Positions 1 to 64,000 of a DNA stretch of 64,000 bases are shown here, piece by piece. The notes beneath the pieces are model-generated. The model had not been told where the DNA came from. It made no database searches and saw only the letters and a list, made by a program, of their open reading frames with translations. The DNA is from Rhizobium etli CFN 42 (GTDB taxonomy: Bacteria; Pseudomonadota; Alphaproteobacteria; Rhizobiales; Rhizobiaceae). Within the stretch, counting starts at the first letter, position 1. Each line of letters begins with the position of its first letter. Position numbers and translations under genes: made by a program. Location of the stretch: the NCBI RefSeq assembly GCF_000092045.1, contig NC_007764.1:124001-188000 (forward strand), read 5' to 3'.

Positions 1-661
1 GCGTCGGCTGCGGCTGTCCCTCGGGCGCTTCGTTGATGGCGACGATGCCGACGATCGTCGGCCGCCCCTCCAGCCGCATCAGATTGGCCAGCGCATGGTT
101 GGGGCGAACCGCGCTCGCCCGGCGGCTTTCCAGCGAGGATGGCATTCGGTCGGTGAATGTCGGGCTTTGGCTCGCGGTAAGACGGCTGTCTTTAAGGAGC
201 GGCAAAAACAGAGGCTTCATCCAGCGATAGCGCTTTTCCGTTTTCGCATCGGTCAGCATGCTCAACTGAGCCTTGTCGTCGACGACAAAGGCCTGGTCGT
301 ATCCGAAGGCGGACATTGCGGTTTCGCTGATTGCGCTGCCGGCCGCCCCGGTCAGAACCGTATCGAGGCTGGAGGAAACACCTGCCGACCGGGACGCAGG
401 ATAAACGCGGGCAAGATAGCCGTTGCCGAACTGACCGATGACGTGGGCGACCTGATCAACCTGTTCCCGCAGGCGCGCATTGACCAGCTGACGCTGGCGA
501 TCAAGCGCCGCAGCATCGCTTTCTGTTCCCGCCCAAAGCGCGGAGAGGACGACCAGTCCAATCGCTCCGAGCCCGCTGATGGCGATCAGAAAGAGAATTC
601 TTCCCGAGGCGATCCAGGACTTCTGAAACGTGTTGGAGCTGGAAGGAACAACGATGTGCAA
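1..661 (-). CDS. Membrane signalling protein with CHASE4-like sensor domain, truncated at left edge
   Basis: An open minus-strand frame runs off the left edge, so only about 220 N-terminal residues are visible. It begins with a membrane segment (residues about 16-36, RILFLIAISGLGAIGLVVL). An extracytoplasmic stretch follows, with an acidic/arginine-rich helix (RQRQLVNARLREQVDQVAHVI) and then AFGYDQAFVVDDKAQLSML. This order resembles CHASE4 sensor domains, which in alpha-proteobacteria usually precede GGDEF/EAL cyclic-di-GMP domains; the output domain is not in the window. The start is uncertain: TTG at 661 has a purine-rich GGGG/AGG region upstream, and GTG at 682 is an in-frame alternative just after a stop. 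It is divergent from the binding protein at 785. That the whole protein is a diguanylate cyclase or phosphodiesterase is inference. Confidence 0.6.
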   Translation of the reverse strand, partial: MHIVVPSSSNTFQKSWIASGRILFLIAISGLGAIGLVVLSALWAGTESDAAALDRQRQLVNARLREQVDQVAHVIGQFGNGYLARVYPASRSAGVSSSLDTVLTGAAGSAISETAMSAFGYDQAFVVDDKAQLSMLTDAKTEKRYRWMKPLFLPLLKDSRLTASQSPTFTDRMPSSLESRRASAVRPNHALANLMRLEGRPTIVGIVAINEAPEGQPQPT

Positions 662-784
662 GCCTGGACCCCTGGACCCCACGATACGGGCGCAATTGCC
701 ACGCTAACAAATAAGCGTTCACGTAGAATTAAAGCCTGCGGCGCACGATAGGACGAGATCGATCACGCCCAGGGGGTTCCGGCG

Positions 785-1591
785 ATGTTGCGAATATCCA
801 TTCAGACTTTGTTGCGCGGAGCGCTGATGTTGGGCGCGGTCGGCGTCGTTTTGGGTGTGGCCTCGCCGCTGCCGGTGGCCGCGCAAGAGCGGATGCCGAT
901 GAGAGTGGCCGTCGAAGGTGCGTTTCCGCCCTTCAACTATCTCGACGCGAACAACAAACTTCAGGGTTTCGACATCGATATTGCCAATGCCCTCTGCGAG
1001 ACCGGCAAATTCGAATGCCAATTCATCATCGAGAAGTGGGACGACATGATCCCCGATCTCGTTGCCGGAAAATACGACGCGATCATTTCATCGATGTCGA
1101 TGAGCCTGGAGCGGCGCCAGAAGGTCGCTTTCACCGAGAAATACTATAACAGTCCGTCAGTGTTCATCGCTCGCAAGGACTCGCCGATCACTGACGTCAG
1201 CCCCGCGGCCCTCAGTGGCAAAAAGCTCGGGGTGACGTCGTCGACGGCGCAGGAATCTTACGCCAACCATTTCTATCCCGACATGAAGAAAACAGTATTC
1301 CGGTCATCGCCGGAATTGTACAAGGGCCTGTCGGACGGGCGCGTCGACATTATCCTGGAGGATAAGCTCGCCATTTACGACTGGATCGCCAATACGAAGG
1401 CGGGAACCTGCTGCGCGTTCAAGGGGCCGGATCTGGTCGACGTCACTTATTTTGGCGAAGGTGCGGGAATTGCGGTGCGTCTGGATGACAAGGACCGCCT
1501 TGCACGCCTGAACGAGGCGTTGAAGACGATCAAGGAAGACGGGACTTATGACATGATCAATGCCAAATATTTCCCGTTCAGCATCCAGTAG
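785..1591 (+). CDS. Periplasmic cationic/polar amino-acid-type substrate-binding protein (orphan)
   Basis: 268 residues. A Sec signal peptide spans about residues 1-33 (hydrophobic core LMLGAVGVVLGVA, cleavage near AAQ). The mature part has the family 3 binding-protein (HisJ/ArgT/LAO) layout: PPFNYLDANNKLQGFDIDIA near the N terminus, DAIISSMSMSLERRQKVAFTEKYYNSPS in the hinge region, and a late CC-containing loop (AGTCCAF). The family delivers polar amino acids to ABC permeases, but no permease or ATPase gene is adjacent, so it either serves a remote transporter or acts as a sensor. AGGGGG upstream supports ATG 785. It is divergent from the truncated sensor gene and followed by a strong hairpin. 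The 47.5-kb binding protein belongs to the same family and shares the CC loop. The ligand cannot be told from sequence. Confidence 0.88.
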   Translation: MLRISIQTLLRGALMLGAVGVVLGVASPLPVAAQERMPMRVAVEGAFPPFNYLDANNKLQGFDIDIANALCETGKFECQFIIEKWDDMIPDLVAGKYDAIISSMSMSLERRQKVAFTEKYYNSPSVFIARKDSPITDVSPAALSGKKLGVTSSTAQESYANHFYPDMKKTVFRSSPELYKGLSDGRVDIILEDKLAIYDWIANTKAGTCCAFKGPDLVDVTYFGEGAGIAVRLDDKDRLARLNEALKTIKEDGTYDMINAKYFPFSIQ

Positions 1592-1621
1592 CAGGCAACA
1601 GAATTTTCGTGTGACTGCTGC

Positions 1622-1685
1622 GAGATGGCCGGTTTTCCCAGCCATCTCCGTTTTGAGCTAAAGCGCGCCGTTGCGCACTTTAGCG
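1622..1685. terminator. Bidirectional terminator region with two hairpins
   Basis: A perfect 8-bp stem GAGATGGC/GCCATCTC (1622-1629 with 1641-1648) is followed by CGTTTTG. Immediately after comes a second inverted repeat built on GCTAAAG...CTTTAGC (about 1656-1685). It lies between two convergent genes (binding protein ending 1591, formaldehyde dehydrogenase ending 1700), as expected of a shared terminator. Confidence 0.65.
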
Positions 1686-1699
1686 CGACATCCTTCTCG

Positions 1700-2890
1700 T
1701 CAGGCGGCTTTCGCGACCTCGCCGTGCGGATCGAGGACATACTTCGTTGCCGCGCCATGGTCGAAACTTTCATATCCAGCGGCGGCATCGTCGAGCGGGA
1801 TGACCTTAGCGTTGACGATATCGGCGATCGGCAACCGGTCGTGGAGAATCGCCTGCATGAGCTGGCGATTATATTTGAGCACCGGAGTCTGGCCGGTGTG
1901 GAAGGATTGTGCTTTTGCCCAGCCGAGACCGAAGCGAAGCGAGAGATTGCCGTGCTTGGCGGCATTGTCGACCGCGCCCGGGTCCTCGGTCACGTAGAGG
2001 CCGGGGATGCCGATCGAGCCTGCGGCGCGGGTGATCTCCATCATCTGGTTGAGCACGATCGCCGGCTGTTCGCCGCCGGAATGGCCGCGTGCTTCGAATC
2101 CTACCGCGTCGATGGCGCTGTCGACCTCGTTGCTGCCGACGACCTCGGCAATCATGTCGCCGAGACGATCGCTCTTGGAAAGATCGATGGGTTCGAAACC
2201 GACCTTCGCGGCATGCGCCAGGCGGTCCTTGTTGAAATCGCCGATCATGACGACGGCGGCACCGAGGATGCGAGCCGAAGCCGCAGCCGCTAACCCGACA
2301 GGACCGGCGCCGGCGACATAGACGGTCGAGCCGACCCCGACGCCCGCGCGCACTGCACCGTGAAAGCCGGTGGGCAGAATGTCGGAAAGCATGGTGAGAT
2401 CGCGGATCTTCGCCATCGCCTTATCCCGATCCGGGATTTTCAGCAGGTTGAAATCGGCATAGGGAATGGTGACGTAGCGTGCCTGCCCGCCGATCCATCC
2501 GCCCATGTCGACATAGCCGTAAGCGCCGCCGGCGCGGGCCGGATTTACCGTCAGGCAGACGCCCGTATCCTGGGATTTGCAGCAGCGGCAGCGGCCGCAG
2601 GCGACGTTGAAGGGCACCGAGACGATGTCGCCGATTTGGAGCATCTCGACGTCGACGCCTTTCTCGATGATCTCGCCGGTGATTTCATGGCCGAGGATTA
2701 GGCCCGGCATTGCAGTCGTGCGGCCGCGGACCATGTGCTGGTCGGAGCCGCAGATATTGGTGGAGATAACCTTCAGGATCACGCCGTGCTCGATGCGGCG
2801 GCCATCGGGCGCTTCCAGTTTCGGATCGTCGATATCGCGGACTTCGACCTTTCCCGGCCGGAGATAGACGACGCCTCTATTCTTGCTCAT
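1700..2890 (-). CDS. fdhA: Glutathione-independent formaldehyde dehydrogenase (zinc, NAD-dependent)
   Basis: 396 residues of the zinc-dependent medium-chain dehydrogenase superfamily, in the FdhA subfamily that oxidises formaldehyde to formate without added glutathione. Visible marks are catalytic zinc ligand Cys47 in NICGSDQHMVRG, His68 in GLILGHEITGE, the structural-zinc cysteine cluster CGRCRCCKSQDTGVC, and the subfamily stretch GGAYGYVDMGGWIGGQAR. The Rossmann loop is GAGPVGLAAAAS. ATG 2890 is chosen because GGGAGGAATCC stands just upstream and the family starts near this point (MSKNRGVVYL); the frame stays open for 35 more codons without family resemblance. It is monocistronic and convergent with the gene before it. 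Formaldehyde could arise from demethylation of betaine breakdown products, which would link it to the carnitine operon downstream, but that is inference. Confidence 0.92.
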   Translation of the reverse strand: MSKNRGVVYLRPGKVEVRDIDDPKLEAPDGRRIEHGVILKVISTNICGSDQHMVRGRTTAMPGLILGHEITGEIIEKGVDVEMLQIGDIVSVPFNVACGRCRCCKSQDTGVCLTVNPARAGGAYGYVDMGGWIGGQARYVTIPYADFNLLKIPDRDKAMAKIRDLTMLSDILPTGFHGAVRAGVGVGSTVYVAGAGPVGLAAAASARILGAAVVMIGDFNKDRLAHAAKVGFEPIDLSKSDRLGDMIAEVVGSNEVDSAIDAVGFEARGHSGGEQPAIVLNQMMEITRAAGSIGIPGLYVTEDPGAVDNAAKHGNLSLRFGLGWAKAQSFHTGQTPVLKYNRQLMQAILHDRLPIADIVNAKVIPLDDAAAGYESFDHGAATKYVLDPHGEVAKAA

Positions 2891-3612
2891 GGATTCCTCC
2901 CATGTGTTGAATGCCTCGAGCTGCAACCGATGCAGTCGACGGCAAGCTTTCCTCCGGCCTGCCTCCTCTGCAGTCCGGTATTCACATCGCCGCATCGGGC
3001 GATATGTCGAATTTCGCAGCTAGGCGCGGACAGGCTGGATCGAGGAGAGAGTGTGCACGATAGGTCTGGCCTGTCGTTCCGCTCGTCATCGCCCGCCGCA
3101 ATCCGGAGATCTGCTGCGCAAAGAGCTGGTTTCGGGCTCCAGAACCTCCTTTCGATCCGTCTCGAGGTCTGCGGATATCAATCCGACGACCGCTTTCAGG
3201 ACTTCAGTTCTTCTACCGCTGCGGGGCAGCGCGCCGGCGGCTGGCCAGCCTCGCATGTTCATGTCGTCAGCTTGCAAGGCAACGCCGTGAACATGACCAG
3301 AAAACCATGCCTGACCGAAAACGGCGCCCGAAAAAACGACATAGGTGCACCTCCAGGCGACAGGCGGCAAAGCCGCAATCACTTTCGGTCGGGGACGACA
3401 GGTTGATCTCGCGAATGCGGCAGTTTTCCGGGTCGCTCCGGATGATGTGATCGCAGCTGTCGGGCTCCCCCCGTTGAACTCGTGGCACTTGTGATCACAT
3501 CTATTGGCCAGCGGCAGATGTCGTTTTCAATCGTGATTGGACTTCGGCTGTGACCTGAGCGAGGCTGTTTTTGGGAGCGGACCATCTATTTTTCCGGGGA
3601 TAGGAGGCCGAA
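2891..3612. other. Long divergent intergenic region
   Basis: About 720 bases between the divergent fdhA and the small gene at 3613. Several frames stay open for 70-100 codons on both strands, but none resembles a known protein or has a convincing ribosome site. A CRP/FNR-like 10-bp palindrome TGTGATCACA lies at 3490-3499, about 115 bases before the 3613 start, and a related TGTGATC sits near 3446. No RNA gene is evident. Confidence 0.4.
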
Positions 3613-4047
3613 ATGGAACAGCATGCACTCGAGCAGTTGAAAACGATCGCGAAGGTCAGCACGACCTATAATCACCTTGAAATGACGAGGCGCGAACGGC
3701 TTGAACGGTGGGCCGACAGTCTGGAACGCAGTCCCAGGCCGTTTCTCAAGACGCTTCACGAAACCGAATATCAGCCGATTGCAGATCGGCTTGCCTTGCG
3801 AGACGACGACACTCCGATCTCTGTTGCGTTCGCTGATCCCATTCTGCGGGCGGCAGGAATGGAAAATGACAGCTATGGAGAAGCCAGGCGGTTCTTCGAA
3901 CTCAGCGATGAGCAATTGCACGACCTGGTCTGCTTTTGTCATTTCGGGGAACGCGTCAGCGCAGCAACACTAGCTCGCCGCGTACGAAAGATGGCGGCTT
4001 ACAAACCAGGCGGGTTTTTCGCTCAGCTTCGTGCATTCTTTGGCTGA
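3613..4047 (+). CDS. Hypothetical protein, 144 residues
   Basis: A soluble protein with no signal peptide or membrane segment. A perfect AGGAGG seven to nine bases before ATG 3613 (GATAGGAGGCCGAAATG) strongly supports the start. The sequence is charged and probably mostly helical: an N-terminal helix, MTRRERLERWADSLERSP, a central HETEYQPIADRLAL segment, and a C-terminal LARRVRKMAAYKPGGFFAQLRAFFG that is basic and aromatic. I do not recognise a named domain. It reads like the small uncharacterised proteins common in Rhizobium. It stands alone, preceded by the long intergenic region and followed by about 150 bases before the convergent exporter gene. Confidence 0.75.
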   Translation: MEQHALEQLKTIAKVSTTYNHLEMTRRERLERWADSLERSPRPFLKTLHETEYQPIADRLALRDDDTPISVAFADPILRAAGMENDSYGEARRFFELSDEQLHDLVCFCHFGERVSAATLARRVRKMAAYKPGGFFAQLRAFFG

Positions 4048-4201
4048 TCGAAGCTGAGGCCACCTGGAGCTACAAAGGGCTGGTCCGTTCCGGCGGGTGG
4101 AGCGGCCGCCGCCGCAATCGCTTGGTCGCTCATCGGCGCATGAGCGAACACGGTCAAACCCGTCGCCTCAGTGGACTGGAGGATAGGCGGCAGCTAGCCG
4201 C

Positions 4202-5155
4202 CTACGGTCGGCGGGCCCGGTTGAAGTCGACCGCGGTGTGCCAGAACACAGCGCCGATGATGATCGCGCCGCCGAAATAGGTGGCGATCGGCGGCTGCTC
4301 GGAAAACAACAGCCAGACCCAGAAGGGCGTCAGCACGATTTCCATCGTGCCGATCAGTGCCGCCTCCGCCGGCGGCATCCGCTTTGCCCCGGCAAGGAAG
4401 AGCACCAGCGCCAGCGAGAAATTCGTCGCCCCGAAGGCGGCAAGGACGATCCAATTGTGCAGATCGAGGGAGCCGACCGAACCGAAAGGCGCGAAGATGG
4501 CGAGCGTCAGGAAAGCGCTGACCACAGTCGGCGGCAGGCTCGGCACGCCTGGGTCGATGCGGGGAATGATGATTACGAGCGCGAAGGAGGCGGTCATGCC
4601 GAGCGCCAGAAGGTCGCCCCAGCCGGTGCCGCCGCCGATCGAGGAGGCGACGATGACGCCGACGCCGAAGAGGGACACGGCGCCGGCGATCAGCGTCCGC
4701 CTGGCAACCCTCTCCTTGAGGATGAGCCAGCCGAACAAGGCCGCGATGAAGGGCGTCGTCGCATAAATCATCGTCACATTGGCGACGGTGGTCATGTAGA
4801 GCGCGCCGATGAAGCATCCCTGACTGAAGGTCTGGCAGGCAATCATCGCAAGACCGGACGGATGGAGGACGGAACGCCATTGCCGCCGCGAGATGCCCCC
4901 TTCGAGGAAAAGGCAGGGGATCAGCAGGAACAGGCCTCCGAACAGCGACCGCCAGGCGATCGCCGTCCATACGTCGGTCGTAAGCAGCCGCGAATAGACG
5001 CCGCTCGCACTCCAGGCGAGCGTCGCGGCAACGATGAGAAGCACACCCTTCTCATGCTCGCTGCCTGCGAGGCGTGTGGTCGAATTATCAATGGTCACGC
5101 AGATTCTCAAAGAAGGAAGTCGAACGCCGCCCATTTCTGCGCCAGCGATTGACAT
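4202..5155 (-). CDS. DMT superfamily (EamA) transporter
   Basis: Up to 317 residues with about ten hydrophobic segments arranged as two EamA repeats. The first begins at GVLLIVAATLAWSASGVYSRLL and the second at LLALGMTASFALVIIIPR. EamA proteins are inner-membrane exporters or permeases for amino acids and other small metabolites; the substrate here is unknown. The start is uncertain: ATG 5155 gives the longest form but has no ribosome site, and a GTG at 5098 (Val20, VTIDNSTT) would leave a normal-length EamA protein starting just before the first membrane helix. A LysR gene is divergent across only 42 bases, the classical arrangement of a LysR regulator with its target exporter, so it is probably controlled by that regulator. 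Confidence 0.88.
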   Translation of the reverse strand: MSIAGAEMGGVRLPSLRICVTIDNSTTRLAGSEHEKGVLLIVAATLAWSASGVYSRLLTTDVWTAIAWRSLFGGLFLLIPCLFLEGGISRRQWRSVLHPSGLAMIACQTFSQGCFIGALYMTTVANVTMIYATTPFIAALFGWLILKERVARRTLIAGAVSLFGVGVIVASSIGGGTGWGDLLALGMTASFALVIIIPRIDPGVPSLPPTVVSAFLTLAIFAPFGSVGSLDLHNWIVLAAFGATNFSLALVLFLAGAKRMPPAEAALIGTMEIVLTPFWVWLLFSEQPPIATYFGGAIIIGAVFWHTAVDFNRARRP

Positions 5156-5169
5156 AAGGCAAACGAATA

Positions 5170-5183
5170 GTAGTGATAGCTAC
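5170..5183. promoter_or_regulatory. Candidate LysR operator
   Basis: The inverted repeat GTAG-TGATAG-CTAC lies in the 42-bp space between the divergent EamA and LysR genes. Its position fits a LysR binding site, but it is short, so it is only a candidate. Confidence 0.35.
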
Positions 5184-5197
5184 CATCGATTTTTTCT

Positions 5198-6079
5198 ATG
5201 GCGGCCATGCAAGAACCTGTTGAAAGCGATCTTCTCAGAACCTTCCTGGTCGTTGCTGAGACCTCGAATTTCTCCGCGGCTGCCCAGCGCATCGGCCGGA
5301 CTCAATCGGCCGTCAGCACGCAGATCAAGAGGCTCGAGGCGGCGATCGGCGAAACTCTGTTCGAGCGCGTCGCCCGCGGCGTCCTGCTGACGCGTCAGGG
5401 CATACAGCTCGTGCCCTACGCCCGTCGGGTCATCGACCTGCTGAACGAGGCGGCCGCTACAATCCGCAGCAAGCCGCTTGACGGCCCGGTGCGCATCGGA
5501 ATTCCCGAGGAATACAGCCAGACGGTACTGCCGGCAGCGCTCGCGGCTTTTGCGGTTCGCCATCCGGCGGTCGAAGTGACTGTCTCCTGCGATTACACGG
5601 TCCGCAACCTTGCGGCCCTGGAACGGGACGAACTCGATCTCGCCGTCGTCTTCGACTGGAGCGATCAGAACAAGGGCGAGGTTCTCTGTGTCGATCCGAC
5701 CGTCTGGGTCACGTCGATGGTACACCGACTGCACGACATCGATCCCCTGCCGGTTGCGACCTATCGCAATTCCACCTGGTCACGCGATTTTGCGCTACGC
5801 TCGCTGGAGCAGATCGGCCGCAGCTACCGGATCGCCTTCATCGCCGATACCGGTTCGGGACTGAAGAATGCCGTGACAGCCGGCCTTGCCGTTACGACGC
5901 TTTCGCGCAGCAGCATTCCGCCCGGCTGCCGCGAACTGACCGCCGGGGATGGCTTCCCGCCGGTCGATTCCTCGAAGGTCGTGCTGCGCCGCAATAGTTT
6001 CCGCTCCAGTGAGGCCGTGCGGGAACTCGCCGAAATGCTGCGGGACGCGTTTCAGCCTATGTCGGTGCCGATGATATGA
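5198..6079 (+). CDS. LysR family transcriptional regulator
   Basis: 293 residues. The N-terminal winged HTH is typical: DLLRTFLVVAETSNFSAAAQ, then RTQSAVSTQIKRLEAAIG and LFERVARGVLLTRQG. It is followed by a periplasmic-binding-fold effector domain from about residue 92 (PVRIGIPEEY). LysR proteins usually activate a divergent target in response to a small ligand; here the target is most likely the EamA exporter 42 bases away. ATG 5198 is used, and ATG 5207 (MQEPVESD) is possible because neither has a good ribosome site. The gene is convergent with cdhR and their 3' ends overlap by 23 bases (6057-6079). Confidence 0.9.
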   Translation: MAAMQEPVESDLLRTFLVVAETSNFSAAAQRIGRTQSAVSTQIKRLEAAIGETLFERVARGVLLTRQGIQLVPYARRVIDLLNEAAATIRSKPLDGPVRIGIPEEYSQTVLPAALAAFAVRHPAVEVTVSCDYTVRNLAALERDELDLAVVFDWSDQNKGEVLCVDPTVWVTSMVHRLHDIDPLPVATYRNSTWSRDFALRSLEQIGRSYRIAFIADTGSGLKNAVTAGLAVTTLSRSSIPPGCRELTAGDGFPPVDSSKVVLRRNSFRSSEAVRELAEMLRDAFQPMSVPMI

Positions 6080-7046
6080 TGCGGCGGCGCAAGCGGCGCC
6101 GCGTCTCCGACGGGCTCTCGGAAAAGCTCGCCCGGTAGCTTCTCGCAAAGGCCGAGGCTGAGTTGAAGCCGGTTGCCGCTGCGATGTCGGCGAAGGAGGC
6201 CGTCGTCTCAATCACCTTGCGGCGCGCCGTGTTCAGACGCAGCGCCAGATAATGCACATGCGGCGGCGCGCCGATGCTCTGCTGGAAGAGGTCCTGAAGA
6301 TGCCGGGCGCTGACACCGACCCTGCGGGCGAGCCGGGCCAACACCAGAGGCTGCTCGATATGCTCCTCCATCAGATGCACCGCCTGCGTCACGCGTGGAT
6401 CATGCGCACGCAGCCCCGCCGAAGCGGCGGAAAGCGTTTCGTCGGCATGGAAGGAAGGCTGCTCGTAGCGGAACAGCCGGCTGACTTCGAGCGCCAGCGA
6501 ATAACCCTGCCGTTGCCGTATCACTTCCAGCATCAGGTCAACGGTCGGAAGCGAACCCGAAGTCGTCAGCCGCTTGCCGTCGATGACGAAGCGATCCTTG
6601 ACGGCCCTCACCTCGGGATAGGCGAGTGCAAAGTCCTCGTAATCCTCCCAGTGAACGGTCGCTGATAGACCGTCGAGCAGACTTGCCTCCGCCAGCAGCC
6701 ACGTGCCGGACTCGATGCCGGCAACGATCGAGCGGTGGCGGGCAGCTTGCGAGAGCTGCATTTTGAGTGCTGGCGTCGCGCTTTGGCGCCAGCTGTAGCT
6801 CGCAAGTACGAACAATGGCACATTCTCGGTCGTCGTCCGAAAAGCTCCTTGGGTTGGGATGGCGATATGGCTCGTGGTTGGGACCGGCGCGCCGTCCGGC
6901 GTCAACAGCCGCCAGCGATAGAGCTCGGTGCCGGCGATGCGATTGGCGCCGCGCAGCGGCTCGATGACCGATGCGATCAGGATCAGGTTCGTCTCCGGCA
7001 GAATCAGAAGGTCGATATCGAGCCGTTCCGTCGATCGCTGCAGCAA
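6057..7046 (-). CDS. cdhR: GlxA family (DJ-1/PfpI plus AraC) regulator of carnitine catabolism
   Basis: 329 residues in two parts. The first is a class I glutamine-amidotransferase-like DJ-1/PfpI domain (residues about 10-190, with the elbow region GIESGTWLLAEASLLDG). The second is a C-terminal AraC domain with two HTH motifs (LARRVGVSARHLQDLF and IAAATGFNSASAFARSY). This is the architecture of Pseudomonas aeruginosa CdhR, which activates carnitine dehydrogenase genes. Assignment as cdhR rests on this architecture plus its divergent position 106 bases from cdhC. The start is TTG 7046, chosen because a perfect TAGGAGG lies nine bases upstream; no ATG fits. It presumably binds between 6.05 and 7.15 kb and senses carnitine or a relative. 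Confidence 0.85.
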   Translation of the reverse strand: MLQRSTERLDIDLLILPETNLILIASVIEPLRGANRIAGTELYRWRLLTPDGAPVPTTSHIAIPTQGAFRTTTENVPLFVLASYSWRQSATPALKMQLSQAARHRSIVAGIESGTWLLAEASLLDGLSATVHWEDYEDFALAYPEVRAVKDRFVIDGKRLTTSGSLPTVDLMLEVIRQRQGYSLALEVSRLFRYEQPSFHADETLSAASAGLRAHDPRVTQAVHLMEEHIEQPLVLARLARRVGVSARHLQDLFQQSIGAPPHVHYLALRLNTARRKVIETTASFADIAAATGFNSASAFARSYRASFSESPSETRRRLRRRIISSAPT

Positions 7047-7152
7047 GGTCGCCTCCTAAGGTTTCCGATAATGTATCAATCGTCGCCGAAACTGCAAAGC
7101 ATCCCCGCTCATCCTGTCGCGTAATGGCTGACAAGACGGGGAGAACAAAAAC

Positions 7153-8055
7153 ATGCCTCTTGCGATGAACCGCGATGTTTTCATCACCTGCGCCGTCACC
7201 GGCGCCGGCGATACGGTTTCCAGATCCAGCCACGTTCCCATTACTCCCAAGCAGATCGCGGATTCCGCGATCGACGCCGCCAAGGCTGGAGCGGCCGTTG
7301 TTCATTGCCATGTCCGCGATCCGGAAACGGGGGCCGCCAGCCGCCGCAACGACCTCTATAGAGAGGTCACCGACCGCATCCGTTCGGCCGATATCGACGT
7401 CGTCCTCAATCTCACCGCCGGCATGGGCGGGGACCTGATCTTCGGGGATGTCGAAAGCCCCCTTCCCCTCAACGTGAAAGGCACCGACATGGCGGGCGCC
7501 AGCGAGCGCGTCAGTCATATCGCCGAATGCCTGCCGGAAATCTGCACGCTCGATTGCGGCACGATGAACTTCAATCTCGGCGACTATGTCATGACCAATA
7601 CGCCGGCCATGCTGCGGGCGATGGCCAAGAAGATGACGGATCTCGGCGTGCGGCCGGAGATCGAGGCTTTCGACACCGGCCATCTCTGGTTCGCCAAGCA
7701 GCTTGCCGAAGAGGGGCTGATCGAAGATCCGGTGCTGATCCAGCTCTGCATGGGTATTCCGTGGGGCGCGCCCGACGACCTCAACACCTTCATGGCGATG
7801 GTCAACAACGTGCCTCAGAGCTGGACCTTCTCGGCTTTTTCGATCGGCCGCAACGCCATGGCCTATCCGGCGGCCGCGGTTCTCGCCGGCGGCAACGTGC
7901 GCGTCGGCCTGGAAGACAATCTCTTTATCGGCAAGGGGCAGCTCGCCACAAATGCGCAGCTCGTCGAAAAGGCCGTGCAGGTGGTCGAAGGCATGGGCGC
8001 GCGCATCATCGGGCCGGAGGATGTGCGCAAGAAGCTGAAGCTGACGAAGCGCTGA
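7153..8055 (+). CDS. cdhC: 3-dehydrocarnitine:acetyl-CoA cleavage enzyme (BKACE/DUF849 family)
   Basis: 300 residues of the beta-keto acid cleavage enzyme family, zinc-dependent TIM barrels. In the carnitine pathway this enzyme converts 3-dehydrocarnitine plus acetyl-CoA to betainyl-CoA plus acetoacetate. The zinc-binding signature is seen as HCHVRDP (His51, His53), with VLNLTAGMGGD, TLDCGTMNFN and a C-terminal GGNVRVGLEDN, all typical of BKACE. It is the first gene of a tightly spaced operon: the next gene starts seven bases after its stop. The carnitine assignment, rather than another beta-keto acid, comes from the adjoining carnitine-dehydrogenase/thioesterase fusion and CdhR-like regulator. 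GGGGAGAAC precedes ATG 7153; ATG 7165 is a possible later start. Confidence 0.9.
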   Translation: MPLAMNRDVFITCAVTGAGDTVSRSSHVPITPKQIADSAIDAAKAGAAVVHCHVRDPETGAASRRNDLYREVTDRIRSADIDVVLNLTAGMGGDLIFGDVESPLPLNVKGTDMAGASERVSHIAECLPEICTLDCGTMNFNLGDYVMTNTPAMLRAMAKKMTDLGVRPEIEAFDTGHLWFAKQLAEEGLIEDPVLIQLCMGIPWGAPDDLNTFMAMVNNVPQSWTFSAFSIGRNAMAYPAAAVLAGGNVRVGLEDNLFIGKGQLATNAQLVEKAVQVVEGMGARIIGPEDVRKKLKLTKR

Positions 8056-8062
8056 GGATATC

Positions 8063-9553
8063 ATGACGAAGATCAGCAAGGCGGCCTGTATCGGCGGCGG
8101 CGTCATCGGCGGCGGATGGATCGCCCGTTTCCTGCTCGCCGGTATCGACGTCGACGTGTTCGACCCGCATCCGGAAGCAGGCCGCATCGTCGGCGAGATC
8201 ATCGCCAATGCGGAAAAAGCGTATGCAATGCTGACCGGCGCGCCCTTGCCGCCGCGCGGCAAGCTGACCTTCTGCGAGACGCTCGCGGAAGCCGTTGCCG
8301 ATGCCGACTGGATTCAGGAAAGCGTACCGGAACGGCTCGACCTCAAGCGCGGCGTCCTGACCGAGATCGATGCCGCCGCGCGCCCGGAGGCGCTGATCGG
8401 CTCGTCCACCTCGGGCCTGCTGCCGACCGATCTGCAGCGCAACATGACGCATCCCGAACGCCTCTTCGTCGCCCACCCCTATAATCCCGTCTATCTGCTG
8501 CCGCTCGTCGAAATCGTCGGCGGCGAGAAGACCTCGGCGGGGACGATTCGGGCGGCGATCGAAAGACTGGCGCCGATCGGCATGAAGGGTGTTCACATCG
8601 CTAAGGAGATCGAAGCCTTCGTCGGCGACCGGCTGCTCGAAGCGCTCTGGCGCGAGGCGTTGTGGCTCATCCATGACGACATCTGCACGGTCGAGACGCT
8701 CGACGACGTGATTCGTTATTCCTTCGGCCTGCGCTGGGCGCAGATGGGCCTGTTCCAGACCTACCGCATTGCCGGCGGCGAGGCCGGCATGCGTCACTTC
8801 CTCGCCCAGTTCGGCCCCTGCCTCGCCTGGCCCTGGACCAAGCTCACCGATGTCGTCGATCTCGACGACGCCCTGATCGAAAAGATTGGCCGGCAATCCG
8901 ATGAGCAGGCCGCCGGCCTCTCAATCCGCGCGCTCGAACGCATCCGCGACGAAAATCTCGTCGGCATCCTCCAGGCCCTCAAGGGCGGTGATAACGGCAA
9001 AGGTTGGGGTGCCGGTAAGCTGCTGAAGGATTTCGAACAAACCCTCTGGGCGCGAGGCGGTGATGCGGCCGCTTCTGCCGATCCGTCGAAGCCGCTACGG
9101 CTGGTCGAAACCAAGGTGAGCCCCGCCTGGGTCGACTACAACGGCCACATGACCGAGCACCGTTATCTCCAGGTATTCGGTGATACATCCGATGCGCTGC
9201 TGCGCCTTATCGGCGTCGACCTTGCCTATGTCGAGGCGGGGCACAGCTATTACACAGTGGAAAGCCATATCCGCCATCTCGGCGAGGCGAAGCTCGGCCA
9301 GGCGATCCATTCGGCCTGCCAGATCCTGACCGCCGACGAGAAGCGGCTGCATGTCTTCCACACATTGCGCGACACGGCGACGGGCGCGGTCATCGCAACC
9401 GCCGAGCAGATGCTGCTGCATGTCGACAGCAAGGAGGGCAAGGCAGTGGCGGCGCCCGCCGCGGTGCTCGACAGGGTGAAGGCGATTGCCGCGGCCCATG
9501 CGGAACTGGCGCTGCCCGAAGGCGCCGGCCGTCACGTTGGCCAGAGGCGGTAG
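8063..9553 (+). CDS. cdhAB: Bifunctional L-carnitine 3-dehydrogenase / betainyl-CoA thioesterase
   Basis: A 496-residue fusion. Residues about 1-320 are a 3-hydroxyacyl-CoA-dehydrogenase-type NAD enzyme with GGGVIGGGW near the N terminus and the catalytic-region motif VAHPYNPVYLLPLVEIV. Residues about 347-480 are a hotdog thioesterase (RLVETKVSPAWVDYNGHMTE, a 4-hydroxybenzoyl-CoA-thioesterase-like D-x-N-G-H-M motif). In Pseudomonas these are separate genes, cdhA and cdhB; the fused form is known in rhizobia. The first half oxidises L-carnitine to 3-dehydrocarnitine, and the second half releases glycine betaine from the betainyl-CoA made by CdhC, so the pathway's first and last steps share one chain. 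AGGATATC precedes ATG 8063. The next gene starts ten bases after its stop. Confidence 0.92.
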   Translation: MTKISKAACIGGGVIGGGWIARFLLAGIDVDVFDPHPEAGRIVGEIIANAEKAYAMLTGAPLPPRGKLTFCETLAEAVADADWIQESVPERLDLKRGVLTEIDAAARPEALIGSSTSGLLPTDLQRNMTHPERLFVAHPYNPVYLLPLVEIVGGEKTSAGTIRAAIERLAPIGMKGVHIAKEIEAFVGDRLLEALWREALWLIHDDICTVETLDDVIRYSFGLRWAQMGLFQTYRIAGGEAGMRHFLAQFGPCLAWPWTKLTDVVDLDDALIEKIGRQSDEQAAGLSIRALERIRDENLVGILQALKGGDNGKGWGAGKLLKDFEQTLWARGGDAAASADPSKPLRLVETKVSPAWVDYNGHMTEHRYLQVFGDTSDALLRLIGVDLAYVEAGHSYYTVESHIRHLGEAKLGQAIHSACQILTADEKRLHVFHTLRDTATGAVIATAEQMLLHVDSKEGKAVAAPAAVLDRVKAIAAAHAELALPEGAGRHVGQRR

Positions 9554-9563
9554 GAGGATCGGC

Positions 9564-10724
9564 ATGGATTTTGGTCTCAGCGAAGAACAGGAAATGATCG
9601 TCGAGACGGTCCGCGCTTTCGTCGAAACCGAGATCTATCCGCATGAGAACGAGGTCGAGCGGACCGGCATCGTGCCACCGGAACTCGGGCGCGAGATTCA
9701 GCGCAAATGCATCGATCTCGGCTTTTACGCCTGCAATTTCCCGGAGGAGATCGGCGGCGCCGGCCTCGACCATGTCACCTTCACGCTGGTGGAGCGCGAG
9801 CTCGGGCGCGGCTCGCTCGGCCTGACGGTCTTCTTCGGCCGGCCCTCCGGCATCCTTATGGCCTGCGAGGGCGAGCAGCGCGAGCGCTATTTGCTGCCGG
9901 CGGTGCGCGGCGAGAAGATTGATGCGCTTGCCATTACCGAGCCGGGTGCCGGTTCCGATATGCGCGGCATGAAATGTGCTGCCCGCCGCAGCGGCGGCGA
10001 TTTCGTCCTCGACGGCACGAAACATTTCATCTCGCACGCCGACGTCGCCGATTTCGTCATCGTCTTCGCCGCCACCGGCGAGGAGGAAACGCCGAAAGGC
10101 ATCAAGAAGAAGATCACCGCCTTCCTCGTTGATCGCGGGACGCCGGGGTTCGAGATCCTGAAGGGCTACGATTCGGTTTCGCATCGCGGCTACCACAATT
10201 GCACCCTCAGCTTTACCGATTGCCGGATCCCTGAAGCCCAAGTGCTGGGCGAGGTGCATCGCGGCTTCGATATCGCCAATCGATGGCTTTACGGCACCCG
10301 GCTGACGGTTGCCGCCACCTGCGTCGGCCGGGCCCGGCGCGTCTTCGAGATGGCACTTCCCTATGCCGCCGAACGCAAGCAGTTCGGCAGGCCGATCGGC
10401 GCCAATCAGGGCGTTTCGTTCAAGCTCGCAGATATGATCACCGAGATTGACGCGGCCGACTGGCTGACGCTTGCCGCCGCCTGGCAGGTCGATGCCGGTC
10501 TTGCAGCCGACCGCCAGATCGCCTCGGCCAAGCTCTACGCCTCCGAAATGCTGGCCCGGGTCACTGACGAGGCGATCCAAATCTATGGTGGCATGGGTCT
10601 GATGGATGACCTGCCGCTCGCCCGCTTCTGGCGCGATGCGCGCGTCGAGCGCATCTGGGACGGCACCTCGGAAATCCAGCGGCATATCATCAGCCGCGAT
10701 CTGCTTCGGCCCCTGGGAGCGTGA
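9564..10724 (+). CDS. Acyl-CoA dehydrogenase, probably gamma-butyrobetainyl-CoA/crotonobetainyl-CoA
   Basis: 386 residues with the normal acyl-CoA dehydrogenase layout: N-terminal helical domain, flavin-binding ITEPGAGSD and middle beta domain, then the C-terminal four-helix domain with ERKQFGRPIGANQG and IYGGMGLMDDLPLARFWRD. It would introduce a double bond next to the CoA ester; between the carnitine genes and a CaiD homologue the likely substrate is gamma-butyrobetainyl-CoA, as for CaiA in reverse. Odd point: the position of the canonical catalytic Glu (E in YEGTSQIQR of the family) is Asp366 here, in RIWDGTSEIQR. TAGGAGG sits nine bases before ATG 9564. It is translationally tight with its neighbours, with four bases between its stop and the next start. 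Confidence 0.87.
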   Translation: MDFGLSEEQEMIVETVRAFVETEIYPHENEVERTGIVPPELGREIQRKCIDLGFYACNFPEEIGGAGLDHVTFTLVERELGRGSLGLTVFFGRPSGILMACEGEQRERYLLPAVRGEKIDALAITEPGAGSDMRGMKCAARRSGGDFVLDGTKHFISHADVADFVIVFAATGEEETPKGIKKKITAFLVDRGTPGFEILKGYDSVSHRGYHNCTLSFTDCRIPEAQVLGEVHRGFDIANRWLYGTRLTVAATCVGRARRVFEMALPYAAERKQFGRPIGANQGVSFKLADMITEIDAADWLTLAAAWQVDAGLAADRQIASAKLYASEMLARVTDEAIQIYGGMGLMDDLPLARFWRDARVERIWDGTSEIQRHIISRDLLRPLGA

Positions 10725-10728
10725 ACGG

Positions 10729-12783
10729 ATGACATCCAAACCGCTCGACCGCCTGCTCAGACCTCAAACGATCGCCGTCTTCGGCGGTCGCGAGGCGCGC
10801 AGGGTGATCGAGCAATGCGACCGCATGGGCTTTTCGGGCCAGATCTGGCCCGTCCATCCCAAACTCGAGGAGGTGCTTGGACGGCCGTGTTATCGCTCTG
10901 TATCCGATCTGCCTTCTGCCCCGGACGCTGCTTTCGTGGGTGTCAACAGGACGCTGACGGTCGAGATCGTGCGCAGCCTTTCAGACGCCGGCGCCGGTGG
11001 AGCGGTCTGCTATGCATCGGGCTTCAGCGAGGCGACGGCGGAACTTGCCGACGGCACCGAACTGCAGCAGGCCCTTATGGAGGCGGCGGGTGACATGCCA
11101 ATCCTTGGGCCGAACTGCTACGGGCTGATCAACGGTCTCGATGGCGCCCTGTTATGGCCCGACCAGCACGGCATGAAACGCATCGAACGCGGCGTCGCGA
11201 TCCTCACACAATCCTCCAATATCGCCCTCAACCTCACCATGCAGACCCGCGGGCTGCCGATCGCCTATATGGTCACTGCGGGCAACCAGGCGCAGACATC
11301 GCTTGCCGATATCGCCAGCGCGCTGATGGAGGATCAGCGGGTCACGGCGATCGGTCTTCATGTCGAGGGTTTCGGCGACCTCGCGGCCCTAGAACGCCTT
11401 GCAGCCATCGCCCGCCGGTTGAAGAAGGCGGTCGTCGTGCTGAAGGTCGGCAGGTCCGAGCAGGCGAAACACGCGGCCGTATCCCACACCGCCTCGCTCG
11501 CCGGCAGCGACGCGGTGGCGGATGCCATGCTCACCCGTCTCGGTCTCGGCCGTGTCCAGAGCCTGCCGGCGCTGCTTGAAACCCTAAAATTACTGCATAT
11601 CGCCGGCCCTCTCCCGAGCCATTCGATCTCGTCCATGAGCTGCTCCGGCGGCGAGGCTTCGCTGATGGCGGATGCCGCCGTCGGCCGCGAGGTGGAATTC
11701 CCGGCGCTGCAGCCACAACAATTGCCGCGTCTGCGTCAGGTCCTCGGCGATATGGTGGCGCTTTCAAATCCGCTCGACTACCACACCTTCGTCTGGGGCG
11801 ATTTCGAACGCCAGGCCGAAGCCTTCAGAGCCATGTTCGAAGGCGGTTATGCCCTCAATCTCGTCGTTCTCGACTTCCCGCGTGGCGACCGCTGCGATGC
11901 GGCCGAATGGGCGACGACGGTGGATGCGGTGATCGCCGCCGCCTCTGCCACCGGTACACTGGCCGGCCTTCTCGCAACCCTTCCGGAGAATATGCCGGAG
12001 CCGATCGCCGATCGTCTCATGGCGAATGGCATCATCGCCTTTTCGGGCATCGACGAAGCCATTATTGCGGCGGAAGCCGCCGCCGGTATTGGCAAGGTCT
12101 GGGATCGCCCGCCTCCCCTGCCGCTGCTCGACGTGCCGTCCATGGACGGCGAAATCGAGACGCTGACGGAAGCCGACGCGAAGACGGAACTTGCTGCCTG
12201 CGGCCTCCCTGTTCCCTGGGGGCTGCAGGCTTTTTCTCCTCGCGAAGCCGCCGAGCAGGCCGAGCGGCTCGGTTTTCCCGTCGTGCTGAAGGGTCTCGGC
12301 ATTGCGCACAAGACCGAGGCCGGCGCTGTCGTTCTCAACCTCAGAGATCCGGAGGCGGTGTCAAATGCGGCGGCAGCGATGCCGGCGAATGGCGGTTACC
12401 TCATCGAGAAGATGATCGATCCGCCGGTCGCCGAGCTCATTGTCGGGGCTACCCGCGATCCTGTATTCGGTTTGTCGCTCACCTTGGGAGCTGGCGGAAT
12501 ATTCGTCGAACTGCTTGACGATTCCATCGTTTTGCCGCTGCCCGCAACAAAGGCCGAAATTCGCGACGCGCTTTTGGGCCTCAAGATTGCTAAGGTGATC
12601 CATGGCTATCGTGGGCGGCCGAGGGGTGATCTCGACGCCGCCGTAGACGCTGTCGCAGCTGCGGCAGAATATGTCGTAAAAAATGCGGTGCGCCTGGAGG
12701 AACTGGACCTTAATCCGTTGATGGTTCTGCCCGAAGGGCGCGGTGTTGTTGCAGTTGATGCTCTCATACGCCGAAGGAGGTAG
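10729..12783 (+). CDS. Single-chain ADP-forming type acyl-CoA synthetase (acetate--CoA ligase family)
   Basis: 684 residues. Residues about 8-100 form a CoA-binding Rossmann domain (QTIAVFGGREARRVIEQ). Succinyl-CoA-ligase-like domains follow, with the phosphohistidine loop SHTASLAGSD, and then a C-terminal ATP-grasp (about 475-684, GFPVVLKGLGIAHKTEAGAV, ELDLNPLMVLPEGRG). The family makes acyl-CoA from acid, CoA and ATP, with ADP and phosphate as products. Carnitine operons of enterobacteria instead use the AMP-forming ligase CaiC and the transferase CaiB, neither of which is present here, so this protein is the obvious candidate for activating gamma-butyrobetaine, crotonobetaine or carnitine. 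That substrate is inference. ATG 10729 is chosen because the longer frame lies inside the upstream gene. Confidence 0.87.
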   Translation: MTSKPLDRLLRPQTIAVFGGREARRVIEQCDRMGFSGQIWPVHPKLEEVLGRPCYRSVSDLPSAPDAAFVGVNRTLTVEIVRSLSDAGAGGAVCYASGFSEATAELADGTELQQALMEAAGDMPILGPNCYGLINGLDGALLWPDQHGMKRIERGVAILTQSSNIALNLTMQTRGLPIAYMVTAGNQAQTSLADIASALMEDQRVTAIGLHVEGFGDLAALERLAAIARRLKKAVVVLKVGRSEQAKHAAVSHTASLAGSDAVADAMLTRLGLGRVQSLPALLETLKLLHIAGPLPSHSISSMSCSGGEASLMADAAVGREVEFPALQPQQLPRLRQVLGDMVALSNPLDYHTFVWGDFERQAEAFRAMFEGGYALNLVVLDFPRGDRCDAAEWATTVDAVIAAASATGTLAGLLATLPENMPEPIADRLMANGIIAFSGIDEAIIAAEAAAGIGKVWDRPPPLPLLDVPSMDGEIETLTEADAKTELAACGLPVPWGLQAFSPREAAEQAERLGFPVVLKGLGIAHKTEAGAVVLNLRDPEAVSNAAAAMPANGGYLIEKMIDPPVAELIVGATRDPVFGLSLTLGAGGIFVELLDDSIVLPLPATKAEIRDALLGLKIAKVIHGYRGRPRGDLDAAVDAVAAAAEYVVKNAVRLEELDLNPLMVLPEGRGVVAVDALIRRRR

Positions 12784-12790
12784 CATAGGT

Positions 12791-13573
12791 GTGAGCGACT
12801 ACGTTCGTACACGACGTGACGGCGCAGTACTGGAAGTCGTTATCGACCGGCCGAAGGCGAACGCCATCGACCTCGCGACCAGCCGTGCCATGGGCTTGAT
12901 CTTCCGAGATTTTCGCGACGATCCCGAACTGCGTGTCGCCATCATCTCGGGCGCGGGCGAAAAGTTCTTTTGCGCTGGATGGGACCTGAAGGCGGCGGCA
13001 TCAGGCGATGCCGTCGACGGCGATTACGGCGTGGGCGGCTTCGGCGGGCTCCAGGAACTGCGCGACCTCAACAAGCCGGTCATTTGTGCGGTCAACGGCC
13101 TCTGTTGCGGCGGCGGCCTGGAGATCGCGCTTTCGACCGACCTGATCATTGCCGCCGAGCATGCGACTTTCGCCTTGCCGGAAATCCGCTCGGGCACAGT
13201 CGCCGACGCGGCCTCGATCAAGCTGCCGAAGCGCATTCCCTATCACATCGCCATGGACATGCTTTTGACCGGACGCTGGCTCGACGTGCACGAGGCGCAT
13301 CGCTGGGGTTTCGTCAATGAGGTTGTGCCGGCCGAACGGCTGATGGAGAGAGCCTGGGAGCTCGCCCGGCTGCTCGAAAGCGGACCGCCGCTCGTCTATG
13401 CGGCCATCAAGGAGATCGTGCGCGAAGCGGAGGGTTCGACGTTCCAGACAGCTATGAACAAGATCACCAAAAGGCAGTTTGCAACAGTCGACCGGCTCTA
13501 TTCGAGCGAAGACCAACTGGAAGGCGCGCGGGCTTTCGCGGAGAAGCGAAGCCCCATTTGGAAAGGACGATAA
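12791..13573 (+). CDS. caiD: Enoyl-CoA hydratase of the carnitinyl-CoA dehydratase (CaiD) type
   Basis: 260 residues, the same length as E. coli CaiD (261). The shared stretches I can recall are close: RPKANAID, SGAGEKFFCAGWDLKAAA, FALPE, and the C-terminal FAEKRSPIWKGR, nearly identical to the CaiD tail. Crotonase-fold oxyanion-hole and acid residues lie in AVNGLCCGGGLEIALSTDLI and FALPEIRSGTVAD. It would hydrate crotonobetainyl-CoA to carnitinyl-CoA. GTG 12791 is preferred: AGGAGGT (12775-12781) is ten bases upstream and the length matches the family, while ATG 12743 would overlap the ligase by 41 bases. The transporter genes follow after about 120 bases that contain a small perfect hairpin CCCGCA-TGA-TGCGGG (13599-13613). 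Confidence 0.9.
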   Translation: MSDYVRTRRDGAVLEVVIDRPKANAIDLATSRAMGLIFRDFRDDPELRVAIISGAGEKFFCAGWDLKAAASGDAVDGDYGVGGFGGLQELRDLNKPVICAVNGLCCGGGLEIALSTDLIIAAEHATFALPEIRSGTVADAASIKLPKRIPYHIAMDMLLTGRWLDVHEAHRWGFVNEVVPAERLMERAWELARLLESGPPLVYAAIKEIVREAEGSTFQTAMNKITKRQFATVDRLYSSEDQLEGARAFAEKRSPIWKGR

Positions 13574-13690
13574 GGAGGCGGCGGCAACCGCGCATTTTCC
13601 CGCATGATGCGGGCACCGGAGGTGGAGAGGAAACCGCCTGCGATCCTGCCCGGAAGTTCTGTCAACGCACCACAAAGAAGGAACTGGGGA

Positions 13691-15280
13691 ATGAACGACT
13701 ATACGAAATACCTCGCAAGCCGCGTCACCGCGGGCGGGCTCAGCCGCCGCGAATTCATGGGACGCGCCATGGCGGCGGGCATCACACTTGCCGTCGCCGA
13801 CAAGCTCTTCACCGAAAGCGCCGAAGCCGCCGAACCGAAGCGCGGCGGCCATCTGAAGCTCGGCCTTGAGGGGGGCGCCGCCACCGATTCCAAGGACCCG
13901 GCGAAATTCCTGTCGCAGTTCATGTTCTGCGTCGGCCGCTGCTGGGGCGACATGCTGGTTGAGTCAGACCCGCTGACGGGTGCGGCGGTGCCGGCGCTCG
14001 CCGAATCCTGGGAGCCGTCGAAGGACGCGGTGACCTGGACCTTCAAGATCCGAAAGGGCGTCAAGTTCCACGATGGCAAGGAACTGACGATCGATGATGT
14101 CGTCGCCACGCTGAAGCGTCACACCGACAAGAAATCGGAATCCGGCGCGCTTGGCGTTCTCGGCTCGATCAAGGAGATCAAGGCTGACGGAGGCAATCTG
14201 GTGCTGACACTCAGCGAAGGCAATGCCGACATGCCGCTGCTGCTGTCCGACTACCATCTGGTCATTCAGCCGAATGGCGGCGTCGACGATCCGCTGGCTT
14301 CGATCGGCACAGGTCCCTACAAGCTGACGAGCTTCGAGCCCGGCGTCCGCGCCACCTTTGAGAAGAACAAGGACGACTGGCGCAGCGACCGCGGTTATGT
14401 CGATTCGATCGAGATCATCGGCATGAACGATGCGACCGCCCGCATCGCCGCACTTTCGTCCGGCCAGGTGCATTATATCAACCGCGTCGATCCGAAGACC
14501 GTCAATCTCTTGAAACGTGCCCCCAATGTCGAGATCCTCTCGACCGCCGGCCGGGGCCATTACGTCTTCATTATGCATTGCGACAAGGCGCCGTTCGACA
14601 ACAACGACCTGCGGCTGGCGCTCAAATACGCCATGGACCGCGAAACCATGGTGCAGAAGATCCTCGGCGGCTACGGCAAGGTCGGCAACGACTTTCCGAT
14701 CAACGCCACCTATGCGCTGTTTCCCGAGGGCATCGAGCAGCGCGTCTACGATCCCGACAAGGCCGCTTTCCACTATAAGAAGTCAGGCCATAGCGGCTCG
14801 GTCCTTCTGCGCACCTCCGAAGTCGCCTTCCCCGGCGCCGTCGATGCCGCCGTGCTCTACCAGGAAAGCTGCAAAAAGGCCGGGATCGAGATCGAGGTCA
14901 AGCGTGAGCCGGGCGACGGCTACTGGACCAATGTCTGGAACGTCCAGCCCTTCTCGACCTCATATTGGGGCGGCCGTCCGACGCAGGACCAGATGTATTC
15001 CACCGCCTATCTCTCGACGGCGGACTGGAACGACACCAAGTTCAAGCGTCCTGACTTCGACAAGCTGTTGTTGCAGGCCCGTTCCGAGCTTGATGAAGCC
15101 AAGCGCAAGGACATGTATCGTACCATGGCGATGATGGTGCGCGATGAAGGCGGCGTGATCCTGCCGATGTTCAACGACTTCGTGAACGCCTCTACCAAGC
15201 AGGTGAAGGGGTATGTTCACGACATCGGCAACGACATGTCGAACGGCTACGTCGCCACCCGCGTCTGGCTGGACGCCTGA
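13691..15280 (+). CDS. Tat-exported family 5 (DppA/OppA-type) substrate-binding protein
   Basis: 529 residues. The N terminus carries a twin-arginine signal (SRREFMGRAMAAGITLA, residues about 18-34) ending in ESAEAAEPKRGG, so it is probably exported folded. The mature protein is a cluster C binding protein with WTFKIRKGVKFHDGKELTIDDVVATLKR, NADMPLLLSDYHLVIQP and DNNDLRLALKYAMDRETMV. This family binds di/oligopeptides, opines and nickel, and in rhizobia many unrelated solutes. It lies directly behind the carnitine-type catabolic genes and before the permeases, so a quaternary ammonium compound or a conjugate of one is the likely ligand (inference). ATG 13691 follows AACTGGGGA. A close paralogue lies at 19800. 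Confidence 0.9.
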   Translation: MNDYTKYLASRVTAGGLSRREFMGRAMAAGITLAVADKLFTESAEAAEPKRGGHLKLGLEGGAATDSKDPAKFLSQFMFCVGRCWGDMLVESDPLTGAAVPALAESWEPSKDAVTWTFKIRKGVKFHDGKELTIDDVVATLKRHTDKKSESGALGVLGSIKEIKADGGNLVLTLSEGNADMPLLLSDYHLVIQPNGGVDDPLASIGTGPYKLTSFEPGVRATFEKNKDDWRSDRGYVDSIEIIGMNDATARIAALSSGQVHYINRVDPKTVNLLKRAPNVEILSTAGRGHYVFIMHCDKAPFDNNDLRLALKYAMDRETMVQKILGGYGKVGNDFPINATYALFPEGIEQRVYDPDKAAFHYKKSGHSGSVLLRTSEVAFPGAVDAAVLYQESCKKAGIEIEVKREPGDGYWTNVWNVQPFSTSYWGGRPTQDQMYSTAYLSTADWNDTKFKRPDFDKLLLQARSELDEAKRKDMYRTMAMMVRDEGGVILPMFNDFVNASTKQVKGYVHDIGNDMSNGYVATRVWLDA

Positions 15281-15320
15281 TGGCAAGGGGTGCAGCGCCC
15301 CTCCGATCTCCGACGAAGCT

Positions 15321-15350
15321 GGGACCGTGGGAAGAAAACCCGCGGTCCTC
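15321..15350 (+). terminator. Intercistronic hairpin after the binding-protein gene
   Basis: A 9-bp stem with one G-U pair, GACCGTGGG (15323-15331) with CCCGCGGTC (15339-15347), has an A-rich loop and is followed by CTCCCGACGTTTT. It lies between the binding protein and first permease. Such hairpins often protect or partially terminate the message so that binding protein outnumbers permease. Confidence 0.5.
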
Positions 15351-15377
15351 CCGACGTTTTAGCCAAAGGCATTTGCC

Positions 15378-16385
15378 ATGACCAACCCTGCCCCAAGCAA
15401 TATCTTGCCGGGCCTGAGGCTCCGGCAGCGTTTTCCGTTGCTTGCCCTCATCCTCGAGCGCTTCGTGCTCAGCATTATTCTGCTTTTTGCGGTTTCCATC
15501 CTGATCTTCGGCGGGCTCGAAGCCCTGCCCGGCGATTTTGCCACCACCTATCTCGGCCAGTCGGCAACGCCGCAGGCCGTTGCCAATATCCGCCAGGATC
15601 TCGGACTGGACCGTCCGGTCACGACACGTTACGTCGAGTGGCTCGGCAATGCCGTCCAGGGTGACTTCGGCACCTCATGGGCCAGCAAGAATTCGGTGAG
15701 CGAGCAGATCGGCAAACGTCTCGGCAATTCGCTCTTCCTGGCGGGGTTCGCAGCGGTGATTTCGGTGCCGCTCGCAGTCGGCCTCGGCATGTTCTCGGTG
15801 CATTTCCGCAACCGCATGCCGGATAAGATCATCAACGTGATCTCGCTTGCCGCGATCTCGCTGCCGGAATTCTTCATCGGTTACCTGCTGATCCTCTTCT
15901 TCGCCGTGAAGTTCGGCATCGCCACCTTTCCGGCGACCGTCTACGACAGCATGGGCTTCGCCGAGCGGCTGAAGGCGATCGCGCTGCCGACCGCTACCCT
16001 GGTGCTCGTCGTATTGGCGCATATGATGCGTATGACCCGGGCTGCGATCCTCTCGGTGATGTCGTCGGCCTATATGGAGACCGCCGAGCTTAAAGGTCTC
16101 AGTGCCTTCCGCGCGATCGTCAAGCACGCCGCCCCCAACGCGCTGGCGCCGATCATCAATGTCGTCGCATTGAACCTCGCCTATCTCGTGGTCGGCGTTG
16201 TCGTCGTCGAAGTGGTCTTCGTTTATCCCGGCATGGGGCAATACATGGTCGACGCGGTCACGGTGCGCGACATGCCCGTGGTGCAGGCCTGCGGCCTGAT
16301 CTTCGCGGCCGTCTACATCTTCCTCAATATGATTGCCGACATCCTTGCGATCATCGCCAATCCGCGGCTGAGGCATCCGCGATGA
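15378..16385 (+). CDS. ABC transporter permease, DppB type
   Basis: 335 residues with about six membrane segments, the first at ERFVLSIILLFAVSILIFGGLEALPGD. The N-terminal LGQSATPQAVANIRQDLGLDRP segment is characteristic of the DppB/OppB branch. The EAA loop that contacts the ATPase is visible near SAYMETAELKGLSAFRAIVKHAAPNALAPI. It is the first of two inner-membrane subunits of the importer fed by the 13691 protein. The next permease overlaps its stop by four bases (ATGA at 16382), so the two are translationally coupled. It follows the binding protein by 97 bases containing the hairpin. Confidence 0.92.
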   Translation: MTNPAPSNILPGLRLRQRFPLLALILERFVLSIILLFAVSILIFGGLEALPGDFATTYLGQSATPQAVANIRQDLGLDRPVTTRYVEWLGNAVQGDFGTSWASKNSVSEQIGKRLGNSLFLAGFAAVISVPLAVGLGMFSVHFRNRMPDKIINVISLAAISLPEFFIGYLLILFFAVKFGIATFPATVYDSMGFAERLKAIALPTATLVLVVLAHMMRMTRAAILSVMSSAYMETAELKGLSAFRAIVKHAAPNALAPIINVVALNLAYLVVGVVVVEVVFVYPGMGQYMVDAVTVRDMPVVQACGLIFAAVYIFLNMIADILAIIANPRLRHPR

Positions 16386-17209
16386 GAGCAAGAGACATAC
16401 CCATCACCGCCTGGATCGGCATGGCCGGCATTGCCGTCGCCTTCATTTTCGCTGTCTTCGCGCCCTGGATCGCGCCCTTCGGGGAGACCCAAGTCGTCGG
16501 CGACGTCTGGCAGCTGCCCGACGACAAATATGTCTTCGGCCTCGACAATCTCGGCCGCGATATCCTCTCGCGGCTGATCTACGGCGCGCGCACGACGCTG
16601 CTCGTCGCCTCCGCCGCCACCATCATATCCTTCTCGCTCGGCATCATCCTGAGCTTCACGGCCGCCGTCTCGCGCGGCCTCATCGACACGGTCTTTTCCC
16701 GCTTCAACGATCTGATGATGTCGATCCCGACGCTGATCTTCGCGCTGGTGGTGCTCGCGGTTCTGCCGCAGAATATCCTCGTCCTGATCCTTGTCATGGC
16801 GATCCTCGATTCCACTCGCGTCTACCGTCTCGGCCGCGCCGTGGCGCTCGATGTGGCGGTGATGGAATTCGTCGAGGCGGCCAAACTGCGCGGTGAAGGC
16901 AAGCTCTGGATCATCTTCCGCGAAATTCTGCCGAACACGCTGTCGCCTCTGCTGGCCGAGTTCGGACTGCGCTTCGCCTTCTCGATCCTGTTCCTCTCGA
17001 CGCTCTCCTTCCTCGGCCTCGGGATCCAGCCGCCGGCGGCCGACTGGGGCGGCATGGTGAAGGACAACAAGGACGGGATCATCTTCGGCATTTCAGCCGC
17101 ACTGGTGCCGGGTACGGCGATTGCGGTGCTCGCCATCTGCGTCAACCTCGTCGTCGATTGGCTGCTGAAACGCACATCCAGCCTCAAGGGAGGGCGTGGC
17201 GATGCCTGA
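16382..17209 (+). CDS. ABC transporter permease, DppC type
   Basis: 275 residues with about six membrane helices. The family landmarks are FGLDNLGRDILSRLIYGARTTLLVA after the first periplasmic loop, FNDLMMSIPTLIFALVVLAVLP, the EAA loop VEAAKLRGEGKLWIIFREILPNTLSPLLAEFGLRF, and LSFLGLGIQPPAADWGGMVKDNKDGI near the C terminus. It forms the heterodimeric channel with the preceding permease. The start ATG overlaps the upstream stop by four bases, and its 3' end overlaps the ATPase start by eight bases (17202-17209), so the three genes are read as one translational unit. Confidence 0.92.
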   Translation: MRARDIPITAWIGMAGIAVAFIFAVFAPWIAPFGETQVVGDVWQLPDDKYVFGLDNLGRDILSRLIYGARTTLLVASAATIISFSLGIILSFTAAVSRGLIDTVFSRFNDLMMSIPTLIFALVVLAVLPQNILVLILVMAILDSTRVYRLGRAVALDVAVMEFVEAAKLRGEGKLWIIFREILPNTLSPLLAEFGLRFAFSILFLSTLSFLGLGIQPPAADWGGMVKDNKDGIIFGISAALVPGTAIAVLAICVNLVVDWLLKRTSSLKGGRGDA

Positions 17210-18833
17210 GCTTCTTTCCGTTCGCAACCTAAAAATCGAGGCGACCAGCTATCCGCCGGGCGAGCCGCCCAAGCGGGTTACGATCGTCGACGACGTTTCC
17301 TTCGACCTCAAGAAGGGCAAGGTTCTCGGCCTGATCGGAGAATCGGGCGCCGGCAAGTCGACGATCGGCCTCTCGGCGCTTGCCTATGGCCGCGGCGGTG
17401 CCGAAATCACCGGCGGCGAGGTTCGGCTCGACGGCACCGATATTCTGGCACTCGGCAAGAACGGTGTGAGGAAAATCCGCGGCGCCCGCGTCTGCTATGT
17501 CGCGCAATCGGCGGCAGCCGCCTTCAATCCGGCGCACAGGCTCGGCGATCAGGTGATCGAAGCATCGGTCAAGCATGGGCTTATGACGAGGGAGGAGGCG
17601 CGCAAACGGGCGCTTTATCTGTCCCGTGTCCTCGGCCTGCCCAACCCCGAGACCTTCGGCGAGCGCTTTGCCCATCAGGTTTCCGGTGGCCAGTTGCAGC
17701 GCGCGATGACGGCGATGGCGCTCTGCTCCAACCCCGAGCTCATCGTCTTCGACGAGCCGACCACGGCACTCGACGTCACCACGCAGATCGACGTGCTGGC
17801 GGCGATCAAGCATGCGATCGAGGAGACCCATACGGCCGCCCTCTACATCACCCACGATCTTGCCGTCGTCGCGCAGATTTCCGACGACATCATGGTCCTG
17901 CGCCATGGCAAGCAGGTGGAGTATGGCAGTGTTCAGCAGATCATCGAGGCGCCGCGCGAGGACTATACCCGCGCCCTCGTCAATGTCAGGCAGGCCTATC
18001 GCGAGGAAGCCGCCGATCAGTCCACGGCCCTTCTCAAAGTGGAGAATGTCAGCGCCGAATATTCCAACGGCTTCAAGGTGCTGCACGGTGTCTCGCTGCA
18101 TGTGCCGAAGGGGCAGACGCTTGCCGTCGTCGGCGAATCCGGCTCCGGAAAATCGAGCCTGGCACGCGCCATTACCGGCCTCCTGCCGCCAAGCAGCGGA
18201 GGCATCGTCTTCGGCGGCAAGCCACTGGTGCCCGATCTGAAGAACCGGCAAAACGACGACCTCAGGCGTATCCAGCTGATCTATCAGATGGCCGACACGG
18301 CGATGAACCCGAGGCAGACGGTTCGCGACATCATCGGCCGTCCGTTGACCTTCTATTATGGCCTCAGAGGTGCGGAGAAGACGGCCAGAGTGAAGGAATT
18401 GCTCGATCAGATCGAGATGGGCAACGGCTTCATCGACCGCTACCCGGCCGAACTCTCCGGCGGCCAGAAGCAGCGCGTGGCGATCGCAAGAGCCCTTGCC
18501 GCCAAGCCCGAGCTCATTCTTTGCGACGAGCCGACCTCGGCGCTCGACCCGCTGGTGGCCGAGGGTATCCTCAAGCTGCTGCTGCGCCTGCAGCAGGAGG
18601 AACAGCTGTCCTACATCTTCATCACCCACGACATCGCGATCGTCCGGGCGATTGCCGACAGCGTGGCGGTGATGCATCGCGGCAAGCTCGTGCGCTTCGG
18701 GCCGAAATCGACGGCGCTGTCGCCACCCTTCGATGATTACACCGATCTGCTGTTGAAATCGGTGCCCGAAATGGAAATTGGCTGGCTGGAACGGGTGCTG
18801 ACGACGCGGAAGATGGCAAGCGCCGGGAATTGA
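17202..18833 (+). CDS. Fused dual-domain ABC ATPase (DppD-DppF type)
   Basis: 543 residues with two complete nucleotide-binding domains. The first has Walker A GESGAGKST (about residue 47), signature VSGGQLQRAM and Walker B LIVFDEPTTALD. The second has Walker A GESGSGKSS (about 311), signature LSGGQKQRVAIARAL and [12 protein letters not shown]. Each is followed by a switch histidine (ITHDLAVVAQ and ITHDIAIVRA). In peptide transporters these are often two separate proteins; one fused chain serving both permeases is a known variant. ATG 17202 is preferred over GTG 17196 because AGGGAGG (17188-17194) is correctly spaced from it. It is the last gene of the carnitine-type operon; the next gene is on the opposite strand. 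Confidence 0.92.
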   Translation: MPELLSVRNLKIEATSYPPGEPPKRVTIVDDVSFDLKKGKVLGLIGESGAGKSTIGLSALAYGRGGAEITGGEVRLDGTDILALGKNGVRKIRGARVCYVAQSAAAAFNPAHRLGDQVIEASVKHGLMTREEARKRALYLSRVLGLPNPETFGERFAHQVSGGQLQRAMTAMALCSNPELIVFDEPTTALDVTTQIDVLAAIKHAIEETHTAALYITHDLAVVAQISDDIMVLRHGKQVEYGSVQQIIEAPREDYTRALVNVRQAYREEAADQSTALLKVENVSAEYSNGFKVLHGVSLHVPKGQTLAVVGESGSGKSSLARAITGLLPPSSGGIVFGGKPLVPDLKNRQNDDLRRIQLIYQMADTAMNPRQTVRDIIGRPLTFYYGLRGAEKTARVKELLDQIEMGNGFIDRYPAELSGGQKQRVAIARALAAKPELILCDEPTSALDPLVAEGILKLLLRLQQEEQLSYIFITHDIAIVRAIADSVAVMHRGKLVRFGPKSTALSPPFDDYTDLLLKSVPEMEIGWLERVLTTRKMASAGN

Positions 18834-18892
18834 AGGCTCGAAATCTTTCGGCACTCATCCGGATATGATGGCTTCGTTGGAAAGCGGTGTCT

Positions 18893-19690
18893 TCAATACT
18901 CTGCCGGCACCGCATACACTTCCGCGGATGGATCTGCGAGGAACGAGCGCACCGTCGGTGGCAGCTGGCGTGAAGACAGCGGCAGTGGTCCGCAACGCGA
19001 CAGAAGCTCGCGTAGGTTGGGCTCGGCGCCGACATGCCGCCAGATCATGCGCGACGCATACGGGAGATTTTCCCGTCGCCACGAAACTCCCATTGTCGTC
19101 CCGCGCAGATAGACGCGCTGGTACTCATCGAATGGCAGGAGGATCGTCTGTGAAAGTACCGGATTCGGGCCGACGACTCGCTCCGTAATGAAGATCCGGT
19201 TTCGATAGAAGGCCGCAAGGCCGACATATTTCGAAAATTGCTGGATGCCGTTTCCAGCGTCCCGCAGACGCTCCATTGATTTGACATGCACAAGCCCACC
19301 CTTCTCCACAAAGCGGCTGCACGAACAGACAACCATCCCCGGCCAGGACGGGGAGCGATGATAGGTCTGGAAATAGCCAATATGGCGCCGGAGCGCGGTC
19401 AGATCGCCTGGGAACGCCTTTAATAGTTCGGAACTTTGATTGAGGTCTAGAGTCGGTTTGCGAAGCCGCTCGCGAAAGAGCCTGGGAGCGAGACCAAAAT
19501 CGGCTGCGTCGAGGTCGAAATACTTGGCTATGCGCGCGAGATTATGGGCAGACGGCCTCGTCTGGCCGTTGATATATCGATTGAATTGCTGCCGGTTGAT
19601 ATCGATCGCGCGGCAAAGATGCGAAATGGAACGTTGCGTGGCACAGGCGATCTTGAGGTTCTCGACTAGGTGGGGCATCGGCGGTTCCAT
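18893..19690 (-). CDS. XRE-type HTH transcriptional regulator
   Basis: 265 residues. The N terminus is a Cro/C1-type HTH of a recognisable form: SISHLCRAIDINRQQFNRYINGQTRPS, then NLARIAKYFDLDAADFGLAP (residues about 20-65). The remaining 200 residues are a domain I do not recognise, with GYFQTYHRSPSWPGMVVCSC and a C-terminal basic/aromatic stretch, probably a ligand-binding region. It is divergent from the paralogous binding protein at 19800, with a short direct repeat between them, so it is likely to regulate that gene set. ATG 19690 is used although it lacks a clear ribosome site; ATG 19678 (MPHLVENL) is an alternative. Confidence 0.8.
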   Translation of the reverse strand: MEPPMPHLVENLKIACATQRSISHLCRAIDINRQQFNRYINGQTRPSAHNLARIAKYFDLDAADFGLAPRLFRERLRKPTLDLNQSSELLKAFPGDLTALRRHIGYFQTYHRSPSWPGMVVCSCSRFVEKGGLVHVKSMERLRDAGNGIQQFSKYVGLAAFYRNRIFITERVVGPNPVLSQTILLPFDEYQRVYLRGTTMGVSWRRENLPYASRMIWRHVGAEPNLRELLSRCGPLPLSSRQLPPTVRSFLADPSAEVYAVPAEY

Positions 19691-19723
19691 CTGAATGATG
19701 GCAGCGTAAACTCGCTCAAAGAT

Positions 19724-19749
19724 GCGTCAAGTCGCGAAATTGCGTGAAG
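19724..19749. promoter_or_regulatory. Direct repeat, candidate operator
   Basis: GCGTCAAG (19724-19731) and GCGTGAAG (19742-19749) are repeated at an 18-base period in the divergent promoter between the HTH regulator and the second binding protein. One mismatch in eight bases makes this a weak candidate only. Confidence 0.25.
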
Positions 19750-19799
19750 CAGCCTGATCTCTACGTTCCCTTCTAATAACGTTGAAAAAGGGAACTGAA

Positions 19800-21377
19800 A
19801 TGACACGTGAAAAGGATCAATCTTCGCCTCTGAGTATCGGCCGCCGTCACTTCGTTGGCGGTGCCGTCGCGCTGGGTGCTTTGCCAGTCCTCACCTCCGG
19901 CCTCTTGATGCCGCGCGATGCCCGCGCGGAAGCGAAGCGCGGTGGTCATCTGAAACTCGGTCTCAAGGGCGGGGCCACCAGTGATACGCTCGACCCCGCG
20001 ACCTATAGCGCCTCGGTGTTGTTCGTGATTGGCCGTCTCTGGGGCGACACCCTTGTCGAATCCGACCCTAAGACCGGGGCGCCCTTGCCGTCGCTGGCGA
20101 CTTCCTGGACGCCATCGGCGGACGCATCCGTCTGGACTTTCAAAATCAGGAACGACGTGCAGTTTCACGACGGCGGCAAGATGACCGTCGCGGACATCGT
20201 CGCGACACTGAAACGACACGCGGACAAGAATTCGCAGTCGGGCGCTCTGGGGCTCATGGCCTCGATCACCGGTATCGAAGAAAAAGCTGGCGACCTTATC
20301 CTCACACTTTCGGAAGGCAATGCGGACCTGCCTTTGCTTTTGACCGACTATCACCTGATCATCCAACCGAAGGGCGGCCTCGACAAGCCTGCGGCGGCCA
20401 TCGGTACAGGTCCTTACATTCTGAAAAGCTTCGAACCGGGCGTTCACGCAACCTTCGAGAAAAACCCGAAGGATTGGCGCTCCGACCGCGGCTTTGTCGA
20501 CAGTATCGAAATCCTCGTCATCAACGACAACACCGCCCGCGTTGCCGCACTTGCCTCCGGCCAAGTCCATTTCGTCAACAATGTCGACCCCAAGACAGTC
20601 CCGATGCTGCAGCGAGCACCGACCGTCGAAATCCTCCGGAATGCAGGCAAGGGCTTCTATTGTTTCCTAATGCATTGCGACACGGCTCCCTTCGACAACA
20701 CCGATCTTCGGCTTGCGCTGAAATATGCCATCGATCGTCAGGCGATCCTCGACAAGGTTCTGGGCGGCTACGGAGTCATCGGCAACGACTATCCGGTCAA
20801 TTCCAACTACGCCCTCGCCCCGACCGATATCGAGCAGCGCCCTTATGATCCAGACAAGGCCGCCTTCCACTTCAAGAAAGCGGGTCTCGACCGCTCCATT
20901 CAACTGCTCACGTCAGACGCAGCCTTTCCGGGCGCTGTGGATGCGGCGATCCTGTTCCAGCAAAGCGCGCGCAAGGCCGGCATCACGATCGACGTCAAGC
21001 GCGAACCGGAAGACGGCTACTGGACCAATGTCTGGAACAAACAGCCCTTCTGCGCCTCGTTCTGGGGCGGTCGTCCGACCCAGGATTCGCGCTATTCCAC
21101 CTCTTACCTGTCGACCGCAGAATGGAACGACACGCGTTTCAAGCGCCCTGACTTCGACAAATTGGTTCTGCAAGCAAGGTCAGAACTCGATGAGGCCAAG
21201 CGCAAGGTGCTTTATCGGCAATTGGCCCTGATGGTGCGAGACGACGGCGGTCTGATCCTGCCCGTCTTCAACGACTACATCATGGCCTCTTCGAAAATGC
21301 TGCAGGGATATGTCGACGACATCGGCAACGATATGTCCAACGGCTACATCGGCAGCCGTGTGTGGCTTAATGCCTAA
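19800..21377 (+). CDS. Second Tat-exported family 5 binding protein, paralogue of the 13691 gene
   Basis: 525 residues. The signal carries GRRHFVGGAVALGALPVL (twin arginine) and ends near ARAEAKRGG. The mature protein aligns with the 13691 protein along its whole length with roughly two residues in three identical by eye, including KRGGHLKLGL, LSEGNAD, SIGTGPY/AIGTGPY and DDIGNDMSNGY. It therefore probably feeds the same DppBC-ATPase complex with a related ligand, since no second permease set is present. ATG 19800 follows AAAGGGAACTGAA; a TTG six codons upstream is less likely. A CocE-type hydrolase starts 15 bases after its stop, so the pair is an operon, and the divergent HTH gene is the probable regulator. 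Confidence 0.9.
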   Translation: MTREKDQSSPLSIGRRHFVGGAVALGALPVLTSGLLMPRDARAEAKRGGHLKLGLKGGATSDTLDPATYSASVLFVIGRLWGDTLVESDPKTGAPLPSLATSWTPSADASVWTFKIRNDVQFHDGGKMTVADIVATLKRHADKNSQSGALGLMASITGIEEKAGDLILTLSEGNADLPLLLTDYHLIIQPKGGLDKPAAAIGTGPYILKSFEPGVHATFEKNPKDWRSDRGFVDSIEILVINDNTARVAALASGQVHFVNNVDPKTVPMLQRAPTVEILRNAGKGFYCFLMHCDTAPFDNTDLRLALKYAIDRQAILDKVLGGYGVIGNDYPVNSNYALAPTDIEQRPYDPDKAAFHFKKAGLDRSIQLLTSDAAFPGAVDAAILFQQSARKAGITIDVKREPEDGYWTNVWNKQPFCASFWGGRPTQDSRYSTSYLSTAEWNDTRFKRPDFDKLVLQARSELDEAKRKVLYRQLALMVRDDGGLILPVFNDYIMASSKMLQGYVDDIGNDMSNGYIGSRVWLNA

Positions 21378-21392
21378 AGCTCTTCTGGATAT

Positions 21393-23402
21393 ATGACAAT
21401 GTCAGACCGCAGCTTCACAACCATCGAAAATCAGTGGATCACCTTGAAGGATCGGACGCGGCTGGCGGCACGCATCTGGATGCCCGACGGCGCTGAGCAG
21501 AATCCCGTTCCTGCAGTGTTCGAATTCCTGCCCTACCGCAAGCGGGACGGGACCAGCCCCAGGGATGAGTCGACCTATCCGGTGTTCGCCGCCGCCGGCA
21601 TTGCCGGCGTGCGGGTCGATATCCGCGGATCGGGCGAATCCGACGGCGTCATCGACGGCGAATATACCGAGCGGGAGCTTGCCGATGCCTGCGAGCTGAT
21701 CGCCTGGATTGCGGCGCAGCCCTGGTCGAACGGCTCCGTCGGCATGATGGGCATCTCCTGGGGCGGCTTCAACAGCCTGCAGGTCGCCGCATTGCGGCCG
21801 CCGGCGCTCAAAGCCGTCATCTCAATCGCCTCGACCGTCGACCGCTATAATGACGATATCCATTATAAGAACGGCTGCCATCTTTCCGCCCAGCTCTCAT
21901 GGGCGGCGACGATGCTTGGCTACCAGTCACGCCCCCCTGATCCGGCACTTGTCGGCGAGCGCTGGAAGGAGATGTGGCTGGAGCGCCTGGCAGGCGAACC
22001 CTTTTTCATGGAGGAGTGGCTGGCCCATCAGCGGCGCGATGATTTCTGGCGTCACGGCTCGATCTCGGAGGACTTTTCGAGCGTCGAGATCCCGACGCTC
22101 GTGATTGCCGGTTGGGCGGATGGCTACCGCAATACGCCGTTGATGGCGGTCGAGGGTCTGGGCGAGAAGGCGAAGGCACTGATCGGTCCCTGGGTGCACA
22201 AATATCCGCACTTTGCCTGGCCGAAACCGCGCGCCGATTTCCACGGCGAAGCGATCGCCTGGTGGAACAAGTGGCTGCGGGGCGAGGACAATGGCATCGA
22301 CAAACTGCCGCAGGCCCGCGCCTATATTCTCGACGCCGTCCGCCCGGCGCCGCGGCGCGACAGCGATCCTGGTTTTTGGATCGCGCGGGATGTCTGGACG
22401 CCGCCGCACATGCAATGTTTCTACGTCGAGCAATTCGGCAGGTTGACCGAAGGCATGCCGATCCCGCATGCGCCCGAGCATCCCGTCTATGTCAGGTCTC
22501 CTCTCGATACCGGCACGGCATCGGGTGAATATTTCACGCTGAAGCCCGACGCGGAAATGGCGATCGATCAACGGTTGGACGATGCCGGTTCGTTGGTCTT
22601 CGATACCATGCCGCTTGCCGATGATTGCGACTATCTCGGTCGGCCGGTGCTGACACTGCGGCTGCGGCCCCGGGCGGCGCATGCGAACCTCTGCGGCCGG
22701 CTCGTCGATGTTCATCCTGATGGCACGGCGACGCGGGTCGCCTTCGGCGTCGTCAATCTCAGCCATCGCGACGGCAACGCCGATCCGAAACCGCTGATCC
22801 CGGGCGAGACGGTGTCGATCCGACTGGTGCTCGATGCCTGCGGCTATCGCTTCCGCAAGGGGCATCGCATCCGCCTTTCGCTGTCCACCGCCTATTGGCC
22901 GATGATCCTGCCGCCACCTGAGGACGAAGGGATGGACATCGATATCGCCTCGCTCGGCTTGGGACTGCCGGTGCTCGGCGATCATCGCAGGATTACAGTC
23001 GAGGCGCCGGCCAATCCCGATCCCCTGCCGAGATATATCGAGCATGCGGCTGCCGCGACGAAACGGCAGATCGTCCGGGATCTCTCGGCAAACCGGACGG
23101 ACTATCGCATCCACGAGGAGACCGGGCTTTACGAACATCCCAAGACGGGCCTGTCGACCCGGCAATTGCGCGAGGAAGTCTGGTCGATTTCGCCGGATGA
23201 TCCGCTGTCGATGACCGGTGTGTCGACCTGGACCTGCGACATGCACCGTCCCGGCTGGTTCGTGCGGACGGTGGCAAGGGCGCGGATTGCCTGTACCGCA
23301 ACCGATTGGATCGTCAGCGCCGTCGTCACGGCGTTCGAGGACGACGTACAGATCTTCGAAAAGATCTTCGCAGAAAAGAAGATTGCGCGCGACCTGATGT
23401 GA
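21393..23402 (+). CDS. CocE/NonD family alpha/beta hydrolase (X-Pro dipeptidyl-peptidase S15-like)
   Basis: 669 residues in two domains. An S15/CocE hydrolase core has nucleophile Ser122 in GISWGGFN, the acid in VIAGWADGYRNTP and the histidine in GPWVHKYPHFAWP. A C-terminal jelly-roll PepX_C domain begins near residue 320. There is no signal peptide, so it is cytoplasmic. Members hydrolyse acyl esters (cocaine esterase) or X-Pro peptides. A C-terminal extension of about 100 residues, after HRRITVEAP, carries TGLSTRQLREEVWSISPDDPLSM. It is coupled to the second binding protein, so it probably acts on the imported compound. ATG 21393 and ATG 21399 are both possible. It is convergent with the next gene, three bases apart. 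Confidence 0.87.
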   Translation: MTMSDRSFTTIENQWITLKDRTRLAARIWMPDGAEQNPVPAVFEFLPYRKRDGTSPRDESTYPVFAAAGIAGVRVDIRGSGESDGVIDGEYTERELADACELIAWIAAQPWSNGSVGMMGISWGGFNSLQVAALRPPALKAVISIASTVDRYNDDIHYKNGCHLSAQLSWAATMLGYQSRPPDPALVGERWKEMWLERLAGEPFFMEEWLAHQRRDDFWRHGSISEDFSSVEIPTLVIAGWADGYRNTPLMAVEGLGEKAKALIGPWVHKYPHFAWPKPRADFHGEAIAWWNKWLRGEDNGIDKLPQARAYILDAVRPAPRRDSDPGFWIARDVWTPPHMQCFYVEQFGRLTEGMPIPHAPEHPVYVRSPLDTGTASGEYFTLKPDAEMAIDQRLDDAGSLVFDTMPLADDCDYLGRPVLTLRLRPRAAHANLCGRLVDVHPDGTATRVAFGVVNLSHRDGNADPKPLIPGETVSIRLVLDACGYRFRKGHRIRLSLSTAYWPMILPPPEDEGMDIDIASLGLGLPVLGDHRRITVEAPANPDPLPRYIEHAAAATKRQIVRDLSANRTDYRIHEETGLYEHPKTGLSTRQLREEVWSISPDDPLSMTGVSTWTCDMHRPGWFVRTVARARIACTATDWIVSAVVTAFEDDVQIFEKIFAEKKIARDLM

Positions 23403-23405
23403 TCG

Positions 23406-24317
23406 TCAAAGCATGGCGAAATGCCTGACGGCCTCGCAGACAGCGCGGAAGCCGTCGCGCGCGCCATCGCTCATATGGCGGGCGCGTAGCCAGGCATGCA
23501 CCATCTGCGGTTCCTCCCGGAACGAAACCTCGATGCCCTCCGCAGCCAGCCGGGCGGCATAGTGCCGGCCGTCATCGCGAAGCGGATCGAAATGCGCGAC
23601 GGTGATGAAGGCCGGCGGCAGTCCGATGAGCGAAGCTGCCTGCAGCGGCTCGGCGATCGCATTTCCTGCAGGGGCCCGCAGGATCTCGCGATAATAGGCG
23701 ACATCGGCCGTCGTCAGTCCGGGTGCGGCGGCCATTTCCACATAGGACCCTGCGTCGAGGTCGCCGCCGAGGCTAGGGTAGATCAGCACCTGGCCGACGA
23801 CACCCGATAGCTCCTCGTCGCGCGCCCGCAAGGCAAGGCCTGCCGCAAGATTGCCGCCGGCGCTGTCGCCGATCAGCACGACTTTGTTGCTGGCGGCAAG
23901 CAGATGTTTCAGCACGGCAAAGCCGTCATCCGTCTGTGCCGGCCAGCGAAATTCAGGGGCCAGCCGGTAATCGACGGAAACGAGTTCGGCGCCGGCAAAA
24001 TCGGCGATCTCGGCGCAGATGGCATGATGGCTCTCGAGCGAACCGACGACGAAGCCGCCGCCATGGAGATAGAGCAGAACAGTCCGGGTGATGATTTTCC
24101 GCGGACGGTAGCGCCGGATCGGTATGCGCTGAACCATGCCGTCCGCAAAGATCATATCCGGGGGCAGCGGGCGGTCGAAGCGCGCACAAAGTGCATCGTA
24201 CCAATGCCGCTGCTGTTCGACCGGCGCTTCAACGGCGTCCGCGGGATAGAAGCTATCGCAAATCTGGAGAAACTGCAGAATGCCCTTTTCGGTGGGGACA
24301 GGCGATGGAGCGGACAT
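23406..24317 (-). CDS. Alpha/beta hydrolase, hormone-sensitive-lipase family
   Basis: 303 residues. The HSL/family IV esterase marks are present: HGGGFVVGS (oxyanion hole, from His85), nucleophile Ser152 in GDSAGGNLA, and the DPLRDDGRHYAARL and MVHAWLRAR segments holding the acid and histidine. The family hydrolyses short to medium acyl esters in the cytoplasm. AAAGGA precedes ATG 24317. It lies tail to tail with the CocE-type hydrolase, which places two esterase-type enzymes beside the second binding protein. A role in releasing acyl groups from the imported solute is plausible but unproven. Confidence 0.9.
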   Translation of the reverse strand: MSAPSPVPTEKGILQFLQICDSFYPADAVEAPVEQQRHWYDALCARFDRPLPPDMIFADGMVQRIPIRRYRPRKIITRTVLLYLHGGGFVVGSLESHHAICAEIADFAGAELVSVDYRLAPEFRWPAQTDDGFAVLKHLLAASNKVVLIGDSAGGNLAAGLALRARDEELSGVVGQVLIYPSLGGDLDAGSYVEMAAAPGLTTADVAYYREILRAPAGNAIAEPLQAASLIGLPPAFITVAHFDPLRDDGRHYAARLAAEGIEVSFREEPQMVHAWLRARHMSDGARDGFRAVCEAVRHFAML

Positions 24318-24582
24318 TGAGGGTCCTTTCGATTTTGGACATGCGGATCACGCCCTTGGCCGACTCTGCGTCCATCATGCGCCTTTGCGGCGGAGGCAAT
24401 CTGTCTGGTCGCGACCCGTGGATGTCGCGATGCTTTCTTATTTTGATCCTGCATTTCCAGGGGCTTTGCCGTTTTTTTCAAAAACCCGACAAATCTTTCG
24501 CCTGCGACCCAAGGAAAGTCATCGGCGAAACGTCTAAATCCTGAAATAGCATCGTGCTTGATAGCTTGGGGGTAAGTGCGCA

Positions 24583-25104
24583 TTGGATGCGGAGCTCATA
24601 GAACGAGCACAGCGCGGCGACCGGGAAGCCTTCGGGCAACTGGTCTCGCGCCATTATGATTTCGTCCGCGCGACGGCGTGGCGGTGGTCGGGCAGTTCCA
24701 CGGATGCGGACGATATCGCCCAGGAGGTCTGCGTCAAAATCGGTGCCGCCATGCGCAGCTTTCGCGGCGCCAGCCACTTCAGGACATGGCTTTACACGCT
24801 GACGCTGAACGCCGCTCGCGATCACAGACGCAAACGCGCACGAGAGCAGCAGACGTTCCGCGCCTATGCTGCTGAACCCCGGCAGGATGCGCCGGGCGGA
24901 GAAGACGAGATATCGAACGCATTGTGGGCGGCCGTGCGCGCTTTGCCGGAACGGCAATGCGACGCCGTGCTGCTCGTCTATGGCGAAGGCCTCAGCCATT
25001 CGGCCGCCGCCGATGTCATGGGCTGCTCGGAGGCGACCGTCTCCTGGCAGGTCCACGAGGCGCGCAAGCGGCTGAAGGCCATGTTCGGCAAGGAAGAGGT
25101 ATGA
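24583..25104 (+). CDS. ECF-type sigma-70 family RNA polymerase sigma factor
   Basis: 173 residues. Region 2 covers about residues 10-75 (REAFGQLVSRHYDFVRATAWRW, then DADDIAQEVCVKI and FRTWLYTLTLNAARDHRRK). Region 4 covers about 110-165 (ALPERQCDAVLLVYGEGLSHSAAADVMGCSEATVSWQVHEARKRLK) and includes the HTH that reads the -35 element. This is the minimal two-region ECF form. The start is TTG 24583, preceded by GGGGGTA. The last codons overlap the start of the VWA gene (ATGATGG at 25101), so the two are translationally coupled. The usual small anti-sigma gene is absent, and the downstream membrane protein may fill that role. Confidence 0.9.
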   Translation: MDAELIERAQRGDREAFGQLVSRHYDFVRATAWRWSGSSTDADDIAQEVCVKIGAAMRSFRGASHFRTWLYTLTLNAARDHRRKRAREQQTFRAYAAEPRQDAPGGEDEISNALWAAVRALPERQCDAVLLVYGEGLSHSAAADVMGCSEATVSWQVHEARKRLKAMFGKEEV

Positions 25105-27203
25105 TGGACAAGGAACTCGAAAAGCTCTCCCGCCTCACCCCGCCCGCCATCGATCCGCAGGCGCGGGCGCGCGCCCTTGCGGCGGCGATGCAGGCCTTCG
25201 ACAGCGCAGAAAATAATGCAGCGGCAGCCCAAGGAAATACCAAGGGCTGGCGTCCAAGCTCCATCATCGACTGGATATGGAGCCCTGCTGTGAATAAGAA
25301 ATTCCTCGCCGGTTCAGCCCTTGCGACGCTCATCGTCATTCCCGCCGCGGGTTATCTCACCCTCGAGCTGACCCGCAACCAACCAATTATCGACCAGGAG
25401 AAGATCGCCGGCACAGTTTCGAAAAATGGGGTGGCGAAACCGGCCGAACCTCGGCTTTCCGAAGCGCCGGCCGAAGAGAATCGGCCGGCTCAATCGTCTG
25501 CGGCTGATAGCGCTCAAATCATGCAGGACAAGGAGCCTCAGGCGGCAAAGTCCGCCGCGGAGTTGCGCGCTGAATTCGATGCAGGCGAAATCGCCGCTCT
25601 CAAGAGCAAGTCGGAGGATTCCGCGGCGGCTCTTGGCATGGCCAAACGTGCTGCGCCGGCCGCTCCTGGTGTGGTTGCTCAGGGCCAGCTGTTGGCTGAA
25701 CCGATGGCCGCCGTCGCCCCCTCCCCTGTCCCGCCGACGGATGGACGGGCCCAGCTCCAGCTCGATCCCAGCCGCGAGCGGTTTGCCAATGCCGCGGTAA
25801 ATCCGATCAAAAGTGTCGCGGCCGATCCGGTTTCGACCTTCTCCGCCGATGTCGACAGCGCTTCCTATTCTTTTGTCCGCCGGTCGCTCACCGCCGGGGC
25901 GATGCCGGATCCGCAATCGGTTCGCGTCGAAGAGATGATCAATTATTTCCCCTATGACTGGCCGGGTCCCGAGAAGGCCGACCAGCCTTTCAAGGCGACC
26001 GTGACGGTGATGCCGACCCCGTGGAATCACGACACGCAACTGATGCACGTGGCGATCAAGGGTTATGACATCGCGCCGGCGACCGCGCCGCACGCCAATC
26101 TCGTTTTTCTGATCGACGTCTCGGGCTCGATGGACGAACCGGACAAGCTGCCGCTGCTGAAGAGCGCCTTCCGGCTGCTGGTCAACAAGCTGAAGGCGGA
26201 CGACACCGTGTCGATCGTCACTTATGCCGGCAATGCCGGCACGGTGCTCGAGCCGACGCGGGTGGCGGAGAAATCGAAGATCCTGTCGGCGATCGACAGG
26301 CTGGAGGCTGGAGGCTCGACCGGCGGCGCGGAGGGCATCGCGGCGGCGTACGATCTTGCCAAAAAGGCCTTCGTCAAGGACGGCGTCAACCGGGTGATGC
26401 TGGCGACGGACGGCGACTTCAATGTCGGCCCGTCGATCGACGAGGATCTGAAACGCATCATCGAGGAGAAACGCAAGGACGGCATCTTCCTGACCGTTCT
26501 CGGCTTCGGCCGCGGCAATCTCAACGATTCCCTGATGCAGACGCTCGCCCAGAACGGCAATGGCAGCGCCGCCTATATCGACACCCTGGCGGAAGCGCAG
26601 AAGACCTTGGTCGAAGAAGCCGGATCGACGCTGTTTCCGATTGCGAAGGACGTCAAGTTCCAGGTCGAGTTCAATCCGGAACGGATCGCCGAATACCGGC
26701 TGATCGGTTACGAGACGCGCGCCCTCAAACGCGAGGATTTCAACAATGACCGCGTCGATGCTGGCGATATCGGCTCCGGCCACAGTGTCACGGCGATTTA
26801 CGAGATCACGCCCACGGGAAGTCCCGCGATGATGAATGACGAACTGCGTTACGGCGCCGCCGATGAGGCACCGGCCGAGACATCGGACGGTACGCATCAG
26901 GGTGAGCTTGCCTTCGTCAAGATGCGTTACAAGCGGCCGGGCGAGGACAAGAGCGCCCTGATTACAGCGCCGGTCGGTGACGGCAACGCGGTCGCCACCA
27001 TCGACGCCGCGCCTGAAGATGTTCGCTTCTCGGTGGCCGTCGCCGCCTTCGGCCAGAAATTGAGCCGCACCAGCGCCCTCGATGACTATCCCTATCAGGC
27101 GATTGCCGATCTCGCTGCGGCATCGCGGGGGGTGGATCCTTTCGGCTACAGAGCGGATTTCCTCGGCCTCGTTCGTTTGGCTGACGGCCTCAGCCAGCAA
27201 TAG
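25101..27203 (+). CDS. Membrane-anchored VWA domain protein (YfbK-like)
   Basis: 700 residues. A short cytoplasmic N terminus (residues about 1-65, LEKLSRLTPPAIDPQARARALAAAM) precedes one membrane segment (about 68-90, FLAGSALATLIVIPAAGYL). Next is a long Ala/Pro/Glu-rich linker, then the VWA-associated N-terminal domain (FSADVDSASYSFVRRSL, VRVEEMINYFPYDWP). The VWA domain carries MIDAS DVSGSMD (about 337-343) and the supporting TDGDFNVG. A C-terminal DUF3520-like domain follows (AVAAFGQKLSRT, GYRADFLGLVRLA). The family's role is unclear. The coupling to an ECF sigma factor and the N-terminal cytoplasmic segment suggest that the protein holds or senses for the sigma factor (inference). ATG 25101 lies within the upstream gene's end. 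Confidence 0.88.
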   Translation: MMDKELEKLSRLTPPAIDPQARARALAAAMQAFDSAENNAAAAQGNTKGWRPSSIIDWIWSPAVNKKFLAGSALATLIVIPAAGYLTLELTRNQPIIDQEKIAGTVSKNGVAKPAEPRLSEAPAEENRPAQSSAADSAQIMQDKEPQAAKSAAELRAEFDAGEIAALKSKSEDSAAALGMAKRAAPAAPGVVAQGQLLAEPMAAVAPSPVPPTDGRAQLQLDPSRERFANAAVNPIKSVAADPVSTFSADVDSASYSFVRRSLTAGAMPDPQSVRVEEMINYFPYDWPGPEKADQPFKATVTVMPTPWNHDTQLMHVAIKGYDIAPATAPHANLVFLIDVSGSMDEPDKLPLLKSAFRLLVNKLKADDTVSIVTYAGNAGTVLEPTRVAEKSKILSAIDRLEAGGSTGGAEGIAAAYDLAKKAFVKDGVNRVMLATDGDFNVGPSIDEDLKRIIEEKRKDGIFLTVLGFGRGNLNDSLMQTLAQNGNGSAAYIDTLAEAQKTLVEEAGSTLFPIAKDVKFQVEFNPERIAEYRLIGYETRALKREDFNNDRVDAGDIGSGHSVTAIYEITPTGSPAMMNDELRYGAADEAPAETSDGTHQGELAFVKMRYKRPGEDKSALITAPVGDGNAVATIDAAPEDVRFSVAVAAFGQKLSRTSALDDYPYQAIADLAAASRGVDPFGYRADFLGLVRLADGLSQQ

Positions 27204-27287
27204 GGAAGAAGCGCCCGTGCTTCTAGTAAGAGGCAGGCCTGAAAAGGCGGCCTTAGGCTTGCGGGCAAACCACTGCAAAACCCGCGA

Positions 27288-27405
27288 CGTCATCCTCGGC
27301 CTTGTGCCGAGGATCTACGCCGTCCCAATTAAGTCGCTGAAAATAAATGTTTTCCCCTCTAGAAATTATTGTGGTCAGATGCTCGGCACAAGGCCGAGCA
27401 TGACG
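27288..27405. repeat. Composite intergenic inverted repeat (RIME-like)
   Basis: Two 29-base units face each other. The left unit (27288-27316) starts CGTCATCCTCGG and has the inner stem CCTCGGC-CTTGT-GCCGAGG. The right unit (27377-27405) is its reverse complement except for the compensating C/G pair, GCTCGGC-ACAAG-GCCGAGC. Each unit is itself a hairpin, and the 60-base spacer is AT-rich. It lies between convergent genes (ends 27203 and 27455), so it can also act as a two-way terminator. It resembles the RIME-type intergenic mosaic elements of rhizobia; exact family membership was not checked. Confidence 0.75.
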
Positions 27406-27454
27406 GAGGAGAGTTTGTCAACAAACCGAGGCCGTCTGAGAGGCGGCTCAGGGA

Positions 27455-28381
27455 TTATCCCAGTCTTGAGCCGTTGGCGGTGAGATAGACGGCGTAAAGC
27501 GACGTGGTTGCGGTGATGAAGAGGCGGTTCAGCTTCTCTCCTCCGAACGCGACATTGGAGACCATTTCGGGAATATGGATCTTGCCGATCAGCGTGCCAT
27601 CGGGATCATAGCAGTGCACACCGTCGCCGGCGCTCGTCCAGATCCTTCCCTTCCGATCGACGCGGAAACCATCGAAAAAGCCCGCGGTGCATTCGGCAAA
27701 AATGCCGAGGTCGCTCAGCTTGCCATCGCCGGACACGGCGAGCTTTCTGATATGGCGCGGACCGCCCGATAGGTGCGTCCCGCCGGTGTCGGCGACATAG
27801 AGCGTCGTTTCGTCAGGCGAGAAGGCGAGCCCGTTCGGCTTGACGAAATCCGAAGTCATTTGGTCGGTGGCACCCGTTGCCGGATCGTGCCGGTAGACAT
27901 GGCATCCGCCGATTTCCTCCTCGCCATAATCGCCCTCATAGTCGTGGAGGATGCCGTAGCTCGGGTCGGTGAACCAGACGGTGCCGTCCGATTTGACGGT
28001 GACGTCGTTCGGCGAATTGAGCCGTTTGCCGGCCACCCGATCGGCCAGAATGCTGACCTTGCCGTTGAACTCGGTGCGGGTGATGCGGCGCGTCAGGTGT
28101 TCGCAAGTGATAAGCCGCCCCTGATTATCGACGGTGTTGCCGTTCGAGTTGTTGCTGGGCGAGCGGAATACCGAGGTCTGGCCGCTGGTATCGTCATAGC
28201 GCATCATGCGATTGTTGGGGATATCCGAGAAGACCAGATAGCGCCCGGCGGCAAACCAGGCCGGTCCCTCCAGCCAGCGGCCGCCCGTCCAAAGCCGCTC
28301 GACGCGGGCATGGCCGACGAAGCAGTTCTCAAAGCGCGGGTCGAGAACCTCGAACCCCGTACCCTCGATTTCCCCGAACAT
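27455..28381 (-). CDS. SMP-30/gluconolactonase family lactonase
   Basis: 308 residues of the SMP-30/LRE six-bladed propeller family. The metal-site and blade motifs are GPAWFAAGRYLVFSDIPNNRM, RLNSPNDVTVKSDGTVWFTDPSYG, KPNGLAFSPDETTLYVADTG and DGFRVDRKGRIWTSAGDGV, which supply the Glu/Asn/Asp ligands of a divalent metal. The family opens aldonolactones to aldonic acids. No signal peptide is seen, so it is cytoplasmic. ATG 28381 is chosen for a very strong GAGGAGGAGG ten bases upstream; a longer frame to 28471 would cross the operator at 28402. It is divergent from the LacI gene and shares its operators, so it supplies the acid for the sugar-acid pathway downstream. Confidence 0.88.
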   Translation of the reverse strand: MFGEIEGTGFEVLDPRFENCFVGHARVERLWTGGRWLEGPAWFAAGRYLVFSDIPNNRMMRYDDTSGQTSVFRSPSNNSNGNTVDNQGRLITCEHLTRRITRTEFNGKVSILADRVAGKRLNSPNDVTVKSDGTVWFTDPSYGILHDYEGDYGEEEIGGCHVYRHDPATGATDQMTSDFVKPNGLAFSPDETTLYVADTGGTHLSGGPRHIRKLAVSGDGKLSDLGIFAECTAGFFDGFRVDRKGRIWTSAGDGVHCYDPDGTLIGKIHIPEMVSNVAFGGEKLNRLFITATTSLYAVYLTANGSRLG

Positions 28382-28401
28382 GATGCCTCCTCCTCTCAAT
28401 T

Positions 28402-28415
28402 TGTTATCGATATCA
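28402..28415. promoter_or_regulatory. LacI-type operator, TGTTATCGATATCA
   Basis: This differs at one of 14 positions from the palindrome TGTTATCGATAACA, found perfectly at 31661 and 34032. It lies 21-34 bases upstream of the lactonase start codon, in the divergent promoter shared with the LacI regulator. Confidence 0.7.
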
Positions 28416-28496
28416 TCCTGCCCTGTTTCGCGGCCTTCGTATAGAGATCGATGGACTGTGGAACGCTGCACTCCCGCAATAATATCGATTGTGCGA

Positions 28497-28510
28497 TGAT
28501 AGCGATAACT
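28497..28510. promoter_or_regulatory. Weaker second copy of the LacI-type operator
   Basis: TGATAGCGATAACT matches the TGTTATCGATAACA consensus at 11 of 14 positions and lies 52-65 bases before the LacI gene. It could be an autoregulatory site. The degenerate half makes it tentative. Confidence 0.4.
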
Positions 28511-28561
28511 TTATTCTATCGTGCGTTGCCAACTCGGAAGCTGTTTTAAGGGCGGAGACCA

Positions 28562-29632
28562 GTGAAAAACGAGGATGAGCCAAAAGACAAGCGTCTCAAG
28601 GGAGGAGACGCCCAAAAGCTGACGATGGCCGAGGTCGCCAAATATGTCGGCGTATCGGCCATGACCGTTTCGCGCGCCTTTCGCCAGGATGCGAGCGTTT
28701 CCGAAGAGACGCGCAAGCGCATCATGGAAGCGGTCGATGCGCTCGGCTATGTGCTCGACCTTTCGGCCGGCAGCCTCTCGTCGCGGCGCAGCGGCTTCAT
28801 CGCCGCGCTCGTACCTTCCATCAACAATTCGAATTTCTCCGACACTGCCCGCGGCATCACGGATGCGCTTGAGAATACCGGCCTCCAGCTTCTTCTTGGC
28901 TATACCGACTATGCCGCGGAGAAAGAGGAAAAGCTGATCGAGGCCATGCTTCGCCGGCGCCCCGAAGGCATCATCCTGACGGGCGGTTCGCACACCGAGC
29001 GCGCGCGGCGCATGCTTGATAAGGCCGGCATTCCGGTGGTTGAAACCTGGGAAATTCCGGAAGAACCGATCAATCACGTTGTCGGCTTTTCCAACAGCGA
29101 GGCGATGTCGCTGCTGGTGCGGACGCTTGCCAGCCAGGGCTATCGCAGATTCGGTTATATCGGTGGTACGACGGCGCGCGATACGCGCGGCAGCCAGCGG
29201 CGAAGCGGTTTCCTGAAGACTGTCGAAGAACTGGGTCTCGGACCGGGCCGGGCGATTTCCTTCGGCGTGCCGCCGATCACCATGGAACAGGGCGGCCAGG
29301 CGATCGTCAGTCTGCTGGAGCGCTGGCCTGACACGGAAGTCGTTCTCTGCGTTTCCGACCTGTCCGCCTTCGGCGCGATCATGGAGTGCAAGCGCAGGGG
29401 GATGCGCGTGCCTGAAGATATCGCCATTGCCGGTTTCGGCGATTACGAGATCTCGTCGATCTGTCATCCCAGCATCACGACGATCAATGTCGACTGTTAC
29501 GGCATCGGCCGCCAGGCCGCCGTCCGCCTGCTGGATGCCCTGCAGGCGGGCAGCGAGGCGAGCGGCGACGAGATCACATTGATCAGCTACAAGGTCGTCC
29601 TGCGCGAAAGCACGGATCGCAGCGCCCGATAG
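28562..29632 (+). CDS. LacI family transcriptional regulator of sugar-acid genes (GntR/IdnR-like)
   Basis: 356 residues. After a charged 20-residue extension comes the LacI HTH and hinge helix (MAEVAKYVGVSAMTVSRAF, residues about 22-45, then RIMEAVDALGYVLD). A periplasmic-binding-fold effector domain follows (SGFIAALVPSINNSNFSDTARGITDALE, GYRRFGYIGGTTARDTRG, DIAIAGFGDYEISS). LacI-family HTHs bind short palindromes with a central CG, which matches the TGTTATCGATAACA copies in front of every transcription unit of this cluster; E. coli GntR sites are of similar build. GTG 28562 is used, preceded by GGGCGGAGA. It is divergent from the lactonase and convergent with idnD. The inducer is presumably a sugar acid or its phosphate. 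Confidence 0.9.
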   Translation: MKNEDEPKDKRLKGGDAQKLTMAEVAKYVGVSAMTVSRAFRQDASVSEETRKRIMEAVDALGYVLDLSAGSLSSRRSGFIAALVPSINNSNFSDTARGITDALENTGLQLLLGYTDYAAEKEEKLIEAMLRRRPEGIILTGGSHTERARRMLDKAGIPVVETWEIPEEPINHVVGFSNSEAMSLLVRTLASQGYRRFGYIGGTTARDTRGSQRRSGFLKTVEELGLGPGRAISFGVPPITMEQGGQAIVSLLERWPDTEVVLCVSDLSAFGAIMECKRRGMRVPEDIAIAGFGDYEISSICHPSITTINVDCYGIGRQAAVRLLDALQAGSEASGDEITLISYKVVLRESTDRSAR

Positions 29633-29643
29633 TCTGGACCTTG

Positions 29644-30675
29644 TCAGAAGGCGATCTGCACTTTCATTGACTTGCTGCGGTCGCTCGCCAGTTCGAAGGC
29701 GGCGACAGCCTCTTCGATGGCAAAAACACCTGTGAGCAGCGGTTTCAGATTAACGCGGCGCGCATTGATCAGTTCGACGGCGAGCGCAAATTCCTCGTGA
29801 AAGCGGAATGTTCCGCGCATCTCGATTTCCTTGGCGACGATCATGTTCTGCGGGATGGAGACATCGCCGCCAAGGCCGAGTTGCACGAGGACGGCACGAG
29901 GTTTCAGCGCCTCCAGACCGGCGCGCACCGCCCGCTCATTGCCCGAGGCTTCGAACATGATGTCGAAATATCCCTTGTCGGCGCCGTAGGCGGCAAGGTC
30001 GGCGGCATGCGTGGCAACATTGATCGTTCGATCCGCGCCGCTGGTGCGGGCAATCGCCAGAACGCTGTCGGTCACATCGGTCGCGACAATTTCGCGGGCG
30101 CCAAGAACGCGCGCCGCAACGATCGCCAGCATGCCGATCGGGCCGCAGCCGGTGACGAGAACCCGTTTGCCGAGCAGCGATCCGGCGCGGCTAGCGGCAT
30201 GCAGCGTCACGGCAAAAGGTTCGGCGAAGGCCGCTTCGTGAATGGAGATGCCGTCGGCAACCTTGTGGCATTGCCAGCGCTCCGCCACCAGCCGCTGGCG
30301 AAAGCCGCCCTGAATATGCGGCATCGGCATGGCGCTGCCATAAAACCGCATGTTGAGGCAGTGGTTCTGCTGTCCCTTCAGGCAATATTGGCAATGATTG
30401 CACGGCCGGCTCGGGGACACCGCAACGCGGTCGCCGACGGTTAGGTCGCTCACACCGGCGCCGAGCGCCTGGACCGTGCCGGCGATTTCGTGGCCGAGAA
30501 TCATCGGCTCGCGCAGGCGAACGGTGCCGAAGCCGCCATGATTGTAATAATGCAGGTCGGAGCCGCAAATCCCGCCGGCTTCGATGGCGATCTCCACCTG
30601 CCCCTCTCCCGCGACCTCCGGCTCGCGCTCTTCAATCCTGAGATCCTTGGCGGCATGAATGACGATGGCTTTCAT
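29644..30675 (-). CDS. idnD: L-idonate 5-dehydrogenase (zinc alcohol dehydrogenase family)
   Basis: 343 residues, the length of E. coli IdnD. Zinc ligands are Cys37 in GGICGSDLHYYNHGGFGTV and His62 in ILGHEIAGTV. Structural-zinc cysteines are in PCNHCQYCLKGQQNHCLNM, and the NAD loop is TGCGPIGMLA. GGICGSDLHYY and the following G-F-G pattern are the IdnD subfamily signature as I recall it. The reaction is L-idonate to 5-ketogluconate. The idnO and gluconokinase genes nearby complete the route and support the call. ATG 30675 follows GAGGATCCCGAT; the longer frame runs into the upstream gene. It lies ten bases behind the 2-hydroxyacid dehydrogenase gene and forms one operon with it. Confidence 0.87.
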   Translation of the reverse strand: MKAIVIHAAKDLRIEEREPEVAGEGQVEIAIEAGGICGSDLHYYNHGGFGTVRLREPMILGHEIAGTVQALGAGVSDLTVGDRVAVSPSRPCNHCQYCLKGQQNHCLNMRFYGSAMPMPHIQGGFRQRLVAERWQCHKVADGISIHEAAFAEPFAVTLHAASRAGSLLGKRVLVTGCGPIGMLAIVAARVLGAREIVATDVTDSVLAIARTSGADRTINVATHAADLAAYGADKGYFDIMFEASGNERAVRAGLEALKPRAVLVQLGLGGDVSIPQNMIVAKEIEMRGTFRFHEEFALAVELINARRVNLKPLLTGVFAIEEAVAAFELASDRSKSMKVQIAF

Positions 30676-30685
30676 ATCGGGATCC

Positions 30686-31627
30686 TCACACGACGGGAGT
30701 TGGCAGCGCCTGACCGGCAAAATGTGCAGCGAGATTGTCTCGCACCAACTGACCCATGGCCTTGCGGGTCTCGATGGTGCCGGAGCCGTGGTGGGGCTGC
30801 AGCACCACATTTGGCAGCGTCAGGAAGCGCTCATCGATTTTCGGCTCGTTGAGGAAAACGTCAAGGCCTGCGGCCTGGATGGTGCGGTTCTGAAGCGCTG
30901 CGATCAGTGCCTCCTCGTCGACGGTCGTTCCGCGCGAAACGTTGATCAGCATGCCTTCCGGACCGAGCGCTTCAAGCACCTCGGCGTTGATGATCTTCAT
31001 GGTCGCGGCCCCTCCGGGAACGATGACGATCAGAAAGTCGGCCCAATTGGCAAGCGCGACCAGATTGGCTTCATAACCATGGGCGACATCCTGGTCCCTA
31101 TTGCGGGCGAAATAAGAGATGTCGCAGCCGAAAGCGGCAGCCCGCTTGGCGATCGCCTTGCCGATCCGCCCCATGCCGACGATCCCAACCTTCTTGCCCG
31201 AAACCCGCCTCACCAGCGGCATGGGAATCTTGCCCCACTGGCCGGTGCGGACGAATACGTCGGCCTGCGGAATCTGCCGTGCCGTGGAAAGCAGCAGTCC
31301 GATGGCGATATCGGCGACGTCTTCGGTCAGCACGTCAGGGGTGTTCGTCACGCGAATGCCGTTGGCGCGGGCATAGGAGAGGTCGATGGCGTCGGTGCCG
31401 ACGCCGTAACAAGAAACGATTTCCAGCTTCGGCAATTGCTTCATCAGCTCGGCGGAGGCGCCGAGTTCGCCGCGCGTCGCGATGGCGCGGATATTGCTGC
31501 CGACTTTCGAAATCAATTCCTGACGATCCGCGGCTTCCCACAGGCGGTGGACGCGGTAGGTCGCCTCCAGATCGACCATGTCCCACTCCGGATAGGCCCC
31601 GGCCATCAAGATTTCTACGTCAGGCAT
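30686..31627 (-). CDS. D-isomer-specific 2-hydroxyacid dehydrogenase (GhrB-like)
   Basis: 313 residues. The NAD-binding domain shows GKKVGIVGMGRIGKAIAKRA. The catalytic triad appears as Arg in LINVSRGTTVDEEAL, Glu in FLNEPKIDERFL, and His in LQPHHGSGTIETR. This group reduces glyoxylate/hydroxypyruvate and 2-ketogluconate-type acids; within this cluster a 2-keto-sugar acid is the likely substrate (inference). ATG 31627 is preferred to ATG 31645 because GGATGGAGACGAA stands directly upstream, while the earlier ATG has no ribosome site. It is the promoter-proximal gene of the leftward operon that starts at the perfect operator palindrome 31659-31676, and idnD follows ten bases on. Confidence 0.87.
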   Translation of the reverse strand: MPDVEILMAGAYPEWDMVDLEATYRVHRLWEAADRQELISKVGSNIRAIATRGELGASAELMKQLPKLEIVSCYGVGTDAIDLSYARANGIRVTNTPDVLTEDVADIAIGLLLSTARQIPQADVFVRTGQWGKIPMPLVRRVSGKKVGIVGMGRIGKAIAKRAAAFGCDISYFARNRDQDVAHGYEANLVALANWADFLIVIVPGGAATMKIINAEVLEALGPEGMLINVSRGTTVDEEALIAALQNRTIQAAGLDVFLNEPKIDERFLTLPNVVLQPHHGSGTIETRKAMGQLVRDNLAAHFAGQALPTPVV

Positions 31628-31658
31628 TTCGTCTCCATCCCGCATTTTGGCTGTTGAT

Positions 31659-31676
31659 TATGTTATCGATAACATA
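31659..31676. promoter_or_regulatory. LacI-type operator, perfect 18-bp palindrome
   Basis: TATGTTATCGATAACATA is perfectly self-complementary. It sits between the divergent 2-hydroxyacid dehydrogenase (start 31627) and idnO (start 31763), where it can control both operons. The inner 16 bases recur exactly at 34031-34046. Confidence 0.88.
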
Positions 31677-31762
31677 TAATTCGGAAAAGCGATGTCAAGT
31701 GAGTTTCACCTGAAGTGGCGGTATAAGCCGTCATTCGCAGCGACACCGGAGGAGTGATTTGC

Positions 31763-32527
31763 ATGAAGAACCTGTTTGATCTGACCGGACGGCTTGCCCT
31801 GATCACCGGCTCGAGCCAGGGGATCGGCTACGCGCTCGCCGAGGGTCTGGCGCAGCATGGCGCGGAGGTCGTCATCAACGGCCGCACGCCCGAAAGCGTC
31901 AAACGAGCCGTCGAGAGCCTCAAGGCTCAAGGCCTTTCTGCCCATGCGGCCATCTTCGATGTGACCAGCAAGGATGCCGCCAAACAGGGCATCGATGCGA
32001 TCGAGGCCGATATCGGACCGCTCGACATCCTGATCAACAATGCCGGCATGCAGTTCCGTACGCCGCTGGAAGATTTTCCGGCGGACAAATGGGAGCTGCT
32101 GCTGACCACCAATATTTCGAGCGTGTTTTACGTCGGCCAGGCAGCCGCCAAAGCCATGATCGCCCGCGGCCAGGGCAAGATCATCAACATCGCCTCGGTG
32201 CAGAGCGAACTCGCGCGCCCCGGCATCGCCCCCTATACGGCGACCAAGGGCGCGGTGCGCAATCTGACGCGCGGCATGTGCGCCGACTGGGCCAAGCACG
32301 GCCTGCAGATCAATGCGATCGCGCCCGGTTATTTCAAGACGCCGCTCAACCAGGCGCTCGTCGACAATCCCGAATTTTCCTCATGGCTCGAGAAGCGGAC
32401 GCCGGCCGGACGCTGGGGCAATGTCGAGGAACTGGTCGGTGCCGCCGTTTTCCTCTCGGGCCGCGGCTCGTCTTTCATCAACGGCCACACGCTTTATGTC
32501 GATGGCGGCATCACGACCTGCCTCTGA
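31763..32527 (+). CDS. idnO: Gluconate 5-dehydrogenase / 5-ketogluconate reductase (SDR)
   Basis: 254 residues of the classical short-chain dehydrogenase family. It has the coenzyme loop TGSSQGIGYALAEGL, NNAGMQ, and the active-site Ser in IASVQSELARPGIAPYTATKGAV with Tyr-x-x-x-Lys (YTATK). It matches E. coli IdnO at several places recalled from that protein: SVQSELAR, TRGMCADWAKHGLQINAIAPGYFKT, KRTPAGRWG, FINGHTLYVDGG. It reduces 5-ketogluconate to D-gluconate. ATG 31763 is taken, with CGGAGGAG ten bases upstream; GTG 31754 overlaps that site. It is the first gene of a rightward operon, with the gluconokinase starting 13 bases after its stop. Confidence 0.92.
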   Translation: MKNLFDLTGRLALITGSSQGIGYALAEGLAQHGAEVVINGRTPESVKRAVESLKAQGLSAHAAIFDVTSKDAAKQGIDAIEADIGPLDILINNAGMQFRTPLEDFPADKWELLLTTNISSVFYVGQAAAKAMIARGQGKIINIASVQSELARPGIAPYTATKGAVRNLTRGMCADWAKHGLQINAIAPGYFKTPLNQALVDNPEFSSWLEKRTPAGRWGNVEELVGAAVFLSGRGSSFINGHTLYVDGGITTCL

Positions 32528-32540
32528 TAGAGACGCGACG

Positions 32541-33095
32541 ATGGGCTTCGAGCAAAAGATACCGCCTCTGGCAGTCATCGTCATGGGTGTCAGCGGCTGC
32601 GGCAAATCCTCGGTTGGAGAATGCGTCGCCACGCAAAACGGCATGCCGTTTCTGGAAGGCGACCAACTCCATCCGGCCGCCAATGTCGAGAAAATGGCTA
32701 AGGGCCTCCCGCTCACCGACGATGACCGCCTGCCTTGGCTCGACCGGATCGGCGAGGAAATAAGGGCCGCGCAAAAGGCGTCGCGCGGATTGGTGATTTC
32801 CTGTTCGGCGCTGAAGAGAAATTATCGGGACAGGCTGAGACAGGCGGCGGGCGGGCGCCTGGCGTTTGTTTTTCTCGAAGGATCGCGCGAGCTTCTGCTG
32901 TCGCGGATGCAGGCACGCCAGGGCCATTTCATGCCGGCCTCCCTGCTCGACAGCCAGCTGCAGACGCTGGAGCCGCCGACCGGCGAGCCCGGTGTCGTGA
33001 CGGTCGCAATCGATGGTGCTTTGGATGATATGGTGGCGCTGGCTTGTGAGGAGCTGAGAGGCGCGGCCATCAAGGGAGGGTTTCATGCAGGATGA
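32541..33095 (+). CDS. gntK: Gluconokinase
   Basis: 184 residues, normal for the GntK/IdnK family of P-loop kinases. Seen are Walker A GVSGCGKSS (residues 16-24), FLEGDQLHPAANVEKMAKGLPLTDDDRLPWL (the family signature region) and the lid region SCSALKRNYRDRLR. It phosphorylates D-gluconate to 6-phosphogluconate, which enters the Entner-Doudoroff route. ATG 32541 is the only reasonable start; the longer frame lies within idnO. Its 3' end overlaps the next gene by 11 bases (33085-33095), so they are coupled. E. coli has separate gntK and idnK paralogues; which of the two this equals cannot be decided from the sequence. Confidence 0.92.
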   Translation: MGFEQKIPPLAVIVMGVSGCGKSSVGECVATQNGMPFLEGDQLHPAANVEKMAKGLPLTDDDRLPWLDRIGEEIRAAQKASRGLVISCSALKRNYRDRLRQAAGGRLAFVFLEGSRELLLSRMQARQGHFMPASLLDSQLQTLEPPTGEPGVVTVAIDGALDDMVALACEELRGAAIKGGFHAG

Positions 33096-33978
33096 CTACA
33101 GAGCAGATGTCGCCGTCATCGGTGCCGGCATCATGGGTACGGCAATCATCACGCGCTTGATCGAGACCGGGCATAAGGTCTCGGTGTTCGACCTCGATGC
33201 CGAAAAAGTCGCGGCGCTGGAAGCCAACGGGGCTCGCGCCGCGAGTTCCGTGGAGGATGCGGTCGCGGCGTCGCAATTCTGTGTGCTCAGCCTCAACCAC
33301 GCAAATATCGTGCGTGCCGTCGTTTTCGGCGAAAAGGGTGTTGCGTCGGCTGCGAACGCCGGCAAGCTGCTGATTGACATGTCCTCTATTGATCCCGCCG
33401 AGACGGCCGACATGGCAAAGCGGCTGCGCGAGGAAACCGGCATGGCATGGGTGGATTGCCCGCTATCGGGCGGCGTGCCCGGTGCGCTTGGCGGAAAACT
33501 GACGATCATGGCCGGCGGCAGCCCCGAGGATTTCGAGCATGCGCGGGTGGTGATGCGGCATCTTGCCGCCAATTATACCCTGATGGGCGAATCCGGCGCC
33601 GGCCAGACCACGAAGCTGATCAATCAGCTGTTCTGCGCCGTGCTGTTTCAGGCGGTTGCGGAGGCGGTCAAGCTCGCCGAAGCCGGCGGCGTCGATCCGG
33701 CGGCTATTCCGGCCGCCCTTGCCGGCGGCAGGGCAGATAGCCGCATCCTGCAGGAGTTCATGGCGAAATTCGCGGCCCGCGATTACTCGCCGACGGGCAG
33801 GATCGACAACATGCTGAAGGACCTGGATTCGCTTCAGGCCTTTGCGCTGAAGACGAAGACGCCGCTGCCGATGACGGGCGCGGTGGTCGAGATTCACCGC
33901 CTGCTCTGCGCTGCCGGTCTTGGGCCGAAGGATTCGGCCGAGATGATGCGCCTTCTCGATGGATTGCAGGCCGACTGA
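33085..33978 (+). CDS. NAD(P)-dependent beta-hydroxyacid dehydrogenase (3-hydroxyisobutyrate/6PGDH family)
   Basis: 297 residues. An N-terminal Rossmann fold (VAVIGAGIMGTAIITRLIETGHKVSVFD) is followed by the substrate loop DCPLSGGVPGALGGKLTIMAGG and catalytic Lys in GAGQTTKLINQLF. This layout is shared by 3-hydroxyisobutyrate, tartronate-semialdehyde and related reductases. The substrate is unknown. In a sugar-acid operon it could process a keto or aldehyde acid side product, and it is too short to be a full 6-phosphogluconate dehydrogenase. It overlaps the gluconokinase start-to-end by 11 bases, with AGGGAGGG just before ATG 33085. The operator at 34031 follows 52 bases after its stop and marks a new promoter for the transporter. 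Confidence 0.88.
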   Translation: MQDDYRADVAVIGAGIMGTAIITRLIETGHKVSVFDLDAEKVAALEANGARAASSVEDAVAASQFCVLSLNHANIVRAVVFGEKGVASAANAGKLLIDMSSIDPAETADMAKRLREETGMAWVDCPLSGGVPGALGGKLTIMAGGSPEDFEHARVVMRHLAANYTLMGESGAGQTTKLINQLFCAVLFQAVAEAVKLAEAGGVDPAAIPAALAGGRADSRILQEFMAKFAARDYSPTGRIDNMLKDLDSLQAFALKTKTPLPMTGAVVEIHRLLCAAGLGPKDSAEMMRLLDGLQAD

Positions 33979-34030
33979 CATCATCTTCGACGGCGTTGGA
34001 GATTGTCACTTTCCGCTTGACTATCGATGA

Positions 34031-34046
34031 ATGTTATCGATAACAT
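34031..34046. promoter_or_regulatory. LacI-type operator, perfect 16-bp palindrome
   Basis: ATGTTATCGATAACAT is identical over 16 bases to the centre of the site at 31659-31676. It lies 40-55 bases before the GTG start of the sugar ABC ATPase, so the importer is a separately controlled unit of the same regulon. Confidence 0.88.
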
Positions 34047-34085
34047 ATTTTCATCAGGACAGCTGCAGCTTTGGGAGGAGCCACA

Positions 34086-35582
34086 GTGGAAGCCAAGAGA
34101 CTGCTGGAGTTCCAATCGATCACCAAGAGCTTCGGCGGCACGCAGGCGCTGCGTGACGTATCGATCGATCTGCGCGAGGGCGAGATCCTGGCGCTGCTGG
34201 GCGAAAACGGTGCCGGCAAATCGACGCTGATCAAGACGCTTGCCGGCATCTACAAACCGGATCATGGCGACATCCTCTTTCGCGGCCAGAGCTACCATCA
34301 TCGCCCGCCGAAACCGAACGAGCGCCAGCCGGTCGCCTTCATCCATCAGGATCTCGGTCTGATCGAGTGGATGACGGTCGGCGAGAATATGGGCTTGTCG
34401 CAGGGCTTCTCGATGCGCAGCGGCCTGATCGACTGGGGAAGGACGCAGGCGCGGGCTAAGGAAGCGCTAAAACTGGTCGGCTGCGACTTCGATCCGACGA
34501 CGCGCGTCTCGGCCCTGTCGCGCACCGAAAAATCGCTCGTCGCCATTGCCCGGGCGCTTGCCGTCGAAGCCGATGTTCTCGTGCTCGACGAGCCGACGGC
34601 GAGCCTTCCCGCCGATGAAGTCAATCGGCTGTTCAATGCGATCCGCCCGCTGAAGGAGCGCGGCGTCGGCATGATCTATGTCTCCCACCGGCTCGACGAG
34701 ATTTTCCGCATCGCCGATCGCGTCGCCGTGCTGCGCGACGGATGCATGGTGGGACAGAAGCCCGTCAGCGAGACGACACCCGACGAACTGGTGACAATGA
34801 TCATCGGCCGCAGCGGCGACAGTCTGTTTTCCAAGTCCGAGATCAAGCCCGGCAAGGCGATCGTCAAAGTCCGCGACCTCGTCTGCGCCGGCACGAGCCC
34901 GATCTCCTTCGATGTCCGCGAGGGCGAGTTGCTGGGCCTTGCCGGACTGCGCGGCGCCGGCCAGGAGCGCATCGGCCGGGCGCTGTTCGGCTGCGAACCC
35001 TTCAACGGTTCGGTTCTGCTGCATGACCGGGCGCCGGATCTTTCCAGCCCGCGGCAGGCGATGGCATCGGGCGTCGGTCTGATCGCCCGTGACCGGACGG
35101 AGGAATCCGTCGCGCTGTCGCTGTCCATCCGGGAAAACACCTACTTCAATCCGGGTGCCGTTGGTCGCGGGCTTTTCTCCTTCTTGTCTCCGCGCGGCGA
35201 AGCGGACCTTGCCCACGCGATCGGCCAAACGGTCGGCCTTCGACCGAACGATCCGGATCTGCCGGTGGAGGCCCTGTCGGGCGGCAACCAGCAGAAAGTC
35301 GTCGTCGGCCGTTGGCTGGCGACCGGACGCAAGCTGCTGGTCGCCGAAGATCCGACGGCCGGCGTCGACATCGGCGCGCGTGCCGAGATCTACCGCCTGA
35401 TCACGCAGGCGCTGGAGGCCGGTCTCGCGGTCGTCGTGGTCTCGACGGATTTCGAGGAAATCGCCCATATCTGCCACCGCGCGCTGGTTTTCTCGCGCGG
35501 CAAAATCGTCAGCCAACTGACTGGAAGCGCCCTGACGACAGAAGCGGTCATAACAGCCGCCTCTGCCTCGGAAGCGGCTTGA
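34086..35582 (+). CDS. Sugar ABC transporter ATP-binding protein (CUT2, dual domain)
   Basis: 498 residues with two nucleotide-binding domains, as in RbsA/XylG. The first has Walker A GENGAGKST, the signature-like ALSRTEKSLVAIARAL and Walker B LVLDEPTAS. The second has the degenerate Walker A GLRGAGQERIGR normal for this family, then LSGGNQQKVVVGRWL and LVAEDPTAGVDIGAR. GTG 34086 is chosen because GGGAGGAG (34073-34080) precedes it; the frame is open a little farther upstream. It powers the single permease at 35601 and is fed by the 36691 binding protein. The operator 40 bases upstream places it in the LacI regulon, so it probably imports idonate, gluconate or a related sugar or lactone. Confidence 0.92.
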   Translation: MEAKRLLEFQSITKSFGGTQALRDVSIDLREGEILALLGENGAGKSTLIKTLAGIYKPDHGDILFRGQSYHHRPPKPNERQPVAFIHQDLGLIEWMTVGENMGLSQGFSMRSGLIDWGRTQARAKEALKLVGCDFDPTTRVSALSRTEKSLVAIARALAVEADVLVLDEPTASLPADEVNRLFNAIRPLKERGVGMIYVSHRLDEIFRIADRVAVLRDGCMVGQKPVSETTPDELVTMIIGRSGDSLFSKSEIKPGKAIVKVRDLVCAGTSPISFDVREGELLGLAGLRGAGQERIGRALFGCEPFNGSVLLHDRAPDLSSPRQAMASGVGLIARDRTEESVALSLSIRENTYFNPGAVGRGLFSFLSPRGEADLAHAIGQTVGLRPNDPDLPVEALSGGNQQKVVVGRWLATGRKLLVAEDPTAGVDIGARAEIYRLITQALEAGLAVVVVSTDFEEIAHICHRALVFSRGKIVSQLTGSALTTEAVITAASASEAA

Positions 35583-35600
35583 GCCATCGGGAGAACAGCC

Positions 35601-36641
35601 ATGCAATCCATTGAATCCACCGCGCTGGAGCCGACCAAGAGCGAAATGGCCGGCCTGTCCACCGGCCAGAAGATCGGCCGCCTGATCCCGGTTTACGGGC
35701 TCGTCATCCTGACGGCCGGCCTGATCGTGCTCTTCTCGATCCTGCTGCCCGATACGTTCCCGACCGTCCTGAACGTCCGCTCGATCGTCTCCGATAAGGC
35801 GATCATCGCGCTTCTGTCGCTCGCCGCGATGATCCCAATGGCGTCCGGGCGCATCGACCTGACCGTCGGCTATGGCATCGTGCTCTGGCATATTCTCGCC
35901 ATCAGCCTGCAGACGGTCTACGGTCTGCCCTGGCCGGTGGCGGTTGTCATCGTGCTTGCCCTCGGCGTCCTCACCGGCTTCATCAACGGCCTGCTGGTCG
36001 AAGTGGCGAAGATCGATAGCTTCATCGCCACCCTCGGCACCGGAACAGTCCTCTATGCGCTCGCTCTCTGGCACACCGGCGGCCGGCAGGTGGTCGGCGT
36101 CCTGCCGCAGGGCTTCTACGCGTTGAACGGCACCATGCTCTTCGGCCTGCCGATCACCGGCTTCTACGTACTCCTGATCGCGATCTGCATGTGGATCGTG
36201 CTCGAATACCTGCCGATCGGCCGTTATCTCTATGCCATCGGCGCCAATCCCAAGGCCGCCGCTCTCAACGGCATCCCGGTCCGCAAATTCGTGATGGGCG
36301 CCTTCGTCACCTCGGGCCTGCTCGCGGCTCTGACCGGCGTCCTTCTCGCCTCGAAGCTGCGCATCGGCCAGGCGAGCGTCGGTCTCGAATATCTTCTTCC
36401 GGCGCTCGTCGGTGCGTTCCTGGGATCGACGACGATCAAGCCGGGCCGGGTGAACGTCTGGGGCACCCTGATCGGCGTCATCATCTTGGCGGTCGGCATT
36501 TCGGGAATTCAGCAATTCGGCGGATCGTTCTTCGTCGAACCGCTGTTCAACGGCGTAACCCTGCTGATCGCCATCGGCATCGCAGGTTACGCACAGCGCA
36601 AGCGCGGGGCCGTGAGGAGGATCACGCCCGCGTCCAAGTGA
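35601..36641 (+). CDS. Sugar ABC transporter permease (CUT2)
   Basis: 346 residues of the RbsC-like permease family with eight to ten membrane segments. The first follows the 25-residue cytoplasmic N terminus, at LIPVYGLVILTAGLIVLFSILLP. Family landmarks are MIPMASGRIDLTVGYGIVLWH, FIATLGTGTVLYALALW, GRYLYAIGANPKAAALNGIPVRKF (the ATPase-contact loop) and LLPALVGAFLGSTTIKPGRVNVWGTLIGV. GGGAGAACAGCC precedes ATG 35601, which lies 18 bases after the ATPase gene. Only one permease gene is present, so it probably works as a homodimer. Confidence 0.92.
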   Translation: MQSIESTALEPTKSEMAGLSTGQKIGRLIPVYGLVILTAGLIVLFSILLPDTFPTVLNVRSIVSDKAIIALLSLAAMIPMASGRIDLTVGYGIVLWHILAISLQTVYGLPWPVAVVIVLALGVLTGFINGLLVEVAKIDSFIATLGTGTVLYALALWHTGGRQVVGVLPQGFYALNGTMLFGLPITGFYVLLIAICMWIVLEYLPIGRYLYAIGANPKAAALNGIPVRKFVMGAFVTSGLLAALTGVLLASKLRIGQASVGLEYLLPALVGAFLGSTTIKPGRVNVWGTLIGVIILAVGISGIQQFGGSFFVEPLFNGVTLLIAIGIAGYAQRKRGAVRRITPASK

Positions 36642-36690
36642 GGATGCCGGCTCGCCGGCATTTCATAACAAATAAACAAGAGGAGTGAAC

Positions 36691-37788
36691 ATGAAGCGCA
36701 GGACTTTATTGCAGGCAACGGTCGCAACCGTCGCCGTTATGCTCAGCGTGCCGGCACTGGCCGATTCGATGGCCGACGCCAAGGCGGTGGTCGACAAATA
36801 TGCTTCCAAGGTGAGCGCTTGGGACGGCCCGACAAGCGGCCCCAAGGGTGCCGCCGGCAAGAACATCGTCATCCTTGCCGCCGATATGAAGAACGGCGGC
36901 ATCCTCGGCGTGGCCAATGGCGTTCAGGAGGCGGCAGGCGCCCTCGGCTGGACGGTGAAGGTGCTCGACGGCGCCGGTTCGATCGGCGGGCGCACGGCGG
37001 CTTTCGGGCAGGCCATGGCGCTGAAGCCGGATGGTATCATCATCAACGGTTTCGATGCGGTCGAACAGAAGCCGGCGATGGAAGCGGCCAAGGCGGCCGG
37101 CATTCCGATGGTTTCTTGGCACGCCGCCTCGGCGGTCGGCCCGGTTCCTGAGGTCGGCGTCTTTGCCAACGTCACCACCGATGCGATGGAAGTGTCGAAA
37201 TCGGCGGCAGACTGGGCCTTCGCCGACGCCGGCGGCAAGCCGGGCGTCATCATCTTCACCGACTCCACCTATGCGATCGCGATCGCCAAGGCCGACCGGA
37301 TGAAGAAGGAGATCGAGGATCTCGGCGGCACCGTCCTCGAATATGTCGACACGCCAATCGCCGAAACCTCCCAGCGCATGCCGCAGCTCACCACGTCGCT
37401 CTTGCAAAAGTACGGCGCCAAGTGGACGCACTCGCTGGCGATCAACGACCTCTATTATGACTTCATGGGACCCTCGCTCGCTTCGGCCGGCATTGCCGGC
37501 GACGGGAAGCCGGTGAATGTCGCAGCCGGTGACGGCTCGGAGAGCGCCTATCAGCGCATTCGCGCCAAGCAATACCAGGCCGTCACGGTCGCTGAGCCGC
37601 TCAATCTCCAGGGCTGGCAGCTGGTCGATGAACTCAACCGGGCCTTCGCCGGCGCGCCATGGTCGGGCTACGTGTCGCCGCTTCACGTGGTCACCAGCGC
37701 GAACGTCGAATTCGACGGCGGACCGAAGAACAGCTTCGATCCCGATAACGGCTACCGTGATCAATATAAGAAAATCTGGGGCAAATAA
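36691..37788 (+). CDS. Sugar ABC transporter substrate-binding protein
   Basis: 365 residues. The Sec signal peptide is residues 1-25 (MKRRTLLQATVATVAVMLSV, cleaved near ALADS). The mature protein has the type I periplasmic-binding fold of CUT2 importers: IVILAADMKNGGILGVANGVQEAA, DGIIINGFDAVEQKPAMEAAKAAGIPMVSWH, and a hinge around GVIIFTDSTYAIAIAKADRMKKEIE. ATG 36691 is preferred to GTG 36685 because AGAGGAG is correctly spaced from it. The gene order ATPase-permease-binding protein is the reverse of the usual CUT2 order. A terminator-like hairpin follows its stop by ten bases. The ligand is inferred to be a sugar acid or lactone from the regulon. Confidence 0.92.
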   Translation: MKRRTLLQATVATVAVMLSVPALADSMADAKAVVDKYASKVSAWDGPTSGPKGAAGKNIVILAADMKNGGILGVANGVQEAAGALGWTVKVLDGAGSIGGRTAAFGQAMALKPDGIIINGFDAVEQKPAMEAAKAAGIPMVSWHAASAVGPVPEVGVFANVTTDAMEVSKSAADWAFADAGGKPGVIIFTDSTYAIAIAKADRMKKEIEDLGGTVLEYVDTPIAETSQRMPQLTTSLLQKYGAKWTHSLAINDLYYDFMGPSLASAGIAGDGKPVNVAAGDGSESAYQRIRAKQYQAVTVAEPLNLQGWQLVDELNRAFAGAPWSGYVSPLHVVTSANVEFDGGPKNSFDPDNGYRDQYKKIWGK

Positions 37789-37797
37789 GCCTTCCTC

Positions 37798-37821
37798 AGG
37801 GCGCGTCAACCGATGCGCCCT
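37798..37821 (+). terminator. Hairpin at the end of the sugar-acid importer operon
   Basis: A perfect 7-bp stem AGGGCGC (37798-37804) with GCGCCCT (37815-37821) has a 10-base loop and is followed by CCCCTCATTTCATC. The tail is pyrimidine-rich rather than a pure T-run, so it is a moderate terminator. Confidence 0.5.
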
Positions 37822-37880
37822 CCCCTCATTTCATCACCTCGACATCGATCCGGCTCCCCGAGTTTTGGAAAAGAGAACCT

Positions 37881-38219
37881 ATGATCATTCGCTACGCTTT
37901 GTTTGAAGGCGAAATCCATCCCGGCCGGGAAGAGGAATTTCGCGATTTTGTGAGACAGCGCCTTGTCCCGCTCTGGACGAAATTTCCGGGCGCGGAGGAA
38001 ATCCGGGTGCTGGATGGAATGGAGCGCGACGAAGGCGCGCCGATTTATGCCATGGCGCTCGCCATTCGCTATCCTCACATGGAGGCTGTGAACGCGGCGC
38101 TTCTCTCCGACGTGCGTTTTGAGAGCCGCGAGGTCACCGGCGAGCTCCTGAAGCTCTTCACCGGCAAGGTGCATCATCACATATTCCAGGCCAATGAATA
38201 CCCGCCGGCCACTGCCTGA
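37881..38219 (+). CDS. Small unknown protein, possible dimeric alpha/beta-barrel
   Basis: 112 residues, cytoplasmic. The start MIIRYALFEGEIHPGREEEFRDFVRQRL has the beta-strand then helix pattern of dimeric alpha/beta-barrel (EthD/ABM-like) proteins. It is followed by APIYAMALAIRYPHMEAVNAALLS, a second strand-helix unit, and ends in LLKLFTGKVHHHIFQANEYPP with a His triplet. I do not recognise a named family. GGAAAAGAGAAC precedes ATG 37881. It lies 92 bases after the importer, behind the hairpin, so it may be read through from the sugar-acid operon at a low level; a link to sugar-acid metabolism is only positional. Confidence 0.72.
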   Translation: MIIRYALFEGEIHPGREEEFRDFVRQRLVPLWTKFPGAEEIRVLDGMERDEGAPIYAMALAIRYPHMEAVNAALLSDVRFESREVTGELLKLFTGKVHHHIFQANEYPPATA

Positions 38220-38456
38220 CATCGAGGGTGCTGGCGATCAAGCTTGCAGAGAAGCGCCTGCGGACAAGGATCTCAGGTGCTTTTTGCGTGTGCCGCGCAT
38301 CGACAATTCGCTGATGTCCGATCCGGCTGCGCGCTCTGGCACAATTTTTTATTAGTGCCGCCATTATTTAAATAGTCTACGTATTTGGTGGATAATATTC
38401 CATCCTGCCACCCATCGTTTCTGCAGCCTTTCCGATCACCAGACCCGCGGCGTCGC

Positions 38457-39527
38457 ATGAGTAATCATTCCGAATTTCTGTGGTATATTCCGAACGACGT
38501 CAGGCCCGGCCATCGCGGTGATACCACCGTCGAAAATCACAATAGCCTGGAGACGCTGACCAGCCATGCGAGGGCGCTGGAGGAGCATGGCTGGAAGGGC
38601 GCGCTCATCGGCACCGGCTGGGGCCGTCCCGATACCTTCACCGTCGCGGCCTCGCTCGCCGTGCGGACCACCACCTTCGAACCGCTCATTGCCATCCGAC
38701 CGGGTTATTGGCGGCCGGCAAACTTCGCTTCCGCGGCGGCGACGCTCGACCACCTGACTGGAGGCCGGGTGCGAATCAATATCGTCTCGGGCAAGGACAA
38801 CTTGGCGGCTTATGGCGACAGTGAGGGCGATCAGGCGCATCGCTATAGCAGAACAAAGGAGTTCATGCGGCTGGTCCGCAGACTATGGACTGAAGAAAAT
38901 GTCACCTGGGCAGGCGATCATTTCCGGGTTGCCGAATCCACCGTGGTGCCGCCCATTGAGGAGCGCGGCGACCGCCGGCACCCGAAACTCTATTTTGGCG
39001 GCGCCTCCGAAGCGGCCGAACGGGTGGCCGCCACAGAGGCCGATGTCCAGCTTTTCTGGGGCGAGCCGCTCGAGGGCGTCCAGGAACGGATCGGGCGACT
39101 TAAAAAACTGAGCCGAGAGCTCGACCGCGACCTCCCGCCGCTGGAATTCGGGCTGCGAATAACGACGCTGGTCCGCGACACGACGGACGAGGCCTGGGCC
39201 GAGGCTGAGGCGAAGGTCGCCGAGATGGCAAGAAGCAACGGCACCGGCTGGCACGATCACCAACGCGCGCTTGCCGTCGGTCAGCTGCGGCTGCTCGCTC
39301 TTTACGAACGCGGCGACGTGCTCGACGATAATCTCTATACCGCTCCGGGAAAATTCGGCGGCGGTGGTGCAGGCACCACTTGGCTGGTCGGTTCAGCGGA
39401 CGACGTCGCCCGCTCGCTGCGCAAATACCAGGATCTGGGGATCACGCATTTCGTGTTGTCCGATACGCCCTATCTCTCTGAGATCAAGCGGCAAGGCGAT
39501 CAGCTTTTGCCGCTGCTGCGTAAATAA
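38457..39527 (+). CDS. LLM-class FMN-dependent alkanesulfonate monooxygenase (SsuD-like)
   Basis: 356 residues of the bacterial luciferase-like family, closest in pattern to SsuD. Recognisable parts are FLWYIPNDVRPG at the N terminus, LAVRTTTFEPLIAIRPGYWRPANFASAAATLDHLTGGRVRINIVSGKD, LYFGGASEAAERVAATEADVQLFWGEP, and LGITHFVLSDTPYLSEIKRQGDQLLPLL at the C terminus. SsuD uses reduced FMN to release sulfite from alkanesulfonates. It stands alone here; the SsuABC-type importer is 14 kb away with a different monooxygenase, and no flavin reductase is adjacent. ATG 38457 fits the family N terminus, whereas the open frame extends 24 non-homologous codons further upstream. The ribosome site is weak. 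Confidence 0.87.
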   Translation: MSNHSEFLWYIPNDVRPGHRGDTTVENHNSLETLTSHARALEEHGWKGALIGTGWGRPDTFTVAASLAVRTTTFEPLIAIRPGYWRPANFASAAATLDHLTGGRVRINIVSGKDNLAAYGDSEGDQAHRYSRTKEFMRLVRRLWTEENVTWAGDHFRVAESTVVPPIEERGDRRHPKLYFGGASEAAERVAATEADVQLFWGEPLEGVQERIGRLKKLSRELDRDLPPLEFGLRITTLVRDTTDEAWAEAEAKVAEMARSNGTGWHDHQRALAVGQLRLLALYERGDVLDDNLYTAPGKFGGGGAGTTWLVGSADDVARSLRKYQDLGITHFVLSDTPYLSEIKRQGDQLLPLLRK

Positions 39528-39969
39528 GCCGAAGGCGCCGGTACCTGGCGCCGGGCAAGAAGATCAGAACCAGTGTATCTGCAACATAGGATGGATGGCG
39601 ACTGCATCCGGCAACCAAGCATACTGCCATTTATCCATTCTCCGCAGAAAAACGCCGCAAAATATACGAACGGCGCAGCATACTGGCGCTCCGCTCACCC
39701 CGTTTACATTCCCTAAAGGATATCCTCTTACCTTTTAACTTATCGGAACGACGTCCCAGAGATGGTCACCTACGCCATGAGGGCGATCGGGCATCCGGAT
39801 CGCGCATGAAATCGGCTTTGGCAGCTTGATGGAGGCCCGCACATTGGATGTGCTGCCGCCAATTGTATGCGCGCTCCGGCCAAAGAGCTCCCGCATTTGC
39901 GCGAGATGCGCCGACGATCCTGGCAGCAATGACACCTGTGACAAACCTCCCATGCGACGGAGAGTGGTA
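39528..39969. other. Intergenic region before the chemoreceptor gene
   Basis: About 440 bases. A GC-rich hairpin GGCGCC-GGTACCT-GGCGCC (39534-39552) lies just after the monooxygenase stop and could serve as a terminator, though no T-run follows. The stretch 39650-39745 is AT-richer and is the likely promoter area for the chemoreceptor, but I see no clear consensus boxes. The chemoreceptor frame is open back to 39826 without family resemblance. Confidence 0.35.
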
Positions 39970-41940
39970 ATGAACAGCATTAAGAATTCCGGGATTGCGG
40001 TGCGTCTCGCTCTTGGCTTCAGCTTCCTGATCTTGTTGATGGCCGGCCTGAGCATCTACTCAACGGTGAAAGTCGCCGAAATCAACAGCAATCTTCAAAC
40101 GATCAACGACGTCAACAGTGTCAAGCAGCGGTTCGCCATCAACTATCGCGGCAGCGTGCACGATCGGGCGATCGCCATTCGCGACGTGACCCTGGTGACG
40201 TCTGTCGATGAACGCAAGGCGGCCGAGGCACTGATCGAAAAGCTGGCGGCATCCTACACCGAAAACGAAAAACGCATGGCTGATATGGTCGCCTCCCCGG
40301 CTGGCGCGACCGACCAGGAAAGGTCCATTCTGAAGGAGATCGCCGACATACAGGCAAAAACCAATCCCCTGGTCGCCCAGATCATCGCGCTACAGGAGAA
40401 GGGCGACGGCGAGGCTGCCCGCAAGATCCTGCTCGAACAGGCGCGGCCAGCCTTCGTTGCCTGGCTCGGCGCCATCAATAAATTCATCGACTACCAGGAA
40501 GCATTGAACAAATCGATCGGCGGAGACGTCCGCAGCACGGCAAGCGGCTTTAAGCCGATCGTTCTGACGGCGCTCGGTATCGCGGCGCTTCTTTCCGTCC
40601 TCGCCGCGGTCGTTACCGCGCGCACGATCGTTGGCCCGCTGACAAAACTGCAGCTTTCGCTGAATGCAATGGCGGAAGGCAATCTCGATGGCGATCGTCG
40701 CCTCGAAGCGCGTGGCGACGAGATCGGCAAGCTTGCCCGCGCCGTCGCGGGATTGCGCGATGCCATTTCGGCAAAGGCGGAGCGGGAAGCCGATGCGGAA
40801 GCCAAGCGGGCTGTGGCGGAACGGCACCGGCTCGAACAGGATGCCGACGAACGCCGCACGCTTGCCGAGCAGACGGACCGGGCTGTCGGCCAGCTTGGCA
40901 GTGCATTGCAGGCGCTGGCCGATGGCGACCTCACCCAGCAGATCGGCACGCCGTTCATCCCGTCCCTGGAAAAACTCAGAGCCGACTTCAATTCGGCGGT
41001 CGAAAAGCTCCGCGCCGCCATGCAGAAGGTTGCCGAGAACGCCAGCGCCATTGCCGCCGGCGCACAGGAAATCCGTTCGGCTTCGGATGATCTCGCCAAG
41101 CGGACCGAGCAGCAGGCCGCCTCTGTCGAGGAGACTGCCGCCGCCCTGGAAGAGATCACGACCACCGTCGCCGACTCCAGCAACCGGGCTCAGGAGGCCG
41201 GTCAGCTCGTCCGCAAGACGAAAGACAATGCCGAGCGCTCGGGCAGCGTCGTTCGTGACGCGGTCGATGCCATGGGCAAGATCGAATCCTCCGCCACGGA
41301 GATCGGCAGCATCATCGGCGTCATCGACGAGATCGCCTTCCAGACCAACCTGCTGGCACTGAATGCCGGCGTCGAGGCCGCCCGCGCCGGTGAAGCCGGC
41401 AAGGGCTTTGCCGTCGTCGCCCAGGAAGTGCGCGAACTGGCGCAGCGTTCCGCCAAGGCGGCAAAGGAAATCAAAGAGCTGATCAACGCTTCGAACGGCC
41501 ATGTCAAAAACGGCGTCGCACTGGTTGGCGAAACCGGAAAGGCCCTGCAGGAGATTGCGGTACAGGTGCAGCAGGTCGATGGCAATGTCGGCGCCATCGT
41601 CGGCGCCTCGCAGGAGCAGGCGACGGGGCTGAAGGAAATCAATACCGCCGTCAACAGGATGGATCAGGGCACCCAGCAGAACGCCGCCATGGTGGAGGAG
41701 GCCACAGCTGCCGCTCACAAACTCGCCAAGGAAGCCGACGCACTGTTCCAGCTCCTGGGCCAGTTCAATATTGGCGGTGCAGCAGCATCGAGGCGCATAT
41801 CGCAGCCGGCCGCCGCGGCACAGCATGCTCAGCCCGTGCCTTCGCCGGCCCGCCAGATGATTGCCAAGGTCGGCAGGTCGTTCCAGGGGAATGCAACCCA
41901 GGGGAACGCGGCACTGGCCGGCGATTGGGAAGAGTTCTGA
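39970..41940 (+). CDS. Methyl-accepting chemotaxis protein
   Basis: 656 residues. A first membrane helix (about 12-32, [19 protein letters not shown]) is followed by a helical-bundle sensor (about 35-190). The second membrane helix is near 198-220 ([19 protein letters not shown]), followed by a HAMP domain, a second HAMP-like segment ([10 protein letters not shown]), and a long signalling coiled coil. The highly conserved tip is present ([43 protein letters not shown]). The C terminus ends GDWEEF, which resembles the NWETF-type CheR/CheB tether, so this is probably a high-abundance receptor with its own methylation docking site. ATG 39970 is preferred (GGAGAGTGGTA upstream). The ligand is unknown; the monocarboxylate transporter next door is convergent. 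Confidence 0.93.
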
Positions 41941-41974
41941 ACCGCACGGCAATCTGCTGAAAAATGAAATAGCG

Positions 41975-42006
41975 AGGGCAGCAATTGCTGCCCTTCGTAT
42001 TTTTTG
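41975..42006. terminator. Strong rho-independent terminator
   Basis: A perfect 20-bp palindrome with 10-bp arms (AGGGCAGCAA/TTGCTGCCCT, 41975-41994) is followed by TCGTATTTTTT. It ends the chemoreceptor message. It lies three bases from the end of the convergent mctP-type gene and could stop that transcript as well. Confidence 0.85.
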
Positions 42007-42008
42007 GT

Positions 42009-43484
42009 TTACGCCCGAGCCGGGACCTTGGCCGGCAGCAGGGCGTTGACGATGACGGCGACGCCGATATTTGCCGCGAGAGCCAGCAGCCCGGTGTAGA
42101 CGGTGAAGGGCTCGCCGCCGAGGCTGATCAGGTGCAACGGCTTCCAGCCGGCATCCCAGACGAGGAAGGTGCCGGCGCAGAAGCCGACGAACCAGCCGGC
42201 AAGCAGACCGGGCGCGCGGAACCAGTTGGTGTAGAGACCGAAGACCAGGGCCGGAAGCGTCTGCAGGATCCAAATGCCGCCGAGCAGCTGCAGATCGAGG
42301 GCGAACTGCGTCGGCAGGAAGATGATGACGAGCAGCGCGCCGACCTTCACCACTAGCGACGTCACCTTCGCGACCTTGGCCTCGCCCGCATCGCTGACCT
42401 TGGGGTCGACATAGGCCTTCCAGAAATTGCGGGTGAAGAGGTTGGCCGCGCCGATGCTCATCACCGCCGCCGGCACCAGTGCGCCGATCGCGATCGCCGC
42501 AAAGGCGAAACCGGAGAACCAGCCCGAAAACAGCGTCTTGAACAGGGTCGGTACGACATCGTTCGCACTGTCGAGCTTCAGGTTGGCGGCATGACCCATG
42601 TAGCCGAGCAGCGCCAGGAGGCCGAGCAGCAGCGTATAGGCCGGTAGCAGGATCGCATTCTTGCGGATCGTCTTGCCGCTGTTGGACGCAAAGATGCCGG
42701 TCAGCGTATGCGGATACATGAAGGCCGCCAGCGCTGAACCGAAAGCGAGCGTGGCATAGGCGACATATTGATTGCCGCCGAGCAGCAGGCTGCCGGAGCC
42801 CTTGGCCTGGAAAGCCGCATCGGCCGAGGCGAAGACATTGGCATAGCCGCCGAGCTTCGACGGGATGAGCGCGACGGCGGCGATCACCACGATATAGATC
42901 ATGATGTCCTTGACGAAGGCGATCAGTGCCGGGGCGCGCAGCCCCGCCGAATAGGTGTAGAGCGCCAGCACGATGAAGGCGATTGCAAGCGGCAGCTCGC
43001 CATGCAGCCCCAGCGCCTTCAGGACCGCCGTCATGCCGACGAGCTGGAGGGCGATGTAAGGCATGGTGGCGATGACGCCCGTTGCGGCGACCGCGAGTTC
43101 GAGACCGCGTGATCCGTATTGGCCGTGGACGACGTCGGCCGCCGTGACATAGCCGAATTCCTTGGCGCGTTTCCACAGAACCGGCATGACCATGAAGACG
43201 AAGGGATAGACGACGATCGTGTAGGGTAGCGCGAAGAAGCCGTAGGCGCCGACGGTATAGACCAGCGCCGGGACGGCGATGACGGTATAGGCAGTGTAGA
43301 AATCGCCGCCGACGAGGAACCAGGTGATCCAGGTGCCGAAGTTGCGTCCGCCGAGACCCCATTCATCGATATGGGCGAGGGTCTCGGGCTTGCGCCAGCG
43401 GCTGGCGACGAATCCCATGACCGTGACGAGGGCGAAGAAGAAGATGAAGACGGCAAGCGCCGTGCCGTTGATGTCAGTCGTCAT
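42009..43484 (-). CDS. mctP: Monocarboxylate uptake permease, sodium:solute symporter family
   Basis: 491 residues with about thirteen membrane segments, of the SSS family. The N terminus is GTALAVFIFFFALVTVMGFVASRWRKPE, followed by HIDEWGLGGRNFGTWITWFLVGGDFYTAYT, as in the MctP group. R. leguminosarum MctP carries lactate, pyruvate, propionate, alanine and related monocarboxylates; the mctP call rests on the family pattern plus the adjacent two-component genes, because R. leguminosarum MctP is known to depend on MctRS. It overlaps the upstream small DUF3311 gene by 11 bases. A perfect terminator lies just beyond its stop. Confidence 0.85.
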   Translation of the reverse strand: MTTDINGTALAVFIFFFALVTVMGFVASRWRKPETLAHIDEWGLGGRNFGTWITWFLVGGDFYTAYTVIAVPALVYTVGAYGFFALPYTIVVYPFVFMVMPVLWKRAKEFGYVTAADVVHGQYGSRGLELAVAATGVIATMPYIALQLVGMTAVLKALGLHGELPLAIAFIVLALYTYSAGLRAPALIAFVKDIMIYIVVIAAVALIPSKLGGYANVFASADAAFQAKGSGSLLLGGNQYVAYATLAFGSALAAFMYPHTLTGIFASNSGKTIRKNAILLPAYTLLLGLLALLGYMGHAANLKLDSANDVVPTLFKTLFSGWFSGFAFAAIAIGALVPAAVMSIGAANLFTRNFWKAYVDPKVSDAGEAKVAKVTSLVVKVGALLVIIFLPTQFALDLQLLGGIWILQTLPALVFGLYTNWFRAPGLLAGWFVGFCAGTFLVWDAGWKPLHLISLGGEPFTVYTGLLALAANIGVAVIVNALLPAKVPARA

Positions 43485-43671
43485 GGCGAACGCTCCGATA
43501 GGCGATCCAGGTCAATGTCGCGGTAATCGGCACCCAGAGAAGCTGATACCAGTAGAAGAAGGGAAAGCCGAAAAGCGACGGCTCGCGGAGATTGTAGAAT
43601 GCCGGCCAGAGCAGACCTATGTACGGAATGATCAGCAGCCACAGCGCTGCCTTGCTACGTGGTTTTTCCAT
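43474..43671 (-). CDS. DUF3311 family small membrane protein, partner of the symporter
   Basis: 65 residues with two membrane segments (LWLLIIPYIGLLWPAFYN and FYWYQLLWVPITATLTWIAY), joined by LREPSLFGFPF. DUF3311-type proteins are repeatedly found just ahead of SSS-family permeases and are thought to be accessory subunits; their precise role is not established. ATG 43671 is chosen by hydropathy and family start (MEKPRSKAALWLL); AAAGGTA is upstream. Its stop overlaps the permease start by 11 bases (43474-43484), so the two are coupled. Confidence 0.87.
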   Translation of the reverse strand: MEKPRSKAALWLLIIPYIGLLWPAFYNLREPSLFGFPFFYWYQLLWVPITATLTWIAYRSVRHDD

Positions 43672-43684
43672 GTCGGAGTACCTT

Positions 43685-43843
43685 TCAGGCGCCGCAATTG
43701 GCGGTCGCCATGTTCCAGTTGTCGGCGTGGAAGGCAGGTCTATCAGCCGGCGGCGGCAGCAGGCCCGGTTCGGGTCGCTCGAGCTTTTCCGGCGGATCGG
43801 AAGCTGATGTAACGCATGTGAATTCCTCCCAACGGCTTGGCAC
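43685..43843 (-). other. Candidate small ORFs in the leader of the permease operon
   Basis: Two overlapping small frames precede the DUF3311 gene. One begins ATG 43817 behind a near-ideal GGGAGGAATTCAC and ends at 43743 (24 residues, MRYISFRSAGKARATR then Ala-rich). The other begins GTG 43843, covers the whole stretch and stops at 43685, 13 bases before the DUF3311 start (52 residues, ending HADNWNMATANCGA). The ribosome site argues for the first; the more protein-like ending favours the second. Neither matches a family I know. Either could be a leader peptide or noise. Confidence 0.35.
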
Positions 43844-43919
43844 TTGGCCGGCCGCGAATGGAGTCCTAGGGCGTCGGTTTTATCCCCACAAGATGGGCGC
43901 AGTGCCAAAATACCGGGAC

Positions 43920-44591
43920 CTACCCAGAAGTGGGTAGGTGCGAATTCGCGTCGATTTTCGAGGCGATGCCGTGATCGAGCGCGTAGCGGATCAGGCCTGC
44001 GGTGGTGGCGATGCCAAGTTTCTTCTTGAGGTTTTTGCGATGGGTTTCCGCCGTGGCAGCGCTTATCCCGAGCACTTCAGCGATCTCGCGGTTGCTGCGG
44101 CCGGCAACGATCAGCCCGAGCGTGTCGCGCTCGCGCGGCGTCAAGGGATCGCTCCCCTGCTCCGCCCGTTCCCTCATCAGCGCGTCGAAGACGCCGGAGG
44201 AGAAATAGGTGCCGCCATCCGCGACGGTCTCGATCGCCGCGACGATCTCCTCTGTGGAGACGTCTTTCAGAACATAACCGGCGGCGCCGCGCATCACCGA
44301 AGAGGAGATATACTCGCGGCTGTCATGCATGGAGAGCATCACGACGCGGGTCTGCGGAAGTTCGCTCCTGAACAGCTCGATCGCATCGATGCCGCTGAGC
44401 TTCGGCATGTTGATGTCCATCAGCACCACCTGCGGCTGGATCTGCCGGGCGATATCGAGTCCGGTTTGCGCGAGACCGGCGGTGCCTGCGACCTCGATAT
44501 GATCGAATGTCTCGAGCACGGCTTTCAATCCATCCAGCACCAGCGGGTGGTTGTCGATCAGGAGCACCCTGATTTTCGCCCCTTCGTTCAT
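43920..44591 (-). CDS. mctR: NarL/FixJ family response regulator of the monocarboxylate system
   Basis: 223 residues. The receiver domain has acidic residues near LLIDNHPLVLDG, phospho-acceptor Asp59 in VVLMDINMPKLSG, and the conserved Lys in YVLKDVSTEEIV. A LuxR-type HTH lies at about 148-205 (LTPRERDTLGLIVAGRSNREIAEVLGISAATAETHRKNLKKKL). It presumably activates the permease promoter in the 248-base gap downstream when phosphorylated by the adjacent kinase. Its ATG 44591 overlaps the kinase stop by four bases (ATGA), so they are co-translated. The name mctR is given by position and by the known requirement for MctRS in R. leguminosarum; other NarL-type regulators look similar. Confidence 0.82.
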   Translation of the reverse strand: MNEGAKIRVLLIDNHPLVLDGLKAVLETFDHIEVAGTAGLAQTGLDIARQIQPQVVLMDINMPKLSGIDAIELFRSELPQTRVVMLSMHDSREYISSSVMRGAAGYVLKDVSTEEIVAAIETVADGGTYFSSGVFDALMRERAEQGSDPLTPRERDTLGLIVAGRSNREIAEVLGISAATAETHRKNLKKKLGIATTAGLIRYALDHGIASKIDANSHLPTSG

Positions 44592-45973
44592 GCGGCTTCC
44601 GCCTGTTTGCCGGCGGCAAGATTGGCCGATCTCGGCATCATCGCCGTCAGCGTCGTGCCGGCCTCGCTGCTGTTGATGAGGAGCAGGCCCCGGAAGTGCG
44701 CCATTCGCTCCTGCATGTTGCGCAGGCCGAGGCCCGCGCCGCCGGAGGCGCCATCCCTGGCGCCATCAAAGCCGGTCCCGTTGTCGGAGATGGTCAAGCG
44801 GGCGCGGCCGCCGTCGCTCCAGAGCTTGACCGAGAGCTTCGAGGCGCCCGAATGCCGTTCGACATTGTTGAAGGCCTCCTGGGCGACGCGATAAAGGGCG
44901 GTACTGGCTTCCGCCTTCAGCGTGCCTGCGAAGCCCGAGGCGTCGATCTTCGTCTCGATTCCCGTCCGGTCGGCAAAGTGGTGACACAGTGCTTCCAGTG
45001 CAGCCGTCAGGCCGAGATCGTCGAGCACGCGCGGGCGCAGATCGTGCGAGAGCAGCCGGATTTCCTTGATGGCGCCGTTCAGCGCCTCGACGCCGCGCTC
45101 GATGGTCTGCGCCGCATCGTCGACATTGGTCCTGACCTTGCGGCCGGCAAGATCCATCGCATAACGAACGCCGAGAAGGGTCTGGGAAATGCCGTCATGC
45201 AGTTCGCGCGCCAGCCGAGTGCGCTCTTCTTCCTGGGTGTCGATGACCCGCTGCATCAACTCCTTCAGGCGGCTATCGGCCATGCGGCGCTCGCGAAAGG
45301 TCAGCAGCATGCAGGTTGTGAAAACGATAAGCACCGATGGCACCGCGATCAGCGCGACGATGACGAAGGTCCGCCGGATGTTGGCGCGCATCACTTTGTT
45401 GGCGGCCGCACTCTGGGAATAGACATCGTCGAGGTAGACGCCGGTTCCTACGACCCAGTGCCATTTGTCGAGGCTGACGACAAAAGAGAGCTTGTCGGCG
45501 ATCTGCCCGGTCGACGGCTTCTGCCATTTGTACTGATGCAGGCCGCCGCCGGCCTTTGCGGTGGCGATCAGTTCGGCAATGACCTTGTCGCCATCCGGGT
45601 CGGTGAGATCGATCCAATTGTGCCCATGCCGGAAGCTTTGGCGGGGGTGGACGATATTGTTGCCGTCGTAATCATAGACGAAGAAATACCCGTCCTTGCC
45701 GTAGTCGAGCGAAGTCAGAATATCAGCCACCTGCTGCTTGGCCGCCTCGTCGTCGGGACCGGCTCTGTCATAGATCGTCTGGATGGCCGACAGGGCAAGG
45801 TTGGTCAGATTGAGGATTTCGGCTTCCTTCGTCTTCAGCATGTTCTGCTCGAAGGTGTCGATGCTGTTCTTGGCGAGATTTGCCGATTGCCAGGTGATGA
45901 AGGTGGTGACCGCAAGGATCGAGATGACGAGCGGGATGATCGCCAATGCGATGATCTGGTGTCGTAACGTCAA
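44588..45973 (-). CDS. mctS: Cache-domain sensor histidine kinase of the monocarboxylate system
   Basis: 461 residues. There are two membrane helices (about 7-27 and 203-225). Between them is a single-Cache sensor (about 35-190, with GKDGYFFVYDYDGNNIVHP and DKWHWVVGTGVYLDDV), typical of proteins that bind small organic acids. The cytoplasmic part has a HisKA_3 dimerisation domain with His259 in RLARELHDGISQTLLG and an HATPase domain (YRVAQEAFNNVERHSGA, ISDNGTGFD, GLGLRNMQERM). This NarX-like kinase pairs with the NarL-type regulator after it. The start is TTG 45973, behind GGGAGGACTGATCG. The Cache sensor fits monocarboxylate sensing. Confidence 0.85.
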   Translation of the reverse strand: MTLRHQIIALAIIPLVISILAVTTFITWQSANLAKNSIDTFEQNMLKTKEAEILNLTNLALSAIQTIYDRAGPDDEAAKQQVADILTSLDYGKDGYFFVYDYDGNNIVHPRQSFRHGHNWIDLTDPDGDKVIAELIATAKAGGGLHQYKWQKPSTGQIADKLSFVVSLDKWHWVVGTGVYLDDVYSQSAAANKVMRANIRRTFVIVALIAVPSVLIVFTTCMLLTFRERRMADSRLKELMQRVIDTQEEERTRLARELHDGISQTLLGVRYAMDLAGRKVRTNVDDAAQTIERGVEALNGAIKEIRLLSHDLRPRVLDDLGLTAALEALCHHFADRTGIETKIDASGFAGTLKAEASTALYRVAQEAFNNVERHSGASKLSVKLWSDGGRARLTISDNGTGFDGARDGASGGAGLGLRNMQERMAHFRGLLLINSSEAGTTLTAMMPRSANLAAGKQAEAA

Positions 45974-46068
45974 CGATCAGTCCTCCCGAGAATTCGTACC
46001 GGGAATTATGCGCTTTGACGGATGCGAGTCCAGCGGTTTGCCCGTAAGGTCGGGCGATCGCGCGGGCG

Positions 46069-46533
46069 CTATTCCAGCGGCACGAACTGGCCGAGCTTGA
46101 CGTCCCGCAGCACCACATTCGTGTGCATGCGGCGGATCTGCGGGTTTTCGGCCATGATCAGAGCGGCGATGTCGTCATAATGCTCGACGTCACGGGCGGT
46201 GACGATCGCGATCAGATCGACCGCACCGGTGACGTAATAGACCTGTTGGATATGATCCTGTTTCTCCGCCCAGACGCGGAACTTCGCCAAGGCGTCGTAA
46301 TTGTCCCGCTCGATCTCCATCCCGACGATGAACACCATCGATGTTCCCGTCGCCTTCCGGTCGACGACGGCGACCTCCGCCTTGATGATGCCCTCCTCGC
46401 GCAGCCGCTTCAGCCGCCGCTGCACGGCCGAGACCGACAATCCCACTCGTTCGGCGATCGTTTCGGCCTTCAGCTGACAGTCGCGCTGAACGATATCGAG
46501 GATGTCACGGTCAAAGCGATCCAGTTGTTCCAT
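46069..46533 (-). CDS. Lrp/AsnC family transcriptional regulator
   Basis: 154 residues. The N-terminal HTH is LDRFDRDILDIVQRDCQLKAETIAERVGLSVSAVQRRLKRLREEGII, and the C-terminal RAM effector domain is seen from about residue 65 (VFIVGMEIERDN, VYYVTGAVDLIAIVTARDVEHYDDI). Lrp proteins form octamers and usually respond to amino acids. It is divergent from the amino acid ABC importer at 46697, with three inverted repeats in the 163-base gap, so it very likely controls that operon. The frame ends close to the histidine kinase promoter region but is separate from it. Confidence 0.92.
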   Translation of the reverse strand: MEQLDRFDRDILDIVQRDCQLKAETIAERVGLSVSAVQRRLKRLREEGIIKAEVAVVDRKATGTSMVFIVGMEIERDNYDALAKFRVWAEKQDHIQQVYYVTGAVDLIAIVTARDVEHYDDIAALIMAENPQIRRMHTNVVLRDVKLGQFVPLE

Positions 46534-46561
46534 TATCCGGTCCTAATTCTTGCCGCAGCAT

Positions 46562-46652
46562 TTCACGCGTTCTGCTGCATTCGCCGCGTGAAGAAGATTA
46601 TTTTGCACAAAATATGCAGAAGAGACAAAAATTGCGCGAAAAAACCGCGCAA
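46562..46652. promoter_or_regulatory. Cluster of inverted repeats, likely Lrp-family operators
   Basis: Between the divergent Lrp gene and the ABC operon lie three inverted repeats. They are TTCACGCG/CGCGTGAA (46562-46569, 46585-46592), an imperfect TTTTGC...GCAGAA (46601-46621), and a perfect TTGCGCG/CGCGCAA with a 7-base A-rich spacer (46632-46652). Multiple phased palindromes in AT-rich DNA are typical of Lrp-controlled promoters. The assignment is by position. Confidence 0.55.
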
Positions 46653-46696
46653 CTTTATCATTATCCTTCGCAAATTCAGTTCAGCCGGACCCATGC

Positions 46697-47476
46697 ATGT
46701 CGGATCAACCCTTTCCTGCTCTTCGCGTCGAAGATCTTCATAAAAGCTTCGGCTCGCAACAGGTTCTCAAGGGTATCTCCACTGAGGCCCACAAGTCGGA
46801 TGTGATCTCCATTATCGGCTCGTCAGGTTCTGGCAAGAGCACCTTCCTCAGATGCATCAATTTTCTGGAAACGCCCGATCGCGGGCGCGTCGCCGTCAAC
46901 GGCGAAGAGGTCGCGCTGAAAATCGGCCGCAGCGGGCGACTGCAGCCGAAGAGCTGGCGGCAGATTGAACGGCTGCGTACGGGGCTTGGGATGGTCTTCC
47001 AGAGCTTCAATCTCTGGGCCCATCGCACCGTATTGGAAAATGTCATCGAGGCGCCGGTGCATGTCATGGGCGTTTCCAGGCGCGAAGCGACCGAAAAGGC
47101 CGAAGCGCTGCTGCACAAGGTCGGGCTCTTCGACAAGCGCGACGCCTATCCCGCCTTCCTCTCCGGTGGCCAGCAGCAGCGCGCGGCGATCGCAAGAGCG
47201 CTCTGCGTCGATCCCGCCGTCATGCTGTTCGATGAGCCGACATCGGCGCTCGATCCCGAGCTGGTTGGCGAGGTGCTGAAAGTCATCCGCGATCTGGCTG
47301 AAGAGGGCCGGACCATGCTGATCGTCACGCATGAAATGCGCTTCGCCCGCGACGTCTCGAGCCGCGTCCTCTTCCTGCACCAGGGACGGATCGAGGAGGA
47401 AGGCCCGCCGGAACAAGTCTTCGGGGCGCCCGTCAGCGCCCGCTGCCGGGAATTCACTCGTCTCACCGCCCACTGA
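46697..47476 (+). CDS. Amino acid ABC transporter ATP-binding protein (HisP/GlnQ type)
   Basis: 259 residues. Walker A is GSSGSGKST, the Q-loop [20 protein letters not shown], the signature [15 protein letters not shown], Walker [20 protein letters not shown] and the switch [21 protein letters not shown], all of the polar amino acid transporter (PAAT) type. The stretch [29 protein letters not shown] contains the insertion seen in HisP-like subunits. ATG 46697 lies five bases after a frame-shifted ATG; no strong ribosome site is visible. It is the first gene of the operon ATPase, binding protein, permease, permease, methyltransferase, and is divergent from the Lrp gene. Confidence 0.92.
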
Positions 47477-47523
47477 TCCCGCATCGAGCCATCACCCACA
47501 CACGAACCAGGAGAACCCTGAGA

Positions 47524-48297
47524 ATGAAACTGCTCCCCACGCTTTTCGCCGGCGTCGCATTTGCGCTTTCCGCCGTCGCGGCACAGGCCGAAGTCCGCTT
47601 CGGCGTCATGAACGAATCCTATCCGCCCTTTTTCGCCAAGAACGCTTCGGGTGAGTGGCAGGGATGGGAAATCGACCTGATGAATGCCGTCTGCGAAGAG
47701 ATGAAGGAGAAATGCTCGATCGTCGAAATCTCCTGGGATGGCCTCATTCCGGCTCTCCAGAGCAAGAAGTTCGACGTGATCTGGTCGTCAATGTCGAACA
47801 CGGCGGAACGCTCCAAAGTCATCGACTTCACCGATAAATATTACAACACGCCAAGCACCCTGATCGGTCCCAAGGACCAGAAGCCGGGCGCCACGGCCGA
47901 GGATGTGAAGGGCAAGACCATCGGCATCCAAGTGTCGACGATCCAGTCTGAATATTACAAGAAATACTTTGCCGAGGCTGCCGACGAAAAGACATATCAG
48001 ACGCTCGACGAGGCTTTCCAGGATCTGGCCTCCGGCCGCATCGACTACGTCTTCGGCGATTCGCTGGCGCTCGACGCTTTCCTGAAAAGCGACGGCGGCA
48101 AGGATTGCTGCGCCAAGATGGGTGACGTCGCCGACGACAAGGAAGTTCTCGGCGCCGGCGTTTCCGGCGGCCTGCGCAAGGAAGACACGGAGCTGAAAGC
48201 TAAGCTGAATGCGGCAATCGCTGCCGTTCGCGCCAACGGCCAGTATGACGCCATCACCAAGAAATACTTCGACTTCGATATCTACGGCGCGAAGTAA
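47524..48297 (+). CDS. Polar amino acid-type substrate-binding protein
   Basis: 257 residues. A Sec signal spans residues 1-22 (KLLPTLFAGVAFALSAVAAQA). It is a family 3 binding protein with EVRFGVMNESYPPFFAKNASGEWQGWEIDLMNAVC, DVIWSSMSNTAERSKVIDFTDKYYNTPSTLIG and a Cys pair in GGKDCCAKM that recurs in the orphan protein at 785. The Trp-rich start of the mature domain (EWQGWEIDL) may shape the ligand pocket; aromatic boxes bind methylated amines or sulfonium groups, but this is only suggestive. AGGAGAAC precedes ATG 47524. It feeds the two permeases that follow 12 bases on. Confidence 0.92.
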   Translation: MKLLPTLFAGVAFALSAVAAQAEVRFGVMNESYPPFFAKNASGEWQGWEIDLMNAVCEEMKEKCSIVEISWDGLIPALQSKKFDVIWSSMSNTAERSKVIDFTDKYYNTPSTLIGPKDQKPGATAEDVKGKTIGIQVSTIQSEYYKKYFAEAADEKTYQTLDEAFQDLASGRIDYVFGDSLALDAFLKSDGGKDCCAKMGDVADDKEVLGAGVSGGLRKEDTELKAKLNAAIAAVRANGQYDAITKKYFDFDIYGAK

Positions 48298-48309
48298 GCA
48301 ATCCCGACG

Positions 48310-49035
48310 ATGGCGACTGCGCAACAAGGCATCCTGGACCTGCTAGCCCCCTATCCTCCGGGGTGGGGCGGCGTTCTCTTGACAGGTGCGGTCTCCACGG
48401 TCGCCATCTCGGCCTGCGCCTTCGCCATTGGACTGTTGCTCGGGACGGGAGGTGCGCTCGGGAAGCTTTCTGGCAATCGCGCGCTACGCCTCATGCTCGA
48501 TCTCTATACTACGCTCATCCGCGCCGTTCCGGAGCTGATCCTGATCGTCGGCCTTTATTATGCCGGCACAGACGGCCTCAACCGGCTGCTGGCGGCACTG
48601 GAGCTGCCGCCGGTCAACGTGAACGGCTTCGTCGCCGCCGTCGCGGTGCTCGGCTTCGTGCAGGGCGCCTACATGACCGAGGTGCTCCGCGGCGCGATCC
48701 TTGCCATTCCCACCGGTCAGATCGAGGCCGCCAAGGCCTTTGGCATGGGGCCGGTGCTGCGGTTTCGCCGCGTCCTGCTGCCGGCGCTCTTGCCGAATGC
48801 GCTGCCGGGACTGGCCAATCTGTGGATGTCGGTCACCAAGGACAGTGCGCTGGTCGCAGTCGTCGGCTATCAGGAACTGGCGCTCGCCACCCGCCTCGCC
48901 GGCGCAAGCACCAAACACTATTTTATCTTTTTCCTCGCTTCGGCCCTTCTCTATCTCGCTATCACGCTCGCTTCCAATGTCGTCTTCAAGCTGATCGAAG
49001 GGCGGGTGCGGCGCGGACAGCCGCGTCTCGCCTGA
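48310..49035 (+). CDS. Amino acid ABC transporter permease (HisQ type)
   Basis: 241 residues with about five membrane helices: GVLLTGAVSTVAISACAFAIGLLLG, a LDLYTTLIRAVPELILIVGLYY segment, and the ATPase-contact EAA loop GQIEAAKAFGMGPVLRFRRVLLPALLPNALPGLANLWM. This is the HisQ branch of PAAT permeases. It forms the translocation pore with the protein encoded 11 bases downstream. Confidence 0.9.
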   Translation: MATAQQGILDLLAPYPPGWGGVLLTGAVSTVAISACAFAIGLLLGTGGALGKLSGNRALRLMLDLYTTLIRAVPELILIVGLYYAGTDGLNRLLAALELPPVNVNGFVAAVAVLGFVQGAYMTEVLRGAILAIPTGQIEAAKAFGMGPVLRFRRVLLPALLPNALPGLANLWMSVTKDSALVAVVGYQELALATRLAGASTKHYFIFFLASALLYLAITLASNVVFKLIEGRVRRGQPRLA

Positions 49036-49046
49036 GGCCGCGCCCC

Positions 49047-49736
49047 ATGAGTTTCACCTGGATCTCTTCCTATTGGCCGCTGCTTCTGACCGGCGCCTGG
49101 CAGACCGTGGCGCTGCTGGTCATCTCAGTGGTGTTCGGTTTCATCATCGCCATAGGCCTCGCCTTCGCGCAGGTCAGCGGCGGCAGGCTGACGCGGCTGC
49201 TGGCCCGCGGCTATTGCACCTTCTTTCGCGGCACGCCGCTGCTGATCCAGCTATGGCTTCTCTATTACGGCGTCGGTTCGTTGCTGCCGATGGTCCCTGG
49301 CATCCGCCAGAGCCTGTTCTGGCCGATCCTGCGCGAAGGCTTCTTCTTTGCCGCCGTCAGCTTCACGCTGAATTATGCGGCCTATGAAGCTGAGGTCTTG
49401 CGCGGCGCCCTGCTTGCCGTTCCGAAGGGGGAGCTCGAAGCCGGCCGGGCCTTCGGTCTGTCGCCCTGGAAGCTGACCCGACGCATCTGGCTGCCGCGCG
49501 CCATCCGCATCGCCCTTCCGACCATAGCCGGAGAGATCGTCATGCAGCTGAAGGCGACGCCCCTCGCCTTCACGGTGACGGTGATGGATCTCTATGCCGT
49601 GGCCAACAAGGTTCGCCAGGACACGCTGCTGGTCTATGAGCCGCTGCTTGTCGTCACCCTCTTCTATCTCGCCCTGACCGCTGTCATCGCCCGTGTCCTT
49701 CGAGGTCTCGAAGCGCAAGTGCCGGTCCGGCGTTAG
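49047..49736 (+). CDS. Amino acid ABC transporter permease (HisM type)
   Basis: 229 residues with about five membrane helices: WPLLLTGAWQTVALLVISVVFGFIIAIGLA, the YCTFFRGTPLLIQLWLLYYGVG motif of the HisM branch, and the EAA loop GELEAGRAFGLSPWKLTRRIWLPRAIRIALPTIAGEIV. ATG 49047 starts 11 bases after the partner permease; the longer frame lies in the upstream gene. It is the second pore subunit of the importer. The following gene is separated by 76 bases with no clear terminator. Confidence 0.9.
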   Translation: MSFTWISSYWPLLLTGAWQTVALLVISVVFGFIIAIGLAFAQVSGGRLTRLLARGYCTFFRGTPLLIQLWLLYYGVGSLLPMVPGIRQSLFWPILREGFFFAAVSFTLNYAAYEAEVLRGALLAVPKGELEAGRAFGLSPWKLTRRIWLPRAIRIALPTIAGEIVMQLKATPLAFTVTVMDLYAVANKVRQDTLLVYEPLLVVTLFYLALTAVIARVLRGLEAQVPVRR

Positions 49737-49812
49737 GCGGACGGACGTTCCTCACTTTGTTTTTAAAGCCCGCCGCCGGTAACAGCGCGACAGACTGAAT
49801 GGAGATCTTTTC

Positions 49813-50721
49813 ATGAGCACCACACGAATTCTCGATGGCGGCATGAGCCGCGAATTGCTGCGGCTCGGCGCCGAATTGAAGCAGCCGGAATGGTCGGCGC
49901 TGGCGCTGATCAATTCGCCGGATATCGTCCGCGAGGTGCATAAGGAATTCATCGCCGCCGGCTCCGAGATCATTACGACGAACAGCTATGCGCTGGTGCC
50001 TTTCCATATCGGCGAGGACCGGTTTCGGAAGGAGGGTGCGGCGCTGATCCGTCTTGCCGGTCGCTTAGCACGCGAGGCGGCCGATTCTGTCACCGGTCGC
50101 AAGGTGCTGGTTGCCGGTTCGCTGCCGCCGATCTTCGGCTCCTACGAGCCGCAGAATTTTCGGCCTGAGCGGGTGCAGGATTATCTCAAGGTGCTGGTCG
50201 AAAACCTCGCCCCCTTCGTCGACATATGGCTCGGAGAGACGCTGAGTCTGATCGCCGAGGGCGAGGCCGTCCGCGAGGCGGTGGCGGCATCGGGAAAACC
50301 GTTCTGGATTTCCTTCACGCTGGCCGATGACAAAGCGGATATCGAAAGCGGCGAGCCGAAGCTTCGCTCCGGCGAAAGCGTCGAGGCGGCGGCGTCCTGG
50401 GCCGCGTCATCGGGCGCCGAAGCCTTCCTGTTCAATTGCAGCAAACCGGAAGTGATGGAGGCGGCCGTCGCGACGGCAGCAGCAGTATTCCGCAAGATGG
50501 ATGCCGGAATCGAAATCGGCGTCTATGCCAATGCCTTCGAGGGCGAACAGGGCGAGTCGGCTGCAAATGAAGGCCTGCACGAGACCCGCGACGATCTGAA
50601 TGATGACGCCTATTCGCGTTTTGCCTGCTCCTGGGCCGAGGCCGGCGCGACTATCATCGGCGGCTGCTGCGGCATCGGTGCTGCCCATATCCATCGTCTG
50701 GGCAAGACGCTTCGAAGCTGA
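49813..50721 (+). CDS. Homocysteine S-methyltransferase family protein (MmuM/BHMT-like)
   Basis: 302 residues of the zinc-dependent homocysteine S-methyltransferase barrel. It begins ILDGGMSRELLRLG, contains FNCSKPE (first zinc Cys) and ends with the zinc pair in IIGGCCGIGAAHI. The family transfers a methyl group from S-methylmethionine, or in BHMT from glycine betaine, to homocysteine to form methionine. Which donor is used is not decided by the motifs. It is at the 3' end of the Lrp-controlled ABC operon, the way mmuM follows the S-methylmethionine permease mmuP in E. coli. That suggests the importer carries the methyl donor. GGAGATCTTTTC precedes ATG 49813. Confidence 0.88.
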   Translation: MSTTRILDGGMSRELLRLGAELKQPEWSALALINSPDIVREVHKEFIAAGSEIITTNSYALVPFHIGEDRFRKEGAALIRLAGRLAREAADSVTGRKVLVAGSLPPIFGSYEPQNFRPERVQDYLKVLVENLAPFVDIWLGETLSLIAEGEAVREAVAASGKPFWISFTLADDKADIESGEPKLRSGESVEAAASWAASSGAEAFLFNCSKPEVMEAAVATAAAVFRKMDAGIEIGVYANAFEGEQGESAANEGLHETRDDLNDDAYSRFACSWAEAGATIIGGCCGIGAAHIHRLGKTLRS

Positions 50722-50812
50722 GGTTGAAGCTTGATCGTCCGAGAGGGAACTGCCGGCGCTCACGCAGCGGTTGGGTTCTTTCTGTGGCCTCGCCTGCGGG
50801 CGACGAAACCAA

Positions 50813-51247
50813 TTACTCCGCCTTCGGCGCCGTCTTCTGAAGCTCGAGCAGCAGCTCGATCAGTTTCGGTGCCATCACCCGGATTTCCGACAAGTGGACG
50901 GCGCTCAGCCTCGTCAGAAGCTCGTCGGCCTTGTCGGTCAGCAGCAGCGTCTGACGGCGCCTGTCGGTTGGGTCGGCATGGCGTTCGACCAGCCCGGCAT
51001 CCGAAAGCCGTCCGACGAGCTCGGTTGCCGTATGCGGCGCGATGATCAGCCGCTCGGCCAGCATGCCGATAGTCATCGCTTCGCCGCGTTGTCCCTTGAT
51101 CGCCAGCAGCGCCTGATGCTGCTGGACGGGCAGTCCTTCCGACTGGGCGGCTGAGGCGCTGAAGTCCATGAACTGGCGAAGCGCGAACCTAAGGTCGGCG
51201 AGCGCCTCATAATCCTCCTGTCTCAGCGGCGGCAGGGTTTTCTTCAC
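50813..51247 (-). CDS. MarR family transcriptional regulator
   Basis: 144 residues with the winged HTH of the family: LPVQQHQALLAIKGQRGEAMTIGMLAERLIIAPHTATELVGRLSDAGLVERHADPTDRRRQTLLLTDKADELL, where the DxRRR wing is plain. Long helices on either side form the dimer interface. It is divergent from the ClC transporter; the shared promoter holds a 21-bp perfect palindrome at 51389-51409, the most likely operator. It is convergent with the methyltransferase. No conserved Cys in the right place is visible, so an OhrR-type peroxide sensor is unlikely. Confidence 0.9.
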   Translation of the reverse strand: MKKTLPPLRQEDYEALADLRFALRQFMDFSASAAQSEGLPVQQHQALLAIKGQRGEAMTIGMLAERLIIAPHTATELVGRLSDAGLVERHADPTDRRRQTLLLTDKADELLTRLSAVHLSEIRVMAPKLIELLLELQKTAPKAE

Positions 51248-51388
51248 ACTCGTTCTCCTCTGCCGCTTGGTTCGCAGGAGGCGATCCTTGCGCGCACTAT
51301 TGCCGATCTCGAATAGATGGGCAGACGCAAGCCGGTCAAGTGAGGCACCCGGCGAGACATTTTCGCCTTCCCGTATTCGTCCATTGAT

Positions 51389-51409
51389 TTATATCGTACT
51401 ACGATATAA
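51389..51409. promoter_or_regulatory. Probable MarR operator, 21-bp perfect palindrome
   Basis: Perfect 10-bp arms TTATATCGTA and TACGATATAA flank a single central C. The site is 37 bases before the ClC start and 142 bases before the MarR start, so it overlaps the ClC promoter and could also act on marR. MarR dimers recognise palindromes of this size. Confidence 0.82.
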
Positions 51410-51445
51410 TGACGCTGCACAAACCGACCCGCTTTCGAGGCTTCC

Positions 51446-53260
51446 ATGGCGCAGCACCAACACAGCAACCGGCCGCACGATTTCACGGGCGGCCTTTCCC
51501 GGCGCGAGGCCGGAGACTTCACCACCGACAGACGGGTCCTCCTGCTTGTCGGGATGGCCGTCATCGTCGGCACCGCAGGCGCCTTTGCGGCCTGGTGTCT
51601 CGTCAGCCTGATCGCTCTGGTAACCAATGTCATCTGGTTCGGACAGATCGGCATTCAGCCGGCTTCCCTGGCCGCCGTGCCGCGCTCGCTATGGGTGGTA
51701 CTGGTGCCGCCGCTCGGCGGGCTCGTCATCGGCCTGATGGCCCGTTTCGGGTCGGAAAAAATTCGCGGCCACGGCATTCCCGAGGCGATCGAAGCGATCC
51801 TGATCGGCGGCAGCCGGATGTCGCCGAAGGTCGCGGTGCTGAAGCCGCTGTCATCGGCGATCTCGATCGGCACCGGCGGCCCGTTCGGCGCCGAGGGGCC
51901 GATCATCATGACCGGCGGAGCGATCGGCTCGCTGTTTGCGCAGTTCTTTCACATGAGTGCGACCGAGCGGAAAACGCTGCTCGTTGCGGGTGCCGCTGCC
52001 GGCATGACGGCGATCTTCGGCTCGCCGATCGCCGCCGTCATGCTGGCGGTCGAACTGCTGCTATTCGAATGGAAACCGCGCAGCTTCATTCCCGTCGCGG
52101 TCGCCGCCTGCGTGTCAATCTGCTGGCGCCCGCTGCTCTTCGGCGTTGGCCCGCTGTTCCCGACCCATTTCCAGGTGACCCTGCCCTGGTGGGGGATTTT
52201 CGCCTGTGCGGCGATGGGCATCATATCGGGGCTGCAATCAGGATTGCTGACGACGCTGCTCTACCGGATCGAGGATCTGTTCGAGGCGCTCCCGATCCAC
52301 TGGATGTGGTGGCCGATGCTCGGCGGTCTCGTCATCGGCCTCGGCGGCCTGATCGAACCGCGAGCGATGGGCGTCGGCTATGACATCATCGACGGCCTGC
52401 TCAACAACCGGCTATTGGCGCCGGCAGTTCTGTCGATCCTGCTGGTGAAGACCATCATCTGGCTGTTTGCCCTTTCGTCGGGCACCTCCGGTGGCGTGCT
52501 CGCTCCGCTTCTCATCTTCGGCGGCGCTCTCGGATGGCTGGTCGGCATCGTCATGCCTGGCAATGATCCCGGCTTCTGGGCGCTGCTCGGAATGGCGGCG
52601 ATGATGGGCGGAACCATGCGCGCGCCGCTCACCGGCACCTTCTTTGCGATGGAGATTACCGGCGACGTCAGCACGCTGGTTCCCCTGCTCGCCGCAACGG
52701 TGGTCGCCTATGCCGTCACGGTTCTTCTCTTGCGCCGCTCGATCCTCACCGAGAAGATCGCGCGTCGCGGCCAGCACATCACCCGCGAATATGGTGTCGA
52801 TCCGTTCGAGCTCTCCCGGGCAAGGGAGATCATGATCAGCGAGGTCGACACACTTCCCGTTACCATGACGGTCGGGGAAGCATGCGATTTCTTCGCCTCA
52901 CGGCCGAAGACCCGCCGGATCTATCCGGTCGTCGATGCGGCAGGCAAGTTGACTGGCATCGTATCGAGGGCGGATATCCTGCTCTGGCAGGGAAAACCTG
53001 ATATCGCGGCCCACACGCTTGGTGAAACCGTCACAGATGATTCCGTTCCCGTCGGGCATCCTGACGATACTGTCGCCTTCATTGCCGATTTGATGCTGTC
53101 GACGGACAATGGGCGTATTCCGATCGTCAATCCGGCATCGGGCAGACTGTGCGGCTTGATCGCGCGCAAGGATCTGCTGCGGCTGCGCAGTTCCCTGAGG
53201 TCCGCAGAACTGGACCGTCGGCCTTACCTCGCCGCAGGGCCCAGGAGCAGGTTGCAGTAG
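51446..53260 (+). CDS. ClC family chloride channel/transporter with C-terminal CBS pair
   Basis: 604 residues. Residues about 30-440 are the ClC membrane domain, with anion-pore motifs GHGIPEA, GTGGPFGAEGPII (gating Glu present) and GTSGGVLAPLLIFGGALG. Residues about 450-585 are two CBS domains (MTVGEACDFFASRPKTRRIYPVVDAAGKLTGIVSRADIL and the second repeat). By alignment from memory with E. coli ClC, the first Glu of its EE pair is kept, but the intracellular proton Glu (second E) is Leu here (AVELLLFEW). The protein is therefore either channel-like or uses another proton path. It is divergent from MarR and presumably de-repressed by that regulator's ligand. Confidence 0.9.
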   Translation: MAQHQHSNRPHDFTGGLSRREAGDFTTDRRVLLLVGMAVIVGTAGAFAAWCLVSLIALVTNVIWFGQIGIQPASLAAVPRSLWVVLVPPLGGLVIGLMARFGSEKIRGHGIPEAIEAILIGGSRMSPKVAVLKPLSSAISIGTGGPFGAEGPIIMTGGAIGSLFAQFFHMSATERKTLLVAGAAAGMTAIFGSPIAAVMLAVELLLFEWKPRSFIPVAVAACVSICWRPLLFGVGPLFPTHFQVTLPWWGIFACAAMGIISGLQSGLLTTLLYRIEDLFEALPIHWMWWPMLGGLVIGLGGLIEPRAMGVGYDIIDGLLNNRLLAPAVLSILLVKTIIWLFALSSGTSGGVLAPLLIFGGALGWLVGIVMPGNDPGFWALLGMAAMMGGTMRAPLTGTFFAMEITGDVSTLVPLLAATVVAYAVTVLLLRRSILTEKIARRGQHITREYGVDPFELSRAREIMISEVDTLPVTMTVGEACDFFASRPKTRRIYPVVDAAGKLTGIVSRADILLWQGKPDIAAHTLGETVTDDSVPVGHPDDTVAFIADLMLSTDNGRIPIVNPASGRLCGLIARKDLLRLRSSLRSAELDRRPYLAAGPRSRLQ

Positions 53261-53342
53261 CGCGGCTTCTCCGCATCGCTGCCGCAACTGCCGCGCGTCG
53301 CATGATCAGGTCCCATGCGGCGCGCGCTTGCGTCTGCGGCCC

Positions 53343-54113
53343 TCAATGCAGCCCAAACAGGTTCAGCAGCTGTTCGCGATAGCGGACGAATTCCGGCGCG
53401 CTGCGGTCGCGCGGGCGCGGCAGATCGATGTCGATCAGGCGCGGCTCGGCGCCCTTTTCCCGCGGCAGAATGAGGATCCGGTCGGCGAGATAGATCGCCT
53501 CCTCGAGATCGTGCGTGACGAGAATGGTCGTCACATCCTCGTCGCGCCAGATCCGCGCGAGCTCCTGCTGCATGCCGATCTTAGTCATCGCGTCGAGCGC
53601 GCCGAGCGGTTCGTCGAGCAGCAGGATTTCCGGCTGCACGGCAAGCGCCCGGGCGATGCCGACGCGCTGTGCCATGCCGCCGGACAGTTGCCGGGGATAG
53701 GCCGCCTCGAACTGCTTCAGGCCGACGAGCTTAACGTAATGGCGCGCACGCGCCCTCGCCTGCTCGCGGGTCAGACCTCTCGTTTCCAGCCCGAAAGCGA
53801 CGTTGCCGAGGACGTCAAGCCAGGGAAGAAGGCGCGGCTCCTGGAAGATGACGGCGCGTTCCGCGCCGACGCCGCGGATCGCCTTGCCGTCGACCAGCAC
53901 CTCGCCGGTATCGGACTCCTCCAGGCCGGCCAGAACCCGAAGCAGGGTCGTCTTTCCCGAACCGCTGGCGCCGACGATCGCGAGGCTTTCGCCGGAGCGG
54001 ATGTGAAGGTTGATATCTTTCAAAACCTGCAGATGGCTGCCGTTCAGCTTGTAGGATTTGGAGAGGTGACGGATCGTCACCTCTCCGCGGCGAATGTCCT
54101 GGGCGAGGCTCAT
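53343..54113 (-). CDS. Sulfonate/nitrate-type ABC transporter ATP-binding protein (SsuB-like)
   Basis: 256 residues. Walker A is GASGSGKTT, the Q-loop VIFQEPRLLPWLDVLGNVAFGLE, the signature LSGGMAQRVGIARAL, Walker B ILLLDEPLGALDAMTKIGM and the switch VTHDLEEAIYLADRILILP. The EPRLLPW motif is characteristic of the SsuB/TauB/NrtD group. It completes the importer with the permease at 55145 and binding protein at 54123, all leftward in one operon with the monooxygenase at 56007. It begins nine bases after the binding protein gene and is convergent with the ClC gene. Confidence 0.92.
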   Translation of the reverse strand: MSLAQDIRRGEVTIRHLSKSYKLNGSHLQVLKDINLHIRSGESLAIVGASGSGKTTLLRVLAGLEESDTGEVLVDGKAIRGVGAERAVIFQEPRLLPWLDVLGNVAFGLETRGLTREQARARARHYVKLVGLKQFEAAYPRQLSGGMAQRVGIARALAVQPEILLLDEPLGALDAMTKIGMQQELARIWRDEDVTTILVTHDLEEAIYLADRILILPREKGAEPRLIDIDLPRPRDRSAPEFVRYREQLLNLFGLH

Positions 54114-54122
54114 TGCAGTTCC

Positions 54123-55106
54123 TCAGTTGCTTGCCGGCTTGGTATCGGCCGTATAGATGATGTCCTTGGCCGCCAGCTGCCCCTGCTTGAGCTTGCCTTC
54201 GCGAACCAAAACGTCGATCCAGAACTGGATGTCACGCTCGACCGGCAGGCCGCCGGCGCGGACGCCGTAGCCGCGGAAATACTGCGCGATATCAGGGTTC
54301 TCGCCGCGTTCGCTGAGCGCCTTTGCCAGGATCTTCTTGGTTTCCTCCGGATGTTCGCGGGCATAATCGAGCGCACGGGCCGACTGCGCGACAAAGATCT
54401 TCGCAGCCTCGGGATGCTGCTGAATGAAATCGCGGCGCAGGACCACGAAGCCGCCGGCGATGTCGCCGAGAACGTCGGTATCGTCGAAGACCGCGCGCAG
54501 GCCCCCATTCTTCAGCGCCGCACCCTCGAAGGTAGTCTGCCAGTAGCCGAAAGCGGCGATATCAACCTGCTTGGAGCGCAGCACCTGCTCGAGCTGCGGC
54601 CCGGGAACGACGACCTGGTTGGCGGAGTCGCTCGGCAGGCCGACCGAATGCAGGGCTTCACGGATGGTGTAATCGAGATGGGCGCCGAGCGTATTGACGG
54701 CGATACTCTTGCCGACAATGTCCTTGATCGTTTTGATCGGACTGTCTTCCAGCACGTAGAAAGTCGACTGCACCTCGTCATTGATGCCGTTCGATGGGTA
54801 GGCGGCGACGAAATCATTGCCGCCGATGATCGAATTCAAGACGGCTGAGGTGGCGGCGCTGCCAATCTCGACGTCCCCGGACGCAAGAGCGATGAGAGAG
54901 GCCGGGCCACCCTGGGCATAGCCGACATTCTCAAACGTGATGCCGGTGTCCTTGAAATAGCCGAGCGCGTCGGCGAGTTCATGGGCGGCAAGACCGCCTT
55001 GGCTCGCGAGGTAGCGCAGTTTCACCGTGTCGGTGGCGGCGGCCGGCGTGGCAAGACCGAGCGCGATCACGGCCGGCAGGAGAAGGTTGCGGGGATGGAA
55101 GGTCAT
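54123..55106 (-). CDS. Aliphatic sulfonate-type substrate-binding protein (SsuA-like)
   Basis: 327 residues. A Sec signal spans residues 1-24 (LLLPAVIALGLATPAAA). The mature part shows the SsuA/TauA-type type II binding fold: VKLRYLASQGGLAAHELADALGYFKDTGITFENV, ASGDVEIGSAATSAVLNSIIGGNDFV, IKTIKDIVGKSIAVNTLGAHLDYTIREAL, and a late AAKIFVAQSARALDYAREHPEETKKIL. AAAGGACTTTCC precedes ATG 55106. This family binds alkanesulfonates, taurine or similar; the exact ligand is unknown. The adjacent NtaA/DszA-type monooxygenase suggests an organosulfur or aminopolycarboxylate compound. Confidence 0.9.
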   Translation of the reverse strand: MTFHPRNLLLPAVIALGLATPAAATDTVKLRYLASQGGLAAHELADALGYFKDTGITFENVGYAQGGPASLIALASGDVEIGSAATSAVLNSIIGGNDFVAAYPSNGINDEVQSTFYVLEDSPIKTIKDIVGKSIAVNTLGAHLDYTIREALHSVGLPSDSANQVVVPGPQLEQVLRSKQVDIAAFGYWQTTFEGAALKNGGLRAVFDDTDVLGDIAGGFVVLRRDFIQQHPEAAKIFVAQSARALDYAREHPEETKKILAKALSERGENPDIAQYFRGYGVRAGGLPVERDIQFWIDVLVREGKLKQGQLAAKDIIYTADTKPASN

Positions 55107-55144
55107 GGAAAGTCCTTTCGGAAGGGGAAAATCTAAGGAAGAGA

Positions 55145-55996
55145 TCAGGCGTTCGGCTGCGACCAGCGGCAGAGGCGGCGCTGCAGGAGAACGAGCAGGG
55201 CATTGGCGGCAAGCCCGAGGAAGGCGAGCAGCAGGATCGCCGCGAACATCAGCGGGATCTGGAAATTGTACTGGGCGTTCATCACCTGGAAGCCGATGCC
55301 CTTGTTGGCGCCGATCATCTCGGCAGCGATCAGCAGCAGAAGCGCAGTCGTCGCAGAAAGACGCAGGCCGACGAAGATCGCCGGGACGGATGCCGGCAGG
55401 ATGACGCGGCTGAAGACGGTCAGCGGCCCGGCGCCATAGGTGCGCGCCATCTCGATGAGCTTCTTGTCCACTTCCTTGACGCCGCCGATGGTGGAGAGCA
55501 GCACCGGAAACAGAGTCGCCCAGAAGATGACGAAGATCTTGGAGGTTTCACCGAGCCCGAGCAGGAGGATGAAGACCGGATAGAGCGCCAGCGCCGAGGT
55601 CTGCCGGAAGAGCTGCAGGATCGGGTCGAGCGCCTGTTCGACCAAGCGAAACTGGCCCATGAACAGGCCGAGCGGAATGCCGACAACGACGGCAAAGGCA
55701 AAGGCGGTTCCGGATCGCTGCAGGCTGATGGCTATGTCATCGAGCAGCGCGCCATTGGCAAGATTGGTCCACAGAGCCGACAGGATCACGTTCAAGGGCG
55801 GGAAGACGGCGGGATTGATCCAGCCTCTGGTGCTCGACACCTGCCAGAGCACGAGGAAGCTGATGAGCAGACCGTAGCGCGGCAGAAACGCCGCGAGCAC
55901 TCCGCGCATATGGGAGGCCAGAGGGGAACTATTGCTTTTGCTGCTTTTCAGCCGGCCGAAGCTTCTCGGGAGAGCTTGATTGATTTCGTAGGCCAT
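55145..55996 (-). CDS. Sulfonate/nitrate-type ABC transporter permease (SsuC-like)
   Basis: 283 residues. After a 35-residue hydrophilic N terminus come about six membrane helices (YGLLISFLVLWQVSSTRGWINPAVFP, AISLQRSGTAFAFAVVVGIPLGLFMG) and the EAA loop KLIEMARTYGAGPLTVFSRVILPASVPAIFVGLRLS, typical of SsuC/TauC. ATG 55996 is supported by GAGGAGAAACCC; the longer open frame runs into the monooxygenase gene and has no membrane-protein character. It lies 11 bases behind the monooxygenase gene, so the whole set is one operon. Confidence 0.91.
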   Translation of the reverse strand: MAYEINQALPRSFGRLKSSKSNSSPLASHMRGVLAAFLPRYGLLISFLVLWQVSSTRGWINPAVFPPLNVILSALWTNLANGALLDDIAISLQRSGTAFAFAVVVGIPLGLFMGQFRLVEQALDPILQLFRQTSALALYPVFILLLGLGETSKIFVIFWATLFPVLLSTIGGVKEVDKKLIEMARTYGAGPLTVFSRVILPASVPAIFVGLRLSATTALLLLIAAEMIGANKGIGFQVMNAQYNFQIPLMFAAILLLAFLGLAANALLVLLQRRLCRWSQPNA

Positions 55997-56006
55997 GGGT
56001 TTCTCC

Positions 56007-57359
56007 TCACTCCGCTGCCTCAAGGACGGCGCGTCCGGCAGCCCAACGGTTTGTCGGGAAAGGCAGGCCGAGGTTTTCCCGAAGCGTCCTGCCTTCATAG
56101 ACCGTGCGGAACAGGCCGCGACGCTGGAGTTCCGGGATAACGAGGTCGACGAAGTCGTCGAGCGCCGTCGGCAGCCAGGGCGGCAAAATGTTGAAGCCGT
56201 CGGCCGCTTCGTTTTCGAACCATGTCTGCAGCGTATCGGCGATCCGCTCTGCCGTGCCGACAATGGTGTAGTGCCCGCGGGCCGATGCGATCCACTGGTA
56301 GAGCTGGCGGATGGTGAAGTTGTTTTCGTCTGCGATCTGGCGGATGAGGGCCTGGCGGCTCTTCATGCCTTCGGTCGGCGGTGCAGGCGGAAGAGGCCCG
56401 TCGAGATCGTAACCGTGCAAGTCGAGCGTGCCGCCGGTGAGACCGTTGAGCAGGCCGATCCCGTCTTCTTCAAGGATGAGCGAGGTCAGGCGGTCATACT
56501 TCTCGCGTGCTTCCGCCTCGGTCCTGCCGACGAAGGCGGAGACGCCGGGCATGACCAGGATATGATCGGGATTACGGCCGAGGCCGCGGGCGCGCGCCTT
56601 GATGTCGCGGTAGAACTCCTGGGCGGTTTCGATATGCTGTTGGGCGGTGAAGATGACTTCGGCGGTTGCTGCGGCAAGTTCGCGGCCGTCCTCGGACTGT
56701 CCGGCCTGCACGATGACCGGATGGCCTTGCGGCGAGCGCGAGACGTTGAGCGGGCCGCGCACGCTGAAATGCTCGCCCCGGTGGTTGGTGTCGTGTAGCT
56801 TTGCCGGATCGAAGAAGACGCCTGTCTCCTTATCGCGGATGAACGCGTCATCCTCGAAGCTCTCCCAGAGTTTACGGACGACGTCGACATGCTCAGCGGC
56901 GCGGCGATATCGTTCGGCATGCGGCAGCTGCGTTTCACGGTTGAAGTTCTGCGCCGTGAGGTCACCCGTTGTGGTGACCACGTTCCAGCCGGCACGGCCG
57001 CCCGAGATCAGATCCAGCGAGGCGAACTTGCGGGCGGTTGTATAGGGCTCCTCATAGGTGGTCGATGAGGTCGCTATAAAGCCGAGATGCGTGGTGAGAG
57101 GCGCAAGAGCGGAGAACAAGGTGACGGGCTCGAAGCCGGCCACGCGGGCGTTGCCGCCTTCACGCGCTCCACCGAAACCGACGGCCAATCCATCGGCCAG
57201 AAAGTAGGCATCGAAGAGACCGCGTTCCGCCGTCAGGGCGAGTTGCTTGTGAAATTCGAAACTGGTCGCGCCGTCTACCGGCTGGTCGGGATGCCGCCAC
57301 GATGCAACATGCTGTCCGCCGCCGGGAAGAAATGCCCCAAGCCTGATTTTCCGCGTCAT
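56007..57359 (-). CDS. FMN-dependent monooxygenase, NtaA/SnaA/DszA family
   Basis: 450 residues of the luciferase-like superfamily, NtaA branch. The marks are KIRLGAFLPGGGQHVASWRHPD at the N terminus, GLFDAYFLADGLAV, GFIATSSTTYEEPYTTARKFASLDLISGGRAGWNVVTT, HRGEHFSVRGPLNVSRSPQGHPVIVQAGQSEDGRELAA, and a C-terminal ADGFNILPPWLPTALDDFVD. The branch includes nitrilotriacetate monooxygenase, DszA and sulfone/sulfonate enzymes, all needing reduced FMN from a partner reductase that is not adjacent here. It is promoter-proximal to the SsuABC-type importer, so it is the probable first enzyme for the imported compound. ATG 57359 follows GGAGAGGACGCAA. Confidence 0.9.
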   Translation of the reverse strand: MTRKIRLGAFLPGGGQHVASWRHPDQPVDGATSFEFHKQLALTAERGLFDAYFLADGLAVGFGGAREGGNARVAGFEPVTLFSALAPLTTHLGFIATSSTTYEEPYTTARKFASLDLISGGRAGWNVVTTTGDLTAQNFNRETQLPHAERYRRAAEHVDVVRKLWESFEDDAFIRDKETGVFFDPAKLHDTNHRGEHFSVRGPLNVSRSPQGHPVIVQAGQSEDGRELAAATAEVIFTAQQHIETAQEFYRDIKARARGLGRNPDHILVMPGVSAFVGRTEAEAREKYDRLTSLILEEDGIGLLNGLTGGTLDLHGYDLDGPLPPAPPTEGMKSRQALIRQIADENNFTIRQLYQWIASARGHYTIVGTAERIADTLQTWFENEAADGFNILPPWLPTALDDFVDLVIPELQRRGLFRTVYEGRTLRENLGLPFPTNRWAAGRAVLEAAE

Positions 57360-57679
57360 TTGCGTCCTCTCCGTTCACCGGCGACAGCCCGTCTTGCCGA
57401 GGTATCTGTCGCTGAGGACATCAGAATACGTACTCTATAAATTTAATAGAGAAACTTTATTCCGTAGTTTCGGGAGAAGGGTGAATAGATTTGCGGGATT
57501 GGACTGAATCTCGAAATCAACGTCGAAGCGCGCGACAAGACATAGCCCGTCCCGCGGCGGCTCTTCGATGTGCACGAGCAGAGACTAGCGCGAGTGTATT
57601 ATACTTAAGGAAGCATGTTGCTCGGCTCGAGTTCCCGCAGGAAGTGTCGCCGGCGATCAATTTGTGTCGTGTCTGAGTA
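57360..57679. other. Promoter region of the SsuABC-type operon, with inverted repeat
   Basis: About 320 bases with no supportable gene. An AT-rich inverted repeat CTCTAT-AAATTTA-ATAGAG (57433-57451) lies 74-92 bases upstream of the monooxygenase start. It is a plausible LysR/CysB-type or promoter element for the leftward operon. The remainder, up to the end of the IclR gene, shows nothing recognisable. Confidence 0.4.
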
Positions 57680-58465
57680 TCAGCCCCGCTTAGGCCGGGC
57701 CGGGGCATGCTCCAGGCCGGCGGCGGCCTTCTTCAGGCAATCGAGGTAGCGGACGCGGTTCGCGATACCGTCGTCGCGCGGGGTGACCAGGCAGAGCGTC
57801 GCGGCCGCATGGCCCTCCTCGCCCCGCACCGGCACGGCAAAACAATGGGTAAAGCTGTCGACGATGCTGTTGAACGTGAAGAGACCTTCTCGCTCGGCCT
57901 GGCGGACCTCAATGATGAAGCTTTGCGGATCGAGCCATTCGCCGTTCGGCAAACGAAAATCCTGCGATGGAATGAAGTTCAGGATTTCTTGATCCGACAG
58001 ATGCGCGACGAGCAGACGTCCGGAGGCTGTCCACGGGATTGGAACCGACTGGCCGATATCCGTCGAAATACGGAATGGCCGTGCGCCTTCGCGCATGCGA
58101 ACGACCGTATATTTGTTTCCGTCCAGCATGCAGAACTGCGCCGTCTCCCGTGTCTCGTCAGCGAGCTGTTCCAGCGCGGCCTCGCATTCGCGGGTGAAAT
58201 CGAAATGGTTTTCATAGGCAGCGCCGAGGAAATAGAGCTTGCGGCCGAGATAGACGCGCCCCTCGCCGCCTGTGAATTCGAGAATGCCATTGCTCAGCAG
58301 CAGGTTGACGAGCTCGTAAACCGATGAGCGCGGGGCGCCGATCTGCGCTGCGATTTCATTCGGCTTCAAAGCCTGCCGTTTCTGGCGCAGGAAATCGAGG
58401 ATTTCGAAGGCGCGGTCGAGCCCTCGGGCACGCTTGCCGATTGCTTCGACCTGAATTGCGTCCAT
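57680..58465 (-). CDS. IclR family transcriptional regulator
   Basis: 261 residues. The winged HTH is at about 12-70 (LDRAFEILDFLRQKRQALKPNEIAAQIGAPRSSVYELVNLLLSNGILE). The GAF-like effector domain follows (YENHFDFTRECEAALEQLADETRETAQFCMLDGNKYTVV, IPWTASGRLLVAHLSDQEI, SFTHCFAVPVRGEEGHAAATLCLV). IclR proteins repress or activate divergent catabolic genes; here the divergent unit is a CUT2 sugar importer. ATG 58465 gives normal IclR length, though its ribosome site is weak; ATG 58564 would add 33 residues without similarity. A palindromic sequence at 58623-58640 is a possible site. Confidence 0.88.
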   Translation of the reverse strand: MDAIQVEAIGKRARGLDRAFEILDFLRQKRQALKPNEIAAQIGAPRSSVYELVNLLLSNGILEFTGGEGRVYLGRKLYFLGAAYENHFDFTRECEAALEQLADETRETAQFCMLDGNKYTVVRMREGARPFRISTDIGQSVPIPWTASGRLLVAHLSDQEILNFIPSQDFRLPNGEWLDPQSFIIEVRQAEREGLFTFNSIVDSFTHCFAVPVRGEEGHAAATLCLVTPRDDGIANRVRYLDCLKKAAAGLEHAPARPKRG

Positions 58466-58622
58466 TGCTGTCGATCCCAATTTCTGTTCGGCCAAGCTTT
58501 TCAAACCCTCTGCCGCATCTGTCAACCGATCCTGCTGTTCGCGGCCTGCGAAAATTTTTTTCATCCCCCTTGCGAGGCATAAAAATCGGCATAAGATCGG
58601 CGCGTCCGGTATTTAGATCACA

Positions 58623-58640
58623 TGTACATTATATTGGACA
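58623..58640. promoter_or_regulatory. Candidate IclR operator
   Basis: TGTACATTATATTGGACA is an imperfect palindrome (7 of 9 positions pair). It lies 47-64 bases before the sugar binding-protein start, in the divergent promoter shared with the IclR regulator gene. This is a position-based assignment. Confidence 0.4.
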
Positions 58641-58686
58641 AAAACAGATGGCAAGCGCTAACGCTGCCACACAAAAGGGGATCGAC

Positions 58687-59757
58687 ATGAAAAATTCTAA
58701 GAACAGCATTTCCGCATCGCGTCGCCGCCACCTTCTCGCCGGCGCTGCCGCTGCTGCCACCCTGCTCGTCTTTTCGCCCGGCACGGCCTCGGCCGCCGCC
58801 AATTGCATCAAAGGTGACAGGAAGGCGCCATACACGATCGGCTGGGCCAACATCTATTCGGTGCCGACCTGGATGAAACAGACCGAAGGCACGATCACGG
58901 CTGAAGTAGATGAGTTGAAGAAGGCAGGCCTGGTCAAAGACCTGAAGATTACGGATGCGCAGGGCAACGCCCAGACGCAGATCCAGCATATCCAGTCGAT
59001 GATCGATGCCAATGTCGACGCCATCGTGGTGATCGCCGGTTCCTCCACCGCCCTCGACCGCGTCATCTCCGACGCCTGCGACAAGGGTATCGCGGTGGTG
59101 AATTTCGACAGCCTGGTCAATACCGACAAGGTGACGGCGAAGATCAACACCGATTCCAACGAATGGGGCGCGACGGCTGCCAAGTGGATGGTCAGCCAGC
59201 TCGGCGGCAAGGGCAAGATCATCGTCATGAACGGCCCTGCCGGCATTTCGGTGAGCGACGACCGCCGCAAGGGTGCCCAGCCGGTTCTCGATGCCAATCC
59301 AGGCATCCAGGTGATCACCGAGACCAATACGGAATATAATGTCGCGCCGGCACAGGAAGCGATGACAAGCCTGCTTTTCGCCAATCCGGAAATCGATGGC
59401 GTGCTGTCGCTCGGCGGCGCCTTGTCGGCCGGTTCCGTTCTCGCCTTCGAGCGTCAGGGCCGCGATCAGGTGCCGACGACAGGGGAAAATGCGCGCCAAT
59501 TCCTCGAACTGTGGAAGGAGAAGGGGCTGAAGGGCTGGGCGACGATGCAGCCCAATTGGCTCGGCGCGCTTTCCGTCTATACCGCCGTCCAGGCGCTGCA
59601 AGGCAAGGATGTCCCTGCCTTCGTCAAGGTGCCGCTGCCGGTCATCGACGACAGCTCGATCGGCAGCTATCTCGCGCGCGCCGACAAGTTCCCGGCCGAC
59701 GGCTATATCTACTCGGACTACGACAAGGCGCTCTTCGACAAGCTGCTGACCAAGTAA
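58687..59757 (+). CDS. Sugar ABC transporter substrate-binding protein (CUT2)
   Basis: 356 residues. The signal peptide is residues 1-36 (SRRRHLLAGAAAAATLLVFSPGTASA) with basic residues ahead of the core, cleaved near ASAAA. The type I binding fold is seen in YTIGWANIYSVPTWMKQTEGTITAEVDELKKAG, IDANVDAIVVIAGSSTALDRVISDACDKGIAVVNFDSLV and KGKIIVMNGPAGISVSDDRRKGA. ATG 58687 is taken, with AAAGGGGATCGAC immediately upstream; an ATG at 58648 would add 13 residues. The ligand is unknown. The next gene starts 23 bases after its stop. Confidence 0.9.
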   Translation: MKNSKNSISASRRRHLLAGAAAAATLLVFSPGTASAAANCIKGDRKAPYTIGWANIYSVPTWMKQTEGTITAEVDELKKAGLVKDLKITDAQGNAQTQIQHIQSMIDANVDAIVVIAGSSTALDRVISDACDKGIAVVNFDSLVNTDKVTAKINTDSNEWGATAAKWMVSQLGGKGKIIVMNGPAGISVSDDRRKGAQPVLDANPGIQVITETNTEYNVAPAQEAMTSLLFANPEIDGVLSLGGALSAGSVLAFERQGRDQVPTTGENARQFLELWKEKGLKGWATMQPNWLGALSVYTAVQALQGKDVPAFVKVPLPVIDDSSIGSYLARADKFPADGYIYSDYDKALFDKLLTK

Positions 59758-59779
59758 TCCGCGTCTGGGGAACGTCGTC

Positions 59780-61294
59780 ATGACGGAAGAAAACCCGCTG
59801 CTGGAAGCCCGGCAGGTGTTCAAGGGATTTTTCGGCAATCCGGTTTTGAGGGGCGTCGACATCACCCTTCTGCCGGGCAGGGTTCACGCCCTGCTCGGTG
59901 AAAACGGCGCCGGCAAGTCCACTCTGATCAACCTCCTGTCCGGCGCCCTCCAGCCCGACGGCGGGTCCATCCTTGTCGACGGGAAACCCGTCGGGCGTTT
60001 CAGCCCGGCGGCGGCCCGCAAAGCCGGTATCGCTGTGGTTCAGCAGGAGCTGAGCCTGACGGCCAGTCTCTCGATCGCCGAAAATATCGGGCTCGGCGCC
60101 TTTCCGCGCCGCTTCGGTCTCATCGATTACCGAGCGCTTCATCGCCTGGTGCAGGAGGTGTGCGGCATGGTGGGGCTCACCGAACCGCTCGACACGCCGG
60201 TCGCCGACCTCGCGCTCGGCCGCCGCCAGATGGTGGAGATTGCGAAGGCGCTGTTCCGCAAACCGCGCGTGCTGATCCTCGACGAGCCGACCTCGTCACT
60301 CTCGGCCCATGAAGCCGGCATCCTTGCTCGGCTGATCGAGACGCTTAAGGGTCGCGGCATCGCGCTCCTCTATATTTCCCACCGTCTCAACGAGGTGCAG
60401 GCGCTCTGCTCGCATGTCACAGTGCTGAAAGACGGCGGGGTCACTGCGGATCAGTCGCTCTCCGGCATCGACGGCGAAGGGTTGGTGCGTCTCATGGTTG
60501 GCCGCGAGACCGGCGACCTGTTCCCGCCGCGAGCGGCCACGGCGCCCGGTGTCATGCGCATCAGCGTCGAAGGTTTTTCCGCCGGCATGGTTCGCGACAT
60601 CGCCTTCTCCGCCCGCGCCGGCGAGATCGTCGGCATCGGCGGGCTCGTGGGGCAAGGGCAGGAAGACCTGCTGCTTGGCCTCTACGGCGCCATTCCGGCC
60701 GCAGCCGCCCGAGCGGAAATATCCGGCAAACCTGGCCTGCCCGCTGATGTCGCCGAGGCGAATGCGGCAGGGATCGTCTATGTCCCGGCCGACCGCAAGC
60801 ATGAGGGGCTGGTGCTGCCGCATTCCATCGCCTCCAATCTCATCCTGCCCTCGCTCGGGCGGCTCGCCGTCAAGGGCCTGCGCGACCGGCCGGCGGAAAA
60901 CGGCTTGGTCGCCGATCTCGCGCACCGCCTGACGATCAAAGGTGATACGGCCCGCCCGGTACAGGCGCTTTCCGGCGGCAACCAGCAGAAGGTGGCGCTT
61001 GCCAAATGGCTGCCACTCGATCCTGCCGTTCTGCTGCTTAACGATCCCACCCGCGGCGTCGACATCGAGACCAAGCGGGAAATCTATCTCATGCTCCGCG
61101 CCTTCGCCGCCGAAGGGCGGCTCATCATCCTTGCCAGCTCCGATACGCCGGAACTCGTGCATCTCTGCGATCGTGTCGTGGTTCTGCGCGAAGGCCGCGT
61201 CGCGGCGGTGCTGTCGCAGGATGACATCAGCGAAGGAGCGATCGTCGGTGCGGCCATGGGCGTCACCGCCGCGGCGCAGGGAGAGGCGGCATGA
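59780..61294 (+). CDS. Sugar ABC transporter ATP-binding protein (CUT2, dual domain)
   Basis: 504 residues with two nucleotide-binding domains. The first has GENGAGKST, LALGRRQMVEIAKAL and LILDEPTSS. The second has the family's degenerate Walker A GLVGQGQEDLLLG, LSGGNQQKVALAKWL and LLLNDPTRGVDIETKREIYL. It is the energising subunit for the two permeases that follow. The start codon ATG 59780 lies 23 bases after the binding protein. The stop overlaps the first permease by four bases (61291-61294), so translation is coupled. Confidence 0.92.
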   Translation: MTEENPLLEARQVFKGFFGNPVLRGVDITLLPGRVHALLGENGAGKSTLINLLSGALQPDGGSILVDGKPVGRFSPAAARKAGIAVVQQELSLTASLSIAENIGLGAFPRRFGLIDYRALHRLVQEVCGMVGLTEPLDTPVADLALGRRQMVEIAKALFRKPRVLILDEPTSSLSAHEAGILARLIETLKGRGIALLYISHRLNEVQALCSHVTVLKDGGVTADQSLSGIDGEGLVRLMVGRETGDLFPPRAATAPGVMRISVEGFSAGMVRDIAFSARAGEIVGIGGLVGQGQEDLLLGLYGAIPAAAARAEISGKPGLPADVAEANAAGIVYVPADRKHEGLVLPHSIASNLILPSLGRLAVKGLRDRPAENGLVADLAHRLTIKGDTARPVQALSGGNQQKVALAKWLPLDPAVLLLNDPTRGVDIETKREIYLMLRAFAAEGRLIILASSDTPELVHLCDRVVVLREGRVAAVLSQDDISEGAIVGAAMGVTAAAQGEAA

Positions 61295-62253
61295 ACACCA
61301 ATTCCTCATCCCGACTCTATCCCTCGATCCAGATGCGCCGCAATCGCGGCCTCTCCGGCCTCTATCTTGTCGTCGCGGCCTTTCTCATCCTCTATGCGAT
61401 GCTCTTCCCGGGCATCCTTTCGATCGGCGGCTTCTCGAAATTCACGCAGAACTGGTTCCCGCTCGCACTCGTCACCATGGCCCAGGCGCTGCTCATGCTG
61501 AATGGCGGCATCACGCTGGCGATCGGTCCGCTCGTCAGCCTCGGCGCGGTCATCGCCGCGACGACGATGGAAGGGGCGCTCGGCGTGTCGGGCGGCATTC
61601 TCGCGGTCGCCGCCGCCGGCCTTGCGGTCGGCGCCGTCACCGGCGCCATCGTCACCTATCTGAGGCTTCCTGCGATCATCGTCACGCTCGCCGGCTCCTT
61701 CATCATCAGCGGTGTCGCACTCATTCTGCTGCCGCGGCCGGGTGGCACCGTTCCCGACTGGCTGTCGACGGTGCTGGCCGGCCACACGGCCGTTGCCTTT
61801 CTGATGCTCGTGGTGATCCTGGCGCTCTGGAAAGCCTTCCTGGCGACGCCGCTCGGTCTCGGCATCTATGCGGCCGGCGACAACCCGGTCGGGGCGTTCC
61901 GTTCCGGCGTTCCCGTCGAACGGGTGAAGGTCGCGGCTTTCGCGCTCTCCGGTCTGCTGGCTGCGCTGACCGGCCTCTTCGTCGCCGCGCAGACCGGCTC
62001 CGGCGATCCTGTCATCGGCACGCCCTTCACGCTAAACTCGATCGCTGCCGCCGTGCTCGGCGGCGTCGGCTTCCTCGGCGGCAAGGGCACGATGCGCGGT
62101 GCGATCTGCGGCAGCCTGCTGCTCTCGGTCATGATCAACGTCATGTTCTTCCTCGGCTTCCCGCCGGTGGCGCAATATGTTGCTCAAGGCTTGATCATCG
62201 TCGGCGCGGTTGCCGTTCCGGAACTTCTCGGCGCGTGGAGGGCAAGACGTTGA
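61291..62253 (+). CDS. Sugar ABC transporter permease 1 (CUT2)
   Basis: 320 residues of the RbsC-like family: LSGLYLVVAAFLILYAMLFPGIL as the first helix, MLNGGITLAIGPLVSLGAVIAATTM, YLRLPAIIVTLAGSFIISGVALILLP, the ATPase-contact segment LGIYAAGDNPVGAFRSGVPVERVKVAAFALSGLLAALTGL, and NSIAAAVLGGVGFLGGKGTMRGAICGSLLLSV. The ATGA overlap with the ATPase and the GTTGA overlap with the second permease show that the three are co-translated. Two different permeases make a heterodimer, unlike the single-permease importer at 35601. Confidence 0.92.
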   Translation: MNTNSSSRLYPSIQMRRNRGLSGLYLVVAAFLILYAMLFPGILSIGGFSKFTQNWFPLALVTMAQALLMLNGGITLAIGPLVSLGAVIAATTMEGALGVSGGILAVAAAGLAVGAVTGAIVTYLRLPAIIVTLAGSFIISGVALILLPRPGGTVPDWLSTVLAGHTAVAFLMLVVILALWKAFLATPLGLGIYAAGDNPVGAFRSGVPVERVKVAAFALSGLLAALTGLFVAAQTGSGDPVIGTPFTLNSIAAAVLGGVGFLGGKGTMRGAICGSLLLSVMINVMFFLGFPPVAQYVAQGLIIVGAVAVPELLGAWRARR

Positions 62254-63191
62254 ACATCGTCAGATCAGCATTCCGCAACCCGCCGCTCCTGACCTTTCTT
62301 CTGGTGGCGCTCGTCTGGATCGTCGCAAGCTTCACGCTGCGCGGCTTCGGCGCCTACGGCCATTTGCGCTACCTCCTCGAGCTCGCCGCCGTGATCGGCA
62401 TCGTCGCCGCCGGGCAGACGCTGGTTATTCTGATGGGCGGCATCGACCTTTCCGTCGGCGCGGTCATCACGGTCACGGCGATCCTGTTGCCCCTGATTTC
62501 GCCGGCATGGGATCCGACCGGCCTTGCCGGCATCGCGGCGGCCCTCGCCATCGCCACCGGCATCGGCTTGATGAACGGCGCAGGTGCCACCTATCTCCGC
62601 GTCCCACCGATCATCATGACGCTTGCCATGGCGACCTTCCTGCAGGGCTTGCTCATCATCGTCGCCGGCGGCAGCGCCGTCACCGTCAGCAATCCCGCAG
62701 TCATCATGCTCGGGCAGGCGCGGCCGCTCGGCATTCCCTCGGGCATCATTCTGTGGGTCGCCGTCGCGGTCGTCGTCTTGCTGCTCGTCCACCGCATGCC
62801 GATCGGCGCGCGTTTCCTCGCGCTTGGAGCGAACCCGCTGGCCGCCCGGCTTTCCGGCGTCAGCGTCACGCGCAACACGGTGATCGCTCATACCCTGTCG
62901 GGCTTTTTCGCGGGGCTTACCGGCATTCTCGTGCTCGGCATGAACCGGCAAGGTTACGTCGGCATCGGCGATCCCTATCTGCTGACCTCGATCGCCGCCG
63001 TCGTGCTCGGCGGCACCTCGATTCTCGGCGGCCGCGGCACTTATGCCGGGACCATTCCGGGAGCGATCCTGCTTGTGACGGCGACGGCGCTGATCACCGT
63101 CGTCAACGCTTCGCCGGGCTGGCGGTCGATCATGTTCGGCACGCTGATCCTCGCCCTTCTGCTCGTTTCCGGCCGCGAGGCGCGCCGATGA
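62250..63191 (+). CDS. Sugar ABC transporter permease 2 (CUT2)
   Basis: 313 residues: NPPLLTFLLVALVWIVASFTLRGFG, IVAAGQTLVILMGGIDLSVGAVITVTAIL, YLRVPPIIMTLAMATFLQGLLIIVAGG, the contact loop GARFLALGANPLAARLSGVSVTRNTV and SIAAVVLGGTSILGGRGTYAGTIPGAILLV. The start is TTG 62250, which overlaps the upstream stop; GGAGGG (62237-62242) is seven bases away and the frame before it is inside the first permease. Its own stop overlaps the hydrolase ATG by four bases (63188-63191). Confidence 0.9.
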   Translation: MNIVRSAFRNPPLLTFLLVALVWIVASFTLRGFGAYGHLRYLLELAAVIGIVAAGQTLVILMGGIDLSVGAVITVTAILLPLISPAWDPTGLAGIAAALAIATGIGLMNGAGATYLRVPPIIMTLAMATFLQGLLIIVAGGSAVTVSNPAVIMLGQARPLGIPSGIILWVAVAVVVLLLVHRMPIGARFLALGANPLAARLSGVSVTRNTVIAHTLSGFFAGLTGILVLGMNRQGYVGIGDPYLLTSIAAVVLGGTSILGGRGTYAGTIPGAILLVTATALITVVNASPGWRSIMFGTLILALLLVSGREARR

Positions 63192-64000
63192 CGGGACGCT
63201 ACGATGGGCCGGTGATCGACCCGCACCACCATCTCTGGGACCTCGGCCTGCAGCGTCATCCCTGGCTTCAGAAAGCGCGGGCATCAGGCGAAGAGATGGT
63301 GTTCGGGAGCTTGGCGCCGATCCTGCGCGACTATGGCATCGACGATTATCGCGCCGACGCCGCGCGCCAGAATGTGGTTGCGACCGTCCATGTCGAGGCC
63401 GGCTGGTCCGTCGCCTACCCGCTGGAGGAGAGCCGTTGGCTGGATGGGCTCGACCGCAGCTCCGGTGTGGCGCACCGTTATGTCGCTGGCATTACCCTCG
63501 ACCGGCCGGACGCCCTGCGCCTGCTCGAGGCGGAAGCGGAACGTCCCAACGTCGTCGGCATCCGCGATATTCTGAGCTGGCATCCCGACGCGGCCAAGAG
63601 TTTTGCGTCGCGTCCGGATCGCATGAGCGATCCTGGCTGGCGGGCGGGTCTTGCCCATGTCACGCGGCTCGGGCTGGTCTTCGACCTGATGCTCTATCCC
63701 TGGCAGATGGCTGAAGCGCTCGAGCTCGTACAGGCTTTTCCGGCGACGCTTTTCGTACTCAACCACGGCGGAAGCCCTGCCGACAGGACGCAGGAGGGCA
63801 TGGCGCTCTGGCGCTGCGGCCTGCGGGCGCTCGGCAGAGAGCCCAACGTGCGGCTCAAGATTTCCGATCTCGTCGCCTACGACAATGACTGGACACTCGA
63901 AAGCCTGCGGCCGGTGATCGAGCATTGCCTCGATTGTTTCGGGCCGGCACGCTCGATGTTTGCGAGCGATTTTCCGGTCGCCGGCTTGCACGCCTCTTTC
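63188..64000 (+). CDS. Amidohydrolase 2 family (COG3618) lactonase/hydrolase, cut by the right edge
   Basis: The first 271 residues are present; the frame is open to the end of the window. It starts MTGRYDGPVIDPHHHLWDL, the D-x-H-H-H-L-W metal site of COG3618 TIM-barrel hydrolases. VVATVHVEAGW, VLNHGGSP and MFASDFPV follow, all family landmarks (further metal and catalytic His/Asp). Characterised members open sugar lactones such as L-fuconolactone or L-rhamnono-lactone, or related dicarboxylic lactones. The ATG overlaps the permease stop (ATGA), so it is part of the importer operon and probably acts on the imported sugar's lactone. About 15-30 residues of the usual length are likely missing beyond 64000. 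Confidence 0.87.
   Translation, partial: MTGRYDGPVIDPHHHLWDLGLQRHPWLQKARASGEEMVFGSLAPILRDYGIDDYRADAARQNVVATVHVEAGWSVAYPLEESRWLDGLDRSSGVAHRYVAGITLDRPDALRLLEAEAERPNVVGIRDILSWHPDAAKSFASRPDRMSDPGWRAGLAHVTRLGLVFDLMLYPWQMAEALELVQAFPATLFVLNHGGSPADRTQEGMALWRCGLRALGREPNVRLKISDLVAYDNDWTLESLRPVIEHCLDCFGPARSMFASDFPVAGLHASF

Follow-up and report, generated by a model that had tools for sequence, protein, structure and literature searches.

A Rhizobium etli orthologue of the Sinorhizobium meliloti gamma-butyrobetaine and carnitine cluster, with an ADP-forming acyl-CoA ligase

The DNA analysed, here called the window, is a stretch of 64,000 nucleotides from Rhizobium etli CFN 42 (NC_007764.1, positions 124,001 to 188,000), in a contig 250,948 bases long that belongs to a 6.53 Mb genome. 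In Pfam and NCBIfam scans, all genes named by a first-pass annotation for an operon at 6057 to 18833 were found in place, and to the right the cluster was seen to continue with genes for another binding protein, a hydrolase of the CocE/NonD family and an esterase of the HSL type. The genes identified are the following:

6057..7046, minus strand: GATase/AraC-type regulator in the divergent cdhR position (HTH_18; 68% identical to the S. meliloti neighbour)
7153..8055, plus strand: CdhC, BKACE family (Pfam BKACE, E 1.3e-96; 89% to S. meliloti)
8063..9553, plus strand: CdhA-CdhB fusion, CdhAB (NCBIfam PRK07531 above cut-off; 3HCDH and 4HBT_2)
9564..10724, plus strand: acyl-CoA dehydrogenase, ACAD (Pfam acyl-CoA dehydrogenase domains)
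10729..12783, plus strand: single-chain ADP-forming (ACD) acyl-CoA ligase (CoA_binding_2, Succ_CoA_lig and ATP-grasp_5)
12791..13573, plus strand: CaiD-type crotonobetainyl-CoA hydratase, GTG start (best NCBIfam model; identity to E. coli CaiD)
13691..15280, plus strand: SBP_bac_5 substrate-binding protein, SBP1 (family scan)
15378..16385, plus strand: first ABC permease (family scan)
16382..17209, plus strand: second ABC permease (family scan)
17202..18833, plus strand: double ABC ATPase (family scan)
18893..19690, minus strand: XRE-type regulator, a member of the wider conserved cluster (64% to S. meliloti, same place)
19782..21377, plus strand: second SBP_bac_5 binding protein (75% to S. 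meliloti)
21393..23402, plus strand: CocE/NonD-family hydrolase, candidate acylcarnitine esterase (NCBIfam CocE_NonD, 222 bits, cut-off 66; 72% to S. meliloti)
23406..24317, minus strand: HSL-type alpha/beta hydrolase (Abhydrolase_3), candidate acylcarnitine esterase (family scan)

The family scans of ACAD, the ligase, CaiD and SBP1 were started a few bases upstream of the listed start codons. The five enzyme genes are separated by gaps of 7, 10, 4 and 7 bases; an AGGAGG motif overlaps the CdhAB stop codon ahead of ACAD, and another is located shortly upstream of the ligase stop codon, ahead of CaiD. The importer genes span 13691 to 18833 and code for an SBP_bac_5 protein, two permeases and a double ATPase. 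The genes had been described as nearly all cotranslated, which agrees with the spacing of the enzyme genes (4 to 10 bases) but not with that of SBP1 and the first permease gene (PermB), which are preceded by gaps of 117 and 97 bases.

The regulator was identified to be of the GATase/AraC type. The name CdhR itself was derived solely from the divergent position, since the best NCBIfam model, GbdR, gave 203 bits and thus less than its cut-off of 480. CdhAB scored 942 bits with NCBIfam PRK07531, "carnitine 3-dehydrogenase" (cut-off 592), and is predicted to be an L-carnitine dehydrogenase joined to a hotdog thioesterase for betainyl-CoA. In the available part of PMC12482172, S. meliloti c01638 is reported to be a carnitine dehydrogenase and betainyl-CoA thioesterase; c01638 is likened here by description, and the sequence comparison with S. 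meliloti refers to strain Ak57.

For ACAD, the best PDB matches were short-chain and butyryl-CoA type enzymes, and the identity to E. coli CaiA was 31%. It is probably a gamma-butyrobetainyl-CoA dehydrogenase. Aligned across 253 residues, the CaiD protein and its E. coli namesake are 53% identical. Among 73 families, NCBIfam PRK03580 for crotonobetainyl-CoA hydratase was its best model, with 317 bits and thus below the cut-off of 500; judged by its context, the protein would work like CaiD. The reported absence of CaiB and CaiC was borne out for the cluster. Of 16 cluster and neighbour proteins searched against CaiA-E of E. coli with a threshold of E 1e-3, ACAD (to CaiA) and CaiD alone gave a match, which ruled out an overlooked CaiB or CaiC among the cluster genes. 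A single CoA_transf_3 protein was identified in the genome, on a different contig. Compared to E. coli caiTABCDE, the cluster thus shares CaiD and the acyl-CoA dehydrogenase chemistry, whereas the CaiB transferase and AMP-forming CaiC are replaced by one ACD ligase, and the anaerobic reduction in E. coli contrasts with an oxidative use predicted for the window cluster.

The ligase contains the CoA-binding, flavodoxin-like ligase and ATP-grasp domains of the ACD superfamily together with the phosphohistidine position, at which His253 was aligned with phospho-His292 of DddX. DddX (PDB 7cm9) was the best PDB match both by sequence and by fold, the latter in a Foldseek comparison with an AlphaFold model of the ligase (pLDDT 88.3). 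DddX is an ACD enzyme described as an ATP-dependent lyase acting on the sulfonium betaine DMSP (PMC8163506). Along their entire length, both proteins adopt the ACD fold (TM 0.88), and they have in common the phosphohistidine and, as predicted for the ligase, an onium-acid substrate class. They differ in overall sequence, with an identity of about 25%, and in the elimination base Glu432 of DddX, which corresponds to A391 in the ligase; a Glu was present at this position in 0 of 22 orthologues. No second full-length ACD match was found in the genome. A PADLOC scan of the ligase gave no match, and a literature search by ligase name retrieved no paper on it. The annotation had proposed the ATP-grasp ligase as the activating enzyme, which is supported by the family assignments and the conserved gene order, so that the protein is a probable gamma-butyrobetaine--CoA ligase. 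The accompanying statement that the ADP-forming family is not established for betaine acids has to be withdrawn: DddX is a precedent for betaine-like acids, and the S. meliloti cluster contains the same ligase gene.

The operon is very probably the R. etli counterpart of an S. meliloti-type cluster converting gamma-butyrobetaine to glycine betaine, and the aerobic pathway proposed before appears largely correct in the light of the family assignments and gene order. From the family membership, gene order and orthology established for these genes, we infer each catalytic step in R. etli. The importer would take up carnitine-type betaines. Gamma-butyrobetaine would be converted by the ADP-forming ligase via a phosphohistidine to gamma-butyrobetainyl-CoA, which ACAD would oxidise to crotonobetainyl-CoA and CaiD would hydrate to carnitinyl-CoA. 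CoA may then be removed either through the thioesterase domain or through a reverse reaction of the ligase. CdhA would oxidise L-carnitine to 3-dehydrocarnitine, which CdhC would cleave with acetyl-CoA to betainyl-CoA and acetoacetate, and glycine betaine would finally be released by CdhB.

In plasmid records searched by tblastn, a ligase 98% identical to that of the window was found on a Rhizobium etli plasmid, and the ligase was also found in strain Ak57 of the alfalfa symbiont S. meliloti. The Ak57 record holds a counterpart of each of the 14 genes, CdhR through HSL esterase, and keeps their order (regulator, CdhC, CdhAB, ACAD, ligase, CaiD, SBP, two permeases, ATPase, XRE, second SBP, CocE/NonD, HSL), with identities of 63-89% at the best piece. 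In the Ak57 assembly, the frames of the ligase and one permease are interrupted; intact ligases, 65-67% identical, were identified at other Sinorhizobium/Ensifer loci. Between Rhizobium and Sinorhizobium, the ligase diverges faster (about 65-69% identity) than ACAD and CaiD (about 80-87%). A further difference lies to the left of the cluster, where EamA and LysR genes are present in the window and other genes in the Sinorhizobium loci. The Ak57 record is labelled pSymB, but its length of 3.72 Mb presumably suits the S. meliloti chromosome better.

As cited in PMC12482172, the gamma-butyrobetaine/carnitine pathway of S. meliloti was studied by Bazire et al. in 2019 (J Bacteriol 201:e00772-18). 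The window operon is an orthologue of this described cluster and is not new. The abstract of that study reportedly gives seven steps from gamma-butyrobetaine to glycine betaine, carried out by five enzymes. The enzyme genes of the window cluster are likewise five in number, a ligase gene being one of them, which suggests that the ACD ligase is among the five of that study. If this count is right, an enzyme besides the bifunctional one would perform two steps, the second being probably the release of CoA from carnitinyl-CoA. For the Rhizobium-like HK4 strain of Lonza, a conversion of gamma-butyrobetaine to carnitine that parallels the breakdown of fatty acids is described in PMC2131755.

A reversible ACD ligase might act at both ends of the branch, charging gamma-butyrobetaine and removing CoA from carnitinyl-CoA with recovery of ATP; we regard this dual role as rather unlikely. 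If it were true, one phosphohistidine enzyme would stand for both CaiC and CaiB, and ACAD, ligase and CaiD would form a self-contained, ATP-neutral module from gamma-butyrobetaine to carnitine. In its favour, the trio occurs with no CdhAB close by in five loci (L101, L107, L111, L113 and L114), and the thioesterase domain gave no match in 41 of 86 loci, some of which are incomplete. Against it, the thioesterase could act from another site in these five genomes, since each of them encodes a full-length fused CdhAB elsewhere. No hotdog thioesterase was identified among the selected neighbour reading frames scanned in loci with the gamma-butyrobetaine genes only. A CdhAB match was present in 8 of 8 genomes tested.

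The ligase alignment comprised at least 528 relatives in GTDB genomes, of which the best 80 were analysed. Among these 80, a CaiD of at least 50% identity follows the ligase in every locus and ACAD precedes it in 77; of the three loci without a counted ACAD, L050 and L060 are incomplete and L089 is different. Where at least 6 kb of upstream sequence was present (76 of the best 80), CdhAB was located nearby in 71 loci and CdhC in 70. The order ACAD-ligase-CaiD was kept in all 30 family loci fetched. The same cluster occurs in L146 and L147 with ligases only 33-34% identical to that of the window, and therefore the ligase slot is held by ACDs of more than one lineage. The aerobic gamma-butyrobetaine route would be spread through rhizobia and some roseobacters.

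On the pAt plasmid of Agrobacterium fabrum and on plasmid 1 of Paracoccus denitrificans, the regulator, CdhC, SBP, CdhAB, permeases, ATPase and esterase form one run, and none of ACAD, ligase and CaiD was detected within the 17 kb fetched at these carnitine operons. The trio was also not found near the carnitine genes on Leisingera and Caballeronia plasmids. In Ruegeria and others, ACAD-ligase-CaiD is located apart from CdhAB. With carnitine genes present without the trio and the trio present away from CdhAB, the importer and esterase therefore go with carnitine, and ACAD-ligase-CaiD would be an add-on for gamma-butyrobetaine; the operon appears to join two separable modules. An importer dedicated to the pathway had been proposed; it is present, but is better assigned to the carnitine module than to gamma-butyrobetaine, as the two plasmids with the importer show.

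In the strongest alternative, the wider cluster with importer, CocE/NonD and HSL hydrolases would serve mainly for acylcarnitines, with the esterases freeing carnitine and gamma-butyrobetaine as a side branch. In the P. aeruginosa operon caiX-cdhCAB-hocS, the last gene, hocS, codes for a short-chain acylcarnitine hydrolase, as stated in the accessible part of PMC5806209. The esterases closing the Agrobacterium and Paracoccus carnitine operons are 48% and 47% identical to the HSL esterase of the window, and hydrolases occur near the ligase in the best 80 loci, in at least 36 for the HSL type and at least 34 for CocE (flanks to 10 kb). The CocE/NonD hydrolase is the sole strong Peptidase_S15 match in the genome (235.6 bits, the next one 38.1). 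However, both hydrolase families are broad, HocS is likened by description, and seven other Abhydrolase_3 matches exist in the genome. A role of both esterases as acylcarnitine hydrolases is a reasonable guess, if a tentative one, and the reading of the whole cluster as an acylcarnitine system is somewhat less probable still.

A cluster serving crotonobetaine or D-carnitine, racemised via CoA esters, in place of gamma-butyrobetaine, with ACAD being incidental, is very improbable. E. coli Cai enzymes act on crotonobetaine, for which CaiD and a CoA ligase would be enough. Against this, ACAD accompanies the ligase as consistently as CaiD does in the best 80 loci, and it resembles short-chain and butyryl-CoA dehydrogenases. 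It is hardly credible that the ligase works in the manner of DddX on DMSP or a different onium acid and that its position next to carnitine genes is accidental: DddX heads the sequence and fold matches, but the low identity, the missing Glu and the linkage to ACAD and CaiD in 77 of the best 80 loci (at least 528 relatives) argue against it.

A gamma-butyrobetaine pathway remains the preferred reading, and it can be set beside two other carnitine systems. In the P. aeruginosa operon, as far as the available text describes it, the regulator is likewise divergent from the CdhC, CdhA and CdhB functions and an esterase is linked; it differs in lacking the gamma-butyrobetaine branch, in its separate CdhA and CdhB and in its importer type. 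The SAR11 carnitine island shares a carnitine dehydrogenase and a BKACE protein, but according to the part of PMC12421898 available, a gamma-butyrobetaine dioxygenase (BBOX) hydroxylates gamma-butyrobetaine directly, without CoA esters.

Within the ACD superfamily, the ligase would be a second specialist for quaternary or sulfonium acids beside DddX, and its placement could aid the annotation of many "acetate--CoA ligase family" proteins. A cation-pi comparison with DddX was dropped as decisive evidence. F435 of DddX corresponds to W394 in the ligase, a position occupied by W in 21 of the 22 orthologues. The partner of W391, however, shifts from W356 in one alignment to H352 in a larger one. 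Distant family ACDs without CdhC or CdhAB nearby (L132-L140) have no W at 394 and 356 in nine of nine cases, and among the remaining seven (L141-L147) a W is present at 394 in four and at 356 in four. In the ligase tree, in which DddX was not placeable (branch length 4), the 22 ligases of the gamma-butyrobetaine type group together at 100/100.

In Mesorhizobium-type loci carrying relatives of the ADP-forming ligase, a gene for an HD-domain protein was identified. In L078 it is flanked by CdhC on one side and, on the other, by a carnitine dehydrogenase that is unfused, whereas Rhizobium has a fused thioesterase instead.

L078:7023-7652, + strand, HD-domain protein of about 209 amino acids (Pfam HD, 23.5 bits)

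The gene occupies the same position in 14 more such loci (L077, L079-L087, L094, L096, L097 and L109). The best PDB match of the L078 protein is PhnZ (E 6e-5), and the protein is possibly an HD-type oxygenase. A search of the R. etli CFN 42 genome gave no match to it.

Two hydrolases of the window, each of which is conserved in S. meliloti and R. johnstonii alongside the carnitine cluster, are candidate acylcarnitine esterases:

21393-23402, + strand, CocE/NonD hydrolase
23406-24317, - strand, HSL-type esterase

On the other side of the cluster, R. johnstonii contains fdhA, coding for a glutathione-independent formaldehyde dehydrogenase, which would suit betaine demethylation, with a putative counterpart by position in the window:

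1700-2995, - strand, zinc alcohol dehydrogenase family protein

L146 and L147 contain a carnitine cluster including CdhC, CdhAB, the acyl-CoA dehydrogenase and CaiD, and their ADP-forming (ACD) ligases share only 33-34% identity with that of the window. In Ruegeria, two genes adjoin those for the acyl-CoA dehydrogenase, ligase and CaiD:

L034:3666-7808, trimethylamine-methyltransferase-family gene and FAD oxidoreductase
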